Below are positions 1 to 64,000 of a DNA stretch of 64,000 bases, piece after piece. Positions within the stretch are counted from its first letter, which is position 1, and the number at the start of each line of letters is the position of its first letter. The position numbers were made by a program, and so were the translations under genes. Below the pieces are notes generated by a model. That model was not told the DNA's origin and did no database searches. It was given only the letters and a program-made list of their open reading frames with translations. The stretch is from Rhizobium sp. NXC24 (lineage in GTDB: Bacteria > Pseudomonadota > Alphaproteobacteria > Rhizobiales > Rhizobiaceae), in NCBI RefSeq assembly GCF_002944315.1, contig NZ_CP024314.1, forward strand, positions 1,736,001-1,800,000, in the 5' to 3' direction.

Positions 1-103
1 CTACGATCTTTTCATAGGGATAAGCGGCAGGAAATCGAAATACCGTGCCTTTGTAAAAGAGGCAGTCTGGGCATTCAGATATTCTTTTCCACATTTCTGA
101 CAT
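1..103 (-). CDS. Candidate immunity protein for the CdiA-like toxin (cut by window edge)
   Basis: An open frame begins with ATG at 103-101, 15 bases after the stop of the giant exoprotein, and stays open for 34 codons to the window edge. An AGAGGA ribosome-binding site lies 6 bases upstream of the ATG. The visible start reads MSEMWKRISECPDCLFYKG and contains a C-P-D-C pair. I recognise no family. In contact-dependent inhibition loci the gene directly downstream of the toxin tip is normally the cognate immunity gene, so the role is inferred from position and tight spacing only. The remainder lies outside the window. Confidence 0.5.
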   Translation of the reverse strand, partial: MSEMWKRISECPDCLFYKGTVFRFPAAYPYEKIV

Positions 104-118
104 TGTCGGTCCTCTGCG

Positions 119-3100
119 TCACGGGATTATTAGATCGTGCCCCCCGCTAAGATCAGCGGTGTCCAACTCGGAGCCATCGATTCGAATTTCGCCCTGATGC
201 ACGCCCCTGGAATTCAACACTTCGAATGAGCCGTGAGCTGTGTCAACTGCATATAGGGTCCCGTCTTGCGCCTGATATACCGTTCTATTGTTTGCCGCAG
301 AGATCGTTGTCGATTTCGTCCAACCGTTGGCATCGGCCACCTGTCTGGTAATGGTATTAATTTTAGCTACCCTTTCATTTGGCGCCAAATTCTGCAGCGA
401 CGAGTAGAAATCGGTAGAGGATGGAATTGTCGAAGCTGGGGGTTGGTAAACGCTCCAATTTCCATCTGTCGCTTGTGCCACGCGATACCATTGGCCATCC
501 GCCCCTTGGACAGCAAATCGCTGCTCGCCGTTGACGTAGTACGTGTTAATCTCCTGAATGCCATCCTTCAGGGCCAACCCACTAACAGTATCAATCACTT
601 CGTCCGCCAAACTATATGCGCCTGAAGGTTTGCTGGGTCCCAAACACTCGTTGTGTACCCATACTGGTTCCGCTTGGTCGTTGCCTGCCTGCTTGACAAA
701 ATAAGTATGAAAATCTGCAATCGTCAGATTGTAGGCGTCGAACGACTTATCCTCGACGCGGACGTTGACAACCGAACTCCAGCCTCCGTCGGCATTAAAC
801 AATTTTTCGCCTGGACGCAGGTCGTGGGCGGCTACCCACGCGCCGTTTTTAATTGCCCCCTGATATAGGTGACCTTCCGGCAGTGATACCGGGACAGTCC
901 TACCCTCCGAGAGGACAGCGAAGAACGGATGGTTCGTCGTCGTAGTAATTGTTTGACGCGCTCCAGTTGCATCCGACCTCACAGTGAGACGTAAGGTTTC
1001 CGTATGTTTCTCGGTGATCCTCGCAAGCGTTAGCTTATAGGCTGCGTGACCCTGTTCATCTTGTGACCAGACGAGTGTCTTTCCTGGACGAATTCGGCTG
1101 ATCGCCGTGAAGCCATCGACCGTCTTGACCAAGGTCGAAGCATCAAAGGAGCAGCCCGTTGAGCACGTGCCTCCAGCGCAAGCGCCTTCCCCTTCAATCG
1201 CCTTCCCTGCGTTGGTTCCACCACCGGCATATACTTCGAGCCCGAGGGAGGCACCAGCGATGACGAGCTGGGCGATACTATCATAGCCAATCTGTTTCCA
1301 CGTCTCCGCCACAGACGGTCGATATTGCTGCAGCAGCGCGATGATGCTCTGGCGTTCGTCATACACCGCCTGCTTGAGCGCTTGGTTTGCGGTCCCCTCA
1401 AAATGACCGCTGAGAATTTCGTCCTCGATTTCACGATACCCGTTGTCGGGCAAATCCATGAGTGTCGAAAGATAGTCCGATGATACATAGTATTCCGCAG
1501 CGATCAGCGCATCCTTGATGGCCGATACGCAAGCGGGTCCCTTTGGTGCCGCATCACATGCTGTCTTGAGCTGCTGATCGGTCTGTCTGTCCTCTTGATC
1601 GTATTGATCGACCATAGACTGGTATTTGGTGATCTGCGCATCAGAGCAGGTTCCACTGTCCTGGCATTCCGCCAGCTTTGCTTTTGCCACAACACGAGAA
1701 CGCGCCTTGTTCTGTGCCAGGTAATTGTACTGGAAGTTGGCCGCCCCATAGGCGGCACCTTCACCTCCGCCAACTATACCACCGGCGGCCGCACTCAAGC
1801 TGGCACCGAGCAGCGTGGCAAGGGTCTGCTTGTCTGCGGCCGACAATGTGCTGTCCTTCAGCATGCCCTTAACGAGATCTGCGATCGCCGGCGCGAGCAA
1901 AGTCGAGGCCGCGCCGCCGAGGGCGCCTTTGAGCGCTCCCTCCCAGCCGTTGACGCCACCAAGCAGACCGCCGCCGATGGCGTGTAGTAGTGCGCGGCCG
2001 GCACCACCCTCTTCCCAATACGCGGCATCCTCCGGATGCCGCGCAGCCAGAGCTTGCGCTTCAAGCTGATCGGCGATCGTCCCCACCAATCCCGCCATCG
2101 TCTTCTGCGCTTCCTGAAGATCGGCCTGGGTCTTGTATTGGTTCCGTAAGATGTTCTGCAGGTCCGGCAAGCTGGGCAGTGAGGTGTTGGTGTTTTCAGT
2201 ATCGCGGCGGATGGTGGCGATGTCCAGGACCTGATGGGTAGGATCGGTGATGGTGATGCCGATATTACCGCCGATCGCCGACAGGGCCTGACCGGTCTTG
2301 TTCTCACCGTCCTTGACTGGTGGTGCGATGGAGAGGCCGCTCGTGCCGATCGAGCCGCCGTAGGTCTCGGCCTTCCAGGTCGAGTGAGTATCGATATCGG
2401 CAACCGTCAGCGTACCGGTGGCAAAGTGGTTTTGATCGGCCGCCGCGCCGCTGGTAATCAGGCCACCGATGAGCGATGTTTGACCGGCGACATTGATATC
2501 GAGGCCGCCCGCGCCCGCATGAATGCCGGACTGCTCGGAGACCATCGCCGCGTCACCGCTTGCATTTTGCGTCACACCCGAGACACTAAAGCTTCCGGTA
2601 CCAATCGAGCCGGAAAGGTTGAGCTGATTGGCGCTGGCCTTGCCCGTATCAACCTGACTTTCGATCGTAAGGTTCTTGACGTCTGCGGTGACAGAGTTCC
2701 CGGCAACGGTCGCGCCTTTCAGGAGAAGGTCATTGGTGAGGATGGTGACATCACCCGTTCCATCAACATGAGTGTTGGTGTGGGTGACGGTGGTTGTACC
2801 GCTTCCACCTTCACCATAGGAGGCACTGGCGTAAACGCCAGTTTTATCGCAGCCGCTCTTCGTGCCGCAGGAGAAGCCGACGCCGATGCCCGCGCTCCAA
2901 GAGCTGTTGGAGCTTGATGAATCTGACGTGCCGGTGGCTGCATTGAGATTGATGTCGCCGTTTTGTGCCGACAGGAAGATGTCACCGGTCAAGGGATCGC
3001 TGGAGACAGTGGGCAAGCCATCTTTGCCGTACCCTGCCGAAATCTGCGCACCATCACTGGTGATCGAACCGTCTTGCGCCGCCATTGTGATCGAGCGGCC

Positions 3101-6100
3101 GGCGCGGATGTTAGTTACGACCGGTGTCGTAGACGACGACGAGGAGCTGCTTTGCTGATGGCTGATGCCGGCGGAGAGCGAGACATCCAAGGCAAGACCA
3201 TCTTTACTGTTGAGCTGCTGATTAGCGCTCTTCAGGTCTTCATAGCCCTGATAGAAGCCCAGAGCGGCAATGGCCGTATTGGTGACGGCGTTGACGCCTC
3301 CACTGTCGCTGAGCCGCTCGGCCGAGTTATAGATGCTCTGAGCCGCCTTCCCCACCTTGCTCGAAACCGTCAGGGTCACACCAGCGAAGGTCTTCTCGTG
3401 AACCTCCTGATAATTTGTGACATCGTTGGCCGAGAGAAGGTTGATGTCGTTCTTGGCAAAGAGATTGACATCACGCTCGGCCGACGCGCTGGTCGCCTGA
3501 AAGTTGACATCACGACCCGCCGAAACATTGAGATCACGTCCGGCCGAGAGTGTTGACATGGCGTTGGTGTCGGACTGCTCCGCGCTGCTGTCCTTCGTCG
3601 ACTGCGCTCCGATACCAATGGAGAAGCCACCGCCGCCTGTGGAGAAGGCGAGACCAAACCCGGATTTCTTCTGCTGTTCGGACTGCGACGAACTCTCGGC
3701 GCCTGGGGTGACATTGACATCACGGGCTGCCGACAGGTTGATATCCTGATCGGCACTGACCGACGAACCCATGATGTTCACGTCGGTTGCTTTGGCCGTC
3801 AGATTGACGTCCTGACCGGCCGAAAGCGTGGACCCGACATTGTCCGTGGAGGATTGCTCGCCCTGCTTTTCGTTTTTGCCATAGAGCGAGATGAAGCCGC
3901 CGCCGGAGCCGACGAACAGGCCGGAATCTTTACGCTGGCTGTCGGACTGATGGTTCTCCTGTGCGCCGATGATGGAAACGCTCTCGCCGGAGACGTTGAG
4001 CGAACCGTCGGCATTGACCTTCGAGCCGACGATGGCGGCCGCCTTGCCGGCGTCCAGGTTGACATCGCCCGAGGCCGAGAGCTGCGATCCAACGGTCGTC
4101 TCATTGTAAGCGTCATAGCTTGAGCTGCCGCTGCGCAGGAAACCCTTGCGCTTTGATTTGTCGTTTTCGGTTTCGGTATCCTTGCCAGCGGTGACGATGA
4201 GATTGCCGACGGTCTGAATATTGAGATCCGATGTATGCGTGACGTCACCCGCCGTCACCTTGGAGGCCGAGACGGTCGTGTCGCCACCGGAGATAATGGT
4301 GACATTGCCCTTGCCAGAGACCGAGGATCCCACCTCCGTCGTGGTCTCAAGGTGGCCGGAGGCATTCTCCTTGGTCGAGCCGAGGAAACCACTCTTCTTG
4401 GTGGAGCTCTTGACATCGAGGGTAGCGCTATCGGTCGCCTCGGCGATGGTGACATTGTTTTTCGCCTGCAGGCCAAGGGTGCCGTCGGCCGCCATCGTCG
4501 AGCCGATGACGTTGATGTCGTTGTTGGACTTCGCGACGAGATCGCCACCAGCCGTGATGGTCGAGCCGTTATGGGTGAGCGAAGACGCTGAGTTTTTGCC
4601 GAAAGTCGAGCTTGATTGGTTCTGCGAGGTGGTGACGTTGATGTCGCCGTTGGAGGTCAGGCCGACATCGCCCTTGGCCGTCAGGTCAGAGCCGGAGATC
4701 AGGACGCCAGTATTGGCATTGATCTGCAGATTGCCGTCGGCCGAGAGTTGCGAAGCCTGCTGGTCGGTGCCTGCGGTCTTGGTGTAGCCGTCGTTCGTGC
4801 GACGGGCGACATCGGTCGAAACGACATTGACCGCGCCATTGTTGGCAGTCACCGAGAGATTGCCGCCTGATTTGGCGGAGGAGCCGATGACGTTGACATC
4901 GTTGTTGGCGGCAATAGCAAGGTTACCCCCGGCGGTGACGCGTGCGCCGGTCGCATTTTGCTGGCCGCCATTGTCGACCTTGACCGCGCCAAGGGTGACA
5001 TTGTTGCCGGAAAGCTGGGCCGAGCCGCCCGCCTTGACGCTGGCGCCCTGGAGATTGAGGTCGCTGTTGTCGGCGGCAAGCTGGACATTGCCACCGGCCG
5101 ACACGCCGGCATTCCGGTTGACGACATTCTGGCCGCCGATAGTCATCGTCTGGGCGGCGAGTGTGATGCCGTTCGAGGCGGTCAGATTCAGGTTGCCGCC
5201 AGCATAGAAGGTGCCGGTCGACTTGATCGTGCTGGCGGCGACATTAAGACCGCCGGCTGCTGCCACGGCGCCGGAATTGTTGACATCAGTGGCGTTGAGA
5301 TCGACCGTGTTGCCAGCGATCATCGCGCCGGCCGACGTGCCCGCCTTGGCGCGGTCGGCGGCCGACAGGTAGACGACCGGAGCCATTACCTGAACCCCGT
5401 TGACGGTCTGGGCCTGGTAGAGGACGATAGACTGCTTCAGATTGGCTGCCTGTTCGGGCGTCAGTCCCTCGCCGAAGGCAAGGCCGTTGGCTTCTGCGTA
5501 AGCAGCGCCATTGTCCAGCAACGACTTCATCTGCTCGATGGCGCTGTTGCCGGGAATGAAGGAGCCGTTTCCGAGCCCGTCGCCGACCAGTTGCCGCAGT
5601 TGGGTGTCGACCAACTGGTTGTCGAAATAGGCATCGCCGAGGAACGGAATGTTCGTCTCGGGATCATAACCGGCGCGGTTCAGGAAATAGGCCGAGCCGT
5701 AGAACTTCGAGACATCAAGAAAGGCCGCGCGGGTTTCGAAGATGAAGGCTTGGCCAGGAATGGTGCCGCCGACACCGCCCGACTGCGGCTTGGCGAGTGC
5801 CGCGAGTTGAGCCACGTTCGCGGCGGAGATCTGGGTGAGATTGCCAAGTGCGGCGGTCAAGCCGCCGCTTGTGGTCAGTGAACTATTGCCGGCGACGCTG
5901 GAGAGCACACTGTTGACCGTGAACAGGGCACCGCCAGCGGTCATGCCGCTGAGGGCCGACAGCGGATTGCTTGATGTCGATGCCGCACTGACGGCCGCGC
6001 CACCACTCGTCGAACCGAGGGAGGAGTTGTTGACCGTGCCAAAGTTGAGGGTCAATGCGCCGGCCGCCTTGAGGGTACCGGCCGCACCGCCGATGACCTG

Positions 6101-9100
6101 TGATCCCGACACGATCGACGTGCCATTGGCGATATTGTGCGACGGATCGGCTGTGCCATCAGCATTGTAGGCCGTGCAGGCACCCTGGGCATTACAGGTC
6201 AGCGTCGTGGTGCGGTTAAGGACGACACCCTGGTTGGTAAGCGTCGATCCGCTGAGCGTCGCATTGCCGCCCGCTTCGATCCGGCTATAGGAGTTGGTGA
6301 GATTGGTGGCATCGACGGTGAGATTGCCGCCGGCGCGGATTACCGCTTCCGGGCTCAACGCACTGGTGAACTGGTCCTCGTAGACCGATTGGCTGATATT
6401 GGCACTGCCGTCCCAGGTGTAGGTCGTGCTAGCGTCCGAACCGCCATTGATGACTTCGTCGACAATGAAGTATCGGGATGGATTGTTCGCATCGAGCACC
6501 GGATTGCCGTTGGCATCCTTCGGTACTCTCGCCAGGATCCAATCATAGATCGGCCCAACTTCCGTCGGCCCGTTGGCGCTGATCCAGGTCCAGGCATGAT
6601 AGCTCGTGCCGTCGGCGAGCGTCGCCTGCGACCAGAGTAGCGGCTGGTAATCGGAAAACAGTCCCGGATCGACCCCTGCGTAAAGCTGGAACATATTCTG
6701 GTCGGTCGATTCCAGATAGGCGAACGGCTGGCCCGCGACAGCTGGATTGAGCACGAAGGTGCCGACAACGGAACCGGACGAGATGAGTACGCCCGTCGTC
6801 CAGGTCGGCGTCGTCAGGCGCTCGTTGGTCAGATTGGATGTCAGGATCGACATGTCGCCGCCAGCCTGGATAAGGCCGGAGATATTTGTGGTCGCAGCGT
6901 TGCGCTGACTGAGCGAGCTGCCCGCGATCGTCAGGTCATTGCCGGCGAGAATGGCGCCCTGATTGTTGGTCAGCGTTCCCGCGACCAGCAGGGACGCGTC
7001 GTTCCCGGCATAGAGCAGACCAGTCGCCGTATTGGTGACATCGCCGCTGGTATTGATGGTCAGGTTGTTTGCGGCGGCAATCTGTCCGCTGTTGGAGAGC
7101 GTCGTCGCGACAATCGCAGGCGATTGCGCTGACAGGGTCAGCGTCAGGTCATGGGCGGCCAGCAGCGTCGTGGCACTGCTTGTGGTCATGCCGCCTGCGG
7201 TGATCACGATATCGCCGGAGCCACCGGCATTCGTGACCGTGTTCACCTCAGCGCCGGTCAGATCGGCCTGACCGGTGAGATCGAGCGTCAAGCCGCCAAG
7301 GACCAGGCTGCTTCCGGTCAGGTTCGCGGACGTCGCCGTGACGGCCAGGGTGCCGCCGACAGCGAGATTGGCGCCGCGCGTCCCGGAAAGATCGATCGTG
7401 CCGGTATCGATCGTCAAATTGCCGGTGACATTGCTGTTGTTGGTATAGCTGATGCTGCCCGGCGCGGTCAGCGAGGCGCTGGCAAGGCTCTGCAGCAACG
7501 CGTAGCTGATGCCGCCGCTTGCCGTAGCGGTGAGATCGCCACCGGACAGCAGCGCATTGCTGGCGGTGACATCGCCGTTCGTCGCGGTGAGCGTCATGGT
7601 GCCGGATTGGCTGCTGCCCTGCGCGAGCATCAGCGCCCCGCTCGTCGATGCACTGGTGGCGGTGAAATCGACACCAGACACCAGGCTTGCGGCTGAGATC
7701 GACTGGCCCTGCAGGGTGACATTGCCCGCCGCCATCGACTGGCCGGCAAGGGCAATCGTACCGCCAGCCGTCATCGTCAGCTTTTGGTGCGCAACCGCAT
7801 TCGTGGCGACGCTATTGCCGATGCTACCGCTGGCGGTCAGCGTGATACCTTCGGCCGACAGCAGGCTGGCGGCATTGATATTGCCGGCGGTGGCCTTGAG
7901 CGTCAGCGCGCCGGCCGAGCCAAGCACAACGCTACCGCTCGGATCGGCACTGGTGGCGGCGAAGTCGACGCCGGAGACAAGCGTGTCAGCGGTAATGCTC
8001 GCGCCGGTTATGTCGACATTGCCGGCGGCAAGGAGTGTACCGGTTATGGTCGCAGTGGCGTTGACCGTGACATCGCCGTGGCCTGTGATGTCCGAGGCTG
8101 TGAACGAACCACCTGTCACGTCGAGATCGCCAGCAACAAGTAGTGGTCCTGTGCTTGCACTCGTGGCGTTGATGACCAGGTCACCAGCCGAGCCGATGAC
8201 GATAGCGCCAGTCGAGGATTGCGCCATGGCGGCAAAATCAACACCAGTTACCACCTCACCGGTCGTGACCGTGCCGCCTGAAAGGGTAATGTCGTCGGCA
8301 CCAAGGATCTGACCGGTCGCGGTCAGGCTGGAATTGCCGGTCAGCGCGATATTCGTGTGGCCGGTGACGCTGCCAAGACTGAGATCTGCGGCGGTGGCGG
8401 TGATGGTGCCGGCTGCAATCAGGGCATTGGCCGTGAGACTTCCGGAGGCTTGCAACGTCAGATCACCAGCCGAGCCGAGCGTGATATTGCCACCACTGGC
8501 TTCGGTTGCCGCGAAGTCCAGACCGCCGACAATCTCATTGGCCGTAACCGTGCCGCCCGTAAGCGAGACGTTGCCCGCTCCCAGAACCTGGCCGGTTGCG
8601 GTCAGGCTATTGCTAGCGGCAAGGGTTACATCACCGTGGCCGGTTACATTGCCGACAGTGAGATCGGTGGATGTGGCGGAAGTCGTTCCGGCCGCAAGCA
8701 GCGTGTTGGCTGACAGATTGCCGGAGGCGGTCAGCGTCATGTCGCCGGCGCTGCCGAGGACGAGATTGCCGCCGTTCGCAGCGGTTTGCGCAAAGTCGAC
8801 CCCAGAGACAATGGCCCCGACCGAGATCGCAGAACCCGAGATCAGGATGTTACTCGCAGCAAGGACTTGGCCGCTCACATTTGTCGCGGCGTTGATAGTG
8901 ACCGTCCCATCCGAAGTGACAGCACTTGCCGTCAGCGACGCAGCGGTCACGGTAAGGTCGTTGGTCGACTGGAGGCTGCCAGCGCTCATGCTACCGCTGG
9001 CACTGGCATTCAAGACTCCAGCCGACAGGAGATTGCCCGTGGCAATATCGCCACCTGTCGCCGTCAGGCTGAGGTCGCCGGTCGAGCCGAGCACCACGTT

Positions 9101-10234
9101 ACCACTCGGATCGGCGCTGGTTGCGGCAACATCGATACCTGCGACGACCAAGCCCGTGGAAACCGCGCGGCCAATGGCGGTGACATTGCCTTGCGCCAGC
9201 ACGTTGCCGGCGACGGCAATGTCGAGACCGGCATTCAGCGCGATGTTTTGGTTGCTCAGCAGAGAGGCGGCCGAGATCGAGCCCGCCGTCGCCGTCAGAT
9301 TGAGGTCACCGGCACTGTTGGCAGCACCAGCAATCGTCACATCCCCGGAGGTAGCCGAAAGCGTAGCGGCACCACTGCCCGCCGTGACGCTGCCAGCGGC
9401 AATACCCCCGTCCGAAGTCATTTGCACGACGGTGCCGCTGTTGACATCGCCGGAAACGCTGAGCAGACCAGCACCACTGGACAGAACGATATCGCTGTCG
9501 GCTGCCACAGACTGCAGCGTGATGCCTTGGTCGGCCTGGATCGCAACCTTCTGCTGCGATGTCACCTTGGCCGCCGTCACCTTCTTCTTCGAGGTGATGC
9601 TGACGCCCTGGCTGCCCGACGCATTGCCGATCGAGATCTTGCCGTCGGCCGACAGCGACAGCTCGCCGGCATTGGCGGCCATGTCGCCGCTCATGTTGAC
9701 ACCGGCACCTTTTTCCGTGACGACAATCTTGATGCGGTCGGCCTGCATCGCGCCAAGCGCGGTGCCATCGATCGCGTATTCCGGTGTGCCGGAGGTGGCG
9801 GTCAGCGCGGTCGCCTCGCCGGTCGCATAGTTGTATTGGCTCGCACCGCCCGTCAGCCGGATGGTCTTGCCATAGATCGGCGCATTGACGTGGATGTTGC
9901 GCGCAACGACATCGAAAAGATCGACAGCACCGGGGCTGACTGCGAAGTTGCCCCCTACCCCTTCGAAGGTGACATCGCCGCCATTGACGGTGAAGCCGGT
10001 GAGACTTCCGTCGGTGCCGATATTCGGAACACCCGTGGTCAGCGTCGCATGAGGCGTATTGATAAAGCCACACCCGGAGCACGAGATCCCATTAGGGTTG
10101 GCGATGATGACATCGGCCTTGGTGCCGAAGACTTCGGTGGGGCCGTTGAGTGCCGAGCGATTGCCGCTGGTTACCTCATTCAAAATGACCGAGGCCGGCC
10201 CTGGGGGTGACACCGCCGAGATTCGACGTGCCAA
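119..10234 (-). CDS. FhaB/CdiA-type two-partner-secreted giant exoprotein with Hint and toxin tip; main body, frameshifted from its N-terminus
   Basis: This is the secreted partner of a two-partner (type Vb) system, 3371 residues in this frame. It opens with the second part of a TPS/haemagglutination domain, including an NPNGI-type motif near residue 45. Then come long beta-helix repeats: about residues 360-850 carry ~93-residue units with a recurring G-V-D-F-A-A-T motif, and later parts are FHA-type repeats rich in GGD-N-x-x. A pre-toxin region near residue 2830 has N-F-Q-Y-N-Y-L in place of the usual VENN-type motif. A Hint domain spans about 3028-3197 and a toxin tip 3198-3371. The signal peptide and the start of the TPS domain lie in another frame (10176-10553). 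Deleting one G from 10203-10207 joins the frames into a normal TPS sequence. Either the gene is broken or phase-variable, or the base is a sequencing error. Confidence 0.9.
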   Translation of the reverse strand: MARRISAVSPPGPASVILNEVTSGNRSALNGPTEVFGTKADVIIANPNGISCSGCGFINTPHATLTTGVPNIGTDGSLTGFTVNGGDVTFEGVGGNFAVSPGAVDLFDVVARNIHVNAPIYGKTIRLTGGASQYNYATGEATALTATSGTPEYAIDGTALGAMQADRIKIVVTEKGAGVNMSGDMAANAGELSLSADGKISIGNASGSQGVSITSKKKVTAAKVTSQQKVAIQADQGITLQSVAADSDIVLSSGAGLLSVSGDVNSGTVVQMTSDGGIAAGSVTAGSGAATLSATSGDVTIAGAANSAGDLNLTATAGSISAASLLSNQNIALNAGLDIAVAGNVLAQGNVTAIGRAVSTGLVVAGIDVAATSADPSGNVVLGSTGDLSLTATGGDIATGNLLSAGVLNASASGSMSAGSLQSTNDLTVTAASLTASAVTSDGTVTINAATNVSGQVLAASNILISGSAISVGAIVSGVDFAQTAANGGNLVLGSAGDMTLTASGNLSANTLLAAGTTSATSTDLTVGNVTGHGDVTLAASNSLTATGQVLGAGNVSLTGGTVTANEIVGGLDFAATEASGGNITLGSAGDLTLQASGSLTANALIAAGTITATAADLSLGSVTGHTNIALTGNSSLTATGQILGADDITLSGGTVTTGEVVTGVDFAAMAQSSTGAIVIGSAGDLVINATSASTGPLLVAGDLDVTGGSFTASDITGHGDVTVNATATITGTLLAAGNVDITGASITADTLVSGVDFAATSADPSGSVVLGSAGALTLKATAGNINAASLLSAEGITLTASGSIGNSVATNAVAHQKLTMTAGGTIALAGQSMAAGNVTLQGQSISAASLVSGVDFTATSASTSGALMLAQGSSQSGTMTLTATNGDVTASNALLSGGDLTATASGGISYALLQSLASASLTAPGSISYTNNSNVTGNLTIDTGTIDLSGTRGANLAVGGTLAVTATSANLTGSSLVLGGLTLDLTGQADLTGAEVNTVTNAGGSGDIVITAGGMTTSSATTLLAAHDLTLTLSAQSPAIVATTLSNSGQIAAANNLTINTSGDVTNTATGLLYAGNDASLLVAGTLTNNQGAILAGNDLTIAGSSLSQRNAATTNISGLIQAGGDMSILTSNLTNERLTTPTWTTGVLISSGSVVGTFVLNPAVAGQPFAYLESTDQNMFQLYAGVDPGLFSDYQPLLWSQATLADGTSYHAWTWISANGPTEVGPIYDWILARVPKDANGNPVLDANNPSRYFIVDEVINGGSDASTTYTWDGSANISQSVYEDQFTSALSPEAVIRAGGNLTVDATNLTNSYSRIEAGGNATLSGSTLTNQGVVLNRTTTLTCNAQGACTAYNADGTADPSHNIANGTSIVSGSQVIGGAAGTLKAAGALTLNFGTVNNSSLGSTSGGAAVSAASTSSNPLSALSGMTAGGALFTVNSVLSSVAGNSSLTTSGGLTAALGNLTQISAANVAQLAALAKPQSGGVGGTIPGQAFIFETRAAFLDVSKFYGSAYFLNRAGYDPETNIPFLGDAYFDNQLVDTQLRQLVGDGLGNGSFIPGNSAIEQMKSLLDNGAAYAEANGLAFGEGLTPEQAANLKQSIVLYQAQTVNGVQVMAPVVYLSAADRAKAGTSAGAMIAGNTVDLNATDVNNSGAVAAAGGLNVAASTIKSTGTFYAGGNLNLTASNGITLAAQTMTIGGQNVVNRNAGVSAGGNVQLAADNSDLNLQGASVKAGGSAQLSGNNVTLGAVKVDNGGQQNATGARVTAGGNLAIAANNDVNVIGSSAKSGGNLSVTANNGAVNVVSTDVARRTNDGYTKTAGTDQQASQLSADGNLQINANTGVLISGSDLTAKGDVGLTSNGDINVTTSQNQSSSTFGKNSASSLTHNGSTITAGGDLVAKSNNDINVIGSTMAADGTLGLQAKNNVTIAEATDSATLDVKSSTKKSGFLGSTKENASGHLETTTEVGSSVSGKGNVTIISGGDTTVSASKVTAGDVTHTSDLNIQTVGNLIVTAGKDTETENDKSKRKGFLRSGSSSYDAYNETTVGSQLSASGDVNLDAGKAAAIVGSKVNADGSLNVSGESVSIIGAQENHQSDSQRKDSGLFVGSGGGFISLYGKNEKQGEQSSTDNVGSTLSAGQDVNLTAKATDVNIMGSSVSADQDINLSAARDVNVTPGAESSSQSEQQKKSGFGLAFSTGGGGFSIGIGAQSTKDSSAEQSDTNAMSTLSAGRDLNVSAGRDVNFQATSASAERDVNLFAKNDINLLSANDVTNYQEVHEKTFAGVTLTVSSKVGKAAQSIYNSAERLSDSGGVNAVTNTAIAALGFYQGYEDLKSANQQLNSKDGLALDVSLSAGISHQQSSSSSSSTTPVVTNIRAGRSITMAAQDGSITSDGAQISAGYGKDGLPTVSSDPLTGDIFLSAQNGDINLNAATGTSDSSSSNSSWSAGIGVGFSCGTKSGCDKTGVYASASYGEGGSGTTTVTHTNTHVDGTGDVTILTNDLLLKGATVAGNSVTADVKNLTIESQVDTGKASANQLNLSGSIGTGSFSVSGVTQNASGDAAMVSEQSGIHAGAGGLDINVAGQTSLIGGLITSGAAADQNHFATGTLTVADIDTHSTWKAETYGGSIGTSGLSIAPPVKDGENKTGQALSAIGGNIGITITDPTHQVLDIATIRRDTENTNTSLPSLPDLQNILRNQYKTQADLQEAQKTMAGLVGTIADQLEAQALAARHPEDAAYWEEGGAGRALLHAIGGGLLGGVNGWEGALKGALGGAASTLLAPAIADLVKGMLKDSTLSAADKQTLATLLGASLSAAAGGIVGGGEGAAYGAANFQYNYLAQNKARSRVVAKAKLAECQDSGTCSDAQITKYQSMVDQYDQEDRQTDQQLKTACDAAPKGPACVSAIKDALIAAEYYVSSDYLSTLMDLPDNGYREIEDEILSGHFEGTANQALKQAVYDERQSIIALLQQYRPSVAETWKQIGYDSIAQLVIAGASLGLEVYAGGGTNAGKAIEGEGACAGGTCSTGCSFDASTLVKTVDGFTAISRIRPGKTLVWSQDEQGHAAYKLTLARITEKHTETLRLTVRSDATGARQTITTTTNHPFFAVLSEGRTVPVSLPEGHLYQGAIKNGAWVAAHDLRPGEKLFNADGGWSSVVNVRVEDKSFDAYNLTIADFHTYFVKQAGNDQAEPVWVHNECLGPSKPSGAYSLADEVIDTVSGLALKDGIQEINTYYVNGEQRFAVQGADGQWYRVAQATDGNWSVYQPPASTIPSSTDFYSSLQNLAPNERVAKINTITRQVADANGWTKSTTISAANNRTVYQAQDGTLYAVDTAHGSFEVLNSRGVHQGEIRIDGSELDTADLSGGHDLIIP
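122..643 (-). other. C-terminal toxin domain, colicin E3-like RNase candidate
   Basis: This covers residues 3198-3371 of the exoprotein, after the Hint domain. Near the end it reads D3331-T-A-H3334-G-S-F-E3338, followed by an R-G-V-H-Q-G-E segment. Colicin E3-type 16S rRNA nucleases carry a D-x-x-H-x-x-x-E catalytic triad with the same spacing, followed by a G-x-H-L-G-x-F segment. The spacing match is seen directly; the RNase activity is inferred. I could not place the additional catalytic arginine known in colicin E3. The neighbouring upstream part of the domain is unrecognised. Confidence 0.5.
644..1153 (-). other. Hint (intein-like, pretoxin) domain of the exoprotein
   Basis: Residues 3028-3197 start with C-S-F-D-A-S-T-L-V-K-T-V-D-G-F-T. 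They contain the T-x-N-H-P-F-F block (T-T-N-H-P-F-F) and end in H-T-Y-F-V ... V-W-V-H-N-E-C. These are the N-terminal Cys, block B histidine and C-terminal V-H-N features of Hint domains found in polymorphic toxins. Such domains are thought to release the toxin tip by self-cleavage at the V-H-N end. Position between the beta-helix and the toxin domain fits this. Confidence 0.85.
7640..9160 (-). repeat. About 93-residue tandem repeats in the exoprotein stalk
   Basis: Within exoprotein residues of about 360-865, a motif of the form G-V-D-F-A-A-T followed by G-N-V-V-L-G-S-A-G-D-L-T-L recurs six times. In the clearest copies the spacing is 93 residues (279 bp). The copies are diverged in sequence, which points to old duplications rather than recent array growth. 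They are likely extra turns of the beta-helix stalk. Confidence 0.7.
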
Positions 10235-10553
10235 CCTCGCCGTTGAAGTTATTGAGGATCAGGCCCTGTGTGCCGACATTCAGGTCATTGTATTTATTGT
10301 GAGATAGCCCCGTGCTGTTCGGCGTGACGATATCAATCAGCGGCACGCCGTTTGACGCGGTACCGACACCTGGCTGATTGGCCGTTGGCGCCGTCGTACT
10401 TGCGGAGACGGACTGGGCATTGGCCAGCATGGGCTGGAAGATAAGCAGGCTGCTCAGCAAGATCGCAACTGTTTTGCGGGCAAATCTGCCCGAGCGATCG
10501 GCACTTACCTCGTCATTTCCGCCGCTTGAAATAGATGCTGACGTCCTGGTCAT
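10176..10553 (-). pseudogene. N-terminal fragment of the exoprotein: signal peptide and start of TPS domain
   Basis: This frame encodes about 125 residues starting MTRTSASISS, with AGGACAGGG just before the ATG at 10553. An in-frame TTG at 10601, directly after the upstream gene, is an alternative start. It contains a long basic n-region, a hydrophobic stretch ending L-A-N-A-Q (signal peptidase site) and the classic TPS opening G-V-P-L-I-D-I-V-T-P-N-S-x-G-L-S-H-N-K-Y. It then leaves frame after N-L-G-G-V-T-P and stops at 10176. The continuation P-G-P-A-S-V-I-L-N-E-V-T-S-G lies in the neighbouring frame (119-10234). Without a frame correction, the exported part would end inside the TPS domain. 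Confidence 0.85.
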
Positions 10554-10601
10554 CGCCCTGTCCTGTTGAACGTTTCCTGCTCGCTTCGGATTTTTTGCCA
10601 A

Positions 10602-11210
10602 CTACTTTCGTGGCGTCAGCCACGCCTTCACCTGCTTCATAAATGTTTCGGCCAGTTGGGTTGCCACTGCGGTTTGATTGGGTGTGACAGCCGCATTGAT
10701 GACCATCGCAGGGAGGAGAGCTAACCCATTGCCGCGGACTGTCATGTCGCCGGCGCGTATCTCTTGGGCCTGCGCGATCAAGTTGCCGGTGCGCATGTCC
10801 TCAAGGCGGACGGTTCCATCGATAAAGCTGTTGTTACCTGCGATAATTCTGCCGGGAGCCGACGCCACATCCAGATCATGAAGGGTAACAATCAACCTCG
10901 CGGGAATTTTACCCCCTGGATAGCCCTTCAGATCCTGCGCAAGTCTTTGCTGCAGGACGCGCGACACAAGCGCGACCTGGGATTCCCGCGTGTCACCGTT
11001 CATCAGAGGTGCTCCCATCCTCAGATCGGGCGCCACTTCTATACGGACATCAGCGATACTGGCGGTGCCAAGCGCTGCGGTGAGGCGTGGATCTTGCGTG
11101 GTGCATCCGGTCCCGACAGCGGAACCCATAAGAGCCGCGACAAACAGGGCTCTGACCGTTCCGCGCTGCAGCCTTTTATTGTTGTCTTTCACCTTGATTA
11201 CCTTTCTCAT
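10602..11210 (-). CDS. Lipoprotein-like protein of the two-partner secretion operon
   Basis: The protein has 202 residues. A basic N-terminus is followed by a hydrophobic stretch ending G-T-G-C36-T-T, which resembles a lipobox although position -3 is glycine rather than leucine. The remainder has no family I recognise; it contains T-L-H-D-L-D-V-A and ends in a basic helix. Its ATG follows the FhaC-type gene's stop codon directly, and its own stop touches the exoprotein's reading frame, so the three genes are translated as one unit. A role in export, assembly or periplasmic escort of the exoprotein is inferred from position only. Confidence 0.75.
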   Translation of the reverse strand: MRKVIKVKDNNKRLQRGTVRALFVAALMGSAVGTGCTTQDPRLTAALGTASIADVRIEVAPDLRMGAPLMNGDTRESQVALVSRVLQQRLAQDLKGYPGGKIPARLIVTLHDLDVASAPGRIIAGNNSFIDGTVRLEDMRTGNLIAQAQEIRAGDMTVRGNGLALLPAMVINAAVTPNQTAVATQLAETFMKQVKAWLTPRK

Positions 11211-12959
11211 TCACCACTTCACCGATGTACTGACGAACAAAAGCCCGGTGTCGCGCCGGCTGACCGTGCCGCCGAGGACATCCGAATAACCCATGTCGAA
11301 ATTGACGTAGCCGCCGGCGAGCTTGGCTCCCACCGTCCAGCCGAACATGTCGCCGCCCTCGATGCGAGAGCGGGCCTGCGAGGCGATGCGCCCGTAATCG
11401 AGCCCGAGATAGGGCCGGAACTCTCCAAGGATCTTGGCAAGTTCGCCATTGCCGGCAAAAGGCTGCGTCCGCCAGACCAGGTCGTTGCGGACAAAGAAGC
11501 CGTTGTTGCCGAACAGCATGGTCTCTCTCGTGCCGCGCACGGTGGAATAGCCGCCGACCGAGATCTGCTCCGCGCCGAACAGGTTGTCGGGGGAATATTG
11601 GCCGGTTACGAGCGAATCGATCTCGAAGTGCTGACCAGCCACTTCGATGGGCTTCGTCGCGGTAATCGTACCGGTGAACTTCGAGAAGCGCGGATCGGCA
11701 TCGCCGGCTCCGACATCACCGGGGTCGACGGCGTCGAAGAGGTTCAGTCCCTGGCTGTAGGAAAGGTCGAAGACCCAGAGCCCGCCGAGCATGCGGCGCG
11801 AATGCGAGATGCCGAGATCGCCGACGGTATATTTGCGGCTGCCAACCTCGATCTTGCTGCCGAGCAGGAAATTGTTGGTTTCCTTGTAGGTCAGGCCGCT
11901 GTTGAAGGTCGTGATCGAATCCTTGTCGCGGAGGATGACGCGGTCGGCACCAATGCCGAGCTGCTTGGAATCGCCCGATGTCTGCAGGGTGCCGAAATTC
12001 CCAGGCACGGAGCTATTGTATTCATACCAGGAGCCGTTGACCGAAAACGTCCAGTACCCGTAAGGCACACTGGTATTGCCGGAATAGCTGTTGCTCCTCC
12101 CCTGGCCGTCGTCCCGCCACGGGTAGTCCGGCCCGGTTCGCTCATAGGCCAAGTTCCATTGATCGTTGATGCCGAAGAGGTTGTCATAGCCGACCGAGGC
12201 CGAGCTCTTGGAATATCCCGTCTGTTCCTCGCCGAGATTGCTGTTGCCGACCGAGAGGTGCCAGGGATGGCTTGGCTTGTTCTCGATATTGAGGATCGAC
12301 GTGCCGTCGGTTTTGCCAGGCAGCATCGCCGTCTTGGCGTTGTTGGAGGTCAGGCGGTTGATCTGGTCGAGACCCTGCTCGATGCCGCGCAGATTGACGA
12401 TATGGTCCTTTAGGCCGGCAAAGGCGGTGGCAAGCATGCCGGAACCCGGAGCCGGCTTGCCGTTGATGTAGATGTCGGCAAGCGTGCCCTCGACGGCGAC
12501 CAGGCGCAGCGCCTTGGTCTTGGCGATGTCCTGCGCCGGCACGTAGACGCGCGAGCTCACGAAACCCTTGTCGAGATAAAGCTGCGTCAGGTCCCGCAGC
12601 AGCGCATTGATCTCGCCGACACCGATACAGCGGTTCGCATACGGTGCCGTGATCTTGCCGATGACACTGGCCGGGAACTTGGTGACACCTTCAACATCGA
12701 TACGATTGATCTCGAAACAGGGACCAGCCTTTTTGCCGCCCGCTGCGGGCGGCGTTTGAGCCTCGGCCGGAGCTGGTTTCGGGGTCATCTCACCGAGGGC
12801 CTTGAGGCGCTGCTGTTCCGCCTCTTGCGCCTGCCGGCGTGCGAAATCTGCATTGGGTGTCTGGGCGGCCGCTATGGAGGCAGTAAAAGTCACCGCCAGC
12901 AGAGCACTGGCGGCCAAACCGATGCGATCTAGGGCGGAAGCTGCTCGCCGGATTGACAT
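11211..12959 (-). CDS. FhaC/CdiB-type TPS outer-membrane transporter (ShlB/FhaC/HecB family)
   Basis: The product has 582 residues: a signal peptide (residues 1-32, ending A-A-A-Q), a linker rich in Pro and Ala, a POTRA region around residues 80-160 (C-F-E-I-N-R-I-D-V-E-G), and then a 16-strand-type beta-barrel. The barrel carries the conserved V-R-G-T-R-E motif (V-R-G-Y-R-E in other members) that reaches into the pore, F-R-P-Y-L-G-L-D-Y-G, and a C-terminal aromatic residue (S-V-K-W). It recognises the TPS domain of the exoprotein in the periplasm and passes it through the outer membrane. Length and architecture are normal for the family, so the transporter looks intact even though its substrate gene is frameshifted. 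Confidence 0.93.
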   Translation of the reverse strand: MSIRRAASALDRIGLAASALLAVTFTASIAAAQTPNADFARRQAQEAEQQRLKALGEMTPKPAPAEAQTPPAAGGKKAGPCFEINRIDVEGVTKFPASVIGKITAPYANRCIGVGEINALLRDLTQLYLDKGFVSSRVYVPAQDIAKTKALRLVAVEGTLADIYINGKPAPGSGMLATAFAGLKDHIVNLRGIEQGLDQINRLTSNNAKTAMLPGKTDGTSILNIENKPSHPWHLSVGNSNLGEEQTGYSKSSASVGYDNLFGINDQWNLAYERTGPDYPWRDDGQGRSNSYSGNTSVPYGYWTFSVNGSWYEYNSSVPGNFGTLQTSGDSKQLGIGADRVILRDKDSITTFNSGLTYKETNNFLLGSKIEVGSRKYTVGDLGISHSRRMLGGLWVFDLSYSQGLNLFDAVDPGDVGAGDADPRFSKFTGTITATKPIEVAGQHFEIDSLVTGQYSPDNLFGAEQISVGGYSTVRGTRETMLFGNNGFFVRNDLVWRTQPFAGNGELAKILGEFRPYLGLDYGRIASQARSRIEGGDMFGWTVGAKLAGGYVNFDMGYSDVLGGTVSRRDTGLLFVSTSVKW

Positions 12960-12980
12960 AATAAGCGTGTCCGACCGGCC

Positions 12981-13652
12981 TTAGTTGGAAGCGGCCTTCT
13001 GCAGCGCATCCAGCGCCGCCGGCAATCCCTTCAGCGAGAACTTGATGTTGACCTTCTGGCCATTCATCATCTGTACGTGGCCGGTGCCATCGGAAGCCTT
13101 GGTCAGCGCCGCAACCATCTTGCCGTCCAGCTTCTGCTGCGACCAGCAGCCGGCCTGATTGCAGTTGCGGTAGGCGAGCTGCACCACAGGCTTGTCGGCG
13201 GCATAGATGCCAAGACCCGCTGGAATGTACATGTTGAGCGGCACGAGCGCCGTCAGAACCAATTCGCTTGCCGGCTGCTTTGCTGCCTTCTTGTTCGGTG
13301 TTGCCGGCTCGTCCGTTACCTTCGCGATCGCAAGCGTCAGGATATTGACGTCCTGGTCACCCTGCTTGACCGTGGCGATCTGCGCGACTTCGCAATGCGT
13401 GGCCGCCGAACCATCGGCCGCCTTGCCATCGATACAGCGATAGTACCAGTCGTCGAACTTCTGAACGCGCGCCTGCGGAACCGGCGGCTGCGAGTTATTT
13501 GCAGCTTCGGCGGGCTTCTGCTGGGCGTCCGTATTCGCGGGCGCAGCCGGCTGTTCTTGAGCAAGGCCGGACGATGAACAGAACGCCGAAACGAGGAGCG
13601 TCGATGCGAGGGTTTTGACGGAAAATGCCTTAGCCACAGCCGAAAACGTCAT
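12981..13652 (-). CDS. Invasion-associated locus B (IalB) family protein
   Basis: This 223-residue exported protein has a signal peptide ending near residue 31 (S-S-G-L-A-Q), a low-complexity Pro/Ala/Gln linker, and then the IalB domain from about residue 63. The domain shows F-D-D-W-Y-Y-R-C, C-E-V-A-Q, and the paired cysteines of Y-R-N-C-N-Q-A-G-C-W. IalB is known from Bartonella as an invasion factor; in free-living rhizobia its function is not established. Its stop lies 21 bases before the transporter gene, so it is probably the first gene of the two-partner secretion operon. That linkage is unusual. Confidence 0.88.
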   Translation of the reverse strand: MTFSAVAKAFSVKTLASTLLVSAFCSSSGLAQEQPAAPANTDAQQKPAEAANNSQPPVPQARVQKFDDWYYRCIDGKAADGSAATHCEVAQIATVKQGDQDVNILTLAIAKVTDEPATPNKKAAKQPASELVLTALVPLNMYIPAGLGIYAADKPVVQLAYRNCNQAGCWSQQKLDGKMVAALTKASDGTGHVQMMNGQKVNIKFSLKGLPAALDALQKAASN

Positions 13653-14213
13653 GCAAACCTTCCTGAAAGCAATAATTCCAATCAGGCAGGAGAGCCCCCT
13701 GCCCTTTTTTTACGGACTATCAAATTCTTGAAACAGCGCTCAATACTCTGCGCGGCTGATCATCAGCTAGGCAGGTCAATAGCAGAATTCCGGTTTGTGC
13801 ATCATAAAGTAGTGGGTGCATCGCACAAATTCGCGCTCGTTTTTGGAGAAACGTGCTGATTTTGCAACATCAATGGTTGCCCATTCGCCGCTGTCACGCT
13901 GATCGCGGGAAGATACTGCAACTAAATGGCGATTTCAGCGCAGTGGTTAGACAATGGAGCCGGGCGCTCGCGCTGCGGCTCCATTCCTCATTCATGGAGT
14001 GAAAAGCCGAAAATCTTAGCGATTACCTTCATCAGAAACAAGAGTCGCGTGCCATGGTGCATTAGAGGATAGGTGCCATCTGACAGGGGGCTGCTACGGC
14101 CATCGCTTTCAGTTTCGCAATGGGTTGCTCTTGGGGGCCTTACAGCTCTATCTATGGCCCCATGGATTTGGAGCGAAAGAGAAGCTTGCATAATGCCAGA
14201 TAGCCGAGGTCAA
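13653..14213. other. Intergenic region upstream of the ialB-like gene
   Basis: These 560 bases hold no convincing gene. The part next to 13652 must carry the promoter of the two-partner secretion operon, but I see no clear -35/-10 pair. It contains a plus-oriented terminator-like hairpin at 13685-13711, described separately. Short ORFs here lack ribosome-binding sites and family features. Confidence 0.5.
13685..13711 (+). terminator. Terminator-like hairpin with U-run, no obvious upstream gene
   Basis: A 6-bp stem GGCAGG/CCTGCC with a 7-base loop is followed within one base by seven T. On the plus strand this is a good intrinsic terminator. The only adjacent gene runs the other way, starting at 13652, so the terminated transcript would have to be antisense to the ialB leader or gene. 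Confidence 0.45.
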
Positions 14214-14360
14214 ATGAACGACAATGTCATCAAATTTCGGAGACCTAAGCCGCCCAAGACACCGCGCCCCGGCCTACGCAAGTTGCTTGTCATCCTCGTC
14301 GTGATTGCGGTTTTCGTTGCCGCCTGGGGATATTTCCAGCTTTTCGGCCAACCGGTCTAG
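14214..14360 (+). CDS. Small single-span membrane protein, unknown function
   Basis: The 48-residue peptide starts M-N-D-N-V-I-K-F-R-R, with GAGG five bases upstream of the ATG. The basic, proline-rich first 23 residues (N-in by the positive-inside rule) precede one hydrophobic helix (about residues 24-40) and a short tail. Small proteins with this N-V-I-K-F-R-R-P opening are common in rhizobia, and none that I know has an assigned function. Longer in-frame starts at 14073 and 14193 lack a ribosome-binding site. Confidence 0.65.
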   Translation: MNDNVIKFRRPKPPKTPRPGLRKLLVILVVIAVFVAAWGYFQLFGQPV

Positions 14361-14388
14361 TGAGAATACGGCCATCCTTATAAAGCAA

Positions 14389-14415
14389 AACGCCCGCTGT
14401 ATGAGAGCGGGCGTT
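14389..14415 (-). terminator. Bidirectional-type hairpin, terminator of the DUF1127 gene
   Basis: A perfect 10-bp stem (AACGCCCGCT / AGCGGGCGTT) has a 7-base loop. On the minus strand it is followed by TTTGCTTT, so it best terminates the DUF1127 gene. It also sits 28 bases after the plus-strand small membrane protein gene and may serve both convergent genes. Confidence 0.75.
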
Positions 14416-14452
14416 CAAACATCGCACTGTCACCGTGCGAGAGAATTCAATA

Positions 14453-14599
14453 TTACCGTGCGAGTGCTTCGCGAGCGATGCGCTGGATGTCCGAGCGCTC
14501 GATACCGAGATCGTTCAGCCTGCGGTTCGACATGCGGCCGAGTTCCGATACGGTCCGGCGATACTTGCGCCAGTTGTTGAAGGAATGCGCTACGCTCAT
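14453..14599 (-). CDS. DUF1127 domain small basic protein
   Basis: This is a 48-residue protein starting M-S-V-A-H-S-F. The AAAGGGG ribosome-binding site sits six bases before this ATG; an ATG two codons earlier (14605) overlaps it too closely. The sequence W-R-K-Y-R-R-T-V-x-E-L-G-R-M-S-N-R-R-L-N-D-L-G-I is the DUF1127 signature. In related alphaproteobacteria such proteins affect phosphate and carbon metabolism and may bind RNA through the arginine-rich helix; the exact role here is unknown. It is transcribed alone and ends at a strong hairpin. Confidence 0.88.
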   Translation of the reverse strand: MSVAHSFNNWRKYRRTVSELGRMSNRRLNDLGIERSDIQRIAREALAR

Positions 14600-15000
14600 G
14601 TTCATCCCCTTTCTGCGGGTTTGGAAAAGCGGCTGCCATCCGGGCGCCGCCGTGTTTTCGATGATTGGAATATAAGACTCGCCCTCGCCGGTTAACAGGG
14701 CCGTTCGGTCAATGCACCATTGCAATGAGCGCATATCTTTAAGACGATCGCATATTTTTTAGACGATAAAGATGGGAAATTGCGCTTGGCGCGATGGCAA
14801 GATCGCGATTATTGATCGAAACGCTTCGCAAATTGGACTGCGAGCCAAATTTTGACTGCACACTTACGACGCTTGAATAGTCGACATGCGATTGCGGCAT
14901 ACCTGCCACAACATAGCACCGGTGGACCATAAAAGCCTGGCCTATCGATCTCCCGGACATGATCGGTTAACATCATCGCAGAGCAAAAGGATACTCATCC

Positions 15001-15327
15001 ATGAGCCTTCGTCCGCCGCAATCTCTGAGGCAGTTCAATTCGAGTGGCGGCTTCAATGTTCTCGAATACGAACTCATGTCCGAACGCGCCGCTTCTCTTG
15101 GTCGCAACGGCCTGAAGGTAGAGTCCGCGCTTGCGGAGTTGCGGGCATGGGACGCAACCCGCCACAGCGATGCGGAACGCGAGAACCTTATCAATAAGGC
15201 TTCCGACGCCGTGTGGGCCTTCTTCATCCAGCGCGAAATCTGCGGTCTGCGAAACGGTCGCGACATCATACAACGTTACGCGATCCCCAACGAGGTGCTC
15301 GCAAAGGTCGGCGTTATCCGCCGATAA
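15001..15327 (+). CDS. DUF6665 family protein
   Basis: This 108-residue cytoplasmic protein starts M-S-L-R-P-P-Q-S-L, with AAAAGGA about ten bases upstream. Features of the family seen here are V-L-E-Y-E-L-M-S-E-R-A-A-S-L-G-R near the start and A-F-F-I-Q-R-E-I-C-G-L-R-N towards the end. It is predicted to be mainly helical, and its function is unknown. A minus-strand frame over the same bases (14995-15348) is a shadow. It stands alone, convergent with the decayed ABC locus downstream. Confidence 0.85.
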   Translation: MSLRPPQSLRQFNSSGGFNVLEYELMSERAASLGRNGLKVESALAELRAWDATRHSDAERENLINKASDAVWAFFIQREICGLRNGRDIIQRYAIPNEVLAKVGVIRR

Positions 15328-15413
15328 ACCGGGCAGAATCTTCGACATAAGCGCGTAGGCGCAGCCTCTCGTGCAGGCAGCATTGCCTCAAACTTCCGCC
15401 TGCACAGGCCAGA

Positions 15414-16202
15414 TCATCGGACGCGACTGTGGCGTATGTTCACACCGGCATCGTCGAAGAGATGGATTGCCGACATGTCGGGCGAAACCCGCAATATCTC
15501 TCCCGGCTTGGCACGAATACGCTCGCGGAAGACGCAGGTGATGGTCTGTTCGCCCAGTTTGGCAATGATCAGCGTTTCCGATCCAGTCGGCTCCAGCACG
15601 ATGATGCTGATGTCGATGCCCTGGGGATCGAGATGGATGTTTTCCGGGCGGATGCCGTAGGTTGCGGCATTCTCGGGCTTTTTGAGCGTCGGCAGCAGGA
15701 TTCCATCGGCCGTCCGAAAACCCTCCTGCGTCATCGTGCCCTTGATAAAGTTCATCGCCGGGGAGCCGATGAAGCCGGCAACAAAGAGATTGCTCGGCTG
15801 ATCGTAGAGATCAAGCGGCGAGCCCATCTGCTCGATCTTGCCGTCCTTCATGACGACGATCTTGTCGGCCATGGTCATCGCCTCGATCTGGTCATGCGTC
15901 ACGTAGATCGTCGTCGTCTTCAGGCGTTGATGCAGCTCCTTGATTTCCGAACGCATCTGGACGCGCAGCTTCGCGTCGAGGTTCGACAATGGCTCATCGA
16001 AGAGAAACACCGCCGGATCGCGCACGATGGCGCGCCCCATGGCAACGCGCTGGCGCTGGCCGCCGGAGAGCTGTTTCGGATAGCGTTCAAGCAGGCTCTC
16101 CAGGCCAAGAATGCGCGCCGCCCGATCGACCCTCGTCTTCATGTCCGGCCGCGGCATGCGCTTCAGCCGCAGGGAAAAGCCCATGTTCTGTGCTACCGTC
16201 AC
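15414..16202 (-). pseudogene. Truncated UgpC/MalK-type sugar ABC ATPase (Walker A region missing)
   Basis: The frame gives 262 residues beginning at M-T-V-A-Q-N-M-G-F-S-L, which corresponds to about residue 85-90 of intact sugar-ABC ATPases. The signature L-S-G-G-Q-R-Q-R, the Walker B block [11 protein letters not shown] and the H-loop T-H-D-Q are present, as are the C-terminal OB-fold (MalK-like) domains. The first ~90 residues with the Walker A P-loop are gone, so it cannot hydrolyse ATP alone. Homology continues only to P-H-(M/V)-T-V just upstream of the GTG at 16202, then breaks into a permease fragment. An intact paralogue lies at 55420-56487. Confidence 0.85.
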
Positions 16203-16205
16203 GTG

Positions 16206-16277
16206 CGGATTTCACCGCTGGTGATCATGGTGCCGCTCTATCGCTATATGAACAAGCTCGGATTGCTCGATACTCTT
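16206..16277 (+). pseudogene. Fragment of a MalG-type sugar ABC permease
   Basis: Read on the plus strand, 24 codons give P-L-V-I-M-V-P-L-Y-R-Y-M-N-K-L-G-L-L-D-T-L. This is the characteristic stretch of MalG-family permeases (P-L-Y-x-x-x-x-x-L-G-L-x-D-T). No start codon, signal or remaining membrane segments are present. It is sandwiched between the broken ATPase and the broken ROK regulator, both on the other strand. It marks a breakpoint of a deletion or inversion. Confidence 0.65.
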
Positions 16278-16736
16278 ATTGCCGGCAAGAAGATCGCGTG
16301 CCGCCTTTTCAAGGCCGGCCGGCAGCTCGATCGTCTGGTCGAGCTGCGTCCGCTCTCGGATCTGACCGCTGAGGTCGATCAGCACGGCTTCCGGGCAGGC
16401 CCCGCCCAGCCGGACGCCGATCGAGAAGGCGCCATCCGGATTGAGTGCAAATTCCGTGGACGAAGCCCCCTTGGCCGCATCCCTGCGCCGCCTGGATGTG
16501 ATGAGGCCGTCATCGCTCAGCCGGCGCAATATATTGGTGATGCCCGGCCCGCTCAGTCCGGTCCGCTGTCCCAGTTCGAGCCTCGTCAACGGACCGTAGC
16601 GGCGAATGGCTTCGAGGATGACGCGGAAATTCCGATCGGCGATCTCAGTCGAGCGAAGGCCCACCTTCTTAGATGTCGCCGGCACGTTAGGTCCGACGCG
16701 CGCGCGCCCTTGCACATCTGACCGGGAGTGCCGCAT
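16212..16736 (-). pseudogene. Truncated ROK-family transcriptional regulator
   Basis: The frame has 174 residues. An N-terminal winged-helix DNA-binding part (about residues 38-90: R-R-Y-G-P-L-T-R-L-E-L-G-Q-R-T-G-L-S-G-P-G-I-T-N-I-L-R-R-L) is followed by the start of the ROK sugar-kinase-like domain (G-V-R-L-G-G). ROK regulators are normally about 380-420 residues. Homology stops near residue 153 (L-L-A-G), and the remaining codons read through the permease fragment in reverse. The effector-binding domain is therefore lost. It was probably the regulator of the decayed sugar ABC locus. Confidence 0.75.
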
Positions 16737-16858
16737 GAACCCTCTTCTTCGTCACATTTCGACGCATGATAACACCGATGCCTTTTATCATCGGAACATC
16801 TCTTGTCGAGGCGGCAGCAAAAGGCTCACCGAAGGCTGATAGCCTTAGCGGCTAAGCC

Positions 16859-16874
16859 GGGCGCAATAGCGCCC
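16859..16874 (-). terminator. Small hairpin after the YghU-like gene
   Basis: GGGCGC-AATA-GCGCCC forms a perfect 6-bp hairpin 24 bases beyond the stop codon of the minus-strand YghU-like gene. No U-run follows, so it is a weak terminator candidate. Confidence 0.35.
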
Positions 16875-16897
16875 AGCTTTGATAGCAAAGGAATCGT

Positions 16898-17773
16898 TCA
16901 GCTCGCAATTGCGAGCTTGTCCTGCGTCTTGGTTTCAAAATCGCTGGCGTCATGGCGCTCATGCAGTTGGCTTGAGGGCTCACCGGATACCCGGTTGACC
17001 ATCCGCCCGCGTTTGACTGCCGGCCGTTCGAAGATTGCATCGGCCCAACGCTGGACATTCTTGTAGTCCTCGACCTGAAGGAACTCGGCCGCACCGTATT
17101 GCCAGCCCTTGACCAGGCCGCCATACCAGGGCCAAACGGCCATGTCGGCGATCGTATATTCCTTGCCGCTGAGATATTCGCTTTCGGCAAGGCGGCGATC
17201 GAGCACGTCGAGCTGGCGCTTCACCTCCATGGCAAAGCGGTCGATCGCATATTCGATCTTCGTCGGCGCATAGGCGTAGAAGTGGCCGAAGCCGCCGCCG
17301 AGATAAGGTGCGCTTCCCATCTGCCAGAACAGCCATGAAAAACATTCGGCGCGCACGGCGGGGTCGGTCGGCAGGAAGGCGCCGAATTTTTCGGCGAGAT
17401 AGGTCAGGATGGAACCGGACTCGAAGACGCGAATCGGCGTCGGGCCGCTGCGATCCATCAGGGCCGGAATTTTTGAATTGGGATTGACCCCCACGAAGCC
17501 GCTTCCGAATTGATCACCCTCGCCGATCTTGATCAGCCAGGCGTCATATTCCGCGCCGCTGTGGCCGAGCGCCAGCAGCTCTTCCAGCATGATCGTGACT
17601 TTCACACCGTTCGGCGTTGCGAGCGAATAAAGCTGAAGAGGATGGCGGCCGACCGGCAGATCCTTGTCGTGGGTCGGTCCAGCGATCGGACGGTTGATAT
17701 TCGCGAACTGGCCTCCATTCGCCTTGTTCCAAGTCCAGATTTTCGGCGGCGTATAGTCGGAAGAACCGGTCAT
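16898..17773 (-). CDS. yghU: YghU-like glutathione-dependent disulfide-bond oxidoreductase
   Basis: The 291-residue start M-T-G-S-S-D-Y-T-P-P-K-I-W has AGGAG nine bases upstream; the longer frame start at 17836 has none. The N-terminal extension P-P-K-I-W-T-W is typical of YghU. The thioredoxin-like domain begins near L-Q-L-Y-S-L-A-T-P-N-G-V-K (T53-P54-N55), and the all-helical GST C-domain follows, with Y-T-I-A-D-M-A-V-W-P-W. These proteins bind two glutathiones and reduce organic hydroperoxides and disulfides in the cytoplasm. It appears monocistronic. Family assignment is firm; the physiological substrate is unknown. Confidence 0.9.
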   Translation of the reverse strand: MTGSSDYTPPKIWTWNKANGGQFANINRPIAGPTHDKDLPVGRHPLQLYSLATPNGVKVTIMLEELLALGHSGAEYDAWLIKIGEGDQFGSGFVGVNPNSKIPALMDRSGPTPIRVFESGSILTYLAEKFGAFLPTDPAVRAECFSWLFWQMGSAPYLGGGFGHFYAYAPTKIEYAIDRFAMEVKRQLDVLDRRLAESEYLSGKEYTIADMAVWPWYGGLVKGWQYGAAEFLQVEDYKNVQRWADAIFERPAVKRGRMVNRVSGEPSSQLHERHDASDFETKTQDKLAIAS

Positions 17774-18105
17774 GCTCAAACTCCTGATATTTGACAGGGA
17801 CGTACAATCGATATCGCGTAGATAGGCTGTATGCACCTAGCAGAGGTAACGATGTTTTGTCAGGGGCGAGAATGCCACTTCACATAACAGTGAGACAATT
17901 ATCGAAATGAGCGTTGAGATTTTCGGTGGCTGGATTGTCAAGGACGACAATGGGGCGCCTACGCCCTTGAGGACAGCAGACACCATTAGAGCGCATCATT
18001 TAGCGCAGTTGCGCGCTGCGGAAATGCTTGCGACAGAACAGAAAAAGGCCCGGAGGGAAACCGGGCCTTCTCCCTTTTCTGATCGGAGGTCAAATTCAGA
18101 TCAGA
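17774..18105. other. Intergenic region between yghU-like and porin genes
   Basis: It holds the yghU promoter side and the porin terminator at 18042-18069. An 82-codon plus-strand frame (17907-18155) runs through the porin terminator and has no clear ribosome-binding site, so I do not accept it as a gene. I see nothing else. Confidence 0.5.
18042..18069 (-). terminator. Rho-independent terminator of the porin gene
   Basis: The 9-bp stem AAGGCCCGG/CCGGGCCTT with a 7-base loop is followed on the minus strand by a run of five T. It lies 37 bases past the porin stop codon. Confidence 0.85.
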
Positions 18106-19167
18106 TTAGAAGCTACGCTCGAAGCGGAGGATACCAGCCCACTGATCTTCGTTGATCGAATCCCAGTTGGTGTAGGAAACTTCCGGCTCGATGAGCAGGT
18201 TCTTAACCGGGTTCCACTTCAGGTTCGTCGTAGCGGCGAAGATCTTCGAGTCGGTATAAGCGACCTGGAAGTTCCACTTCAGCTTTTCGTTGATCGGAAC
18301 GCTTGCGCCGCCCCAAACTGCCCAGTCGCCCCAGCCGATACCGGAAGCGTCGCCGCCACCGTTCGCGCCAGCGTACTTGTTCAGCTTGTCGCCGTCCGTG
18401 TTCCAGCCGCCCATAACGAAGGCAGAGAAGACGCCGAAGTCGGCATCGACACGAGCCTTGATGGCGCCTTCTTCGACGATGGAGTCATAACCACCGACGA
18501 CCTTGAAGGACCATGCGCCAGCCTTGTAGCCAGCACCGGCAACGACGTCCGGAGCGTAGTGATCCGAGCTGTCTTCGCCGTTGGAGCCGGTTGCGCCAAC
18601 GCCAGAATTGGTGTCTTCGAGCGAGATCACAGCCGTGAAGCCGTTGCCGGCGTCGTAGTTGTAGGTGATCTGGTTCAGTTCGTACGGGCCGTCATAGACC
18701 ACGTCGTCGTTGATGACGTCGCCGGCGTAACCGGTGAATACGTTGAACTGCGAATCTTCCTTACCGATGGTGAAACCACCGAGGCTGATGCTGCCGTGGA
18801 GGAAGTTGGTGCTCGTGGAGCCGCCTTCCTGCCAATCCCAACGCAGTTCCGTGTTGGTCTTCAGCGGACCATATTCGGTGTCGGTAGCCGTCTGAAGCTG
18901 CAGTTCAGCGCGGGTGTGCCAGAGCGTGCCACGAACGTCGTTCGGGTTGTAGGCGTTGTACCATTCACCTTCCGTACGAACCTTGCCGCCGATCTTGAGG
19001 CAGGTTTCGGTGCCCGGAATGAAGAAGTAGCCAGCGCCGTATGCGTCGCAGATGCGGACGTATTCGAGCGGCTCCGGTTCAGCAGCGACGACAGCGTCAG
19101 CCGCGTGAGCGCCGGAAACTGCTGCAAGCGCAGCAGCGGAGCCGAGAAGAAGGCTCTTGATGTTCAT
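18106..19167 (-). CDS. Outer-membrane porin, RopA/Omp2b family
   Basis: The 353-residue precursor has a signal peptide cleaved after A-H-A (residues 1-22). The mature protein begins A-D-A-V-V-A-A-E-P-E-P-L-E-Y-V-R-I-C-D-A-Y-G-A-G-Y, where the V-R-I-C-D-x-Y-G-x-G-(Y/F) block is the hallmark of alphaproteobacterial Omp2/RopA porins. Alternating beta-strands follow, and the last residue is phenylalanine (R-F-E-R-S-F), the outer-membrane assembly signal. It forms trimeric water-filled channels. It is monocistronic with its own strong terminator and a long AT-rich upstream region, consistent with high and regulated expression. Confidence 0.93.
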   Translation of the reverse strand: MNIKSLLLGSAAALAAVSGAHAADAVVAAEPEPLEYVRICDAYGAGYFFIPGTETCLKIGGKVRTEGEWYNAYNPNDVRGTLWHTRAELQLQTATDTEYGPLKTNTELRWDWQEGGSTSTNFLHGSISLGGFTIGKEDSQFNVFTGYAGDVINDDVVYDGPYELNQITYNYDAGNGFTAVISLEDTNSGVGATGSNGEDSSDHYAPDVVAGAGYKAGAWSFKVVGGYDSIVEEGAIKARVDADFGVFSAFVMGGWNTDGDKLNKYAGANGGGDASGIGWGDWAVWGGASVPINEKLKWNFQVAYTDSKIFAATTNLKWNPVKNLLIEPEVSYTNWDSINEDQWAGILRFERSF

Positions 19168-19854
19168 TTTGTCTCCAATCTGTGTGCCTGATCGGAACGA
19201 CCCGGAGATTATCCGTTACGTTCATTCATCCGGCTGTTCCCTTTGAATCGAAAGTTCGTGAACTTCCGGGCGCACGATAGCCAGAGAAGCTCCGTCGCCA
19301 ACACAATATTTTGATAAATCCATGGAAATACGCTGACATAAACCTGTCATAGATGCAGAAATGCATCATTAAATTAAGAATAACCGAATATATAACCCTA
19401 AATATGGCCGCAGAAATATTCAGAAACATACGCGCTGCACGTATAATAATGAATATTGTACTTATAATACTTATCGATAGCGCCCATATTGTAAGACGAT
19501 ATTATCATTTTCCCGTCGAGTTATTGCGCAAAATGAATCCTCAGGGCTGCAAAAGCGTCACCCCATATTGCCTCCATGGGTTGTCATGAATGAATGCTGC
19601 CACGACTGGTGCAGGCGCCAAGCGCTGAACTTGTCGGAAAACAAGCGGCAACCAATAAAGGGCGTCACAGCCCCCAGGCATAAGCGCAAGCTTACAAATA
19701 GCAGGAGGCACCAACTTTCGCCTGCCCTGGCCGCCGGGACATGGCGGGACTAAGCGCCAGGAATCTGGTCGATGAGGGAATTGGGTAAAAGCGTCCGGCA
19801 TCTATGCGCGAGCCGGCAGAGGAAGGACCTCCGGCAGAGGTCCTTCCGGTAGGA
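19168..19854. other. Porin upstream region with AT-rich island
   Basis: These 687 bases contain no accepted gene. From about 19300 to 19520 the sequence is strikingly AT-rich compared with the GC-rich surroundings and should include the porin promoter and leader. The plus-strand frame 19353-19589 (78 codons) has low-complexity composition and no ribosome-binding site. The end near 19821-19847 holds the hairpin of the next gene. Confidence 0.5.
19821..19847 (-). terminator. Hairpin terminator of the DUF1236-type gene
   Basis: A perfect 11-bp stem (GGAAGGACCTC / GAGGTCCTTCC) with a 5-base loop sits 7 bases after the minus-strand stop at 19855. It lacks a strong U-run but is well placed. Confidence 0.6.
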
Positions 19855-20253
19855 TTAATCGAGAATTTTGACAACCTTGCGCGTCTTCGGTTGGATGATG
19901 ACACGCTGATGGTTGACGACGGCATAGGCGTAAGTCGGGTTATCCGGAACCGGCGTTACGACAACGGTCTCGGGGAGCGGCTGACCGACGACGACTCTTT
20001 CTTGCACGACGGCTTCAGCCGGAGGCATCGGCTGCTCTTGCACATAGGTGACAACCTTCTGTGGCGGCGGATCGATCGCGGTACCGACAATAGCGCCCGC
20101 AACACCACCGACTGCCGCACCCACCGGGCCACCGACAACTGCTCCGGTAACCGCGCCACCCGCGGCCCCAGTGACCGTCGAGGACTGCGCGAAGGCTGAA
20201 CCAGTGAGAAGGCCGAAGGCGGCCGCTGCTGAAACGATGAGTTTCGTATTCAT
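19855..20253 (-). CDS. DUF1236-type secreted protein with glycine-rich segment
   Basis: The 132-residue protein starts at M-N-T-K-L-I-V, with AAGGAG six bases upstream. A signal peptide ends A-F-A-Q (residue 22). A Gly/Ala/Val-rich stretch of about 40 residues resembles glycine-zipper segments (G-G-A-V-T-G-A-V-V-G-G-P-V-G-A-A-V-G-G). The C-terminal domain, with V-N-H-Q-R-V-I-I-Q-P-K-T-R-K-V-V-K-I-L-D, matches DUF1236 proteins of Rhizobiales. It is probably periplasmic or outer-membrane associated; function unknown. The longer frame upstream of 20253 has no support. Confidence 0.85.
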   Translation of the reverse strand: MNTKLIVSAAAAFGLLTGSAFAQSSTVTGAAGGAVTGAVVGGPVGAAVGGVAGAIVGTAIDPPPQKVVTYVQEQPMPPAEAVVQERVVVGQPLPETVVVTPVPDNPTYAYAVVNHQRVIIQPKTRKVVKILD

Positions 20254-20404
20254 AGCATTCTCCTTTCCTTTTCGGCTCATGTGAGCTGGAAGGGGAATGA
20301 CTACTGCATCCGAAAGTTCCTTTGCGGAGTTACCTGCAATTATCACAAGTTGCGCCACGGCGATAGAATTCGTGAGACGTCCGTCGGTGACGGCATCTGC
20401 GACT

Positions 20405-20890
20405 CTATTTGTTGTCATCATCCCCGGTCGCCAACGGGACGACCAGACCGAGCTTGACGTCTCGCAGGACAACATTGGTATGCATGCGTCGGATCTGCGG
20501 GTTTTCCGCCATGATCAGCGCAGCGATGTCGTCGTAGTGTTCGACGTCCCGAGCCGTGATGATGGCAATGAGATCAACTGCGCCCGTGACATAATAGACC
20601 TGCTGGATATGATCCTGCTTCTCCGCCCAAAGGCGGAACTTCGCAAGCGCATCGTAATTGTCCCGCTCGATTTCCATCCCGGTGATGAATACCATGGGGG
20701 TGCCGGTCGCCTTGCGGTCAACGACGGCGACTTCCGCTTTGATGATCCCCTCCTCGCGCAGGCGTTTCAGGCGCCGTTGCACGGCCGAGGTCGAAAGCCC
20801 CACCCTTTCGGCGATGGTTTCCGCCGTTAGCTGGCAATTGCGCTGGATGATCTCGAGAATATCGCGATCAAAGCGATCCAGTTTTTCCAT
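20405..20890 (-). CDS. Lrp/AsnC family transcriptional regulator
   Basis: The product has 161 residues starting M-E-K-L-D-R-F-D-R-D-I-L. The N-terminal helix-turn-helix (L-T-A-E-T-I-A-E-R-V-G-L-S-T-S-A-V-Q-R-R) is followed by the RAM ligand-binding/dimer domain from about residue 65. It is divergent from the amino-acid ABC operon starting at 21061 and most likely controls it in response to an amino acid. The 170-bp intergenic region contains palindromes suited to Lrp binding. The preferred ATG lies right after GGGGTAGG; the frame extends upstream without a better start. Confidence 0.92.
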   Translation of the reverse strand: MEKLDRFDRDILEIIQRNCQLTAETIAERVGLSTSAVQRRLKRLREEGIIKAEVAVVDRKATGTPMVFITGMEIERDNYDALAKFRLWAEKQDHIQQVYYVTGAVDLIAIITARDVEHYDDIAALIMAENPQIRRMHTNVVLRDVKLGLVVPLATGDDDNK

Positions 20891-20968
20891 CCTACCCCCA
20901 GACCGTAGTCGTGAATTGCCCGGCAATACCGGCATTCTGTCACATTTGATGCATATGAAACAAATTTC

Positions 20969-20983
20969 TGCATATATTATGCA
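20969..20983. promoter_or_regulatory. Candidate Lrp-type operator
   Basis: TGCATATATTATGCA is an inverted repeat (6-bp arms, 3-bp centre) in AT-rich DNA between the divergent lrp-like and ABC genes. Lrp/AsnC proteins bind 15-bp AT-centred palindromes of this kind. A second perfect palindrome, TTTGCGCGCAAA, lies at 20996-21007. The assignment is by position and shape. Confidence 0.5.
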
Positions 20984-21060
20984 AATCAATCAGAATTTGC
21001 GCGCAAAAACGGCACATATACGCGATATTCTCCGCAAATTATTTTTACTCGGAACCCCGT

Positions 21061-21840
21061 ATGACAGAACCGCCTCTCCAAGCCCTTCATGTGGATGATC
21101 TTCACAAGAGCTTTGGTCCCCATGAAGTCCTCAAAGGCGTTTCGACGAAAGCCCAAAAAGGCGATGTGATTTCGATCATCGGTTCGTCAGGCTCCGGAAA
21201 GAGCACCTTTCTGCGCTGCATCAATTTGCTGGAAATACCGGATCGCGGCCGCATCGTCGTGAACGGCGAGGAAATCGCTTTAAAGCGCAGCCGTGGCGGC
21301 CAGGTGCAGCCGACGAACTGGCGGCAAGTCGAGCGGCTGCGCACCGGTCTCGGCATGGTCTTCCAAAGTTTCAATCTCTGGGCACACCGAACCGTACTCG
21401 AAAACATTATCGAAGCGCCGGTTCATGTCATGGGCGTTGCCCGCCGGGAGGCCGTCGAAAAGGCGGAAGCCTTGCTCGAAAAAGTCGGACTTTACGAAAA
21501 GCGCCACGCTTACCCCGCCTTCCTCTCCGGCGGTCAGCAGCAGCGAGCCGCTATTGCCCGGGCGCTTTGTGTCGATCCCGCCGTCATGTTGTTCGACGAG
21601 CCAACGTCAGCACTCGATCCCGAGCTGGTCGGCGAGGTGCTAAAGGTCATCCGCGACCTCGCGGAAGAGGGCCGAACCATGCTGCTCGTCACCCATGAGA
21701 TGCGCTTTGCCCGTGACGTCTCCAGTCATGTTCTCTTTCTGCATCAAGGGCGGGTCGAGGAGGAGGGTCCGCCGCGGCAGATCTTCGATGCCCCCTTGAG
21801 TGCCCGCTGCCGGGAATTCACCGGCGCACTCAGCCACTGA
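21061..21840 (+). CDS. Polar amino-acid ABC transporter ATP-binding protein (HisP/ArtP type)
   Basis: This 259-residue cytoplasmic ATPase has Walker A G-S-S-G-S-G-K-S-T near residue 40, Q-loop F-Q-S-F-N-L-W, signature L-S-G-G-Q-Q-Q-R, Walker [13 protein letters not shown] and H-loop T-H-E-M. It is full length for the amino-acid (PAAT) subfamily. It is first in an operon with a binding protein, two permeases and a homocysteine S-methyltransferase, which points to a sulfur- or methyl-bearing amino acid as substrate. Confidence 0.93.
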   Translation: MTEPPLQALHVDDLHKSFGPHEVLKGVSTKAQKGDVISIIGSSGSGKSTFLRCINLLEIPDRGRIVVNGEEIALKRSRGGQVQPTNWRQVERLRTGLGMVFQSFNLWAHRTVLENIIEAPVHVMGVARREAVEKAEALLEKVGLYEKRHAYPAFLSGGQQQRAAIARALCVDPAVMLFDEPTSALDPELVGEVLKVIRDLAEEGRTMLLVTHEMRFARDVSSHVLFLHQGRVEEEGPPRQIFDAPLSARCREFTGALSH

Positions 21841-21883
21841 TCCCTCCCCGCTTTCACAAAACAACATCAGGAGAATCCACAGA

Positions 21884-22654
21884 ATGAAACTGCCCTTGCT
21901 TCTTGCCGGCGCCATGCTTGCCGTTTCTGCCTTTACGGCTCAGGCCGACGTTCGTTTCGGCATTATGAACGAATCCTATCCGCCCTTCTTCGCCAAGGAT
22001 GCCTCCGGTCAGTGGCAGGGCTGGGAAATCGACCTGATGAATGCCGTCTGCGATCAGATGAAGGAAAAATGCTCGATCGTCGAACTCTCCTGGGATGGCC
22101 TCATTCCAGCCCTGCAGAGCAAAAAGTTCGACGTGATCTGGTCATCGATGTCGAACACCGTGGAACGCTCGAAAATCATCGACTTCACCGATAAATATTA
22201 CAACACGCCAAGCACCCTGATCGGCCCGAAAGACCAGAAGCCCGGCGCAACCGCCGACGATGTGAAGGGCAAGACCATCGGCATTCAGGTTTCAACCATT
22301 CAGTCCGACTACTTCAATAAGTACTTTGCCAAAGTCGCGGATCAGAAAACCTATCAGACCCTGGACGAGGCATTCCAGGATCTCGCCGCCGGCCGCATCG
22401 ATTATGTTTTCGGCGATTCGCTGGCTCTTGATGCCTTCCTGAAGAGTGATGCCGGCAAGGATTGCTGCGCCAAGATGGGCGACGTCGCCGACGACAAGGA
22501 AATTCTCGGAGCTGGCGTTTCCGGCGGTCTTCGCAAGGAAGATACCGAGCTGAAAACCAAGCTCAATGCAGCGATCGCCGCGATCCGTGCCAGCGGCAAG
22601 TACGACGAAATCACCAAGAAGTATTTCGACTTCGACATCTACGGCGCAAAGTAA
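21884..22654 (+). CDS. Amino-acid ABC transporter substrate-binding protein
   Basis: The 256-residue precursor starts M-K-L-P-L-L-L, with CAGGAG upstream; an upstream in-frame ATG lies inside the previous gene. A signal peptide ends A-Q-A (residue 19). The mature part is a family-3 periplasmic binding protein: R-F-G-I-M-N-E-S-Y-P-P-F, G-W-E-I-D-L-M-N-A-V, W-D-G-L-I-P-A-L-Q and D-V-I-W-S-S-M-S-N-T. A C-C pair occurs near residue 195. It captures a polar amino acid for the permeases encoded next. Confidence 0.93.
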   Translation: MKLPLLLAGAMLAVSAFTAQADVRFGIMNESYPPFFAKDASGQWQGWEIDLMNAVCDQMKEKCSIVELSWDGLIPALQSKKFDVIWSSMSNTVERSKIIDFTDKYYNTPSTLIGPKDQKPGATADDVKGKTIGIQVSTIQSDYFNKYFAKVADQKTYQTLDEAFQDLAAGRIDYVFGDSLALDAFLKSDAGKDCCAKMGDVADDKEILGAGVSGGLRKEDTELKTKLNAAIAAIRASGKYDEITKKYFDFDIYGAK

Positions 22655-22666
22655 GCGATCTCGACG

Positions 22667-23392
22667 ATGGCGGCCGCTCCACAAGGTATCTTCGACCTGC
22701 TCTCTCCGTATCCGCCCGGGTGGGGTGGTGTGCTGCTCGTGGGTGCGGCCTCCACGATCGCCATCTCCGCCGGCGCGTTTATAATCGGCCTCCTGCTCGG
22801 GGTCGGAGGCGCGCTTGGCAAGCTTTCCGGCAACAGGCCGCTCGGCCTGTTGCTCAATATTTATACGACAGCGGTCCGCGCCATTCCGGAATTGATTCTG
22901 ATCGTCGGGCTCTACTATGCCGGAATGGATGGGCTGAACCGGCTCCTGGCCGCGTTCAACCTGCCTGCGATCGAAGTGAACGGCTTCGTCGTCGCCGTCG
23001 TCGTGCTCGGCATCGTGCAGGGCGCCTACATGACGGAAGTGCTGCGCGGCGCGATCCTCGCAATCCCCGCCGGTCAGATTGATGCGGCGAAGGCCTTCGG
23101 CATGGGGCCGATGCTGCGTTTCCGCCGCGTCATGCTGCCGGCACTCCTGCCGAATGCACTGCCGGGCCTTGCCAATCTGTGGATGTCGATCACCAAGGAC
23201 AGCGCGCTGGTCGCCGTCGTCGGCTACCAGGAACTGGCGCTCGCCACGCGCCTCGCCGGCGCGAGCACCAAGCATTATTTCATCTTCTTCCTAGCCTCCG
23301 CCTTTCTCTACCTCGCCCTCACGCTCGCCTCCAATGTCGTCTTCAACCTGATCGAGCGCCATGTGCGGCGTGGTCAGCCGAAACCTGCCTGA
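22667..23392 (+). CDS. Amino-acid ABC transporter permease 1
   Basis: The product is 241 residues of the HisM/HisQ type, with about five membrane helices. The EAA-type loop reads G-A-I-L-A-I-P-A-G-Q-I-D-A-A-K-A-F-G-M-G and is where the ATPase docks. The gene starts 12 bases after the binding-protein gene and ends 12 bases before the second permease, as in one transcript. Confidence 0.92.
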   Translation: MAAAPQGIFDLLSPYPPGWGGVLLVGAASTIAISAGAFIIGLLLGVGGALGKLSGNRPLGLLLNIYTTAVRAIPELILIVGLYYAGMDGLNRLLAAFNLPAIEVNGFVVAVVVLGIVQGAYMTEVLRGAILAIPAGQIDAAKAFGMGPMLRFRRVMLPALLPNALPGLANLWMSITKDSALVAVVGYQELALATRLAGASTKHYFIFFLASAFLYLALTLASNVVFNLIERHVRRGQPKPA

Positions 23393-23404
23393 GGAGCGAA
23401 CGGC

Positions 23405-24094
23405 ATGACCTTCTCATGGATAGCCTCCTATTGGCCGCTTCTTCTGGCAGGCGCTACGCAGACGGTGGCGCTGCTGGTGATCTCGGTCGTCTTCGGCTTC
23501 ATCATCGCTATCGGCCTTGCCTTTGCGCAGGTGAGCGGCGGTCCGCTGACGCAACTTCTCGCCCGAAGCTACTGCACCTTCTTCCGCGGCACGCCTCTGC
23601 TCATCCAGCTCTGGCTTCTCTATTATGGCGTCGGTTCGCTATTGCCGATGATCCCCGGCATCCGTCAGAGCTTGTTCTGGCCGATCCTACGCGAGGGCTT
23701 CTTCTTTGCCGCCCTGAGCTTTACGCTGAACTATGCCGCCTACGAGGCGGAAGTGTTGCGAGGCGCATTGCTCGCAGTGCCGAAGGGGGAGTTGGAAGCA
23801 GGCCGTGCATTTGGGATGCGGCCCTTCACGCTGACCCGGCGCATCTGGCTGCCGCGCGCCATTCGCATCGCCTTACCGACGATCGGCGGCGAAATCGTTA
23901 TGCAGCTCAAGGCGACACCGCTCGCCTTCACCGTCACGGTGATGGATCTCTACGCTGTCGCCAGCAAGGTGCGTCAGGACACGCTGCTGGTCTACGAGCC
24001 GCTGATCGTCGTTACCGTCTTCTATCTCATTCTCACCGCCATTATCGCACGAGCCTTCCGCCACTTGGAGGCGCAGGTGCCGGTGCGGCGCTAG
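23405..24094 (+). CDS. Amino-acid ABC transporter permease 2
   Basis: This 229-residue inner-membrane protein is paired with the preceding permease. It has several hydrophobic helices and the EAA-type loop G-A-L-L-A-V-P-K-G-E-L-E-A-G-R-A-F-G-M. The T-F-F-R-G-T-P-L-L-I-Q segment is typical of HisM/ArtM permeases. GAGGAGCG lies just upstream of its ATG. It forms the heterodimeric channel with permease 1. Confidence 0.92.
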   Translation: MTFSWIASYWPLLLAGATQTVALLVISVVFGFIIAIGLAFAQVSGGPLTQLLARSYCTFFRGTPLLIQLWLLYYGVGSLLPMIPGIRQSLFWPILREGFFFAALSFTLNYAAYEAEVLRGALLAVPKGELEAGRAFGMRPFTLTRRIWLPRAIRIALPTIGGEIVMQLKATPLAFTVTVMDLYAVASKVRQDTLLVYEPLIVVTVFYLILTAIIARAFRHLEAQVPVRR

Positions 24095-24151
24095 CACGCA
24101 GGAAGGGTCGTGCCTTCGCGCAGACCCGACGCATTTACGGAGACCCTACCC

Positions 24152-25060
24152 ATGAGCAAACTTCATATTCTCGATGGCGGCATGAGCCGCGAACTCCTGC
24201 GCCTCGGGGCCGAACTGAAGCAGCCGGAATGGTCAGCTTTAGCGCTGATCAATTCCCCAGACATCGTTCGAAAGGTCCATGAGGAATTCATCGCTGCCGG
24301 CTCTGATGTCGTCACCACCAACAGCTATGCCTTGGTACCCTTTCACATCGGCGAGGAACGGTTTCAGAAGAACGGTGCGTCGCTGATGAGTCTCTCGGGC
24401 CAATTGGCGCGCGAAGCCGCCGATGCCGTCAGCAACCGGGAAATTCTGGTTGCCGGTTCGCTGCCGCCGATCTTTGGCTCCTACGAGCCGCAGAACTTCG
24501 ATCCTTCGCAGGTCCAGACCTATCTCAAGGTGCTGGTTGAAAATCTAGCGCCCTATGTGGACGTATGGCTTGGCGAGACCCTCAGCCTGATCGCCGAGGG
24601 AGAAGCCGTACGCACCGCGGTTGCCGCAACGGGGAAGCCATTCTGGATCTCGTTCACGCTGGCCGATGACGAGGCACAGGTCAAAGGCGGCGAACCGAAG
24701 CTGCGCTCCGGCGAACGGGTGGAAGATGCGGCGATCTGGGCGGTCTCGTCCGGCGCGAAGGCTCTCTTGTTCAACTGCAGCAAGCCGGAAGTGATGCAGG
24801 CGGCGGTCGAAACAGCGGCTCGCGTGTTCAAAGATAAAGGCTCTGCGCTCGAGATCGGCGTCTATGCCAATGCCTTTGAAGGCGAACAAGGTGATTCGGC
24901 CGCCAATGAGGGCCTCCACGATACCCGCGAGGATATGACCAGCGACACCTATTCGCGCTTCGCCTGCTCATGGGCGGAAGCTGGTGCGACCATGATCGGC
25001 GGCTGCTGCGGCATCGGAGCAGAGCATATCCACCGGCTGACAAGGGCGCTCCTGCGCTGA
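24152..25060 (+). CDS. Homocysteine S-methyltransferase (MmuM-like)
   Basis: The 302-residue enzyme starts M-S-K-L-H-I-L-D-G-G-M-S-R, with GGAG upstream. The first ATG of the frame (24110) adds 14 unsupported residues. Zinc ligands are visible as C209 (F-N-C-S) and C285-C286 (G-G-C-C-G), the pattern of Pfam S-methyl_trans. Such enzymes move a methyl group from S-methylmethionine or S-adenosylmethionine to homocysteine to make methionine; no cobalamin domain is present. Its place at the end of an amino-acid ABC operon suggests that the transporter imports the methyl donor. Confidence 0.88.
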   Translation: MSKLHILDGGMSRELLRLGAELKQPEWSALALINSPDIVRKVHEEFIAAGSDVVTTNSYALVPFHIGEERFQKNGASLMSLSGQLAREAADAVSNREILVAGSLPPIFGSYEPQNFDPSQVQTYLKVLVENLAPYVDVWLGETLSLIAEGEAVRTAVAATGKPFWISFTLADDEAQVKGGEPKLRSGERVEDAAIWAVSSGAKALLFNCSKPEVMQAAVETAARVFKDKGSALEIGVYANAFEGEQGDSAANEGLHDTREDMTSDTYSRFACSWAEAGATMIGGCCGIGAEHIHRLTRALLR

Positions 25061-25685
25061 AACTAGCTGCGCAATGACCAGAATCAGCTCGTCATGCTCT
25101 ATGATCCGACCGCAAGCGGCGACAAATTCACGCGGCGATGGAACAATTCGCCCCTGCGGATGTTGAATTGTCAGTTGGCAGGCGCGCGCACTGACCAACT
25201 GTCTCCAAGCCGAGCCCGTCGTTGGTAGCGCCCCTGCCAGCGGCGGGTTTTCTCAGGGCGCCCCCAGGCATTACCCGGAGCTGGAACCTGCGGTAGCCGG
25301 ACAAAAGCCGTCATTCAAACATCCTAACCGGACGACATGGATCAGCGTCCTTGAGATATCGGGAACAGTCGCTGTTAAAACCGGTCGGCGCGCTTAGGTT
25401 TAGCTGGATATTCAGCCTTGAGTAGTATAAAATTAGCAAGCGGACAAGTTTCCCCGACGCTTGGGCGCGCTCAGTGAGCCGTTATGCGGTCTCCCGGCTC
25501 TACCTTGCCCCACAAGGTAGAGCCGCTTCTCTATTCCACGAGCAAGAATGCTGATGGCAATGGGACGCTCAGGTGGCTTTCAGCCGAAATAGCCTTCCAG
25601 ATCGAAAACTATTCGAAGAAGTGCCGCCGTCCCTCGTCATCATTTCGCGGAAACCGCAACGTTTCAGCAATCACAGACGTCATGG
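25061..25685. other. Intergenic region between convergent genes
   Basis: These 625 bases lie between the convergent methyltransferase and octapeptide-repeat genes. Besides the hairpin at 25496-25524 I see no gene, repeat or RNA. The plus-strand frame 25484-25714 begins inside that hairpin and is not convincing. Confidence 0.5.
25496..25524. terminator. Long perfect hairpin between convergent genes
   Basis: GGCTCTACCTTG and its exact complement form a 12-bp stem around a 5-base loop. It lies 162 bases beyond the stop of the repeat-protein gene and 436 bases beyond the methyltransferase gene. No U-run follows on either strand, so termination is only likely. Confidence 0.45.
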
Positions 25686-28304
25686 TCAGCTATAAGCAGC
25701 ATAGGCCGCAATGATCGCCGCAATTTGCTCGGAATCCAAAGCCTGTGCCTGGGTTGTCGTGATAGCGTATAGCTGTTCGCTGGAGAGCACGGAAATATCA
25801 GAGGTTGATAGTCCTTTTATGCCTCGGGTGCTGATGGCTTCGATTTGCTCGGTCGACAGCGCCTCGATATCCTTCGACGTCAGAGCGCCAATCTCCGCGG
25901 AGGTCAGGGCGGCGATCTGCGTGCTCGACAATGCACCGATCTGCGCCGTCGATAGCACCGCGACCTGACTGGTGGTCAGAGCCGCGATCGAGGCTGACGC
26001 CAGCGCGGCAATCTGCGTTGTGGAGAGTGCAGCCACGGCGACGGTGCTCAGAGCCGCAACCTGCTTCAGACTCAAGGCGCCCATCTGCGTCGAACTCAAG
26101 ACGTCGATCTGCTTGGTCGTGAGTGCAGCGATCTGGCTGGATGTCAGTGCCGCGATCTGCGCCGTCTTCAAGGCGGCGATCGTGCTGGTGGTGAGCAACG
26201 CGACATTATCGGTGGAGAGCTTCGAAAGAGCGACCGAGCTGAGGGCTCCAATTTGGCTGCTCGACAGCGCCGCTATATCCTCCGTCGAAAGGGCACCAAC
26301 CTCAGCGGCAGAGAGAGCGGCAATCTGCGTCGTCGTCAACGCACCGATCTGTGTCGTCGATAGCGCGGCAATCTCATCGGTAGTCAGCCCCGCGATCGAG
26401 GCGGACTTCAGCGCGGCAATTTGCGTGGTCGAGAGCGCGGCCACAGCGGCGGTGCTCAGAGCCGCAACCTGCTTCAGGCTCAAGGCGCTGATCTGTGTCG
26501 AACTCAAAACCTCGACCTGACCGGTCGTAAGCGCCGCGATCTGGCTGGATGTCAGCGCAGCGATCTGGGCCGTCTTCAAACCAGCGATCGTGCTGGTGGT
26601 GAGCAATGCGACATTACTGGTAGAGAGTTTCGACAGAGCGACCGAGCTGAGGGCTCCGATTTGGCTGCTCGACAGCGCTGCAATATCCGCCGACGAAAGA
26701 GCACTGGCCTCTGTGGCAGAGAGAGCCGCGATCTGCGTCGTCGTCAACGCACCGATCTGTGTTGTCGACAGCGCCGCGATCTGACTGGTGGTCAGGGCCG
26801 CGATGGAGGCTGACTTCAGTGAAGCGATTTGCGTGGTCGACAGTGCAGCCACGGCGACGGTGCTCAGAGACGCGACCTGCCTCAGGCTCAAGGCGCCCAT
26901 CTGTGTCGAACTCAAAACGTCGATCTGACTGGTTGTGAGCGCAGCGATCTGGCTGGACGTCAACGCCGCGATCTGTGCCGTCTTCAAGGCGGCGATCGCG
27001 CTGGTGGTGAGCAACGCGACATTACTCGTCGTGAGCTTCGACAGCGCGGATGAGCTGATTGCCCCGATCTGGCTGCTCGACAGCGCCGCAATATCCGCCG
27101 AGGAAAGGGCGCCGACCTCTGTCGCAGAGAGAGCTGCGATCTGCGTGGTGGAGAGTGCAGCGATCTGCGTTGTCGACAGCGCCGCGATCTCACTCGTGGT
27201 CAGACCCACGATCGCAGCAGTCTTCAGCGCGGCAATTTGCGTGGTAGAGAGTGCAGCAACGGCGGCGGTGCTCAGAGATGCAACCTGCTTCAGGCTCAAG
27301 GCGCCGATCTGCGTCGAACTCAAGACGTCGACCTGATTGGTCGTAAGCGCAGCGATTTGGCTGGACGTCAGGGCCGCGATCTGCGCCGTCTTCAACGCGG
27401 CGATCGTGCTGGTGGTGAGCAATGCGACATTATCGGTGGAAAGCTTCGAGAGGGCGACGGAGCTGATGGCGCCGATCTGGCTGCTCGACAGTGTCGCGAT
27501 ATCCTCGGTCGAAAGGGCACTGACCTCTGTGGCAGAGAGAGCCGCGATCTGCGTCGTCGTCAATGCAGCGATCTGCGTCGTCGACAGCGCCGCAATCTCA
27601 CTGGTAGTCAGACCCGCAATCGAGGCAGACTTCAGTGAAGCGATTTGTTCGGTCGAGAGTGCGGCCACAGCCTCGGTGCTTAGAGCCGCAACCTGCTTCA
27701 GACTCAAGGCGCCGATCTGTGTAGAACTCAAAACGTCGATCTGCTTGGTCGTGAGCGCAGCGATCTGGCTGGATGTCAGTGCCGCGATCTGCGCCGTCTT
27801 CAAGGCGGCGATCGTGCCGGTGCTGAGCAACGCGACATTATCGGTGGAGAGCTTTGACAGAGAGGACGAGCTGATGGCCCCGATTTGGCTGCTCGACAGC
27901 GCCGCAATATCCTCCGTCGAAAGGGCGCCGACCTCTGTCGCAGAGAGAGCGGCGATCTGCGTCGTCGTCAATGAACTGATCTGCGTCGTCGACAGCCCTG
28001 CGACCTGAGCGGTGGTCAGCGCCCTCACTTCGACCGTGGAGAGGCCTCCAATTTGGACCGATGAAAGAACCGCCAGTTGATCCAGCCCCAAACCCACAAT
28101 GGCGCTCGGCGATATGGCCTTCATTTGTTTCGTCGAGAGAACAGCAATATCTTCCGTACTCAACACAGCGATCTGGGTTGATGTAAGCGCGTTGATTTGG
28201 CTAGTACCCATCGCCGCGACGTCGTCTGTGGTCAGAGCAGCGATCGTGGCGGTGGAGAGAGACCGGATTGCACTGGCGGACAGAGAAGAAATGATTGAAG
28301 TCAT
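25686..28304 (-). CDS. Octapeptide-repeat protein of unknown function
   Basis: The gene encodes 872 residues starting M-T-S-I-I-S-S-L-S-A, with GGAA upstream of the ATG. An in-frame TTG at 28319 is a weaker start. Nearly the whole protein consists of 8-residue units of the form (A)-L-S/T-T-x-Q/E-I-x-A, more than 100 in total. Seventeen units make a 136-residue super-repeat that occurs five times. It has almost no aromatic residues or cysteines and no signal peptide or membrane segment. It ends I-I-A-A-Y-A-A-Y-S. Regular L and I spacing every four residues suggests a solenoid. Similar repeats occur in large alphaproteobacterial surface proteins, so secretion without a classical signal is possible, but I cannot assign a function. 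Confidence 0.85.
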   Translation of the reverse strand: MTSIISSLSASAIRSLSTATIAALTTDDVAAMGTSQINALTSTQIAVLSTEDIAVLSTKQMKAISPSAIVGLGLDQLAVLSSVQIGGLSTVEVRALTTAQVAGLSTTQISSLTTTQIAALSATEVGALSTEDIAALSSSQIGAISSSSLSKLSTDNVALLSTGTIAALKTAQIAALTSSQIAALTTKQIDVLSSTQIGALSLKQVAALSTEAVAALSTEQIASLKSASIAGLTTSEIAALSTTQIAALTTTQIAALSATEVSALSTEDIATLSSSQIGAISSVALSKLSTDNVALLTTSTIAALKTAQIAALTSSQIAALTTNQVDVLSSTQIGALSLKQVASLSTAAVAALSTTQIAALKTAAIVGLTTSEIAALSTTQIAALSTTQIAALSATEVGALSSADIAALSSSQIGAISSSALSKLTTSNVALLTTSAIAALKTAQIAALTSSQIAALTTSQIDVLSSTQMGALSLRQVASLSTVAVAALSTTQIASLKSASIAALTTSQIAALSTTQIGALTTTQIAALSATEASALSSADIAALSSSQIGALSSVALSKLSTSNVALLTTSTIAGLKTAQIAALTSSQIAALTTGQVEVLSSTQISALSLKQVAALSTAAVAALSTTQIAALKSASIAGLTTDEIAALSTTQIGALTTTQIAALSAAEVGALSTEDIAALSSSQIGALSSVALSKLSTDNVALLTTSTIAALKTAQIAALTSSQIAALTTKQIDVLSSTQMGALSLKQVAALSTVAVAALSTTQIAALASASIAALTTSQVAVLSTAQIGALSSTQIAALTSAEIGALTSKDIEALSTEQIEAISTRGIKGLSTSDISVLSSEQLYAITTTQAQALDSEQIAAIIAAYAAYS
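25900..27947 (-). repeat. Five tandem 408-bp super-repeats (17 octapeptides each)
   Basis: A marker sequence (the codons for L-S-A-T-E-V-G-A) recurs with start points at 26307, 26715, 27123, 27531 and 27939, exactly 408 bp apart. Each period is 17 units of 24 bp. Copies differ by scattered substitutions but no indels, so the array is in strict phase. This is coding repetition, not CRISPR. Confidence 0.9.
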
Positions 28305-28439
28305 AAACGAGCGTTCCAAATGTTAGCTTGATCACGCCTTGCTTGTCCGCCCCATCAAGCCGCCACAGCGGCTTTCGGATAGTAGGCTGCGACGCTGGCA
28401 GAGGCGCAGGAATAAACGCGACTGCGAACTAGCTGACTG

Positions 28440-28608
28440 CTTTTAATTTCATGGTGCCCGCGCTACTCGCTAGGATGTTTCTTACAAGTATCCGTAGCAG
28501 TGGCACCTGATCCGAAGCTTGCGCGAAGCGCGGTCATCGATTGCGTGGTTCTCATGGAAGAACGCGGCACCGGGATCGCCAGCCCAGATCGGGGCTGGCG
28601 TTTTATTT
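28440..28608 (+). ncRNA. Candidate small RNA ending in a strong intrinsic terminator
   Basis: A plus-strand terminator at 28577-28604 (9-bp stem CGCCAGCCC/GGGCTGGCG followed by TTTTATTT) has no plus-strand gene before it. Upstream, GCGTGGTTCT and AGAACGCG can form another stem (about 28533-28566). Together this looks like the 3' part of a small regulatory RNA. The 5' end is a guess, and I see no clear promoter. Confidence 0.3.
28577..28608 (+). terminator. Rho-independent terminator on the plus strand
   Basis: CGCCAGCCC and GGGCTGGCG pair over 9 bp with a 6-base loop and are followed directly by TTTTATTT. Flanking annotated genes are all on the minus strand, so the terminated RNA is unannotated. 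Confidence 0.7.
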
Positions 28609-28656
28609 CGCGACAGAGACAGCAGCCCGAAGGCCCGTGGGCGCTTTAGCTGCCTG

Positions 28657-29349
28657 TTACGGCTGCTTGCGAACTGACCCAACGACCAGTCGACCGGCGC
28701 TTCCGTCGGACAGTTTCACCTTCCCCCATCCGGACATGAGGTCCGGCGCTCTCGTGACCTCGGCCTGGCCTGTGCGACCGTCCGAGCATTTGACCGGAAG
28801 AGTGACTGTCGGGCGCCGATCCTTGGGATCGTAGGTGCCGGAACATTTCACAGAATGGCGCGACGATTGAACCGAGAAACGTCCGCCTTCGCGCGAGGCT
28901 ATCGTGGAGCCTTTGAACGTCTCGCCAGAGTCCATTTTCGCTGAAACCGGAAGAACTATGTCGCCTTGTCCATGGCTCTGCGGCTTCAGCGGGGCCGAAC
29001 CGGCGATCCTCAAGGCCTTCATGATGCTTGGAGCCATGAGGTGACCCTGGACAAACTGAACGTAATCCTCGTAGGGGATGGCTCCCTTCGCGTAAGCGGT
29101 GAGGACGCGGCGACAGAACTCAAGACGGACATTGGCCTCTGAAACGCCCATCAGTTTCGCAAGTTTCTGTTGCGCGTCCGGGTTGATGCCACCGTGGCTG
29201 CATGCCTGGATGTTCCAGTTGAGAACAGTGGCATCGCTCAGTTGATTTCGATCATATTCATACCCGCCCTTGGTCGTGACCGGTCCGGCGCTGGCGGATG
29301 CAGAAAGAGTCGCCACAGTGATAGCCACCAGAATCATAAGCTTTTTCAT
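28657..29349 (-). CDS. Secreted protein of unknown function
   Basis: The 230-residue protein begins M-K-K-L-M-I-L-V-A-I and has a signal peptide ending A-S-A (about residue 21). The first half is helical, with an E-F-C-R-R motif. The second half reads like two beta-rich modules with G-E-T-F-K-G-S-T and V-K-C-S-G-T-Y-D-P-K/V-K-C-S-D-G-R, where repeated V-K-C-S suggests a disulfide-linked repeat. No family is recognised. It lies 353 bases upstream of the repeat-protein gene in the same direction, with hairpins between, so co-transcription is doubtful. Confidence 0.7.
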   Translation of the reverse strand: MKKLMILVAITVATLSASASAGPVTTKGGYEYDRNQLSDATVLNWNIQACSHGGINPDAQQKLAKLMGVSEANVRLEFCRRVLTAYAKGAIPYEDYVQFVQGHLMAPSIMKALRIAGSAPLKPQSHGQGDIVLPVSAKMDSGETFKGSTIASREGGRFSVQSSRHSVKCSGTYDPKDRRPTVTLPVKCSDGRTGQAEVTRAPDLMSGWGKVKLSDGSAGRLVVGSVRKQP

Positions 29350-29787
29350 TCCGAACCTTTTCTCAAAGTATGCCTAGCGCGCGCATCGCTCTCGGATGAG
29401 ATTTCAACGACGGGCAAAAACAGATATTTTAGAATTCGACGTTCCGGCCCCGACTTTGACCGTGGCCGCCACTATTCCTTTAAGTTGTTTCCATTTCAAC
29501 TTGTTCTACCCATTTTATCCCCTTATGCGGGCATTAATTTTCGAAGTTAGATCGAGTTTTTCGGCTCATCGGAGACCACCACCCGGTCCAACCGCTGCGT
29601 CTGAGACGCTTTGAGCATCCAGGAGAGATCGACGCGCCATCATGATAAACGGGTAGGAAAGTTTGCTGCAGAACCATCGGCGACTGGACAAGCCCGCCGG
29701 ATATAGGCAAACCGATATCATGTTCGCCACATCCTGACGCCCTCGATCAGGCGAAGATCAGAGGCGTCATATTTCGCGGAGTGCAAA
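29350..29787. other. Divergent intergenic region
   Basis: These 438 bases lie between the minus-strand secreted-protein gene and the plus-strand allE-like gene and must contain both promoters. I see no clear operator palindrome or RNA. Frames of 70-126 codons here lack ribosome-binding sites and overlap the upstream gene. Confidence 0.45.
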
Positions 29788-30612
29788 ATGACAAAACCGA
29801 CCTATTTCGCGCCGAAGGGCGGCTCTCCGGCGCAGACTGACCTTCTGACCGGCCGTGCGGTCTTTACCGAAGCCTATGCTGTGATCCCCAAGGGTGTGAT
29901 GATGGACATCGTCACCAGCTATTTGCCTTTCTGGAACGGAACACGCCTTTGGGTGCTCTCCCGCCCGCTCTCCGGCTTCGCGGAAACCTTCTCGCAGTAC
30001 ATCATGGAGGTCGCCCCAGGCGGCGGTAGCGAGCAGCCGGAATCGGATCCGCACGCCGAAGGAGTAATCTTCGTTTTGGAAGGAGAGGTGACGATCGAGT
30101 TGGGGGGAGACGTTCATGTGCTCCATCCCGGCGGCTACGCCTTCTTGCCACCCTCGAGCGGTTGGCAACTTCGCAATCACGGATCGGTCGCCACGCGATT
30201 CCACTGGATTCGCAAGGCCTATGAGACCGTTCCGGGCCTGGACGCACCAGAGCCAATTTTCACCAATGAGCAGGAAATTGCACCAACGCCAATGCCTGGG
30301 ACTGAAGGGAAATGGGCAACCACCCGCTTCGTCGATCCACTAGACCTGCGCCATGACATGCACGTCACAATCGTTACCTTCGAACCCGGTGCCGTCATCC
30401 CGTTTGCGGAAACCCATGTGATGGAGCATGGTCTCTATGTACTCGAGGGCAAAGCCGTTTATCGGCTGAACCAGGATTGGGTCGAAGTCGAGGCCGGCGA
30501 TTTCATGTGGCTACGCGCCTTCTGCCCACAGGCCTGCTATGCCGGAGGTCCGGGGAAATTCCGCTACCTGCTTTACAAGGACGTCAATCGCCATATGAAG
30601 CTGTCCCGATAA
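29788..30612 (+). CDS. allE: (S)-ureidoglycine aminohydrolase (bicupin)
   Basis: The 274-residue protein has two cupin domains. The C-terminal cupin carries the metal site E208-x-H210-x-x-x-H214 and Q248, matching the manganese ligands of plant and E. coli ureidoglycine aminohydrolases. The N-terminal cupin keeps the fold (F-V-L-E-G-E-V-T-I-E-L). The enzyme converts (S)-ureidoglycine to (S)-ureidoglycolate and ammonia in purine/allantoin degradation. No other allantoin gene is next to it; a succinate-semialdehyde dehydrogenase follows after 50 bases, so a related substrate is possible. Confidence 0.88.
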   Translation: MTKPTYFAPKGGSPAQTDLLTGRAVFTEAYAVIPKGVMMDIVTSYLPFWNGTRLWVLSRPLSGFAETFSQYIMEVAPGGGSEQPESDPHAEGVIFVLEGEVTIELGGDVHVLHPGGYAFLPPSSGWQLRNHGSVATRFHWIRKAYETVPGLDAPEPIFTNEQEIAPTPMPGTEGKWATTRFVDPLDLRHDMHVTIVTFEPGAVIPFAETHVMEHGLYVLEGKAVYRLNQDWVEVEAGDFMWLRAFCPQACYAGGPGKFRYLLYKDVNRHMKLSR

Positions 30613-30662
30613 CAAGGCTGGCATGTGATATTTGGACCTTAAGGATCTGCGAGGAGGCCGTC

Positions 30663-32114
30663 ATGCATTTGAAAGACGCAACATTGTTCCGGCAGGCCGC
30701 ATTGGTCGGTGGCGACTGGATCGAGGTAGGGGACAACGCAATCAAGGTCGACAATCCGGCGACGGGTGAGATCATTGGCCGTGTTCCCAATCTGGGGGCT
30801 GCCGAGACCAGGAAGGCGATTGCCGCGGCCGAAGCCGCCCAGAAGGAATGGGCCGCCCGCACCGCCAAGGAACGCTCCGGCATCCTCAAGCGCTGGTTCG
30901 AGCTGATGATGGAAAACCAGGATGATCTCGGCCGCATCCTGACGGCCGAACAGGGCAAGCCGCTGCCCGAGGCCAAGGGCGAGATCGCCTATGGCGCCAG
31001 CTTCATCGAATGGTTTGCCGAAGAAGCCCGCCGCGTCTATGGCGACATCATTCCCGGCCACCAGAAAGACAAGCGCATTCTGGTGATGAAGCAGCCGATC
31101 GGCGTCGTCGCCGCGATCACCCCCTGGAACTTCCCGAATGCGATGATCACCCGCAAGGCGGGTCCTGCCTTTGCCGCCGGCTGCGCCATGGTGCTGAAGC
31201 CGGCCTCGCAGACGCCGTTTTCGGCAATCGCAATAGCTGTGCTTGCCGAACGTGCCGGTCTTCCCAAGGGCTTGTTCAGCGTGTTGACCGGCTCGGCCCG
31301 CGCCATCGGCGGCGAGATGACAGCAAGCCCGGTCGTGCGCAAGCTGACCTTCACCGGCTCGACGGAAGTCGGCGCCGAGCTTTACAGGCAGAGCGCGCCG
31401 ACTATCAAGAAACTCGGCCTGGAGCTCGGCGGCAATGCACCCTTCATCGTCTTTGACGATGCCGATCTCGATGCCGCCGTCGAAGGTGCGTTGATCGCCA
31501 AGTTCCGCAACAATGGCCAGACCTGCGTCTGTGCCAACCGTCTCTATGTGCAGGACGGTGTCTATGATGCCTTTGCCGAAAAACTCTCTAAGGCGGTCGG
31601 CGCACTGAAGACCGGCAATGGTTTCGACGAAGGCATCAATCTCGGCCCGCTGATCGACGAAGCAGCCCTTGCCAAGGTCGAGGAGCATGTCGCCGATGCG
31701 CTTTCCAAGGGCGGCCGCGTCGTTGCCGGCGGTCATCGCCATCCGCTCGGCGGGCGCTTTTATGAGGCAACCGTACTTGCCAATGTCACACCGGCGATGG
31801 CTGTCGCCAAGGAAGAGACCTTCGGGCCGGTGGCTCCGCTCTTCCGCTTCAAGGATGAGGCCGATGTCATTGCCCAGGCCAACGACACCGAATTCGGTCT
31901 TGCCTCCTATTTCTATGCCAAGGACCTCGCCCGCGTCTTCCGCGTCGCAGAAGCGCTCGAATACGGCATGGTCGGCGTCAATACCGGCCTGATCTCGACG
32001 GCCGAAGCGCCTTTCGGCGGCGTCAAGCTTTCCGGTCTCGGCCGCGAGGGATCGCGCTACGGCATCGAGGAGTTCACCGAAATCAAATATGTCTGCCTCG
32101 GCGGCGTCGTCTGA
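30663..32114 (+). CDS. gabD: NAD(P)-dependent succinate-semialdehyde dehydrogenase
   Basis: The 483-residue start M-H-L-K-D-A-T-L-F has GAGGAGG upstream; a 62-residue longer frame reads through the previous gene and is not used. The catalytic residues are E254 (L-E-L-G-G-N) and C288 (N-N-G-Q-T-C), at the same numbers as E. coli GabD. P-W-N-F-P is also present, and F-T-G-S-T-E-V-G marks the cofactor site. It oxidises succinate semialdehyde to succinate in GABA-type degradation. Closely related semialdehydes (glutarate, malonate) cannot be excluded. It is spaced 50 bases after the allE-like gene and probably shares its transcript. Confidence 0.9.
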   Translation: MHLKDATLFRQAALVGGDWIEVGDNAIKVDNPATGEIIGRVPNLGAAETRKAIAAAEAAQKEWAARTAKERSGILKRWFELMMENQDDLGRILTAEQGKPLPEAKGEIAYGASFIEWFAEEARRVYGDIIPGHQKDKRILVMKQPIGVVAAITPWNFPNAMITRKAGPAFAAGCAMVLKPASQTPFSAIAIAVLAERAGLPKGLFSVLTGSARAIGGEMTASPVVRKLTFTGSTEVGAELYRQSAPTIKKLGLELGGNAPFIVFDDADLDAAVEGALIAKFRNNGQTCVCANRLYVQDGVYDAFAEKLSKAVGALKTGNGFDEGINLGPLIDEAALAKVEEHVADALSKGGRVVAGGHRHPLGGRFYEATVLANVTPAMAVAKEETFGPVAPLFRFKDEADVIAQANDTEFGLASYFYAKDLARVFRVAEALEYGMVGVNTGLISTAEAPFGGVKLSGLGREGSRYGIEEFTEIKYVCLGGVV

Positions 32115-32273
32115 CGCCGACGCTACGCGAGGGTGATCGAGGCTTGTCGCCTCGTTCCCCTCGCCGTGACCGCAACGGCGTACAAGGACGGCGAGGCGGA
32201 TAGCGCAAAACGGAGACGTTGCTTAATATCTTTAGGCGATCAGTCGTCCGCAATCCGCGCAAGAGAAAGTCCC

Positions 32274-33197
32274 TTGAACAAGAAATCACCGGTTTATCTG
32301 AATGCGCTGCGGGCTTTCGAAGCCAGTGCGCGTCATGGCAGCTTTTCCGGCGCCGCTGAAGAACTCAATGTGACCGCGGCGGCCGTCGGGCAAATGGTGC
32401 GCGGGCTCGAGGACTGGCTGGGAGCCCCAGTGTTTCATCGCAGCGCTATCGGGAAAACCAGATTGACCTTGACTGAAAGCGCCGAACGCGCGCTTCCGGA
32501 TATCCGCGCGGGACTCGATCGCCTCGGGATTGGACTGGAACGGCTTCGGGACTCTGCGACCAGCCGCATCCTCAACGTTACGGTCAGTCCGGCCTTCGCC
32601 GCCAAGTGGCTGCTTCCGCGCATCGACCGCTTCCAGGCCAGATCGCCGGACACCGATATCCGCCTTGAGACGAGCCTGAAACTCGTCGACTACAAGGCAC
32701 ATGGCATAGACGTGGGGGTCCGATATGGCGACGGGAACTGGCCGGGACTGCTTGCGGAGAAATTGATGGATGAGGAGGTCTTTCCGGTCTGCTCACCCAG
32801 TTTCTGCGACAGGGGAAATTTGACCGCACCGCCCGATCTCACGCGAACCACGCTCATCCATGACCTCTCGGTCGATCCCGCGATAGGCTTCGTCACCTGG
32901 GACATCTGGCTGCGGGCGGCTGGTGTGCCCGAGAGCCAACCGCAAAGAGGCATGAGGATCGATAATTCCGCCGCCGTCCTTCAGGCCGCGATCGAGGGAC
33001 ATGGTATCGCGCTGGCGCGCAGTATTCTGGCGCATGATGATCTGGCCGCCGGGCGGCTCCGGCGCCTGTTTCCCGGGATAAGCGTACCTTCAAAGCTAGC
33101 CTACTACGTGGTCTATCGTTCGGAATACGCTTCGCTGCCGAAGTTGCAGGCGTTTCGTAGTTGGCTGATCGAGGAAGCATCCACGATCCGATCCTGA
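32274..33197 (+). CDS. LysR-family transcriptional regulator (GcvA-like)
   Basis: The 307-residue product starts at a TTG (L-N-K-K-S-P-V-Y-L-N-A-L-R-A-F). The only ATG in frame (32133) would add 47 residues without homology. The N-terminal winged helix (A-S-A-R-H-G-S-F-S-G-A-A-E-E-L-N-V-T-A-A-A-V) is of the GcvA subgroup, and a periplasmic-binding-like effector domain follows from about residue 92. It lies between gabD and the amine-oxidase cluster, all on the same strand. Either could be its target. Confidence 0.88.
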   Translation: MNKKSPVYLNALRAFEASARHGSFSGAAEELNVTAAAVGQMVRGLEDWLGAPVFHRSAIGKTRLTLTESAERALPDIRAGLDRLGIGLERLRDSATSRILNVTVSPAFAAKWLLPRIDRFQARSPDTDIRLETSLKLVDYKAHGIDVGVRYGDGNWPGLLAEKLMDEEVFPVCSPSFCDRGNLTAPPDLTRTTLIHDLSVDPAIGFVTWDIWLRAAGVPESQPQRGMRIDNSAAVLQAAIEGHGIALARSILAHDDLAAGRLRRLFPGISVPSKLAYYVVYRSEYASLPKLQAFRSWLIEEASTIRS

Positions 33198-33408
33198 CGG
33201 GGATGAGTCTTCTCCCAATCGGTTCCCCGCAAGCACGGCAAAGATTTCCTTTGTCGGACGCAAGAAACTCTCATTTGTCAGGGCGACTTTTCAGGGGCAT
33301 CAAATGGCTCAAACCGCTTCTGGCCGCCGCGTAGGAGATCCGCTTCTACGCCGTGGCTTGAGCCACCCGTAACAGGAGGGCCGGAACGCCGACCCTTAGG
33401 CCGCTCCA

Positions 33409-34548
33409 ATGATATCTTCCTTTTCAAACTCCATAATGATCATCGGCGGCGGGCTCGCCGGCCTGACGGCCGCCTATCGCCTTCATCGCGCGGGCATCAG
33501 TTTCAGCTTGATCGAGGCGCAGGATCGTCTGGGCGGACGTATCCTGACGGCAGATCCCGACAGCAAAACTTCAAACGATGGATTTGATCTTGGTCCATCC
33601 TGGTTCTGGCCGGATGTGCATCCCGCCATCAGCCGGTTCGCACACGAATTGGGCCTTGAGTTCTTTGCCCAGCACAGCCATGGCGCGACGGTGTTTCAGC
33701 GTGCGCAGGAAACGGCGACCGAGCACTATCGCACGCTCCGGCAAGACCCACCGTCCATGCGGTTGGTGGGCGGCAGTGGTTCGATCATTTCTGCGCTGGC
33801 AGCGCGTTTGCCGCCGGACAGCATACGTCTCGGAACCAAAGTGACCCGGGTCGAGCGAACAGACAGGGGCGTTACTATCCATGTCGTTGGGGCGGACGGT
33901 TTCGTCGAAGAAATCGCTGCCGGCCATGTCATCTTCGCGCTACCGCCGCGTTTGCTGGCCGAGACGGTCGAATTCGATCCGGCGCCGGGTGCATTGCTTC
34001 AGAAGCTTTGGCGCGAGACGCCGACCTGGATGGCGCCGCATGCAAAGTTCTTCGCTCTCTATGAGGCCCCCTTCTGGCGATCGGCCGGACTTTCCGGCGC
34101 GGCAAGGAGCATGGCCGGTCCACTCGTCGAGATCCATGACGCCACCACCGCGTCGGGGAAAGCAGCCCTCTTCGGCTTCGTCGGCGTTCCGGCACACTAC
34201 AGAAGAGAAGTCGGTCGCGACGCCATCACCGACGCTTCGATCGCCCAACTCGGGCAATTGTTTGGACCGGATGCATTGAGGCCGACGGCAACGCTCTACA
34301 AGGACTGGGCCGAAGATTCCCTGACGGCCACCTTCCTGGACCAGATGGCGACGGGCTATCCCGACGGCCGCCGTCGAGAATGGACCGACAATAATTGGAG
34401 CGATCGGATCACCTTGGCGGGCAGCGAAACCGCAGTTCACGACCCCGGCTATCTGGCTGGCGCCGTCGAAGCCGGGGAACGTGCCGCTATCAGCCTGATC
34501 AACAGATCGGGTCCGCAAACAGCGATCCCGACAATGTCCAACGCATAA
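33409..34548 (+). CDS. FAD-dependent amine oxidase (first of two paralogues)
   Basis: The product has 379 residues. The dinucleotide motif I-I-G-G-G-L-A-G-L lies at about 11-19, followed by L-I-E-A-Q-D-R-L-G-G-R-I, and the C-terminal FAD block reads L-A-G-S-E-T-A-V-H-D-P-G-Y-L-A-G-A-V-E-A-G. It is shorter than typical monoamine oxidases (about 450 residues) and has no signal peptide. The paralogue at 36542-37648 shares long identical stretches (T-P-T-W-M-A-P-H-A-K-F-F-A). It probably oxidises a primary or secondary amine to an imine/aldehyde, giving a substrate for the dehydrogenase encoded 13 bases downstream. The substrate is unknown. Confidence 0.85.
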   Translation: MISSFSNSIMIIGGGLAGLTAAYRLHRAGISFSLIEAQDRLGGRILTADPDSKTSNDGFDLGPSWFWPDVHPAISRFAHELGLEFFAQHSHGATVFQRAQETATEHYRTLRQDPPSMRLVGGSGSIISALAARLPPDSIRLGTKVTRVERTDRGVTIHVVGADGFVEEIAAGHVIFALPPRLLAETVEFDPAPGALLQKLWRETPTWMAPHAKFFALYEAPFWRSAGLSGAARSMAGPLVEIHDATTASGKAALFGFVGVPAHYRREVGRDAITDASIAQLGQLFGPDALRPTATLYKDWAEDSLTATFLDQMATGYPDGRRREWTDNNWSDRITLAGSETAVHDPGYLAGAVEAGERAAISLINRSGPQTAIPTMSNA

Positions 34549-34561
34549 AGGAGCGGAAGTC

Positions 34562-35602
34562 ATGAAGGCAACTTATCGGGCGATGCAGATTACCGCGCAA
34601 CACGGTCTTGAACTCGTGGAGCGGCAAACCCCTGTACCCAAGGCGGGCGAAGTCCTGATCGCCATCGAAGCCTGCGGCATCTGCGGTGCCGATGCCAGCG
34701 ACATCGACAATGCTGATCCCACATTGCAGCCGCCCCGTGTTCCCGGCCATGAGGTGATCGGCCGTATTGCCGCTGTTGGTCCGAATACGCCCTCGATCTG
34801 GAAGGTGGGACAGCGCGTCGGCGTCGGCCGTCTCGGCGGCCATTGCAACGAGTGCCGCGAGTGCCGTCGTGGCCGCTTCAATCTCTGCCGCAACCAGACC
34901 GTGGTCGGCGCCTCCAGCGATGGCGGCTATGCGGAAATGATGATCGTGCGGGCGACCGGGCTTGTCTCCATTCCGGACGAACTGTCGTCCGAGGAGGCCG
35001 CTCCCATTCTGTGCGCGGGGCTTGCCACATTCAACGCGCTGAAGAAATCGGGCGCCGAGGCTGGCGACACCGTCGCTATTCTCGGAATTGGCGGCCTCGG
35101 CCACATGGCGCTGCAATATGCCCGCAGGATCGGTTTTCGCGTCGTGGCGGTCGGGCGCGGCGAAGATATTGCCACAGATGCGATGAACCTTGGTGCCCAT
35201 CGCTACATTGATACGAATAAGGAAAACGCCACCGACGTTCTCAACGAGATGGGCGGCGCGAAAGCGATCCTGACGACGACCGGCAATCCGGCGGCGGTCA
35301 CGGCGCTGATGCCCGCGCTTGCACCGGAAGGTCGCCTTGTCGTGCTCGGCGTTGGCAAGGATCCGCTCCCTGTGTCGACGCGATACCTGGTCGGCGGCGA
35401 GCGAGGCCTCATCGGCTCGATGACGGGTACGCCGTTCGAGAATGAGAAAACGCTGGATTTCAGCGTCCTGGCGGGAGTGCGCCCGATGATCGAGACCATG
35501 CCGCTGGAACAAGCTGCGGAAGCCGTTCAAAGAATGAGATCCGGCGACGTGAAGTTCCGGATCGTCCTGACGATGGGAGATCAGTCCAATGCGCATCAAT
35601 GA
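34562..35602 (+). CDS. Zinc-dependent alcohol dehydrogenase
   Basis: The 346-residue MDR-family protein has the catalytic zinc site C41, H63, E64 and C151, the structural zinc site C95, C98, C101 and C109, and the Rossmann motif G-I-G-G-L-G. AGGAG precedes the ATG. All canonical residues are present, so it should be active with NAD(P). It sits between the amine oxidase and a cupin gene (14-bp overlap with the cupin) and likely handles the aldehyde or alcohol made from the amine. Confidence 0.9.
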   Translation: MKATYRAMQITAQHGLELVERQTPVPKAGEVLIAIEACGICGADASDIDNADPTLQPPRVPGHEVIGRIAAVGPNTPSIWKVGQRVGVGRLGGHCNECRECRRGRFNLCRNQTVVGASSDGGYAEMMIVRATGLVSIPDELSSEEAAPILCAGLATFNALKKSGAEAGDTVAILGIGGLGHMALQYARRIGFRVVAVGRGEDIATDAMNLGAHRYIDTNKENATDVLNEMGGAKAILTTTGNPAAVTALMPALAPEGRLVVLGVGKDPLPVSTRYLVGGERGLIGSMTGTPFENEKTLDFSVLAGVRPMIETMPLEQAAEAVQRMRSGDVKFRIVLTMGDQSNAHQ

Positions 35603-36269
35603 AGACCTGACAAAACCGGTCATCGTCCACGCGGCCGGGCTCGATTGGAAGCCGAGTCCTGCCGCCGGCGTGGATCGGCGGATGCTTTATCGCGTCGGCG
35701 GCGAAATCGCCCGGGCAACCTCGATCGTGCGCTACGCGCCGGGTAGCGCCTTTCCGCGCCACGTCCATGCCGGCGGCGAGGAAATACTCGTGCTCGAGGG
35801 GACCTTCCAGGACGAGCATGGGGATTATCCGGTGGGAAGTTATTTCCGCAATCCGCCCGGCACCTCGCATGTGCCCGCATCGGAAGAGGGCTGCACGATC
35901 TTCGTGCGTCTTTGGCAGTTCCGGAAGGGCGACGACGTGCAAATCGTCTGCCAGCCTGGCGAGGGCAAGGCGGCATCGTTGCGCGATGGAGCCGAAACAA
36001 CACGTGTCCTTTTCGAAGACGAAAAAGAACAGGTTTCGCTTGAGAACTGGCAGCCGGATTTCACCATAACGGTTAAAAATCGCCGCGGCCTCGAATTCTT
36101 AGTGCTTTCGGGCAGCCTTACAGTTCGGGGCGAGCTACTGGAGCCACAGAGCTGGGGTCGCTTGCCTGCAGGCGAGCCACTTGAAGCAATGACGGGGCCG
36201 GAGGGTGCGCAGATTTGGATCAAGGATGCCCCTCTCCAGCACCCCGACGTGTTGCCGATGCCCGACTGA
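35589..36269 (+). CDS. Cupin protein, ChrR-cupin-like
   Basis: The 226-residue protein has a first cupin with R-H-V-H-A-G-G-E-E. Metal ligands H58, H60, E64 and H94 are in the ChrR pattern. The second half repeats a cupin-like fold without clear ligands. The N-terminal zinc anti-sigma domain of true ChrR is absent, and no sigma-factor gene is adjacent, so it is more likely a metal enzyme or small-molecule sensor. Its start overlaps the dehydrogenase gene by 14 bp, which indicates translational coupling. Confidence 0.8.
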   Translation: MRINEDLTKPVIVHAAGLDWKPSPAAGVDRRMLYRVGGEIARATSIVRYAPGSAFPRHVHAGGEEILVLEGTFQDEHGDYPVGSYFRNPPGTSHVPASEEGCTIFVRLWQFRKGDDVQIVCQPGEGKAASLRDGAETTRVLFEDEKEQVSLENWQPDFTITVKNRRGLEFLVLSGSLTVRGELLEPQSWGRLPAGEPLEAMTGPEGAQIWIKDAPLQHPDVLPMPD

Positions 36270-36362
36270 AACCAGCGGGAAGGACTCTTATCCGCGCGTG
36301 AGCCAGCGCCATCTGCTTGAGGTACGTCGAATCTCAGCATTATGAGCGCAGTTCATCGATAC

Positions 36363-36377
36363 ATGACGCAACGTCAT
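36363..36377. promoter_or_regulatory. Inverted repeat upstream of the second amine oxidase
   Basis: ATGACG-CAA-CGTCAT is a perfect 6-bp inverted repeat in the 272-bp gap between the cupin and second amine-oxidase genes. It may be a regulator site for the downstream transcript. Function is unproven, and the other bases of this gap show nothing. Confidence 0.3.
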
Positions 36378-36541
36378 TTCTGATTTGATAGGCCTCATGG
36401 TATGGCCGCGCGGATCAACGAATTCGTCCCGCCGGCCACCGGCCCTTGACCTAGCGGACCACTTGCCACTCCCTTATTGGCATATTCGCCGCCTTGAACG
36501 ACGCAAGCGCCGCTGGGATCAACTTCCCGGAAAAGAGACAG

Positions 36542-37648
36542 ATGAACACAGATGTTGCGATTATCGGCGGAGGTTTGGCGGGACTGAATGCGGCGCGCCT
36601 GTTGCATGCGGCAGGGATCGAATTCCTGCTCCTTGAGGCAAGAACAACGCTCGGCGGCCGGATCCAGACCGTCAACGAGACAGGCCAACCCGACGCAGAT
36701 GGCTTCGACCTTGGGCCCTCCTGGTTCTGGCCCCGGATGCAGCCTGCGATCACCGCGCTCGTCGCGGAGCTCGATCTGCCAACCTTCGCGCAGAATAGTG
36801 ATGGCGACATCGTCTTCGAACGGATGTCGCGGGAATCGGCAAAGCGCTATCCCGGACTGGATCAGGAACCCGAGACGATGCGGCTTGTCGGAGGGTCTGC
36901 CGCGCTGGTCCGGGCGCTGGCGCGGGACTTGCCGGAAGCGCGGCTCCGGTGCGGAGCGCAGGTCACCAAGATGCGCCTGACGGACGCCGGAGTGAAGCTG
37001 TCGATCCGGTTCGCAGACGGACAGAAAGAGAAATTGCAGGCATCACAGGTCATAGCGGCCCTGCCGCCGCGTATCCTGGAATCGACGATCCGGTTCGAGC
37101 CGCCCCAGGAACCCGCGACGATTGAGCTATGGCGACAAACCCCGACCTGGATGGCGCCGCATGCAAAGTTCTTTGCCGTCTATGATCGTCCCTTCTGGCG
37201 GGAGGCGGGCTTTTCGGGCACGGCGCAGAGCATGGTCGGGCCTCTGGCGGAGATCCATGATGCGACGACGTCCACCGGCAGTGCGGCGCTGTTCGGCTTC
37301 GTTGGAATGGGTGCGGAGCAACGCGCGGCGATAGGTGAGGAAGCGCTGACTATGGCCTGCGTCCAGCAGTTCGCTCGCATCTTCGGGCCGGAAGCTGCCC
37401 AGCCGCGGGCCACGCTCTACAAGGACTGGGCCGCCGATCCATTGACGGCAACATCCGCCGACTGGTTTTCCGCCGGCCATCCGCACGCCCCGGATGAAGG
37501 CTGGATCACCGGCCCGTGGAAGGATCGGCTTGTGCTGGCCGGGAGCGAGGCCAGCTCGGTAGAAGCCGGTTATCTGGCTGGCGCAGTGGAGGCATCCACT
37601 CGCGCGGCTACCGACCTTATCAACAAGCTCGCGACAAATAGGAATTGA
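36542..37648 (+). CDS. FAD-dependent amine oxidase (second paralogue)
   Basis: This is a 368-residue protein starting M-N-T-D-V-A-I-I-G-G-G-L-A-G-L-N, with AAAAGAGA upstream. The FAD motifs (L-L-E-A-R-T-T-L-G-G-R-I, L-A-G-S-E-A-S-S-V-E-A-G-Y-L-A-G-A-V-E-A-S) and the overall length match the first copy at 33409-34548. The two probably arose by duplication within the cluster and may act on different amines or as a heterodimer. The MFS transporter gene follows 14 bases later. Confidence 0.86.
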   Translation: MNTDVAIIGGGLAGLNAARLLHAAGIEFLLLEARTTLGGRIQTVNETGQPDADGFDLGPSWFWPRMQPAITALVAELDLPTFAQNSDGDIVFERMSRESAKRYPGLDQEPETMRLVGGSAALVRALARDLPEARLRCGAQVTKMRLTDAGVKLSIRFADGQKEKLQASQVIAALPPRILESTIRFEPPQEPATIELWRQTPTWMAPHAKFFAVYDRPFWREAGFSGTAQSMVGPLAEIHDATTSTGSAALFGFVGMGAEQRAAIGEEALTMACVQQFARIFGPEAAQPRATLYKDWAADPLTATSADWFSAGHPHAPDEGWITGPWKDRLVLAGSEASSVEAGYLAGAVEASTRAATDLINKLATNRN

Positions 37649-37662
37649 AAGGACTTTTGCTC

Positions 37663-38895
37663 ATGGGAATCGTCGATCGGACGTTCCGCGACACGACCGG
37701 TTTGTCGGAACAACAGAATGTCGCTTCCCGGAATGTCTGGGTGCTGACGGCTGCCCAATCTCTCGGAGGGGCGAGTTCCCCCATCATCATCTCCTTGGGC
37801 GGACTTGTCGGGCAACAATTGGCATCCAATCCCACCGCTGCCACTTTGCCGGTCAGCATGTTCAATCTGGGGCTTGCTCTCGGGACATTGCCGGCGGCGG
37901 CCATCATGCGGCGGTTCGGGCGTCGAACCGGCTATCTTCTCGGTGCAACGATCGGCATGACAGCGGGCCTTGTCGCCACCATCGGCATCCTCAACGCGAG
38001 CTTTATCGTCTTCTGCATCGGCACGTTCATGGCTGGCTTCTATTCGGCCTATGTGCAGAGCTACCGCTTCGCAGCGACCGACGGCCTGATTGGCGCAGCG
38101 CGCGACAAGGCGATCTCCCGCGTGATGGTCGGCGGATTGATTGCGGCGGTGATCGGACCACAGTTGGTCATTTGGACGCGTGAGGCGCTTCCGGGGCATT
38201 CTTTTGCCGGCAGCTTCCTCAGTCAAGCGGCACTGGCGATGCTCGCCCTTCCGATCCTGCTGGCACTCCGTCGTCCTGAGACACCCAAGGCGGGATCGAC
38301 AGAAATGGCAGATTGCCGGCCACTGTCTCAAATCCTGTGTTCGCCGCGCTATCTCCTGGCGGTCGCAACCGGCGTCGTATCCTATGCGCTGATGACCTTC
38401 GTTATGACGGCTGCACCGATGGCTATGGTTGGCCACGGCCATTCCGTCGATTCCGCAGCGCTCGGCATTCAATGGCACGTTCTGTCGATGTTTGGACCAA
38501 GCTTCATCACCGGCCGGCTGATGGCGCGCTTTGGCAAAGAGCGTGTCGCCGCGGTAGGTCTCCTCCTGATCGGCGCTTCGGCGCTCATTGCACTGAGCGG
38601 CCTCGATGTCGCGCATTTCTGGGGGGCACTGGTGCTTTTGGGGATCGGTTGGAACTTCGGCTTCATCGGCGCCACCGCCATGGTTGCCGGTTGCCATTCT
38701 CCGTCCGAACGCGGCAAGGCGCAGGGCGCAAATGACTTCATGGTCTTCGGTACAGTCGCTTGCGCCTCATTCTTTTCGGGATCGCTGCTGCATAGCTCTG
38801 GCTGGAGCACTATCAATTGGCTAGTGCTGCCCGCGGTGGCCTTCATCCTTGTTCCGCTGGTTTGGCGTGCGGCGAGGCTGACAAAAAGCAGATGA
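37663..38895 (+). CDS. MFS transporter
   Basis: The start chosen is M-G-I-V-D-R-T-F (AAAGGA nine bases upstream), giving 410 residues; an ATG six codons earlier is possible. About twelve hydrophobic helices are visible, with the MFS loop M-R-R-F-G-R-R-T-G between helices 2 and 3. It is either an importer for the cluster's substrate or an exporter. It is tightly spaced between the second amine oxidase and the VOC protein in the same operon. Confidence 0.88.
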   Translation: MGIVDRTFRDTTGLSEQQNVASRNVWVLTAAQSLGGASSPIIISLGGLVGQQLASNPTAATLPVSMFNLGLALGTLPAAAIMRRFGRRTGYLLGATIGMTAGLVATIGILNASFIVFCIGTFMAGFYSAYVQSYRFAATDGLIGAARDKAISRVMVGGLIAAVIGPQLVIWTREALPGHSFAGSFLSQAALAMLALPILLALRRPETPKAGSTEMADCRPLSQILCSPRYLLAVATGVVSYALMTFVMTAAPMAMVGHGHSVDSAALGIQWHVLSMFGPSFITGRLMARFGKERVAAVGLLLIGASALIALSGLDVAHFWGALVLLGIGWNFGFIGATAMVAGCHSPSERGKAQGANDFMVFGTVACASFFSGSLLHSSGWSTINWLVLPAVAFILVPLVWRAARLTKSR

Positions 38896-38908
38896 AAGGT
38901 TGAGTGCA

Positions 38909-39751
38909 ATGCCCGTTTCCAAACGCCGTATCGATCACATCGTACTCGCGGTTCATGATCTTGAGGCCGCAGCGGAGTTTTATGCGCGCCTCGGATTCAA
39001 GGTTGGAGCCCGCAATCGCCATCCCTGGGGCACCGAAAACCGGCTTGTCCAGTTCGGCTCTTCCTTCATCGAGCTGATTACGGTGGGCGACGAGCCCGGA
39101 GTGATCCCGCCGCATGAACCTCGGCGCTTCAGCTTCGGCGCTTTCGTGCGGGATTACCTCAGGAAGCGCGAAGGCTTTGCGATGTTGGTGCTCGACAGCC
39201 CGGACGCAAAGGCGGACGCGGCGGCGTTTTCGCAAAGGAAGATCGGCGAATTCGAACCGTTCTTTTTCGAACGCAAGGGGCGCCGTCCAGATGGCCGCGA
39301 GACGCATGTCGCCTTCACGCTGGCCTTTGCCATGAACCCTAAGCTTCCAAACGCTTCCTTCTTCGTTTGCCGGCAGCATTTTCCTGAGAACTTCTGGAAC
39401 CCGGATTTTCAGAAGCACCCGAACGGCGCGACAAACATCCTGGCGGTCACGCTGGCGAGCGCGGACCCCATAGATCATGCCGGCTTCCTGGCAGACTTCA
39501 CAGATGTCCAGCCGAACAGGCCCGACCACACCCAGGTGACTTATGAGCTGGCGAAAAATGGCAAACTCGTCGCGGAGAAGAGTGGAAGCGACGGCGGCTT
39601 CACGGGCTATACGGTCTCCGTTCCAGATTTGGCGCGACAGCAAGCTCTGCTATCGGAAGCGGGCATCGCATTCAGTATGGTCGGCGATTGCGTTGTCGTG
39701 AAGCCCGAGAACGCCTTCGGTGTAGCCATCAGCTTTGTCTCGGCCGACTGA
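38909..39751 (+). CDS. VOC (glyoxalase/dioxygenase-like) family protein
   Basis: The 280-residue protein starts M-P-V-S-K-R-R-I-D-H-I-V-L-A-V. The opening D-H-I-V-L-A-V-H-D-L-E-A-A-A-E-F-Y-A-R-L-G-F is the beta-alpha-beta module of the vicinal-oxygen-chelate fold, with H as first metal ligand. E-N-R-L-V-Q-F-G-S-S-F-I-E-L-I gives a second ligand. It looks like the Glyoxalase_3 type. Its stop codon overlaps the ATG of the next gene by one base. The reaction is unknown. Confidence 0.82.
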   Translation: MPVSKRRIDHIVLAVHDLEAAAEFYARLGFKVGARNRHPWGTENRLVQFGSSFIELITVGDEPGVIPPHEPRRFSFGAFVRDYLRKREGFAMLVLDSPDAKADAAAFSQRKIGEFEPFFFERKGRRPDGRETHVAFTLAFAMNPKLPNASFFVCRQHFPENFWNPDFQKHPNGATNILAVTLASADPIDHAGFLADFTDVQPNRPDHTQVTYELAKNGKLVAEKSGSDGGFTGYTVSVPDLARQQALLSEAGIAFSMVGDCVVVKPENAFGVAISFVSAD

Positions 39752-40344
39752 TGCATATCCGAGCTGCCCTTGTCCTTTTGCTAGTGCTCGTGACGGCAAT
39801 GTCGGTTTCATTGCCTTCTTCAGCCTCTGAAACCAAATCGCTTTGTTCGAAAAGCGATTATCTGACGGTGCAATTGCCGGATCCTGTTTCGCGCCGCCGT
39901 TACGAGATCTATGTCAGCCTGCCTGCGGATTATTCCGAGAGTTCCGGAAAGACCTATCCTCTGGTGATCATCGCCGATGGCGGCCGGGCTTTTCCGACCT
40001 TAAGTTGCGACGCCCGAGCGCTTGCAAACAGCAATGCCATTGATCAAGCCGTTATCGTCGGCCTCTCCTACGCCCTTGGCGAGAACCTTGAGGATAGCCG
40101 GCGCCGTGATTATACGCCGGTCGCCCTTCCGAGCAGCGGAAAGCTCTATGGCGGCGCAGCCGCCTATCAGCGGTATCTTGGCGATGTCGTCCTGCCATAT
40201 CTCCAACACAAGTTTGAAGAGCGTCTTCGCTCGCGCGGTTACAGCGGTCTGCGAATATCCTCGACCGTGATCCCCGGCAAGGACCATATCGGCTCCGCCA
40301 GGCCGGGCTTTGCATGGGCCATAAAGAACGCCCTTGGCAACTGA
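39751..40344 (+). CDS. Esterase-D-like secreted protein with internal deletion
   Basis: The 197-residue protein has a signal peptide (residues 1-26, ending S-S-A-S). The beginning (R-R-R-Y-E-I-Y-V-S-L-P-A-D-Y, Y-P-L-V-I-I-A-D-G, V-G-L-S-Y) and end (R-G-Y-S-G-L-R-I-S-S-T-V-I-P-G-K-D-H) match alpha/beta-hydrolases of the esterase-D/IroE type. About 80-100 residues are missing between them, including the G-x-S-x-G nucleophile elbow, so the catalytic serine is absent while the terminal histidine (K-D-H) remains. The deletion keeps the frame. The product may be non-catalytic or a decaying gene. ATG overlaps the previous stop (TGATG). Confidence 0.75.
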   Translation: MHIRAALVLLLVLVTAMSVSLPSSASETKSLCSKSDYLTVQLPDPVSRRRYEIYVSLPADYSESSGKTYPLVIIADGGRAFPTLSCDARALANSNAIDQAVIVGLSYALGENLEDSRRRDYTPVALPSSGKLYGGAAAYQRYLGDVVLPYLQHKFEERLRSRGYSGLRISSTVIPGKDHIGSARPGFAWAIKNALGN

Positions 40345-41244
40345 TCACGGCAAAGCTGAGCGCCCCACCTCCAGAGCGAGCTTCAGGAAACCGTCGATGT
40401 AGGAGATGCTTTCCTCGCCGCGCCGTACGCCCAGATTGATGCTTTTCCGAATGCCGGCGTCTCCCAGGCTGAGCGCGCGGATTGGCAGTCCGGACCCATC
40501 CTCATGCAGCAGCCAATCCGGAAGAACCGTCACGCCCCTGCCCGCACAGACGAGTTGCAGCATCAGGTCGATGGTTTCGGCGGTGCGATGCTGGCGGGGC
40601 CGGCAGTGCGCCGGAACAAGAAATTGGGTGTAGATGTCCAGGCGCTCAAGGGTGACGGGAACCGTGATCAGCTCTTCATCCAGCAGGTCTTGCGGCTGTA
40701 CACAAGTGCGGCTGGCAAGAGGGTGCGTCTCGTGCACCATCAGGACCAGTTCGTAATCAAACACAGGCGTAAAACGCAGCTCCGGCGCTTCCACGGGGTC
40801 CGGCGTTATCAGCAGGTCGATCTCGTAACCGAGGAGCGCCTCAACGCCGTCGAAACGAAAGGCTGTGCGCACGTCGAAATCCACATCGGGCCACTTTGTC
40901 AGATAGGGCGTCGCTATTCTCGTGAGCCAGCGCTGGCAGGGGTGGCATTCCATGCCGACACGAAGCGCTCCCCTTCTTCCCACCGCGAAGTCAGTCAGCA
41001 CCCGTTCCGCATGCTCCATCTGCGGCAGGATACGTTCGGCAATGCTCAGCAGATATTCGCCCGTCTGCGTCAATCGCAGGCCCCGGCCAGTCTTCATCCA
41101 GATCTTGATGCCGTGCCGTTCTTCGAACTTGGCGATCGTATGGCTCAGAGCCGACTGAGTGACATTGAGCTTTTCGGCGGCCGCAGTAACGCTACCGCGG
41201 CGGCTGACTTCTCTCAGAATCGCAAGGTGCTGCCGATCGATCAT
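40345..41244 (-). CDS. LysR-family transcriptional regulator
   Basis: The 299-residue product starts M-I-D-R-Q-H-L-A-I-L-R-E-V-S. The winged helix spans residues 1-60 (T-A-A-A-E-K-L-N-V-T-Q-S-A-L-S-H-T-I), with the effector domain from about 90. A C-H-P-C-Q-R-W segment early in the effector domain resembles MetR-like regulators of sulfur amino-acid genes. It is divergent from the PatB-type gene at 41359 and is the likely regulator of that gene and the transporter genes after it. Confidence 0.9.
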   Translation of the reverse strand: MIDRQHLAILREVSRRGSVTAAAEKLNVTQSALSHTIAKFEERHGIKIWMKTGRGLRLTQTGEYLLSIAERILPQMEHAERVLTDFAVGRRGALRVGMECHPCQRWLTRIATPYLTKWPDVDFDVRTAFRFDGVEALLGYEIDLLITPDPVEAPELRFTPVFDYELVLMVHETHPLASRTCVQPQDLLDEELITVPVTLERLDIYTQFLVPAHCRPRQHRTAETIDLMLQLVCAGRGVTVLPDWLLHEDGSGLPIRALSLGDAGIRKSINLGVRRGEESISYIDGFLKLALEVGRSALP

Positions 41245-41277
41245 TATGATACCAACTCATGAGTAGATGAAATCATA
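41245..41277. promoter_or_regulatory. Inverted repeat in the LysR/patB divergent region
   Basis: TATGAT at 41245-41250 and ATCATA at 41272-41277 form an inverted repeat 21 bases apart, next to the start of the LysR gene. This suits a LysR-type binding region controlling both directions. It is a candidate by position only. Confidence 0.35.
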
Positions 41278-41358
41278 CCATTTCCGTTCATAATGCAATG
41301 CAGCTAACTTTTCGTCAATCAGGCCTCAACGAGGCAGCCGAGACGAAAGGAAACCGCT

Positions 41359-42597
41359 GTGACGAAGCTGGCAACTGCGCAACATCACCCTGCAGATTAT
41401 GCGCAGACATCATCGATTTTTGATGAGGTCATTGATCGCAAGAACAGCAACTCCATGAAATGGGCTTATGTCAGCAAACTGCTGGCGCCCGACGAAGCTG
41501 CGGCCGATCCCCTGCCGATGTGGGTGGCAGATACCGATTTCAAGGCTCCGCAAGCCGTCATCGACGCGCTCCACGCGGCGGTCGATCATGGCGTCTTCGG
41601 CTATCCCGGCGGGGGAACCGCATCCTATCTCGACGCTGTGATCGGTTGGCAGCAGCGGCGTTTCGGTTGGGAGGTCGCGAAGGAATGGGTTCTCCAGACG
41701 TCCGGCATCATCACCACGCTGAAGACGGCCGTTCAGGCTTTTTCGGCGCCGGGCGACAGCATCCTGATCCAACCGCCGGTCTACGCGCATTTTCACAACG
41801 ACGTCCTTTTGAATGGCCGGCACCTCGCCTATGCACCGCTCGAATTCACCGGCGATGGCTATCGGTTCAACGAGAAGACTTTCGAAGCGGCGATCCGCGG
41901 CAATACGAAGATTTTCATCCTCAGCCACCCGCATAACCCGACCGGCAACGTCTGGTCGGAGGACGATCTGCGGACGATGGGCGAAATCTGCGCCCGCCAC
42001 GGCGTCCTGGTCATCTCCGACGAAATCCACGAGGATCTGATCCTCAACCCGGCCAAGAAGCACATCCCGTTCGCGTCACTCGGCGAAGCGTTCGCGCAAA
42101 ACAGCATCACCTGCACCGCGCCGAGCAAGACATTCAACCTGCCGGGTCTCCAGAGCGCCAATGTCTTCGTCCCGAACAAGAGGCTCCGCGACGAACTGCG
42201 CCGCCAGTACGAGCGCAATGTCTTCGAACTGGTCAACGTGCTGGGAATGGTTGCCGCCGAGGCGGCCTATGCGCATGGCGAGCCATGGCTTGAGGATATG
42301 CTGGCCTATCTCAGGGCAAATCACGCACATTTTGCTACCGCGATCCACAAAGCGGATCCGCGCCTGAAGGTCCTTCCGACGGACTCTCTTTACCTGGCCT
42401 GGATGGATTGCCGCGGCCTCGGAATGGATGCCGATGCCCTCAATAAATTCATGCTGACCAAGGCGCGCGTCTGGCTCGACAAGGGCCAGAAGTTCGGCAT
42501 CGAGGGACATGGATTCATGCGCGTCAATCTCGGCTGCCCACGCGCAATCGTCGATGAATCGATCCGGCGCATCACCGCCGCCGTCGCCGAGCTTTGA
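41359..42597 (+). CDS. PatB/MalY-type PLP enzyme (cystathionine beta-lyase/aminotransferase)
   Basis: The 412-residue enzyme starts at GTG, with AAAGGA seven bases upstream. Fold-type I PLP residues are visible: N193 in P-H-N-P-T-G, D221 in I-S-D-E-I-H and the Schiff-base lysine K257 in A-P-S-K-T-F-N-L. P-M-W-V-A-D-T-D-F near residue 55 is the PatB/MalY signature. Members cleave cysteine-S-conjugates or cystathionine to pyruvate, ammonia and a thiol, or transaminate. It precedes an amino-acid ABC transporter and faces a MetR-like LysR gene, consistent with uptake and cleavage of a sulfur amino acid or S-conjugate. Confidence 0.88.
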   Translation: MTKLATAQHHPADYAQTSSIFDEVIDRKNSNSMKWAYVSKLLAPDEAAADPLPMWVADTDFKAPQAVIDALHAAVDHGVFGYPGGGTASYLDAVIGWQQRRFGWEVAKEWVLQTSGIITTLKTAVQAFSAPGDSILIQPPVYAHFHNDVLLNGRHLAYAPLEFTGDGYRFNEKTFEAAIRGNTKIFILSHPHNPTGNVWSEDDLRTMGEICARHGVLVISDEIHEDLILNPAKKHIPFASLGEAFAQNSITCTAPSKTFNLPGLQSANVFVPNKRLRDELRRQYERNVFELVNVLGMVAAEAAYAHGEPWLEDMLAYLRANHAHFATAIHKADPRLKVLPTDSLYLAWMDCRGLGMDADALNKFMLTKARVWLDKGQKFGIEGHGFMRVNLGCPRAIVDESIRRITAAVAEL

Positions 42598-42789
42598 GGA
42601 GTGGCCCGATGTTCCGCCGTCGGCGGCGCCGCGCTGCCGATGGACGCGCCTGTTCAGGTCGAAGCCATCATCGAGATCACTCAAGAACAAACAAGGTCTG
42701 ACGAAGAATTCGGGAACTCAACCGATCTTAGCAGCGGAGAAATCGGCAAAAAGCCACCGCCGCCGGATCACAAACTGGGAGAATGCAAA

Positions 42790-43806
42790 ATGAAAATGAT
42801 GATTGCACTTGCCGCGATTGCCGCGGCAACGCTGACCACTGGTGTCGCTTCGGCCGGCACGATGGCCGACGTTCAGGCGCGCGGCAAGCTGAACTGCGGC
42901 GTGACCGGCGGTCAGGCCGGTTTCTCCGCGCCGGATGCATCCGGCGTTTGGCAAGGCATGGACGTCGCCTATTGCCGTGCCATTGCAGCCGCGGTCCTAA
43001 AAGACCCCAAAGCGGTAAACTTCGTTCCGACGACAGGCCAAACGCGCTTTACGGCGCTCGCCTCGGGCGAAATCGATATTTTGTCCCGCACGACGACCTG
43101 GACGTTTTCTCGGGACGTGGACCTAAAGTTCACCTTCGCCGGCATAAACTTCTATGACGGTCAGGGCTTCATGGTACCGAAGACGCTCGGTGCCAAGAGC
43201 GCCAAGGATCTGAACGGCGCAACGATCTGCATTCAGACCGGCACCACGACCGAGCTTAACCTCGCCGAGTATTTTCGCAAAAATGGCATGACGTACGAGC
43301 CGGTGCCGGTCGAGAACAACGCCGATATTGCGCAGAAGTATTTGGCGGGTGCCTGTGACGTCTACACCAGCGATGGTTCAGACCTTGCGTCCACGCGTTC
43401 CAGCTTCAAGAACCCGCAGGACCATATCATTCTTCCCGACGTCATCTCGAAAGAGCCTTTGGCCCCGCTGGTGCGCCAGGGCGATGATCAATGGGCCGAT
43501 GTCGCCCGGTGGACACTGAATGCACTGATCGAAGCTGAAGAACTCGGCGTCACGGCCGAGAATGTCGAGAAGCTCTCCACCGGCACGGACAATCCGGAGA
43601 TCAATCGCCTGCTGGGCAAGGAAGGCGATCTCGGCCAACAATTGGGCCTGGATGCCGCCTGGGCGAAGCGTGCGATCGCCGCCGAAGGCAATTACGGGGA
43701 AATTTTTGCCAAGAACATTGGCGAAAAGACGCCGATCGGTTTGGCCCGCGGCCAGAACGCTCTGTGGAACCAGGGCGGCCTGATGTACCCGCTGCCGTTC
43801 CGCTGA
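42790..43806 (+). CDS. aapJ: AapJ/BztA-type general amino-acid ABC binding protein
   Basis: The product has 338 residues starting M-K-M-M-I-A-L-A, with GGGAG eight bases upstream. A signal peptide ends A-S-A-G. The mature part has V-Q-A-R-G-K-L-N-C-G-V, G-M-D-V-A-Y-C-R-A-I-A-A-A-V and L-S-R-T-T-T-W-T-F-S-R-D, typical of the Aap/Bzt binding proteins, and a normal length for them. It binds a broad range of L-amino acids in the periplasm. The longer in-frame ORF from 42601 has no signal and is not used. Confidence 0.92.
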   Translation: MKMMIALAAIAAATLTTGVASAGTMADVQARGKLNCGVTGGQAGFSAPDASGVWQGMDVAYCRAIAAAVLKDPKAVNFVPTTGQTRFTALASGEIDILSRTTTWTFSRDVDLKFTFAGINFYDGQGFMVPKTLGAKSAKDLNGATICIQTGTTTELNLAEYFRKNGMTYEPVPVENNADIAQKYLAGACDVYTSDGSDLASTRSSFKNPQDHIILPDVISKEPLAPLVRQGDDQWADVARWTLNALIEAEELGVTAENVEKLSTGTDNPEINRLLGKEGDLGQQLGLDAAWAKRAIAAEGNYGEIFAKNIGEKTPIGLARGQNALWNQGGLMYPLPFR

Positions 43807-43922
43807 AAACGTCTTCCGGCGCGGGCTCGGCTCGCGCCATTCGTCTTTTTCCGTCCTCATTTGCCCACACCGCACTCATTGTGCGCCGAAGGTCGCGCAG
43901 CGAACCTTCAGGGAGATCACTC

Positions 43923-45176
43923 ATGGCAATGAAAAGCGACGCTAGCCGCGAGCCGTTTCACCTGAGCATGCTCTTTAACGACACCCGCTACCGAGCCCGC
44001 ACGATCCAGGTTCTCGCATTCATCATGCTTGTCCTTGCGGCTGCCTGGCTGGTCGACAATACGGTCCGCAACCTTGCCGCCCTCGGAAAGGACTTCTCCT
44101 TCGGCTTCCTGTGGGCCACGGCCGGTTACGACATCTCACCTCACGCCATCGACTATTCGAGCACCAGCACCCATGCTCGCGCCGCCCTGGTCGGACTGCT
44201 CAACACGGTGATTGTTGCCGCGCTCGCCTGCGTGACCGCAACGATCCTTGGCGTGTTGGCGGGTGTTCTGAGGCTCTCCGATAACTGGATCGTCGCCCGC
44301 CTGATGACCGCCTATGTCGAGAGCTTCCGCAACGTGCCCGCCCTGCTTTGGATCATCGTGGCGGCGGCGGTCATGTCGGAGGCCATGCCGGCGCCGAACG
44401 CTTTCCGCGGCGAAAACCCGACAACCTCCATGATCCTCTGGGACAGCATCGCCATCACGAACCGCGGCATCTACCTGCCGGTGCCCGAATTCTCCCTTAG
44501 CCTGGGCCAGATCAATATTGGCCTTAGCGTGCTCGACCTCAATTCTGTGGCGATCTTCGGCGTTCTCGCATTTTCGCTTCTCGTCCGCCGGGGACTGGTC
44601 AAACATGCTCAACGGCTCCAAAGCGCGACCGGCCGGCGACCGGCGACCTGGTGGAAGAGCTTGCTTGTTTGCACAGTGCCGATGATCGCCCTGTTCTATA
44701 CGCTCGGATTTCATTTCGACTATCCCGCCTTGAAGGGGCTGAACTTCTCGGGCGGTCTGCAACTGCGCAATTCCTTCATCGCGCTCTGGATCGGGCTCAG
44801 CGTCTATACCGGCGCCTTCATTGCGGAGATCGTTCGCTCCGGCATCCTTGCGATTTCCCGAGGGCAGACGGAGGCCGCTCATGCGCTCGGGCTCTCGTCA
44901 GGTCGCACGATGCGTCTGGTGATCCTGCCGCAGGCCTTGCGGGTCATCGTGCCGCCGTTGATCTCGCAATATCTCAACATCACCAAGAACACGTCGCTGG
45001 GCCTTGCCGTCGGCTACATGGATCTTCGTTCGACGCTCGGCGGCATCACGATCAACCAGACCGGCCGCGAGCTCGAGGGCATGCTGCTGATGATGCTGAT
45101 CTACGTCGGCATCAGCCTGATCATCTCCGGCGTCATGAACATCTACAACGACCGTGTCAGGCTGAAGGAGCGTTAA
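43923..45176 (+). CDS. aapQ: AapQ/BztB-type amino-acid ABC permease
   Basis: This 417-residue inner-membrane protein belongs to the large Aap permease type, which carries extra helices compared with HisQ/M. The EAA-type loop reads S-G-I-L-A-I-S-R-G-Q-T-E-A-A-H-A-L-G-L. The start M-A-M-K-S-D-A-S-R is at 43923, and upstream codons of the open frame are in the intergenic gap. It ends one base before the next permease gene. Confidence 0.92.
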   Translation: MAMKSDASREPFHLSMLFNDTRYRARTIQVLAFIMLVLAAAWLVDNTVRNLAALGKDFSFGFLWATAGYDISPHAIDYSSTSTHARAALVGLLNTVIVAALACVTATILGVLAGVLRLSDNWIVARLMTAYVESFRNVPALLWIIVAAAVMSEAMPAPNAFRGENPTTSMILWDSIAITNRGIYLPVPEFSLSLGQINIGLSVLDLNSVAIFGVLAFSLLVRRGLVKHAQRLQSATGRRPATWWKSLLVCTVPMIALFYTLGFHFDYPALKGLNFSGGLQLRNSFIALWIGLSVYTGAFIAEIVRSGILAISRGQTEAAHALGLSSGRTMRLVILPQALRVIVPPLISQYLNITKNTSLGLAVGYMDLRSTLGGITINQTGRELEGMLLMMLIYVGISLIISGVMNIYNDRVRLKER

Positions 45177-45177
45177 G

Positions 45178-46467
45178 ATGAACATGCACAACGTCTCCTG
45201 GGTGCGCCAGGACTTGATTTCCCCCTCGGCCAGACCGGTCGGACAAAATGACCCGATGCGATGGGCGAGAAAGAACCTCTTCAACGGCTGGCTCAGTACA
45301 TTTCTGACCGTCGCGTCGATGATGACGGTTGTGTGGATCACCGTGGCCATTGCACCTTGGCTTGGCAATTCCATCTGGAAAGCCAACTCGCTTGCCGAAT
45401 GTCGGCAACTCCTGGGTGGAGCGCCCGGTGCATGCTGGGGCGTCATCCGTGACCGCTGGCCGCAGCTTCTGTTCGGCTTCTACCCGTCCAATCTCTATTG
45501 GCGGCCGGTTTTGGCTTTCGGGCTGCTATTCGTGGCATTGGCGCCGGTCCTGTTCCGCGCTGTGCCGGCGCGTGCGCTCTGGTTCAGCGCCGTCTATCCA
45601 GGCATCGCCTATTGGCTGATCTGGGGCGGAAGCCTGTGGTTTCCGATCTCCGTCTACCTCGGCTTTACCGTCGCCGCTGGGCTGTTCATGTTGACGGCAC
45701 GTATCGGTCGAGGGCTTGGTGTCAGCATCGCCATCCTCGCCGCGAGCCTTTGGTGGATCTACGCCGTCCAACCTGTCACATCAGACGTAAACGGTCTCGT
45801 TCCGGTCGTTCTCGATGCTGTCGCATCGCGTGACGTGGGTGGGTTCCTGCTCTCGATCATCATCGGCGTGACGGGAATTGCATTGTCGTTGCCGCTCGGC
45901 ATTCTGCTCGCGCTTGGCCGTCGTTCCAAGCTGCCGCTCATCCATATGCTAAGCGTCATGTTCATCGAATTCATCCGCGGCGTGCCGCTTATCACACTGC
46001 TGTTCACGGCTTCGCTGCTCCTGAACTACTTCCTGCCGCCCGGCACCAACTTCGACCTCATTCTGCGCGTCGTCATCATGGTGACGCTCTTTGCGAGCGC
46101 CTACATGGCCGAGGTCATCCGCGGTGGCTTGGCAGCTCTGCCGCGTGGGCAGTATGAGGCCGCAGAGGCACTCGGGCTCGATTACTGGAAGTCTCAGCGG
46201 CTCATCATCCTGCCGCAAGCACTCAAGATCTCCATTCCCGGCATCGTGAATTCCTTCATCGGTCTCTTCAAGGACACGACGCTCGTCATGTTCATCGGTC
46301 TTCTCGATCCGATCGCCCTTGCCGCGGCCATTCGCGCCAACACGAACTGGCAAGGGATTTACTGGGAACTCTTCATCTTCATCGGCGCCGTGTTTTTCGT
46401 CTTCTGCTTCAGCATGTCGCGCTACTCGATGTATCTCGAGCGCCGGCTAAAGACGGACCATCGTTAG
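45178..46467 (+). CDS. aapM: AapM/BztC-type amino-acid ABC permease
   Basis: The product has 429 residues and about eight or more membrane helices. The loop [19 protein letters not shown] is the ATPase contact site, and [12 protein letters not shown] is the family motif. The ATG follows the previous stop by one base (TAAGATG) with AAGGAG inside the upstream gene, so translation is coupled. It partners with the permease before it. Confidence 0.92.
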
Positions 46468-46478
46468 GAGAAATGCGC

Positions 46479-47270
46479 ATGACAGGCACTATGACGCAAC
46501 GAGCTTTCCCGCAGGACGATCGCATCGGTCTTGCAGACGTCGCCATTGAGATCGCGGCCATGAACAAGTGGTATGGCGAGTTTCACGTTCTGCGCGACAT
46601 CAATCTCACCGTGCGGCGCGGCGAGCGGATCGTCATTTGCGGACCCTCCGGCTCCGGCAAATCAACCATGATCCGCTGCATCAACAGGCTTGAGGAGCAT
46701 CAGGCAGGCAAGATCGTCGTCGACGGCATCGAGTTGACCAACGACCTGAAGAAGATCGAGGAAGTGCGCCGCGAAGTCGGGATGGTATTCCAGCACTTCA
46801 ATCTCTTTCCGCATCTGACCATTCTTCAGAACTGCACCCTCGCTCCGATCTGGGTCCGCAAGATGCCGCAAAAGGAGGCCAGGGAGCTCGCCATGCACTT
46901 CCTTGAGAAGGTCAGGATTCCGGATCAGGCGCATAAATATCCCGGCCAGCTCTCAGGCGGTCAGCAGCAGCGTGTTGCGATCGCACGATCGCTCTGCATG
47001 AAGCCGCGCGTCATGCTGTTCGATGAACCGACCTCGGCCCTCGATCCCGAAATGATCAAGGAAGTGCTCGATACGATGATCGCGCTCGCCGAAGAGGGCA
47101 TGACCATGCTCTGCGTCACCCATGAAATGGGGTTTGCGCAGGCCGTGGCTAACAGGGTGATCTTCATGGATCAGGGTCAGATCGTGGAGCAGAACGAACC
47201 GAAAGCATTCTTCAGTGCGCCGCAATCGGAACGCACGCGCGCGTTCCTCAGTCAGATCCTGGGTCATTAG
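46479..47270 (+). CDS. aapP: AapP/BztD-type amino-acid ABC ATPase
   Basis: The start [10 protein letters not shown] has AGGAG eight bases upstream (an ATG at 46473 is too close), giving 263 residues. Walker [11 protein letters not shown]-loop F-Q-H-F-N-L-F, signature L-S-G-G-Q-Q-Q-R, Walker [13 protein letters not shown] and H-loop T-H-E-M are all present. It powers the aapJQM-like transporter and ends the operon begun by the PatB-type gene. Confidence 0.93.
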
Positions 47271-47382
47271 GCATCGTCGGAGCTCACGAGCGCTGCCGCG
47301 GCTCTGAGTGCGCATTGACCTCCTCGATGGCTGACTTGTGGAGAAGGACAGTATCTTGCCCTCCTCCCCTTTTCCTTCGTGA

Positions 47383-47721
47383 TCAGCCGCCGACGGTGTC
47401 GAAAGCATCCAGAACACGCGACGAGTAAACCAAAGCCGCGCCTGCGTTCAGAGCAATCGCCACGCCGAGTGCCTCAGCGATTTCCTCGCGCGTTGCGCCA
47501 ACTTTTGCGGCTTCGGCGGTATGGCTGGCAATGCAGCCATCGCAGCGCGTCGTCACCGCCACGGCAAGCGCGATCAGCTCGCGGGTCTTGGCATCCAGCC
47601 GGCCGGTCTTCTGGCAAGCGCCGCCGAGGGTGCGGACACCCTCGAGCGTCGCAGGCGATAGCTGGCCAAGTTCGGCAACGCGCGACGACAGTTCCTGCCG
47701 GTATTTTCCCCACTCGAGCAT
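47383..47721 (-). CDS. AhpD-like carboxymuconolactone decarboxylase family protein
   Basis: The 112-residue start M-L-E-W-G-K-Y-R-Q-E-L has CGGAGAA upstream; a longer frame to 47805 lacks support. The motif C60-D-G-C63-I-A-S-H67 is the redox CxxC plus histidine of AhpD-like peroxidase/disulfide reductases. It is a small helical cytoplasmic protein that probably forms oligomers. It is convergent with the aap-like operon and alone on its strand. A role in peroxide or electrophile defence is likely; the true substrate is unknown. Confidence 0.88.
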   Translation of the reverse strand: MLEWGKYRQELSSRVAELGQLSPATLEGVRTLGGACQKTGRLDAKTRELIALAVAVTTRCDGCIASHTAEAAKVGATREEIAEALGVAIALNAGAALVYSSRVLDAFDTVGG

Positions 47722-47938
47722 TTGAAGATTCTCCGTGAATTTGGGTTGATCCGATGTGACGGCAAGCCCGATCTCCCAGTTAAAACAGAGAGGTAGCGCC
47801 CACATCGGCCTCAGGAGTAGCGGATAAGATTCATGAGCAGAAGTGGTATGTTTTCACGTTGCCATGAGCATTGCTCATCGAAGGCGAAGGAAAGATAACG
47901 TCTCTTTTCCCTCCGCGCTTCGATTGACGATCGGGTGC

Positions 47939-49417
47939 TCAGGCGTGAACATCGACCGTGCCCATCATGCCGAGATCTTCATGCTCGAGGATGTGGCAGT
48001 GATACATGCGCGGCCCCGGCAAATTCTGTCGCAACAGGATGCGTACCGTCTCGCCGGCTACGACGTTCACGGTATCCTTCCAGGCCCGGTACGATGGCTT
48101 GGTGACCTGGCCGTCCTTTTCGTGCTCTACAATCTGGAACTGCGTCCCGTGCACGTGGAACGGATGATCCATGTCTGCTTGGTTGACGATTTCCCAGAGT
48201 TCGACTTGCCCGACCTTCGAGACTTCGTCGACGCGGGTCATGTCGAAGGTAGCGCCGTTGATCAGGAACTTCATCTCCATGCCCTTCATGGATTCCGTCA
48301 GCACCAAGCGACGCGTGACCGTCGGCTTTGCGAGGGATTTAATGGTCCGCAGCTTCACCGGAAGCGGGGGCATGGCAGGCGCCGGCTTCTCCGAAATATT
48401 CGCCGTCAGCAGGGTCATGCCGGCCTCGTCGGGCTTGCCCGGCCCCATCCACCCGCGCTCATAGTCGAGCGTGGTGAGCCTTGCCGTTCCCGGCTTGTCG
48501 AAGGAGACGATCAGCTCGACACGCTCGGCGGGCGCAAGCAGCAGCTCGTCGACGGCGACGGGAGCCTCGATAAGGCCTCCATCCGTTCCGACGAGCACTA
48601 TGGCGGCATTCTCGAACTTCAGCCGGAGGAACCGCGCGTTTGTCGCGTTAAACAGGCGCAGGCGACGCTTCTCGCCTTTCGCCACGGCCAGGGCTGGGTT
48701 TTTCTGGCCATTGACCAGCACATGGTCGCCGACGCGCCCGTTCATCAGGTCCATCATGTTGCTCGCCGGCATGCTTCCATCTTCGGCGATCCGAAGATCG
48801 GTGAACATCAGGACCGTATCGCCATATTCGGCAGGGATCGGATCGCTCTTCGGTTTCACGAGGAAGATGCCCGCAAGGCCGCGATAAACCTGCGCGGCGG
48901 TGAGGCCGTGCGGATGGGGATGAAACCAATAGGATGCGGCGCTTCCTTCTGGGAGATCGAAAGTATAGATGCGCTCGCTGCTCGAAGCGACGGGCTCCAT
49001 GGGACTGCCATCCTGATCGGCCGGCACAGGCATCCCATGCCAATGAACCGTCGTCGGTTCGCCGGGAATGCCGTTCTTGAAGCTAATCTCGATCCGGTCG
49101 CCCTCGTGCGCCTCGATTACGGGATTTCCGCCGTTATAGAGAAGCATGGGCGTGTCGAGCCCCTCGGCAAAACGAACGAGGCCCGGCTCTGCGGCAAGCC
49201 TCGCCTTGAACAAGCCGGCCTCGCTAGACTCGTTCATCAAGCGCGGCAACTCGCGCAAAGGCTGCCCTTCCGGCAAAACAGGCTTGTTGCCGGCCATGGA
49301 CATCATGTTGTGAGCGCCGTGTCCGGTCATGTTGCCCATGTCGTGCATCATCTGGGCCGCGGCAGGCCCGGAGATCGCAAGGCCTGCCAGGCCCGTCAGA
49401 AAAGTACGTCGGTACAT
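47939..49417 (-). CDS. Multicopper oxidase (CopA/CueO-like)
   Basis: The 492-residue precursor has a Tat-type signal (Y-R-R-T-F-L-T-G, cleavage near A-A-A-Q). A Met/His-rich segment follows (M-M-H-D-M-G-N-M-T-G-H-G). Copper sites are complete: H-W-H-G, W-F-H-P-H-P-H-G, H-P-F-H-V-H-G and H-C-H-I-L-E-H-E-D-L-G-M-M. It oxidises Cu(I) in the periplasm and lowers copper toxicity. It is last in the copZ-DUF305-oxidase operon driven by the CueR-type promoter at 50186-50216. AAGGAAG precedes its ATG. Confidence 0.92.
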   Translation of the reverse strand: MYRRTFLTGLAGLAISGPAAAQMMHDMGNMTGHGAHNMMSMAGNKPVLPEGQPLRELPRLMNESSEAGLFKARLAAEPGLVRFAEGLDTPMLLYNGGNPVIEAHEGDRIEISFKNGIPGEPTTVHWHGMPVPADQDGSPMEPVASSSERIYTFDLPEGSAASYWFHPHPHGLTAAQVYRGLAGIFLVKPKSDPIPAEYGDTVLMFTDLRIAEDGSMPASNMMDLMNGRVGDHVLVNGQKNPALAVAKGEKRRLRLFNATNARFLRLKFENAAIVLVGTDGGLIEAPVAVDELLLAPAERVELIVSFDKPGTARLTTLDYERGWMGPGKPDEAGMTLLTANISEKPAPAMPPLPVKLRTIKSLAKPTVTRRLVLTESMKGMEMKFLINGATFDMTRVDEVSKVGQVELWEIVNQADMDHPFHVHGTQFQIVEHEKDGQVTKPSYRAWKDTVNVVAGETVRILLRQNLPGPRMYHCHILEHEDLGMMGTVDVHA

Positions 49418-49530
49418 CGATTGCTTCCTTTTGGTCGTTTGGGAGCGATCCGCCCATAAGGCCGCTCACCGCAATATCGCGTTTCTTGTTTCTGAGCCGA
49501 AGGCAGCTTCGATAAGCCGCTCTCCAGTCA

Positions 49531-49941
49531 TCACTTGCCGTGTTCGGCGAGCCATTTCTTCATCGTGGCAATCTCGTCTTCCTGGGCTTTGATCACATCT
49601 TCGGCGAGTTTGCGGACTTCGGGATCTCTGCCGTATTGCAGCGCAACCTTGGCCATATCGATCGCGCCCTGATGATGCGGGATCATGCCGCGCATGAAGT
49701 CGGTGTCGGCATCGCCGCTGTACTCGATCATCATGTCCTTGTGCATGCGGTCGTTTGCGGCCGCATATGCCTGCGTGGAAGGGGCGCCGGACGCCGGCGT
49801 CTCGGTGCCAGACATGTCCATTCCTGGCATGGAATGATCCGCAGGTGTTGCATCGTTCGTCTTCAACTGGCTCTGCGCGATCGCGAGGCCCGCGCTGATG
49901 GCGATCGCACCGGCGATGAAGATCGGGGTGAGCTTATTCAT
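49531..49941 (-). CDS. DUF305 (CopM-like) copper-binding periplasmic protein
   Basis: The 136-residue protein has a signal peptide ending A-I-A-Q (residue 23). A Met/His-rich linker ([10 protein letters not shown]) is followed by a helical DUF305 domain containing [17 protein letters not shown] and a C-terminal M-K-K-W-L. The Met and His pairs fit Cu binding. In related systems DUF305 proteins hand off or sequester copper. It lies between copZ and the multicopper oxidase gene in the same operon. Confidence 0.9.
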
Positions 49942-49956
49942 GATCTTGCTCCCTGA

Positions 49957-50151
49957 TCAGCTCGCAGTTGCCGGATAGCCGGCCTTTTCGAGAATCTGCT
50001 GAAGTGCCGACTGAGAAGCGGTCGTCTCGATCTTGACCGTGCGTGCATCGGGATTGGTCTCGATCTTGGCGTCGGGATCGACGGACTGGATTGCCTTGGT
50101 AACGGACCTTGCGCAGCCGCCGCAGGTCATGTTTTCGATTCTGAGTTCCAT
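49957..50151 (-). CDS. copZ: Copper chaperone CopZ
   Basis: This is a 64-residue heavy-metal-associated domain, M-E-L-R-I-E-N-M-T-C10-G-G-C13-A-R-S, with AAGGAGAA upstream of the ATG. The two cysteines bind Cu(I) for delivery to the P-type ATPase. It is first in the minus-strand operon and starts 35 bases after the -10 of its CueR-type promoter. Confidence 0.93.
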   Translation of the reverse strand: MELRIENMTCGGCARSVTKAIQSVDPDAKIETNPDARTVKIETTASQSALQQILEKAGYPATAS

Positions 50152-50185
50152 GAGAATTCTCCTTGGTTTTGATCTCACGGCACTC

Positions 50186-50216
50186 AAAGTGGAGTTTCCA
50201 ACCATGGTAAGGTCAA
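50186..50216 (-). promoter_or_regulatory. CueR-type promoter for copZ operon
   Basis: Reading the minus strand: -35 TTGACC (50216-50211), a 19-base spacer TTACCATGGTTGGAAACTC and -10 CACTTT (50191-50186). The long 19-base spacer with an inverted repeat inside it (CC-ATGG-TTGG) is the hallmark of MerR/CueR-activated promoters. Confidence 0.85.
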
Positions 50217-50241
50217 GTGTCGTCCGACGAAAAAAATGCTA

Positions 50242-50272
50242 TTGACCTTCCCATGGTTGGAAGCCCCACCTT
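50242..50272 (+). promoter_or_regulatory. CueR-type promoter for the copper ATPase operon
   Basis: -35 TTGACC (50242-50247), a 19-base spacer TTCCCATGGTTGGAAGCCC and -10 CACCTT (50267-50272). It resembles the divergent promoter at 50186-50216 at nearly every spacer position, so one CueR protein should activate both with copper. Confidence 0.85.
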
Positions 50273-50311
50273 CCCTTCACATTCAAATTCCGGAGCGTGA
50301 AAGGACCTCCT

Positions 50312-52804
50312 ATGAATAGTTCAGTCCGGCCAACGGATTTATCGACGGTCATATCTCTGCCGATCGACGGCATGACGTGCGCATCCTGTGTGGGCAGCGT
50401 TGAACGCGCCCTGAAGGAGGTGCCTGGCGTCGATTCCGTATCGGTCAATCTCGCCACCGAAAAGGCGAGCATAACGGCGCACGCAGCCATCGACCGAGCA
50501 AAACTCGTCCAGGCTGTCGAAAACGTCGGCTATTCCGTGCTGGGGAATTTCGCGCCTGCGGCCAGTTCCGTCGAGCTTTCGATCGAAGGCATGACCTGCG
50601 CATCCTGCGTGGGCAGCGTCGAACGCGCCTTGAAGGCCGTTCCGGGCGTCAGCGAGGCCGCCGTCAACCTTGCGACCGGGCGCGCGACGGTCAAAGGATC
50701 GGCGGATGCGGCAACCCTGATTGCGGCAGTCGAAAACGCCGGCTACGAGGCGAAGCTTATCGGCGCCGACCGAGAGGACGAAAACACCGAGCGCGCCGGG
50801 AAGAAGGACGCCGAACGGCGCGAACTCAGCCGCGACTTTACCATCGCCGCCGTGCTCACCGCGCCGGTCTTTCTCATGGAGATGGGATCGCACTTCATCC
50901 CGCGCGTTCACAGCCTCATCGAATCGACGATCGGCATGCAGTGGAGTTGGTACCTCCAGTTCGCGTTGACGACGCTCGTCCTCTTTCTCCCCGGCATCCG
51001 CTTCTATCATAAGGGACTTCCGGCACTTGGGCGACTTGCCCCAGATATGAACTCATTGGTCGCCATCGGCTCGTTCGCGGCCTATGGCTATTCGCTTGTC
51101 GCAACCTTCGCGCCCGGTTTCCTGCCCCCTGGTACGATCAACGTCTATTTCGAAGCCGCCGGCGTCATCGTGACGCTTATCCTGCTCGGCCGCCTGCTGG
51201 AGGCCCGCGCCAAGGGACGCACGTCTGAGGCGATCAAGCGCCTGGTCGACCTTCAGGTCAGAAGCGCTCGCGTTCGGCGGGACGGCAAGGCCGTCGATCT
51301 GCCGATCGGCTCGGTTGTTGCCGGTGATATCGTCGAAGTCAGGCCCGGCGAACGTGTTCCCGTCGATGGAGAAGTGATTGAAGGAACCAGCTATGTCGAC
51401 GAGTCGATGATTACGGGCGAACCGATCCCGGCATCGAAAACCGCAGGCAGCGCGGTTGTCGGCGGCACGGTGAACCAGAAAGGTGCATTTGCCTTCCGTG
51501 CGACGGCCGTGGGTGGCGACACCGTGCTGTCGCAGATCATTCGCATGGTCGAAGAAGCGCAAGCCTCCAAGCTGCCCATCCAGGCTCAGGTCGATAAGGT
51601 AACCATGTGGTTCGTGCCGGCCGTCATGGCTGTGGCCGCAATTACCTTCGCGGCATGGCTCTACTTCGGCCCCTCGCCCGCCCTTACCTTTGCGCTCGTC
51701 AACGCCGTCGCGGTTCTGATTATCGCGTGCCCCTGCGCCATGGGTCTGGCAACGCCCACTTCGATCATGGTGGGCACGGGACGGGGCGCAGAGCTCGGCG
51801 TATTGTTCCGCAAGGGCGAGGCGTTGCAATTGCTCAAGGACGCCAAGGTCGTCGCCGTCGACAAGACCGGTACACTGACCGAGGGCAAGCCAACGCTGAC
51901 GAACCTGGAACTGGCCACCGGGTTCGACAGGCCGACCATCCTCAGCCTCATTGCCGCCGTCGAGGCCAAATCCGAGCACCCGATCGCCCGCGCGATCGTC
52001 GACGCCGCCACCGGGGAAGGTCTCTCGCTATCGTCCGTGTCGGATTTTGAATCGGTTACCGGCTTCGGCGTGCAGGCGAAAGTCGACGGCAAGCTGGTTC
52101 AAATCGGCGCCGACCGGTACATGGCCGAACTTGGCCATGACGTCGCCGGCTTGGCCTCGGTCGCCGAACGCCTCGGCAACGAGGGCAAGTCACCCCTCTA
52201 TGCCGCGATCGACGGCAAGCTCGCGGCGATCGTCGCCGTGGCGGACCGGATCAAGGACACGACGCCCGCGGCGATCAAGGCCCTGCACGATCTCGGCCTC
52301 AAGGTCGCGATGATTACCGGCGACAATGCCCGCACAGCGAATGCCGTTGCGGCGCGGCTGGGCATCGACGCGATCGTCGCCGAAGTCCTGCCGGATGGTA
52401 AGGTCGACGCGATCAGCGGCCTCAAGAGCCAGTACGGCAAGGTCGCCTTCGTCGGTGACGGCATCAACGACGCCCCGGCGCTTGCCGAAGCGGATGTGGG
52501 TCTCGCCATCGGCACGGGCACGGATATCGCCATCGAGGCGGCGGATGTGGTCCTGATGTCGGGCAGCCTGCAGGGCGTACCAAACGCCATTGCGCTCTCC
52601 AAGGCGACGATCGGCAACATCCGCCAGAATTTGTTCTGGGCCTTTGCCTACAATACGGCCCTGATCCCGGTCGCCGCGGGTGCTCTCTACCCGGCCTTCG
52701 GCATCCTGCTCTCGCCGGTCTTCGCGGCGGGTGCCATGGCCCTTTCGAGCGTCTTCGTGCTCGGTAATGCGTTGAGGCTCCGCCGATTCAAGGTCGCCAA
52801 TTGA
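50312..52804 (+). CDS. copA: Copper-exporting P1B-type ATPase
   Basis: The 830-residue start M-N-S-S-V-R-P-T has AAAGGA six bases upstream; a GTG five codons earlier is less likely. Two metal-binding domains carry C23-A-S-C26 and C96-A-S-C99. Transmembrane helices contain the C473-P-C475 transport site, the phosphorylation loop has D517-K-T-G-T, and G-D-G-I-N-D-A-P is the hinge. It pumps Cu(I) out of the cytoplasm. The CueR gene follows 57 bases later. Confidence 0.95.
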
Positions 52805-52861
52805 TAAACCAGATACCGCCGGTCCCGCACGGGACCGGCTACCCTACGCAGGAGAAAACCC

Positions 52862-53329
52862 ATGAATATCGGACAGGCGGCGAAGGCATCGGGCGTATCG
52901 GCCAAGATGATCCGCTATTACGAACAAACCGGCCTCATTCAGGCGGCCGATCGTACGGCTTCAGGTTATCGCGATTATTCGGAGGACGATGTCCACGTGT
53001 TGCGCTTTATCCGCCGCGCGCGGGATGTCGGCTTTCCGGTTGCGGAAATTCAGACGCTTCTGGATCTCTGGGTCAACCGCGAGCGGCAAAGTGCCGATGT
53101 CAAACGGATAGCACTTGCCCATATCGCCGAACTTCGGCTCAAAATCCAGGAATTGGAGCAGATGGCCGCAACCCTTGAGGAACTGGCGACGAAGTGCACG
53201 GGGGACGACCGTCCGGGCTGCCCTATTCTGGACGATTTGGAGACCCGCGATACGGATGATGCCCGCATCGCCAACCCCAAATATACTTCGAGAATTTCGC
53301 CGCGTGACAGGATGAAGCGCAAGTTTTGA
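52862..53329 (+). CDS. cueR: Copper-responsive MerR-family activator CueR
   Basis: The 155-residue protein has an N-terminal MerR helix-turn-helix (I-G-Q-A-A-K-A-S-G-V-S-A-K-M-I-R-Y-Y-E), a dimerisation helix, and the metal site C112 ... C120 in C-T-G-D-D-R-P-G-C. This is the same numbering as E. coli CueR. The two-cysteine, no-third-Cys pattern fits Cu(I)/Ag(I)/Au(I). It is in an operon with the copper ATPase and should act on the two promoters at 50186-50272. Confidence 0.94.
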   Translation: MNIGQAAKASGVSAKMIRYYEQTGLIQAADRTASGYRDYSEDDVHVLRFIRRARDVGFPVAEIQTLLDLWVNRERQSADVKRIALAHIAELRLKIQELEQMAATLEELATKCTGDDRPGCPILDDLETRDTDDARIANPKYTSRISPRDRMKRKF

Positions 53330-53400
53330 GACTTGGGGAGGGCTTGCACCCCATTCCTCGAGTACGGCGCGGCGGAGTGGGAACACTCATGCGGGCAATC

Positions 53401-54450
<1,050 letters not shown>

Positions 54451-54490
54451 ATCTCTTGACCTTTTCAGGCAAAAAGTCTGAGGTGTTATT

Positions 54491-55375
54491 ATGACGAGTT
54501 TGGAAGAAATCCACGCGATCGCGCTGCGCCATGCGGGACGCGATGAGCAGAAAGTGCCCCGCCTGAAGATCTATTCGTCGGATGCTCCGACGGAATTGAT
54601 GGCCATGATCTACGAGCCAGTTGTCTGCCTCGTCCTTCAGGGAGCAAAAAGGACACTTATTGGCGACGAGACTCTGGAATATGGCCCTGGCGACTGCATG
54701 ATCGTGGCTGCTGAAGTGGTTGCAATGGGGCAGATCACCGAGGCAAGCCCGGGCAAACCCTACCTTGCCGCGAACCTCTATCTGGACCCGGTGCTTATCT
54801 CCTCTCTTCTGGTGGACATGGCCAGGATACCAGAGCCATCTGTTCCCTCAGGCTTCAACGTGACGAAGGCGTCCCCGCCGCTGCTTGAAGCATGGCGGCG
54901 CATGGTGGAGCTTTTGGATCGGCCGCTCGAAATACCGGTCATGGCCTCACACTTTGAGCATGAATTACTCTTCAGGCTACTAATGGGACCGCAGGGTCGG
55001 ATTCTCAGGCAGATAGCTGGCGTGGATTCCCGTCTCTCCCATATTCGCCGGGCAATGGAATGGATACGGGAGCACTACGCAAAGCGTCTGACCATTGAAG
55101 CCATGGCAGACATAGCGGGCATGAGCGTGTCTGTGTTCCATCGGCGCTTTAAGGCGGTCACCGGATTGAGCCCGCTTCAGTACCAGAAACATGTCCGGCT
55201 GCACGAAGCTCGCCGGCGAATTCTTGCCGCCAACGCCAAAGCCGCCTCTGTGGCCTTCGCCGTGGGCTACGAAAGTGCCTCTCAGTTCAGCCGGGAATAT
55301 AAGCGCTTATTTGGGGAGCCACCTCGCCGAAGCGCGACGGTGATACAGTCCGCCATGGCGTTGAACCCCGTGTAA
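54491..55375 (+). CDS. AraC-family transcriptional regulator
   Basis: This is a 294-residue protein. The N-terminal AraC-type ligand domain (about 20-170, of the AraC_N group with C-L-V-L-Q-G-A-K) is followed by two helix-turn-helix motifs (L-T-I-E-A-M-A-D-I-A-G-M-S-V-S-V-F-H-R-R and A-F-A-V-G-Y-E-S-A-S-Q-F-S-R-E-Y-K-R). It is divergent from the aldo/keto reductase gene and presumably activates it through the 21-bp-spaced repeats between them. Confidence 0.92.
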   Translation: MTSLEEIHAIALRHAGRDEQKVPRLKIYSSDAPTELMAMIYEPVVCLVLQGAKRTLIGDETLEYGPGDCMIVAAEVVAMGQITEASPGKPYLAANLYLDPVLISSLLVDMARIPEPSVPSGFNVTKASPPLLEAWRRMVELLDRPLEIPVMASHFEHELLFRLLMGPQGRILRQIAGVDSRLSHIRRAMEWIREHYAKRLTIEAMADIAGMSVSVFHRRFKAVTGLSPLQYQKHVRLHEARRRILAANAKAASVAFAVGYESASQFSREYKRLFGEPPRRSATVIQSAMALNPV

Positions 55376-55419
55376 GACTTTAGGAACTTTGGCCTGCATC
55401 CGAAAGCCATGGCCATTCT

Positions 55420-56487
55420 TTAACCGAGCCGTTCGCCACTCGATGGGTCGAACAGGTGCGCCTTTGCGGTGTCGATTTTGAGCTGGATCGCCTGGCCTGT
55501 GGCTACGGGAGGGCGATCCCTCACGGCGGCGGCGATGGAATGGGTCCCGGCTTGCAATTGCAGATGCGTATCCGAGCCCGTGGGTTCGATGATGATCACC
55601 GTTGCCTGCACGCCGTCTGCGTCGACGGCGATATGTTCCGGCCGGATGCCAAGCTGGACGGATCGACCGAGATGGCGACGGGCGCTTTCCGGCAGCGGCC
55701 AATGCAGATTTTCCGCGGCCTGCAATTCCATGGCTCCGCCCCGTTCGACAACGAGGCCGTCTATGAAGTTCATCGATGGCGATCCGATAAAGCCGGCGAC
55801 GAAGCTGTTGGCCGGTGTATCGTAGATTTCGAGCGGCGAGCCGATCTGCTCGATATGCCCGCCACGCATGACGACGATGCGGTCGGCCATGGTCATGGCC
55901 TCCATCTGGTCATGCGTCACGTAGACCATGGTGGTGCCGAGCCGCTGGTGCAACGTCTTGATCTCGGTGCGCATCTGCACGCGCAGTTTCGCATCGAGAT
56001 TGGAAAGCGGCTCATCGAAGAGGAAGACCGCCGGGTTGCGGACGATGGCTCGGCCCATTGCCACGCGCTGGCGCTGCCCGCCAGACAATTGCCGGGGATA
56101 ACGATCGAGGAGTGCGGCAAGGTCGAGGATCGCGGCGGCATCACTCACCTTCTGCTCGATCTCCTGCCTGCTGCGGCGCGCGAGCTTCAGCGAAAAGGCC
56201 ATGTTGTCGCGTACGGTCATATGCGGATAGAGCGCGTAGGATTGGAACACCATGGCGATATCACGCTCATTGGGTTCGAGATCGTTGACAATGCGGTCGC
56301 CGATTTCGATCTCACCGTCGCTGATGCTTTCAAGCCCGGCGATCATGCGCAGCAAAGTGGATTTGCCGCAGCCCGAGGGGCCGACCAGAACGACGAATTC
56401 CCCGTCCTGTGCAGCGACGGAGACGCCATGCAGCACTTCGAGCGCGCCGTAGCGTTTGATGGCGTTGCGAATGGTCAGTTTCGCCAT
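55420..56487 (-). CDS. UgpC/MsmK-type sugar ABC ATPase
   Basis: The product has 355 residues with Walker [10 protein letters not shown], signature L-S-G-G-Q-R-Q-R, Walker [12 protein letters not shown] and C-terminal OB domains of the MalK type. It is complete, unlike the related truncated copy at 15414-16202. It is last in the fucoside operon and powers the two permeases upstream of it. Confidence 0.94.
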
Positions 56488-56517
56488 GGATCTCTCCCGA
56501 TAATGTCGGCCGGTGCG

Positions 56518-57372
56518 TCAACGCCCGCCCATGCCCGCATTGAGTGCGATGCTGTTGTAGATGAGCTTCTGCAGGATGATCGCAAGGAAGATCCCGGGAA
56601 GCATGGAAAGGGCGGCGCCCGCCATCAGATAGTTCCATTGCGTGCCCTGCTGCGTCTGGAACAGGGTGAGACCGACGGGCAGCGTGGCATTGTCGGCACC
56701 GGTCATGACGATCAGCGGCCAGAGGAAATTGTTCCACTGCCCGATGAAGGTGAACAGTGACAGCAGCCCGATCGCCGGCATGGACAGGGGCACGATGATG
56801 CTGACGAGGATGCGCAGGCGCGATGCGCCGTCGATCCTTGCCGCCTCCTCAAGCTCCATGGGAATGGACAGGAAGAACTGCCGCATCAGGAATGCGCCGA
56901 AGGTGCCGAAGGAGATCGGCAGGATCACGCCGGGGAAAGTGTTGACCAGGCCAAGCTTGTTGACGATCAGAAACAGGGGAATGATGAGCATCAGCGGCGG
57001 CACCATCAGCGTGCCGATATAGCCCAGCAGCAAGGTTTCACGCCCTCTGAACTTCAGCCGTGCAAAAGCGTAGCCTGAAAGGCAGGAGACGACGACGGTG
57101 ATCAAGGTCACGCAGACGGCGATGACGGCGCTGTTGAGGAAGAAGCGGCCGAAGGGCAGCCTAGTCCAGGCTGCAGCGAAATTACCCCATTCGAAGACCT
57201 CTGGCAGGATGCGCACCGGTATTGCCGTCACTTCGGCATTCGAGCGCACCGCGTTCGAGACCATCCAGAAAAAGGGAAACAGAAAGGCGATCGCCACGAG
57301 CGTAAGAGCAGCGTGATTGATGATGTCGAGCGCCAGCTTCCGGCGCGCTCTGGTCTTGGACTTAAGCGTCAT
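56518..57372 (-). CDS. Carbohydrate ABC permease, MalG type
   Basis: The 284-residue protein has six membrane helices. The MalG-type I-I-P-L-F-L-I-V-N-K-L-G-L-V-N-T block and the EAA loop M-E-L-E-E-A-A-R-I-D-G-A are visible. Its start overlaps the preceding permease gene by 11 bases, a translational-coupling arrangement. It forms the channel with the MalF-type partner. Confidence 0.93.
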   Translation of the reverse strand: MTLKSKTRARRKLALDIINHAALTLVAIAFLFPFFWMVSNAVRSNAEVTAIPVRILPEVFEWGNFAAAWTRLPFGRFFLNSAVIAVCVTLITVVVSCLSGYAFARLKFRGRETLLLGYIGTLMVPPLMLIIPLFLIVNKLGLVNTFPGVILPISFGTFGAFLMRQFFLSIPMELEEAARIDGASRLRILVSIIVPLSMPAIGLLSLFTFIGQWNNFLWPLIVMTGADNATLPVGLTLFQTQQGTQWNYLMAGAALSMLPGIFLAIILQKLIYNSIALNAGMGGR

Positions 57373-58291
57373 AATGCACCCATTTGCGCTGGAACCAGAA
57401 TTGCAGGGCGGTCAGTGCCATGATCAGGGCGAACATCACCCAGGCGATTGCCGAGGCATAGCCCATCTGGAAATTCTGAAAGCCGCGCTGGTAGATGGCG
57501 TAGCCGAGCGTTGCGGTCGACGATCCCGGCCCGCCCTTCGTCATGACGAAAATCTGGTCGAAGACCTGCAGCGACGTAATCGCCGTCATCACCGTGCCGA
57601 AGAACAAGGTCGGAGAGATTAGTGGCAGCCGGATTTTCCAGAAACGGTCCCAGGCCGTGGCGCCGTCGATCCGCGCCGCTTCCAGATAGGTCGCCGGCAC
57701 CATGTCGAGAGCGGCGTTGAAGAGAACCGTATTGTAGCCGACGCCAGCCCAGATCGATGTGAGCACCACAGCCTGCATGGCGAGCGTGCGATCGTTGAGG
57801 ACGCCTGAGAATGGCAATGACAACGCCGCCATCAGGCTGTCGAAAAGGCCGCCGCTGGTGAAGATCAGCATCCAGACCATGGCGACCGCGATGAGCGGGG
57901 TGAAGGTCGGAAGGAAGAAGATCACCCGGAACCAGCGCTGTCCGATCTTCAAGCTCGAAATCCACGTCGCAAGCCCGAGCGAAATGACGATATTCAGAAC
58001 CAGATATTCGACCGTGAAGAAGATGGTGTTGCGCATGACCGTCCAGAATTGCGGATCGGTCGTAAACAGGCGCGTGTAATTGGAAATTCCGACGAAACGC
58101 GGCGTACCAAGCAATTGCCAATTGGTGAAGCTGAGCGCGATCGAAGCTAGGATCGGCAGGACGAGGAACAGGACAATGCCGATCAGGCCCGGCAGCAGAA
58201 AGAACAAGGCCGTCCATCCCTCGCCTCTGAACCATTTGCGCGAGCGTGGCCTTGGTCTTGCGATCATGTCGGTGTGTTTGCCCAGCATCAT
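57362..58291 (-). CDS. Carbohydrate ABC permease, MalF type
   Basis: The 309-residue inner-membrane protein has a basic N-terminus and six helices. The EAA loop is Y-L-E-A-A-R-I-D-G-A-T-A-W-D-R-F and the C-terminal signature is Q-V-F-D-Q-I-F-V-M-T-K-G-G-P-G. It is placed 75 bases after the binding-protein gene. It imports the sugar bound by the 58367-59581 product. Confidence 0.93.
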   Translation of the reverse strand: MMLGKHTDMIARPRPRSRKWFRGEGWTALFFLLPGLIGIVLFLVLPILASIALSFTNWQLLGTPRFVGISNYTRLFTTDPQFWTVMRNTIFFTVEYLVLNIVISLGLATWISSLKIGQRWFRVIFFLPTFTPLIAVAMVWMLIFTSGGLFDSLMAALSLPFSGVLNDRTLAMQAVVLTSIWAGVGYNTVLFNAALDMVPATYLEAARIDGATAWDRFWKIRLPLISPTLFFGTVMTAITSLQVFDQIFVMTKGGPGSSTATLGYAIYQRGFQNFQMGYASAIAWVMFALIMALTALQFWFQRKWVHYDA

Positions 58292-58366
58292 GGGCCTCTC
58301 CTTTCCGGCAAGGGCGCTGCGGTCGAGCCGGTGGCCCGGCCGCAGGCAGGCCAGATCCCTTGGGGG

Positions 58367-59581
58367 CTAGGGAAGCTGGCTCTGAATGTCGCTCAGCACG
58401 CCCTCGGGTTTCGAGTCTCCCGTCAGCGTCAGCGGCACATATTGCATCACCAGATTCTCGAACTGGTTCCATTTCTCATTGATACGGAACGGCGTGGTGT
58501 GGGCGAACATATATTGCAGCGTGTCGCGGGTGCCGCTGACATTTTTGGCCGCGCCGTCATACCAAGCGGTCTGTTGCGCCAGGCGGGCCGGCAGCGCGCG
58601 CCCGGCCGAGCCGAGGATTTCGGCCGCCTTCGGACCGCTCAGCACCTGCAGCGCTTTGAAAGCCGCATCCTTGTGCTGGCTGGTGGCGGAAATGCCCCAG
58701 CCCGAGCCGGCCGTGATGAAGCGCGACGGGCCGCTTCCGCGTGGCAGCGGCGCGATGCCGATCTTGAACTTGACGTTGGCCTGCGCGGTAATCAGCGTCC
58801 AGGGACCGTCGATATACATGGCGACATTGCCCGAGGCGAAGCGGCCGCTTGCTGCGGAGGCATCGGCTGCCGAGGCAAAGACGGGCGAGAGTTTGTCCTT
58901 GGCGGTGAGATCGGCATATTTGCTGAAGGCATCGACGAAGCCGGCATTGGTGAGGTCGAATTCATTATCGGAATTGAAGTATTCCGCACCGAGGGCAACG
59001 GGGCCGGCAATAAAATCGAAGCCTTGGGTGCCGTAACCGTAGGTTCCGTCCTTCGTCAGCGTCTTGGCATCCGCCTTGAAGTCATCGAAGGTCCAGTCCT
59101 TGGCAGGCTCCTTCAAGCCGGCGGCGGCAAACTTGTCGCGATTGTAGAAGACCATCCACGGCCCGACGTCATAGGGCAGCGCGTAGAGCTTGCCGTCATG
59201 GGAAAGCCCGGACATGATCGACGTCTCGAAATCCGCCACCTTGACATCGCTGTTCTTCACGTAGTCGTCGAGCGGCGTGAGGATCGAATAGAAATTGGGC
59301 ATACGCATCGACTGCATCGAGACGATATCGGCGACCTGGCCCGATGCCGTCAGAACCGGCAGGCGCGTCCAATAATCCGTCCATCCCGAAAGCTGTAGCT
59401 GGACCTTGATATTGGGATATTGCTGGGTGACGAGATCGGCCAGTTGCTGCCAGAGCTGCGCATCGTTTGGCTCGCCCCACATCTGCCAGGTAAGGGTCAC
59501 GGGAGCATCCTGCGCCTTAGCGCCGATGCCAGGTAGTGAACTCGCCGCAAGGGCGGCGGCAAAAATCAATGAACGCTTCAT
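58367..59581 (-). CDS. Sugar ABC transporter substrate-binding protein
   Basis: The 404-residue start M-K-R-S-L-I-F-A-A has GGAGGAG upstream; the frame to 59671 extends into the neighbour. A signal peptide ends A-K-A-Q (residue 24). It is a family-1 extracellular binding protein (T-L-T-W-Q-M-W-G-E-P, Y-A-L-P-Y-D-V-G-P-W-M-V-F-Y-N). By operon context the ligand is a fucosylated oligosaccharide or alpha-L-fucoside. Confidence 0.92.
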   Translation of the reverse strand: MKRSLIFAAALAASSLPGIGAKAQDAPVTLTWQMWGEPNDAQLWQQLADLVTQQYPNIKVQLQLSGWTDYWTRLPVLTASGQVADIVSMQSMRMPNFYSILTPLDDYVKNSDVKVADFETSIMSGLSHDGKLYALPYDVGPWMVFYNRDKFAAAGLKEPAKDWTFDDFKADAKTLTKDGTYGYGTQGFDFIAGPVALGAEYFNSDNEFDLTNAGFVDAFSKYADLTAKDKLSPVFASAADASAASGRFASGNVAMYIDGPWTLITAQANVKFKIGIAPLPRGSGPSRFITAGSGWGISATSQHKDAAFKALQVLSGPKAAEILGSAGRALPARLAQQTAWYDGAAKNVSGTRDTLQYMFAHTTPFRINEKWNQFENLVMQYVPLTLTGDSKPEGVLSDIQSQLP

Positions 59582-59667
59582 GATGGCTCCTCCTCCATAA
59601 TGACTTTGGTTGCAGTGACGCTGATCACACTCCGGACGCTCCCCTCCGGCTTGGTCTTGCGGCTCGT

Positions 59668-60453
59668 TCACGCCGCGATCATAACCTCCAGGTCGGCGAT
59701 CAGGCCGATCAGTTCCGTTCGCTGGCGCCGCCAGGGGTCCGAACCTTGTCCCGGCTCCAGAATGGCGGTCATCCGCTGCAGGAAGTCAGGCGGCAGCCGC
59801 TCGAGTTCGGCTGCCATGGGCAGATTCCAGCCGTCACCCGGGAAATAGACCCGGTTGAGGGCAAAGACCGTCTGCAGAATGGCGTTGGCAAGCTTGCCCG
59901 TCAGCCCCACGAGAAAAACGAGATCGCGGCGAGCGACCTTGCTTTCATAGTGATAATCCCTGGCCCAGTAGCGCAGAATATCCATGTACTGGCTGAGGAC
60001 GGAGGCCCTGAGTGCTTCCGGATACTCCGCCAATTGCCGCTTCCAGCCGGTCAACAGACCGCGCGGATCGGCGATGATCTGCTGGCTGGCGAGATCTGTC
60101 GGCAGGTGATAGCCCCAGATCGTCCATTCGAAGGTTTTGGGCACGGGCATGCCGGCAAGCCAGGATTCCAGATCGCGCTGCACGCCTGCGTAACGGCGCA
60201 TCCAGACCCCATCCATGCGGATACCTTCGGCCTGCCAGCTTTGCAGAGCGGCCTCAAAACGCCTCCATGCCTCGGTTTGCCGAACCTCCGGTCCGCGATA
60301 GGCATCGGCATAGACCCGGAAGTCGAAATCCGATTGCGCATCCGACCACCCCTTGCCGCGCGACCCGGCGAGCGCGACGGCGCCATTGCCGTCTTCGGCC
60401 AGATCAGCGATCAAGGGGGTCATCGCGGCAATGAGTTCGGCTTCGCGGCTCAT
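59668..60453 (-). CDS. Nucleotidyltransferase-fold protein (DUF4037-like)
   Basis: The 261-residue protein has the nucleotidyltransferase motif G30-S31-R-G-K-G followed by D42-F-D44. This is the G-S plus D-x-D metal site of minimal and aminoglycoside-type NTases. The C-terminal helical part includes Y-M-D-I-L-R-Y-W-A-R-D. Catalytic residues look intact, so it could transfer a nucleotide to a sugar or RNA-like acceptor. Its location between the fucosidase and the sugar-binding protein genes is unexpected, and the function is unknown. Confidence 0.78.
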   Translation of the reverse strand: MSREAELIAAMTPLIADLAEDGNGAVALAGSRGKGWSDAQSDFDFRVYADAYRGPEVRQTEAWRRFEAALQSWQAEGIRMDGVWMRRYAGVQRDLESWLAGMPVPKTFEWTIWGYHLPTDLASQQIIADPRGLLTGWKRQLAEYPEALRASVLSQYMDILRYWARDYHYESKVARRDLVFLVGLTGKLANAILQTVFALNRVYFPGDGWNLPMAAELERLPPDFLQRMTAILEPGQGSDPWRRQRTELIGLIADLEVMIAA

Positions 60454-60487
60454 GACGGCACCGGGCGGCTGGGTTTCGCTATCTCCT

Positions 60488-61807
60488 TCAGTCCTTGAGG
60501 ATCAGTTCGATGACCGGCGTGACGACATCCGGCTTGAGCACCGGCAGCTCCAGGCTCAGCATGCCCTCGCCAACGGCGACGCCGATATTGGAATCGACAT
60601 CGGCATCCGGATCGAGCCAATGGAGTTCGCTGGCGTCATGCAGGAACTGCGCATATTTGACCTTACGCCCCAGTCCTTCGATATGAATGTGGCGGAACGG
60701 CCAGGTCTGGATATGCAGATAGAGCCGATTGCCCTTCTGGGTGAAGCGGCAGCCGCTCGGAGCCTTGTAGGTGGAGGGGCCGGCGCCGTAGATCGCACGA
60801 CCGTTCAGCCGCATCCATTCGCCATAGGTGTCGAGTGCCTTGATGGCGCGAGCGTCGAAAGTGCCGCGGCCGGTCGGGCCGACATTCATTAGCAGGTTGC
60901 CGCCGAGCGAAACCGTGTCGACCAGGATGTTGATGAGCTGACCGGCATCCTTCCAGCTCGTCTCGTCGCGATAGTAGCCCCAGGAACCGCTGAAGGTGTG
61001 GCAGGCCTCCCAGCGCACCGGCAATCCGGCAACCGTCGGAGCGACACGCGGCGTATATTGTTCCGGCGTCACCAGGTCGGGCATGTGATCTGCGTCGCGC
61101 GGAAGATCTAGGCGGTCGCCGACGATGATATCGGGCTGTAGTTGGCGCACCAGCTTCATGAGGTCTTCGCTCTCCCAATCGGCGCGGCCCTTGCCGGGCA
61201 GCCCCTTGTACACGCGGCGGGGATAGCTGAAATCGAACCAGATCACGTCGATCTTGCCGAAGTTCGTCAAAAGTTCGGTCACCTGATCGCGCATGTACTT
61301 GGCATAACGCTTGACGTCGCGGCCCTCATTGAGCTTGGCGGCGTCGGGATGGTTGCGCTGCGGGTGATGCCCGTCGATGGGGAAATCCGGATGATGCCAG
61401 TCGAGCAGCGAATAATAGAAGCCGACCTTCAGCCCCTCGGCGCGAAGCGCTTCGACATAAGGGCCGATCAGGTCCTTGCCATAGGGCGTGTTGGTGACCT
61501 TGTAGTCGGTGACCTTGCTATCCCACAGGCAAAAACCCTCGTGATGCTTGGCGGTCAGGACGACATATTTCATGCCGGCTTGGCGCGCGCGACGCGCCCA
61601 TTCGCGGGCGTCGTAGAGGTCGGGATCGAAGTTGTCGAAATACTTCTGATAGGCCTCGGTGGTGAACTCCTCGCGGTTCTTCAGCCATTCATGCCGTGCG
61701 CCGAGGGCGTACAGCCCGAAGTGAATGAACATGCCGAAGCGGTCGCGTCCAAACCATGCTTTGCCATCGGCCACATCACGGCCGCTACTGATCGCTGCGT
61801 CGGTCAC
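60488..61807 (-). CDS. Alpha-L-fucosidase, GH29
   Basis: The 439-residue enzyme lacks a signal peptide, so it acts in the cytoplasm after uptake. Family motifs are H-F-G-L-Y, K-H-H-E-G-F, Y-Y-S-L-L-D-W and D-V-I-W-F-D192-F-S-Y-P; D192 is the likely nucleophile. It removes alpha-L-fucose from imported glycans. It is first in the operon, 26 bases after the operator palindrome at 61833-61850. Confidence 0.92.
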   Translation of the reverse strand: MTDAAISSGRDVADGKAWFGRDRFGMFIHFGLYALGARHEWLKNREEFTTEAYQKYFDNFDPDLYDAREWARRARQAGMKYVVLTAKHHEGFCLWDSKVTDYKVTNTPYGKDLIGPYVEALRAEGLKVGFYYSLLDWHHPDFPIDGHHPQRNHPDAAKLNEGRDVKRYAKYMRDQVTELLTNFGKIDVIWFDFSYPRRVYKGLPGKGRADWESEDLMKLVRQLQPDIIVGDRLDLPRDADHMPDLVTPEQYTPRVAPTVAGLPVRWEACHTFSGSWGYYRDETSWKDAGQLINILVDTVSLGGNLLMNVGPTGRGTFDARAIKALDTYGEWMRLNGRAIYGAGPSTYKAPSGCRFTQKGNRLYLHIQTWPFRHIHIEGLGRKVKYAQFLHDASELHWLDPDADVDSNIGVAVGEGMLSLELPVLKPDVVTPVIELILKD

Positions 61808-61832
61808 ACTATCCTCCCAAGTGTTACGGCTT

Positions 61833-61850
61833 AATCGAACCGGTTCGATT
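61833..61850. promoter_or_regulatory. LacI-family operator of the fucoside operon
   Basis: AATCGAACCGGTTCGATT is a perfect 18-bp palindrome with the central C-G typical of LacI/GalR sites. It lies between the fucosidase and LacI genes. A weaker copy (12/18 matches) lies at 61988-62005, just before the LacI start codon, and may give autoregulation. Confidence 0.85.
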
Positions 61851-62010
61851 TAATCATTGACCCTCCTGCCCTGCATGTCAAGCGCGCTGTTGAAATCTCT
61901 TTCTGCATATTGCTTCACGGCCTATAAATGTTAGATTTGTGACAGCGATTCATTGAGGGAAGTACCTTCGATCGGAAAGCAAAAGGCGATAGAAACGGTT
62001 CGAAAAATTC

Positions 62011-63018
62011 ATGGCCACAATTCGTGATGTCGCCAAACTCGCTGACGTATCCGTCTCGACGGTGTCGCTGGCGCTCAGCAATCCGGCGCGGGTCAGCCAG
62101 AAAACGCTGGAAAAAATTCGCCAGGCGATTGCCGCGGTCGGCTTCGTTGCCGACCCGCTTGCCCAAAGCCTTGCGCGCGGACGCAGCCGCATGATCGGTT
62201 TCGTCGTCGGCAATGTCGGCAACCCGTTTTTCGGGGATATCCGGCGCGAGCTGGAAAACTATGCGCTCGACCACGAGCATTTCGTCGTCGTCACCGATTC
62301 CTCCGGCAAGACGGATCGCGAGAGGGCGATGGTCGAGCACCTGATCGGCCTTAAGACTGCCGGCCTGGCGCTTGCGCCGTCCGGTTATGACCAGAACTAT
62401 ATCGATTTCATCGCAGGCCTGAACGTGCCGATCGTCTGCTTCGACCAGAAGGTTGCCGGGATCGAGCGCGATTTCGTCGGGTCCGACAATTACCTCGCCG
62501 GCGCAATGCTGACCGAGCATCTTCTTCAACTCGGCCACAAGCGCATCGCCTTCATCACCGGCCCAAGCCATATGCACACGGCGACGGAGCGTTATCGCGG
62601 CTTTGCCGAGACCATGGCCAATGCCGGCGTTGAGGTGAACCCGAATTTCGTCGTCGACGGGCAGTTCACGCGCACCGCCGGCTACGAAGCGGCCATGCGC
62701 CTGCTGATCCAGCCCGAGCGGCCCACCGCAATCCTCGGCGCCAACAACACCGTGGCGCTTTCGGCATTACAGGCCATGCAGGAGCTGGGGTTCCGCTGTC
62801 CGGAAGACATTTCGCTCGCGATGATCGACAATGTGCAATGGAGCTCGGTCATCACGCCGCGCATTACCATGGTGGTTCAGGACACACTGGCGCTCGGCGG
62901 CATCATCGCCCGCCGCCTCATGCACCGCATCACCAACCCGGAAGGCGCCGTCGAGCCGGCCCGGGATTTTGTGCTGACGCCGAAATTCGTTCCGGGCAAT
63001 TCCTGCCGAAGAATTTAG
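62011..63018 (+). CDS. LacI-family transcriptional regulator
   Basis: The 335-residue repressor has the N-terminal helix-turn-helix T-I-R-D-V-A-K-L-A-D-V-S-V-S-T-V-S-L-A and a periplasmic-binding-like sensor domain from residue 60. The recognition helix V-S-V-S-T-V-S is standard. It is divergent from the fucoside operon and most likely represses it until fucose or a fucoside binds. A weak second operator covers its translation start region, and no good Shine-Dalgarno is present there. Confidence 0.93.
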   Translation: MATIRDVAKLADVSVSTVSLALSNPARVSQKTLEKIRQAIAAVGFVADPLAQSLARGRSRMIGFVVGNVGNPFFGDIRRELENYALDHEHFVVVTDSSGKTDRERAMVEHLIGLKTAGLALAPSGYDQNYIDFIAGLNVPIVCFDQKVAGIERDFVGSDNYLAGAMLTEHLLQLGHKRIAFITGPSHMHTATERYRGFAETMANAGVEVNPNFVVDGQFTRTAGYEAAMRLLIQPERPTAILGANNTVALSALQAMQELGFRCPEDISLAMIDNVQWSSVITPRITMVVQDTLALGGIIARRLMHRITNPEGAVEPARDFVLTPKFVPGNSCRRI

Positions 63019-63159
63019 GGCATCGCACATCGAAGCGCGGCGATCTCATATCAAGGGCGCAGCAAAACCGCTCATGCGGCAGGGCTGCTCATGCGCGCAG
63101 CCCTCCATCTCCATCGCCGGTTCTGCCTCTTCCTACGTCCTGCGCGATTGCCTCGCCGT

Positions 63160-64000
63160 TCAGTGCTCCAGGAAGACGTAGTTCATCCAACTGCTCATGC
63201 GCAGAAGGACCTTTCGGAGGACGGCGACGTGATGCCAGTGCTCGGTATAGACCGCGACCTCCGCAACGACGCCTCCCGGCAATTGGTATTTGTCCGTATT
63301 TTCGAGCAGTTCGATACGCGCCAGCGTCTGTCCCGGTGCGGTACGCTCCGGCGACTGCGGATCGATTAGCGCTCCGCTAGGCTGAAGCTGTCCCTGGGCC
63401 ATGACGTCGATGACTTCTTCGACGCGTGCCTTGAAAATTTTGCCAGGAACCGCCTTGAAAGCGACTTCGGCGTCGTCGCCGACACTCACGCGCTGTAGCG
63501 AATTCTGGATGAACGCTGCGGCGAGCATTCGGTCCTCACTGTTGATGAACACCATCACCGGACGCAATGGCAACGGGTTGGCCATCATGCCGGGGCGAAG
63601 GAAGACCTGGGTCACATAGCCATCGCTCGGCGCACGCACCGTCGTCTGGTCAAGCTCGTATTCCGCATTGCCCAGTTCCGCCGTCAACCGGGCGACGGTT
63701 GGGTTCGTACCGTTGATCTCGGATTCATAGGCGAGTTTTGCCTGGACAGCCTGGGCACGTGCCGTATCTGCGGCGGCTTCGGCGGTCAGATAGATACCAC
63801 GCCGGTTTTCGACCTCCAGTTCGGAATAGATCGCGCCCTTGCCGCTGGACTTTGCATTCTCGTTTGCCTGCTGGAATTTTGTGAACGCCTGCAGGGAGCG
63901 GTCGCGCGATGCCTCAGCGCCGGTAACCCCAGCGTTGGCCGCATCAAGGGCAGCCTTCAACTGGAGGACCGTCTGCTTCGCCTCGGCAAGCGCTGCTTTC
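63160..64000 (-). CDS. HlyD-type membrane fusion protein (5' end beyond window)
   Basis: The gene runs off the right edge; about 280 C-terminal residues are visible. There is a coiled-coil hairpin (A-A-L-A-E-A-K-Q-T-V-L-Q-L-K-A-A-L), then the lipoyl/beta-barrel part with V-R-A-P-S-D-G-Y-V-T-Q-V-F-L-R-P-G and a short tail W-M-N-Y-V-F-L-E-H. It links an inner-membrane pump to the outer membrane in efflux or type I secretion. The partner gene should lie to the right of the window. Confidence 0.85.
   Translation of the reverse strand, partial: KAALAEAKQTVLQLKAALDAANAGVTGAEASRDRSLQAFTKFQQANENAKSSGKGAIYSELEVENRRGIYLTAEAAADTARAQAVQAKLAYESEINGTNPTVARLTAELGNAEYELDQTTVRAPSDGYVTQVFLRPGMMANPLPLRPVMVFINSEDRMLAAAFIQNSLQRVSVGDDAEVAFKAVPGKIFKARVEEVIDVMAQGQLQPSGALIDPQSPERTAPGQTLARIELLENTDKYQLPGGVVAEVAVYTEHWHHVAVLRKVLLRMSSWMNYVFLEH

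Follow-up and report, generated by a model that had tools for sequence, protein, structure and literature searches.

An ALTTAQ octapeptide-repeat protein of Rhizobium sp. NXC24, its screw-like periodicity and a proposed GT41 glycosyltransferase partner

The gene at 25686..28304 (minus strand) of the 64-kb stretch of Rhizobium sp. NXC24 DNA analysed here (the window) encodes an 872-residue octad-repeat protein of the ALTTAQ family. We propose, at a probability of roughly 0.55, that the ALTTAQ protein is a rod whose octads are O-glycosylated by a glycosyltransferase of family GT41, producing a rigid, glycan-studded rod that is probably exported. The genes of its relatives usually lie beside the gene for a sugar-attaching enzyme, so that the rod is probably sugar-coated.

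Repeat array, family and predicted fold

The reading frame runs from an ATG at 28304 to a TGA at 25688-25686; this ATG is favoured over a TTG at 28319 because several relatives start with MTSIISSL or a similar sequence. Seven residues precede the first octad, after which 108 full octads follow in a single continuous register. The first 17 octads (aa 8-143, 27876..28283, delimited by the octad register) and the last six are diverged. Between them lie five regular super-repeats of 17 octads each (aa 144-823), all on the minus strand and delimited by Tandem Repeats Finder and by register, the first two also modelled with AlphaFold2: super-repeat 1 at 27468..27875 (aa 144-279), super-repeat 2 at 27060..27467 (aa 280-415), super-repeat 3 at 26652..27059 (aa 416-551), super-repeat 4 at 26244..26651 (aa 552-687) and super-repeat 5, the most diverged of the five, at 25836..26243 (aa 688-823). 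The final octads and the C-terminal tail occupy 25689..25835 (aa 824-872, minus strand); the tail is of the type ..QIAAIIAAYAAYS, which is alike in many Rhizobiaceae relatives. Tandem Repeats Finder reported a period of 408 over 25830-28019, with 5.4 copies, 83% matches and 0% indels, bearing out the initial annotation, which had described more than 100 octads in five indel-free 408-bp super-repeats. No tRNA or Rfam match was found within the 64-kb window, and the one promoter-like site lies on the opposite strand, a number about as found in shuffles.

The octad consensus is L-S/T-T/S-x-Q-I-A-A. Position 1 is Leu in 100 octads, Ile in 7 and Met in 1 (n=108); Ser or Thr fills position 2 in 94/108 and position 3 in 94/108, while position 5 is Gln in 59/108 and position 6 Ile or Val in 95/108. 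The protein has no Cys and only three aromatic or His residues, and Ser plus Thr make up 31% of it. Self-identity is highest for shifts of 17 octads (0.75) and 34 octads (0.73), compared with means of 0.44 across octad lags and 0.09 across other lags. With column composition corrected for, lag 17 stands at 0.57, lag 34 at 0.55 and lag 51 at 0.49, and no other lag exceeds 0.07.

The initial annotation held the protein to be unlike known beta-helix or pentapeptide families. That it stands outside every characterised repeat family is not supported: it scores far above the cut-off of Pfam PF20080 (ALTTAQ_rpt; 598.3 bits against 26.4, E 1.1e-184), which covers it entirely in 34 stretches, though the family, it seems, is without a described function. 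Nothing in the protein departs from the family; the Pfam entry supplies a name only, and the turn number and GT41 partner are added here. In the literature searched, which held few subscription papers and no bioRxiv, we found no study or function of ALTTAQ, PF20080 or HeliScrew, no report of an octapeptide solenoid with type I secretion and none of an OGT with an adjacent repeat-protein gene; within that literature the ALTTAQ-GT41 pairing and the turn rule seem to be new. A protein search scored 7993 candidates, of which at least 599 reached E <= 0.001. The 120 relatives studied among the matches listed nearly all carry PF20080, and some add RTX (PF00353), peptidase or other domains; a Pfam scan to E 10 gave no PF00353 match, the mark of RTX nonapeptides, in the window protein itself. 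Its own genome (G000) holds three ALTTAQ genes, the other two encoding paralogues of 1880 aa (L015, C1:3145-3151k) and 2422 aa (L016, C4:1567-1574k). Pfam matches to Gp5_trimer_C, LRR_EndoS and Sigma70_r4_2 look compositional, as do NCBIfam sigma-factor matches, which fall below their cut-offs.

The initial annotation had also called for structure prediction, and this yielded an ordered chain of short helices. AlphaFold2 modelled super-repeats 1 and 2 (50 rows) with a pLDDT of 96.8 and a pTM of 0.86, placing 34 short helices of 4-6 residues each on 34 octads; on this prediction a disordered low-complexity chain was rejected. A full-length model from the single sequence was poor (pLDDT 60.5), and its fold search returned mostly long solenoids at TM ~0.1. 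Both models contain helices only and no strands, and the weak matches of leucine-rich-repeat type look compositional; that identity was rejected.

Two structural comparisons were made. The solved 120-residue chain 9zem (HeliScrew4) matches in sequence (E 1.6e-17, or 3.8e-31 with a profile) and has the same octad, 106-108 residues aligning gap-free. It differs in being short and in having Pro-Glu at positions 3-4 where the window protein has Ser/Thr, and in our opinion it looks engineered. It was absent from the best 50 Foldseek matches of the model (structure library to 2026-04-08). Seven of the best eight Foldseek matches had probabilities of 0.98-1.00 and were of the mesothelin/stereocilin/otoancorin type (8cx3, 8cyh, 7ued, 8fsl), likewise a solenoid built from short helices, though the resemblance may be no closer than that to unrelated solenoids; this superhelix is described as a right-handed solenoid whose 24 short helices are arranged in nine layers (PMC10035497).

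GT41 enzymes beside ALTTAQ genes and the third octad position

OGT is a cytoplasmic enzyme of family GT41, and the neighbouring gene in ALTTAQ relatives often encodes a TPR-GT41 protein. Following homologues and their gene neighbours, as the initial annotation had suggested, showed that this adjacency is common: among 50 loci with both genes, gathered by all routes and including close relatives that are not independent and several loci picked for holding ALTTAQ, the gap was at most 1 kb in 46. The two genes lay on the same strand in 26 loci and were divergent in 22 and convergent in 2. Named genomes queried with the window protein yielded 44 loci, and 23 of these, from Rhizobium, Sinorhizobium and Agrobacterium to Hyphomonadaceae, Rhodospirillales, Duganella, Pararobbsia, Nitrosomonadales and Rhodocyclaceae, had a GT41 inside the locus. 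For 19 of the remaining 21 a GT41 was present elsewhere in the genome, and in 12 of 20 such places examined it stood beside another ALTTAQ gene. In total, 35/44 named loci have ALTTAQ near a dedicated GT41 in the locus or the genome.

A background sample of 101 Rhizobiaceae genomes contained GT41 in 24, ALTTAQ in 15 and both in 9, GT41 being absent from at least four of the 15 ALTTAQ genomes (G020, G031, G035, G062). An ALTTAQ ORF was found in the surroundings of GT41 genes at eight loci (L040, L062, L063, L066, L067, L068, L070, L072) and at the paralogue locus L015 of the NXC24 genome. All nine GT41 whose Pfam match ends at 536-538 adjoined an ALTTAQ ORF, and loci of this sample with only other GT41 types had none in the surroundings of the enzyme. 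The GT41 partner of L015 aligns to human OGT (E 4e-75) and to XcOGT, and the alignment retains both the His and the Lys that matter in OGT. The NXC24 genome has two GT41 genes, both on C1, one beside L015 and one in a flagellin cluster. The window lies on C4 and there is no GT41 near its ALTTAQ gene, nor any near the paralogue L016.

In a FastTree analysis of 104 GT41 sequences, 38 ALTTAQ-linked enzymes fell in one clade (support 1.0), the Duganella-type ALTTAQ-linked enzymes formed a separate clade of five (support 1.0), and there were nine label changes in all; GT41 of Rhizobiaceae flagellin clusters (e.g. L027, L150) lay outside the large ALTTAQ-linked clade. That ALTTAQ-linked GT41 form clades of their own, in Alpha- and Betaproteobacteria and on one Pseudomonas plasmid, argues against the alternative that survives best, in which the ALTTAQ protein is an unglycosylated solenoid scaffold or adhesin, its position-3 Ser/Thr is a solubility or packing preference of a subclade, and the GT41 modifies a surface polysaccharide or flagellin. 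We hold this alternative to be possible but clearly the less probable of the two. It would account for a window gene without a GT41 neighbour, for ALTTAQ genomes without any GT41 and for the company of glf (UDP-galactopyranose mutase), an enzyme of surface-sugar supply that occurs in 27/50 ALTTAQ-GT41 loci compared with 0/47 GT41 loci without ALTTAQ. Flagellin genes speak the other way, being present in only 3/50 ALTTAQ-GT41 loci compared with 9/47 of those without ALTTAQ. A Methyltransf_FA (PF12248) protein was encoded in 18/50 and 0/47, respectively.

The candidate glycosylation site is position 3 of the octad. When 28 ALTTAQ ORFs with a GT41 in the locus were compared, unpaired, with 20 ORFs without, the median Ser/Thr fraction at position 3 was 0.81 as against 0.60 (p 3e-4), with no difference at position 2 (0.75 and 0.76, p 0.89) and none overall at position 4 (0.27 and 0.25, p 0.80). 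In arrays with low values position 3 is often Pro or Ala, and the existence of such paralogues again suits an unglycosylated scaffold. Position 4 is Ser/Thr-rich in four arrays (L113, L118, L121, L125). The window protein has a position-3 Ser/Thr fraction of 0.87, L015 one of 0.93 and L016 one of 0.78; three arrays measured in GT41-free genomes gave 0.31 (L076), 0.53 (L078=L098) and 0.41 (L099).

A prior prediction that position-3-poor arrays would lie in GT41-free genomes held in 2/9 cases and failed in 7/9, since several genomes with low arrays carry a GT41 beside a second ALTTAQ gene; the 8/8 successes for rich arrays mean little, because 19/21 genomes had a GT41. The paired analysis, which followed this failure, used all 18 sampled genomes with both GT41-adjacent and non-adjacent ALTTAQ genes, among them five close relatives (G107-G110, G113) that are not independent. 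Position-3 Ser/Thr was higher in the GT41-adjacent paralogue in 17/18 genomes (sign test 1.4e-4, Wilcoxon 4e-4), and in 16/18 when the comparison was with the highest non-adjacent paralogue; G094, whose non-adjacent piece has only 20 octads, is an exception in both counts. Position-2 Ser/Thr was higher in 6/18. Adjacency is thus tracked by position 3 only and not by position 2, which an unglycosylated scaffold would not lead one to expect.

The 17-octad order and the turn number of a probable screw

The initial annotation read the two-level order as a sign of selection on position, for instance in a solenoid of position-specific units. The order of the AlphaFold2 model, the selective constraint and the fit of 17 octads to whole turns support this reading, but part of the regularity stems from duplication and concerted evolution. 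Among the 10 pairs of super-repeats, DNA identity is 0.82-0.86, dS 0.40-0.62, dN 0.07-0.14 and dN/dS 0.11-0.34, indicating that protein change is constrained by purifying selection. Arrays were compared with those of Rhizobium sp. CB3090 (L022, 82% identical) and R. jaguaris (L010, 76% identical). Repeats 1-4 of the window protein are about as distant from one another as from the repeats of L022, and have no match by number to L022 or L010; only repeat 5 best-matches its L022 counterpart. Copies therefore turn over inside the array.

For arrays with a long run we took as best lag the most self-similar octad lag in the range 5-60, corrected for composition. In a set of 32 proteins, mostly rhizobial, each represented by its longest run and the window protein among them, every best lag was no more than 0.1 turn away from a multiple of 3.385 octads, as were those of 32/44 database relatives, 12/44 being out of phase; the base rate is 0.20. 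The sets on which 3.385 was initially fitted contained these same 32 and 44 proteins. Among the ORFs of the named loci, fetched after that fit and counted without three ORFs that had no run long enough, 45/48 lay within 0.1 turn, as did 21/24 outside Rhizobium-type genera. The period that best fits the best lags was 3.40 in three sets, with mean residuals of 0.013, 0.034 and 0.108 turn, whereas random lag sets (500 each) reached minima of 0.149, 0.125 and 0.152 turn; a second minimum near 2.43 was worse in each of the three sets. A cosine fit to the mean profile gave 0.547 for the database set (P 3.38), above the shuffle maximum of 0.497 (200 shuffles), and 0.544 for the rhizobial set, not above the shuffle maximum of 0.566.

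Judging from sequence periodicity, the chain would be a screw that completes a turn about every 3.4 octads (27 residues), a value that the lags cannot separate from its aliases (1-f), and 17 octads would make five turns. In relatives the leading internal period is mostly 7, 10, 17, 24, 27, 34, 44 or 54 octads, and these lengths look like near-whole turns of such a screw. A screw would favour blocks that are close to a whole number of turns: a block of 17 octads, being five whole turns, could be duplicated while each of its 17 positions keeps its place on the circumference. The rule would be a simple physical one, in which the turn number of the fold decides which higher-order repeat lengths survive.

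We think it unlikely that the 17-octad order is a mere trace of an old block copied many times, free of any turn-number constraint. A trace of this kind would fit the partial concerted evolution, the dominance of period 17 in 32/48 ORFs of the named loci and the match, at one phase, of the window super-repeats to those of L013, L017 and L091 (z 4.3-5.2), from which the 17-octad block is probably shared by descent in several Rhizobiaceae. It fits less well with the Verrucomicrobia-type L110 (z 1.6) and the Duganella L114 (z 1.1), in which the 17-octad order is present but no phase stands out as shared. Among the database relatives, the strong duplications also vary in length (7, 7, 7, 10, 10, 10, 14, 17, 17, 17, 17 and 27), and the same turn number fits the other dominant periods (7, 10, 24, 27, 44, 54).

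A proposed route to a glycan-studded rod

Under the glycosylated-rod proposal, each octad, L-S/T-S/T-x-Q-I/V-x-A/G, would fold as a single short helix over positions 3-7, with the Ser/Thr of position 2 as its cap, and these mini-helices would together build an unbroken screw, made in the cytoplasm. A dedicated cytoplasmic, OGT-like GT41, commonly the product of the next gene, would bind the screw through its TPR part and attach sugars, probably to Ser/Thr at position 3 (helix N1), and in some lineages at position 4. The glycan-studded rod would then probably be exported and have its role on the cell surface or beyond it. In the case of the window protein, the GT41 encoded at G000:C1:3152k would have to work in trans. 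We infer the glycosylation and its sites, the sugar, the export and the surface role; the presence of glf hints at galactofuranose as the sugar in Rhizobiaceae.

The weakest link in this route is export. Only 3/50 ALTTAQ-GT41 loci have a type I secretion ABC gene nearby, which lends little support to type I secretion, and this scarcity of adjacent secretion genes would equally suit a filament or scaffold that stays inside the cell and is regulated by GT41 as eukaryotic OGT regulates its targets. The seven residues ahead of the first octad, which would be too few to hold a standard N-terminal signal peptide, point the same way, as does the cytoplasmic location of GT41 enzymes such as OGT and, from the available description, FlmG. 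Yet a full TolC-HlyD-ABC set adjoins the plasmid-borne Pseudomonas member, relatives carry RTX-type PF00353 or peptidase domains and the C-terminal tail is common to many rhizobial members; a purely intracellular role seems to us improbable.

Known GT41 systems offer partial parallels to the exported, glycosylated rod. FlmG of Caulobacter is described as a soluble flagellin O-glycosyltransferase that acts in the cytoplasm before export, a modular enzyme whose N-terminal part binds the substrate and whose C-terminal part is the transferase (PMC7591256); its substrate is flagellin, whereas here it would be a helical octad rod. The HMW1A-HMW1C pair of H. influenzae resembles the ALTTAQ-GT41 pair in joining a large secreted repeat adhesin to its own gene for a cytoplasmic GT41-like transferase. 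As described, it differs in that HMW1C is N-linking and HMW1A uses two-partner secretion, in place of an OGT-type enzyme and a helical octad rod. Viewed as an HMW1A/HMW1C-like system, the window protein has GT41 in its genome (two) and no adjacent GT41, while the paralogue L015 and most relatives do have one adjacent.

Taken as a whole, we give even odds to an undescribed bacterial O-glycosylation system, in which a resonant screw offers at least one Ser/Thr per octad, at the start of each mini-helix, to an adjacent OGT-like enzyme, so that hundreds of evenly spaced glycans are carried on a rigid rod whose blocks of 7, 10, 17, 27 and 44 octads were selected as near-whole turns. If this is correct, PF20080, a family of Alpha-, Beta- and Gammaproteobacteria and beyond, would acquire a function open to test, a partner enzyme and a predicted site of modification, and the natural pairing of one enzyme with one rod would make a compact model in which to ask how regular substrates are read by OGT-type enzymes.

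Genes adjoining GT41

In many Rhizobiaceae ALTTAQ loci (L013, L018 and L066 among them), the GT41 (O-GlcNAc-transferase-like) gene is adjoined by a gene for a protein of ~420 residues with the PF12248 Methyltransf_FA domain and by glf, encoding UDP-galactopyranose mutase. Neither gene was found at any of the 47 GT41 loci that lack ALTTAQ. At L018, on a plasmid of Rhizobium sp. CCGE532, a curlin gene (3170-3583) also lies close to glf, GT41 and ALTTAQ.

The second GT41 gene of the NXC24 genome (L027, G000:C1:660500-679500) sits within a flagellin/FlgE cluster, and such clusters also house other GT41 genes from outside the ALTTAQ clade.

Other loci in the window

The region 119-13652, on the reverse strand, looks like a contact-dependent inhibition-type locus. 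At 119-10234 it encodes a two-partner-secretion exoprotein of 3371 residues, in which TPS and haemagglutinin repeats are accompanied by a pretoxin HINT domain at the C terminus. The locus also contains a 202-residue ORF, a transporter of the ShlB/FhaC type (11211-12959) and, at 12981-13652, a gene for an IalB-like protein. Separately, 50297-52804 encodes a P-type ATPase of 835 residues with two heavy-metal-associated domains.

ALTTAQ variants and their annotation

Giant ALTTAQ ORFs of ~5,350 residues, each followed by GT41, occur in a member of the Nitrosomonadales (L108, 359-16411) and in Duganella (L114, 5279-21307). In one Rhizobiaceae group (L103-L106 and L111) the ALTTAQ proteins have ~1,415 residues, and octad position 3, the proposed O-glycosylation site, is Pro/Ala rather than Ser/Thr; these genomes carry a second, Ser/Thr-rich ALTTAQ paralogue that adjoins GT41.

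The annotation that ALTTAQ arrays attract is misleading: matches to sigma-70 region 4, EndoS LRR and Gp5 trimer exceed the Pfam cut-offs within the array of the window (25689-28304), and the source names of relatives include heme utilization protein and Rof.
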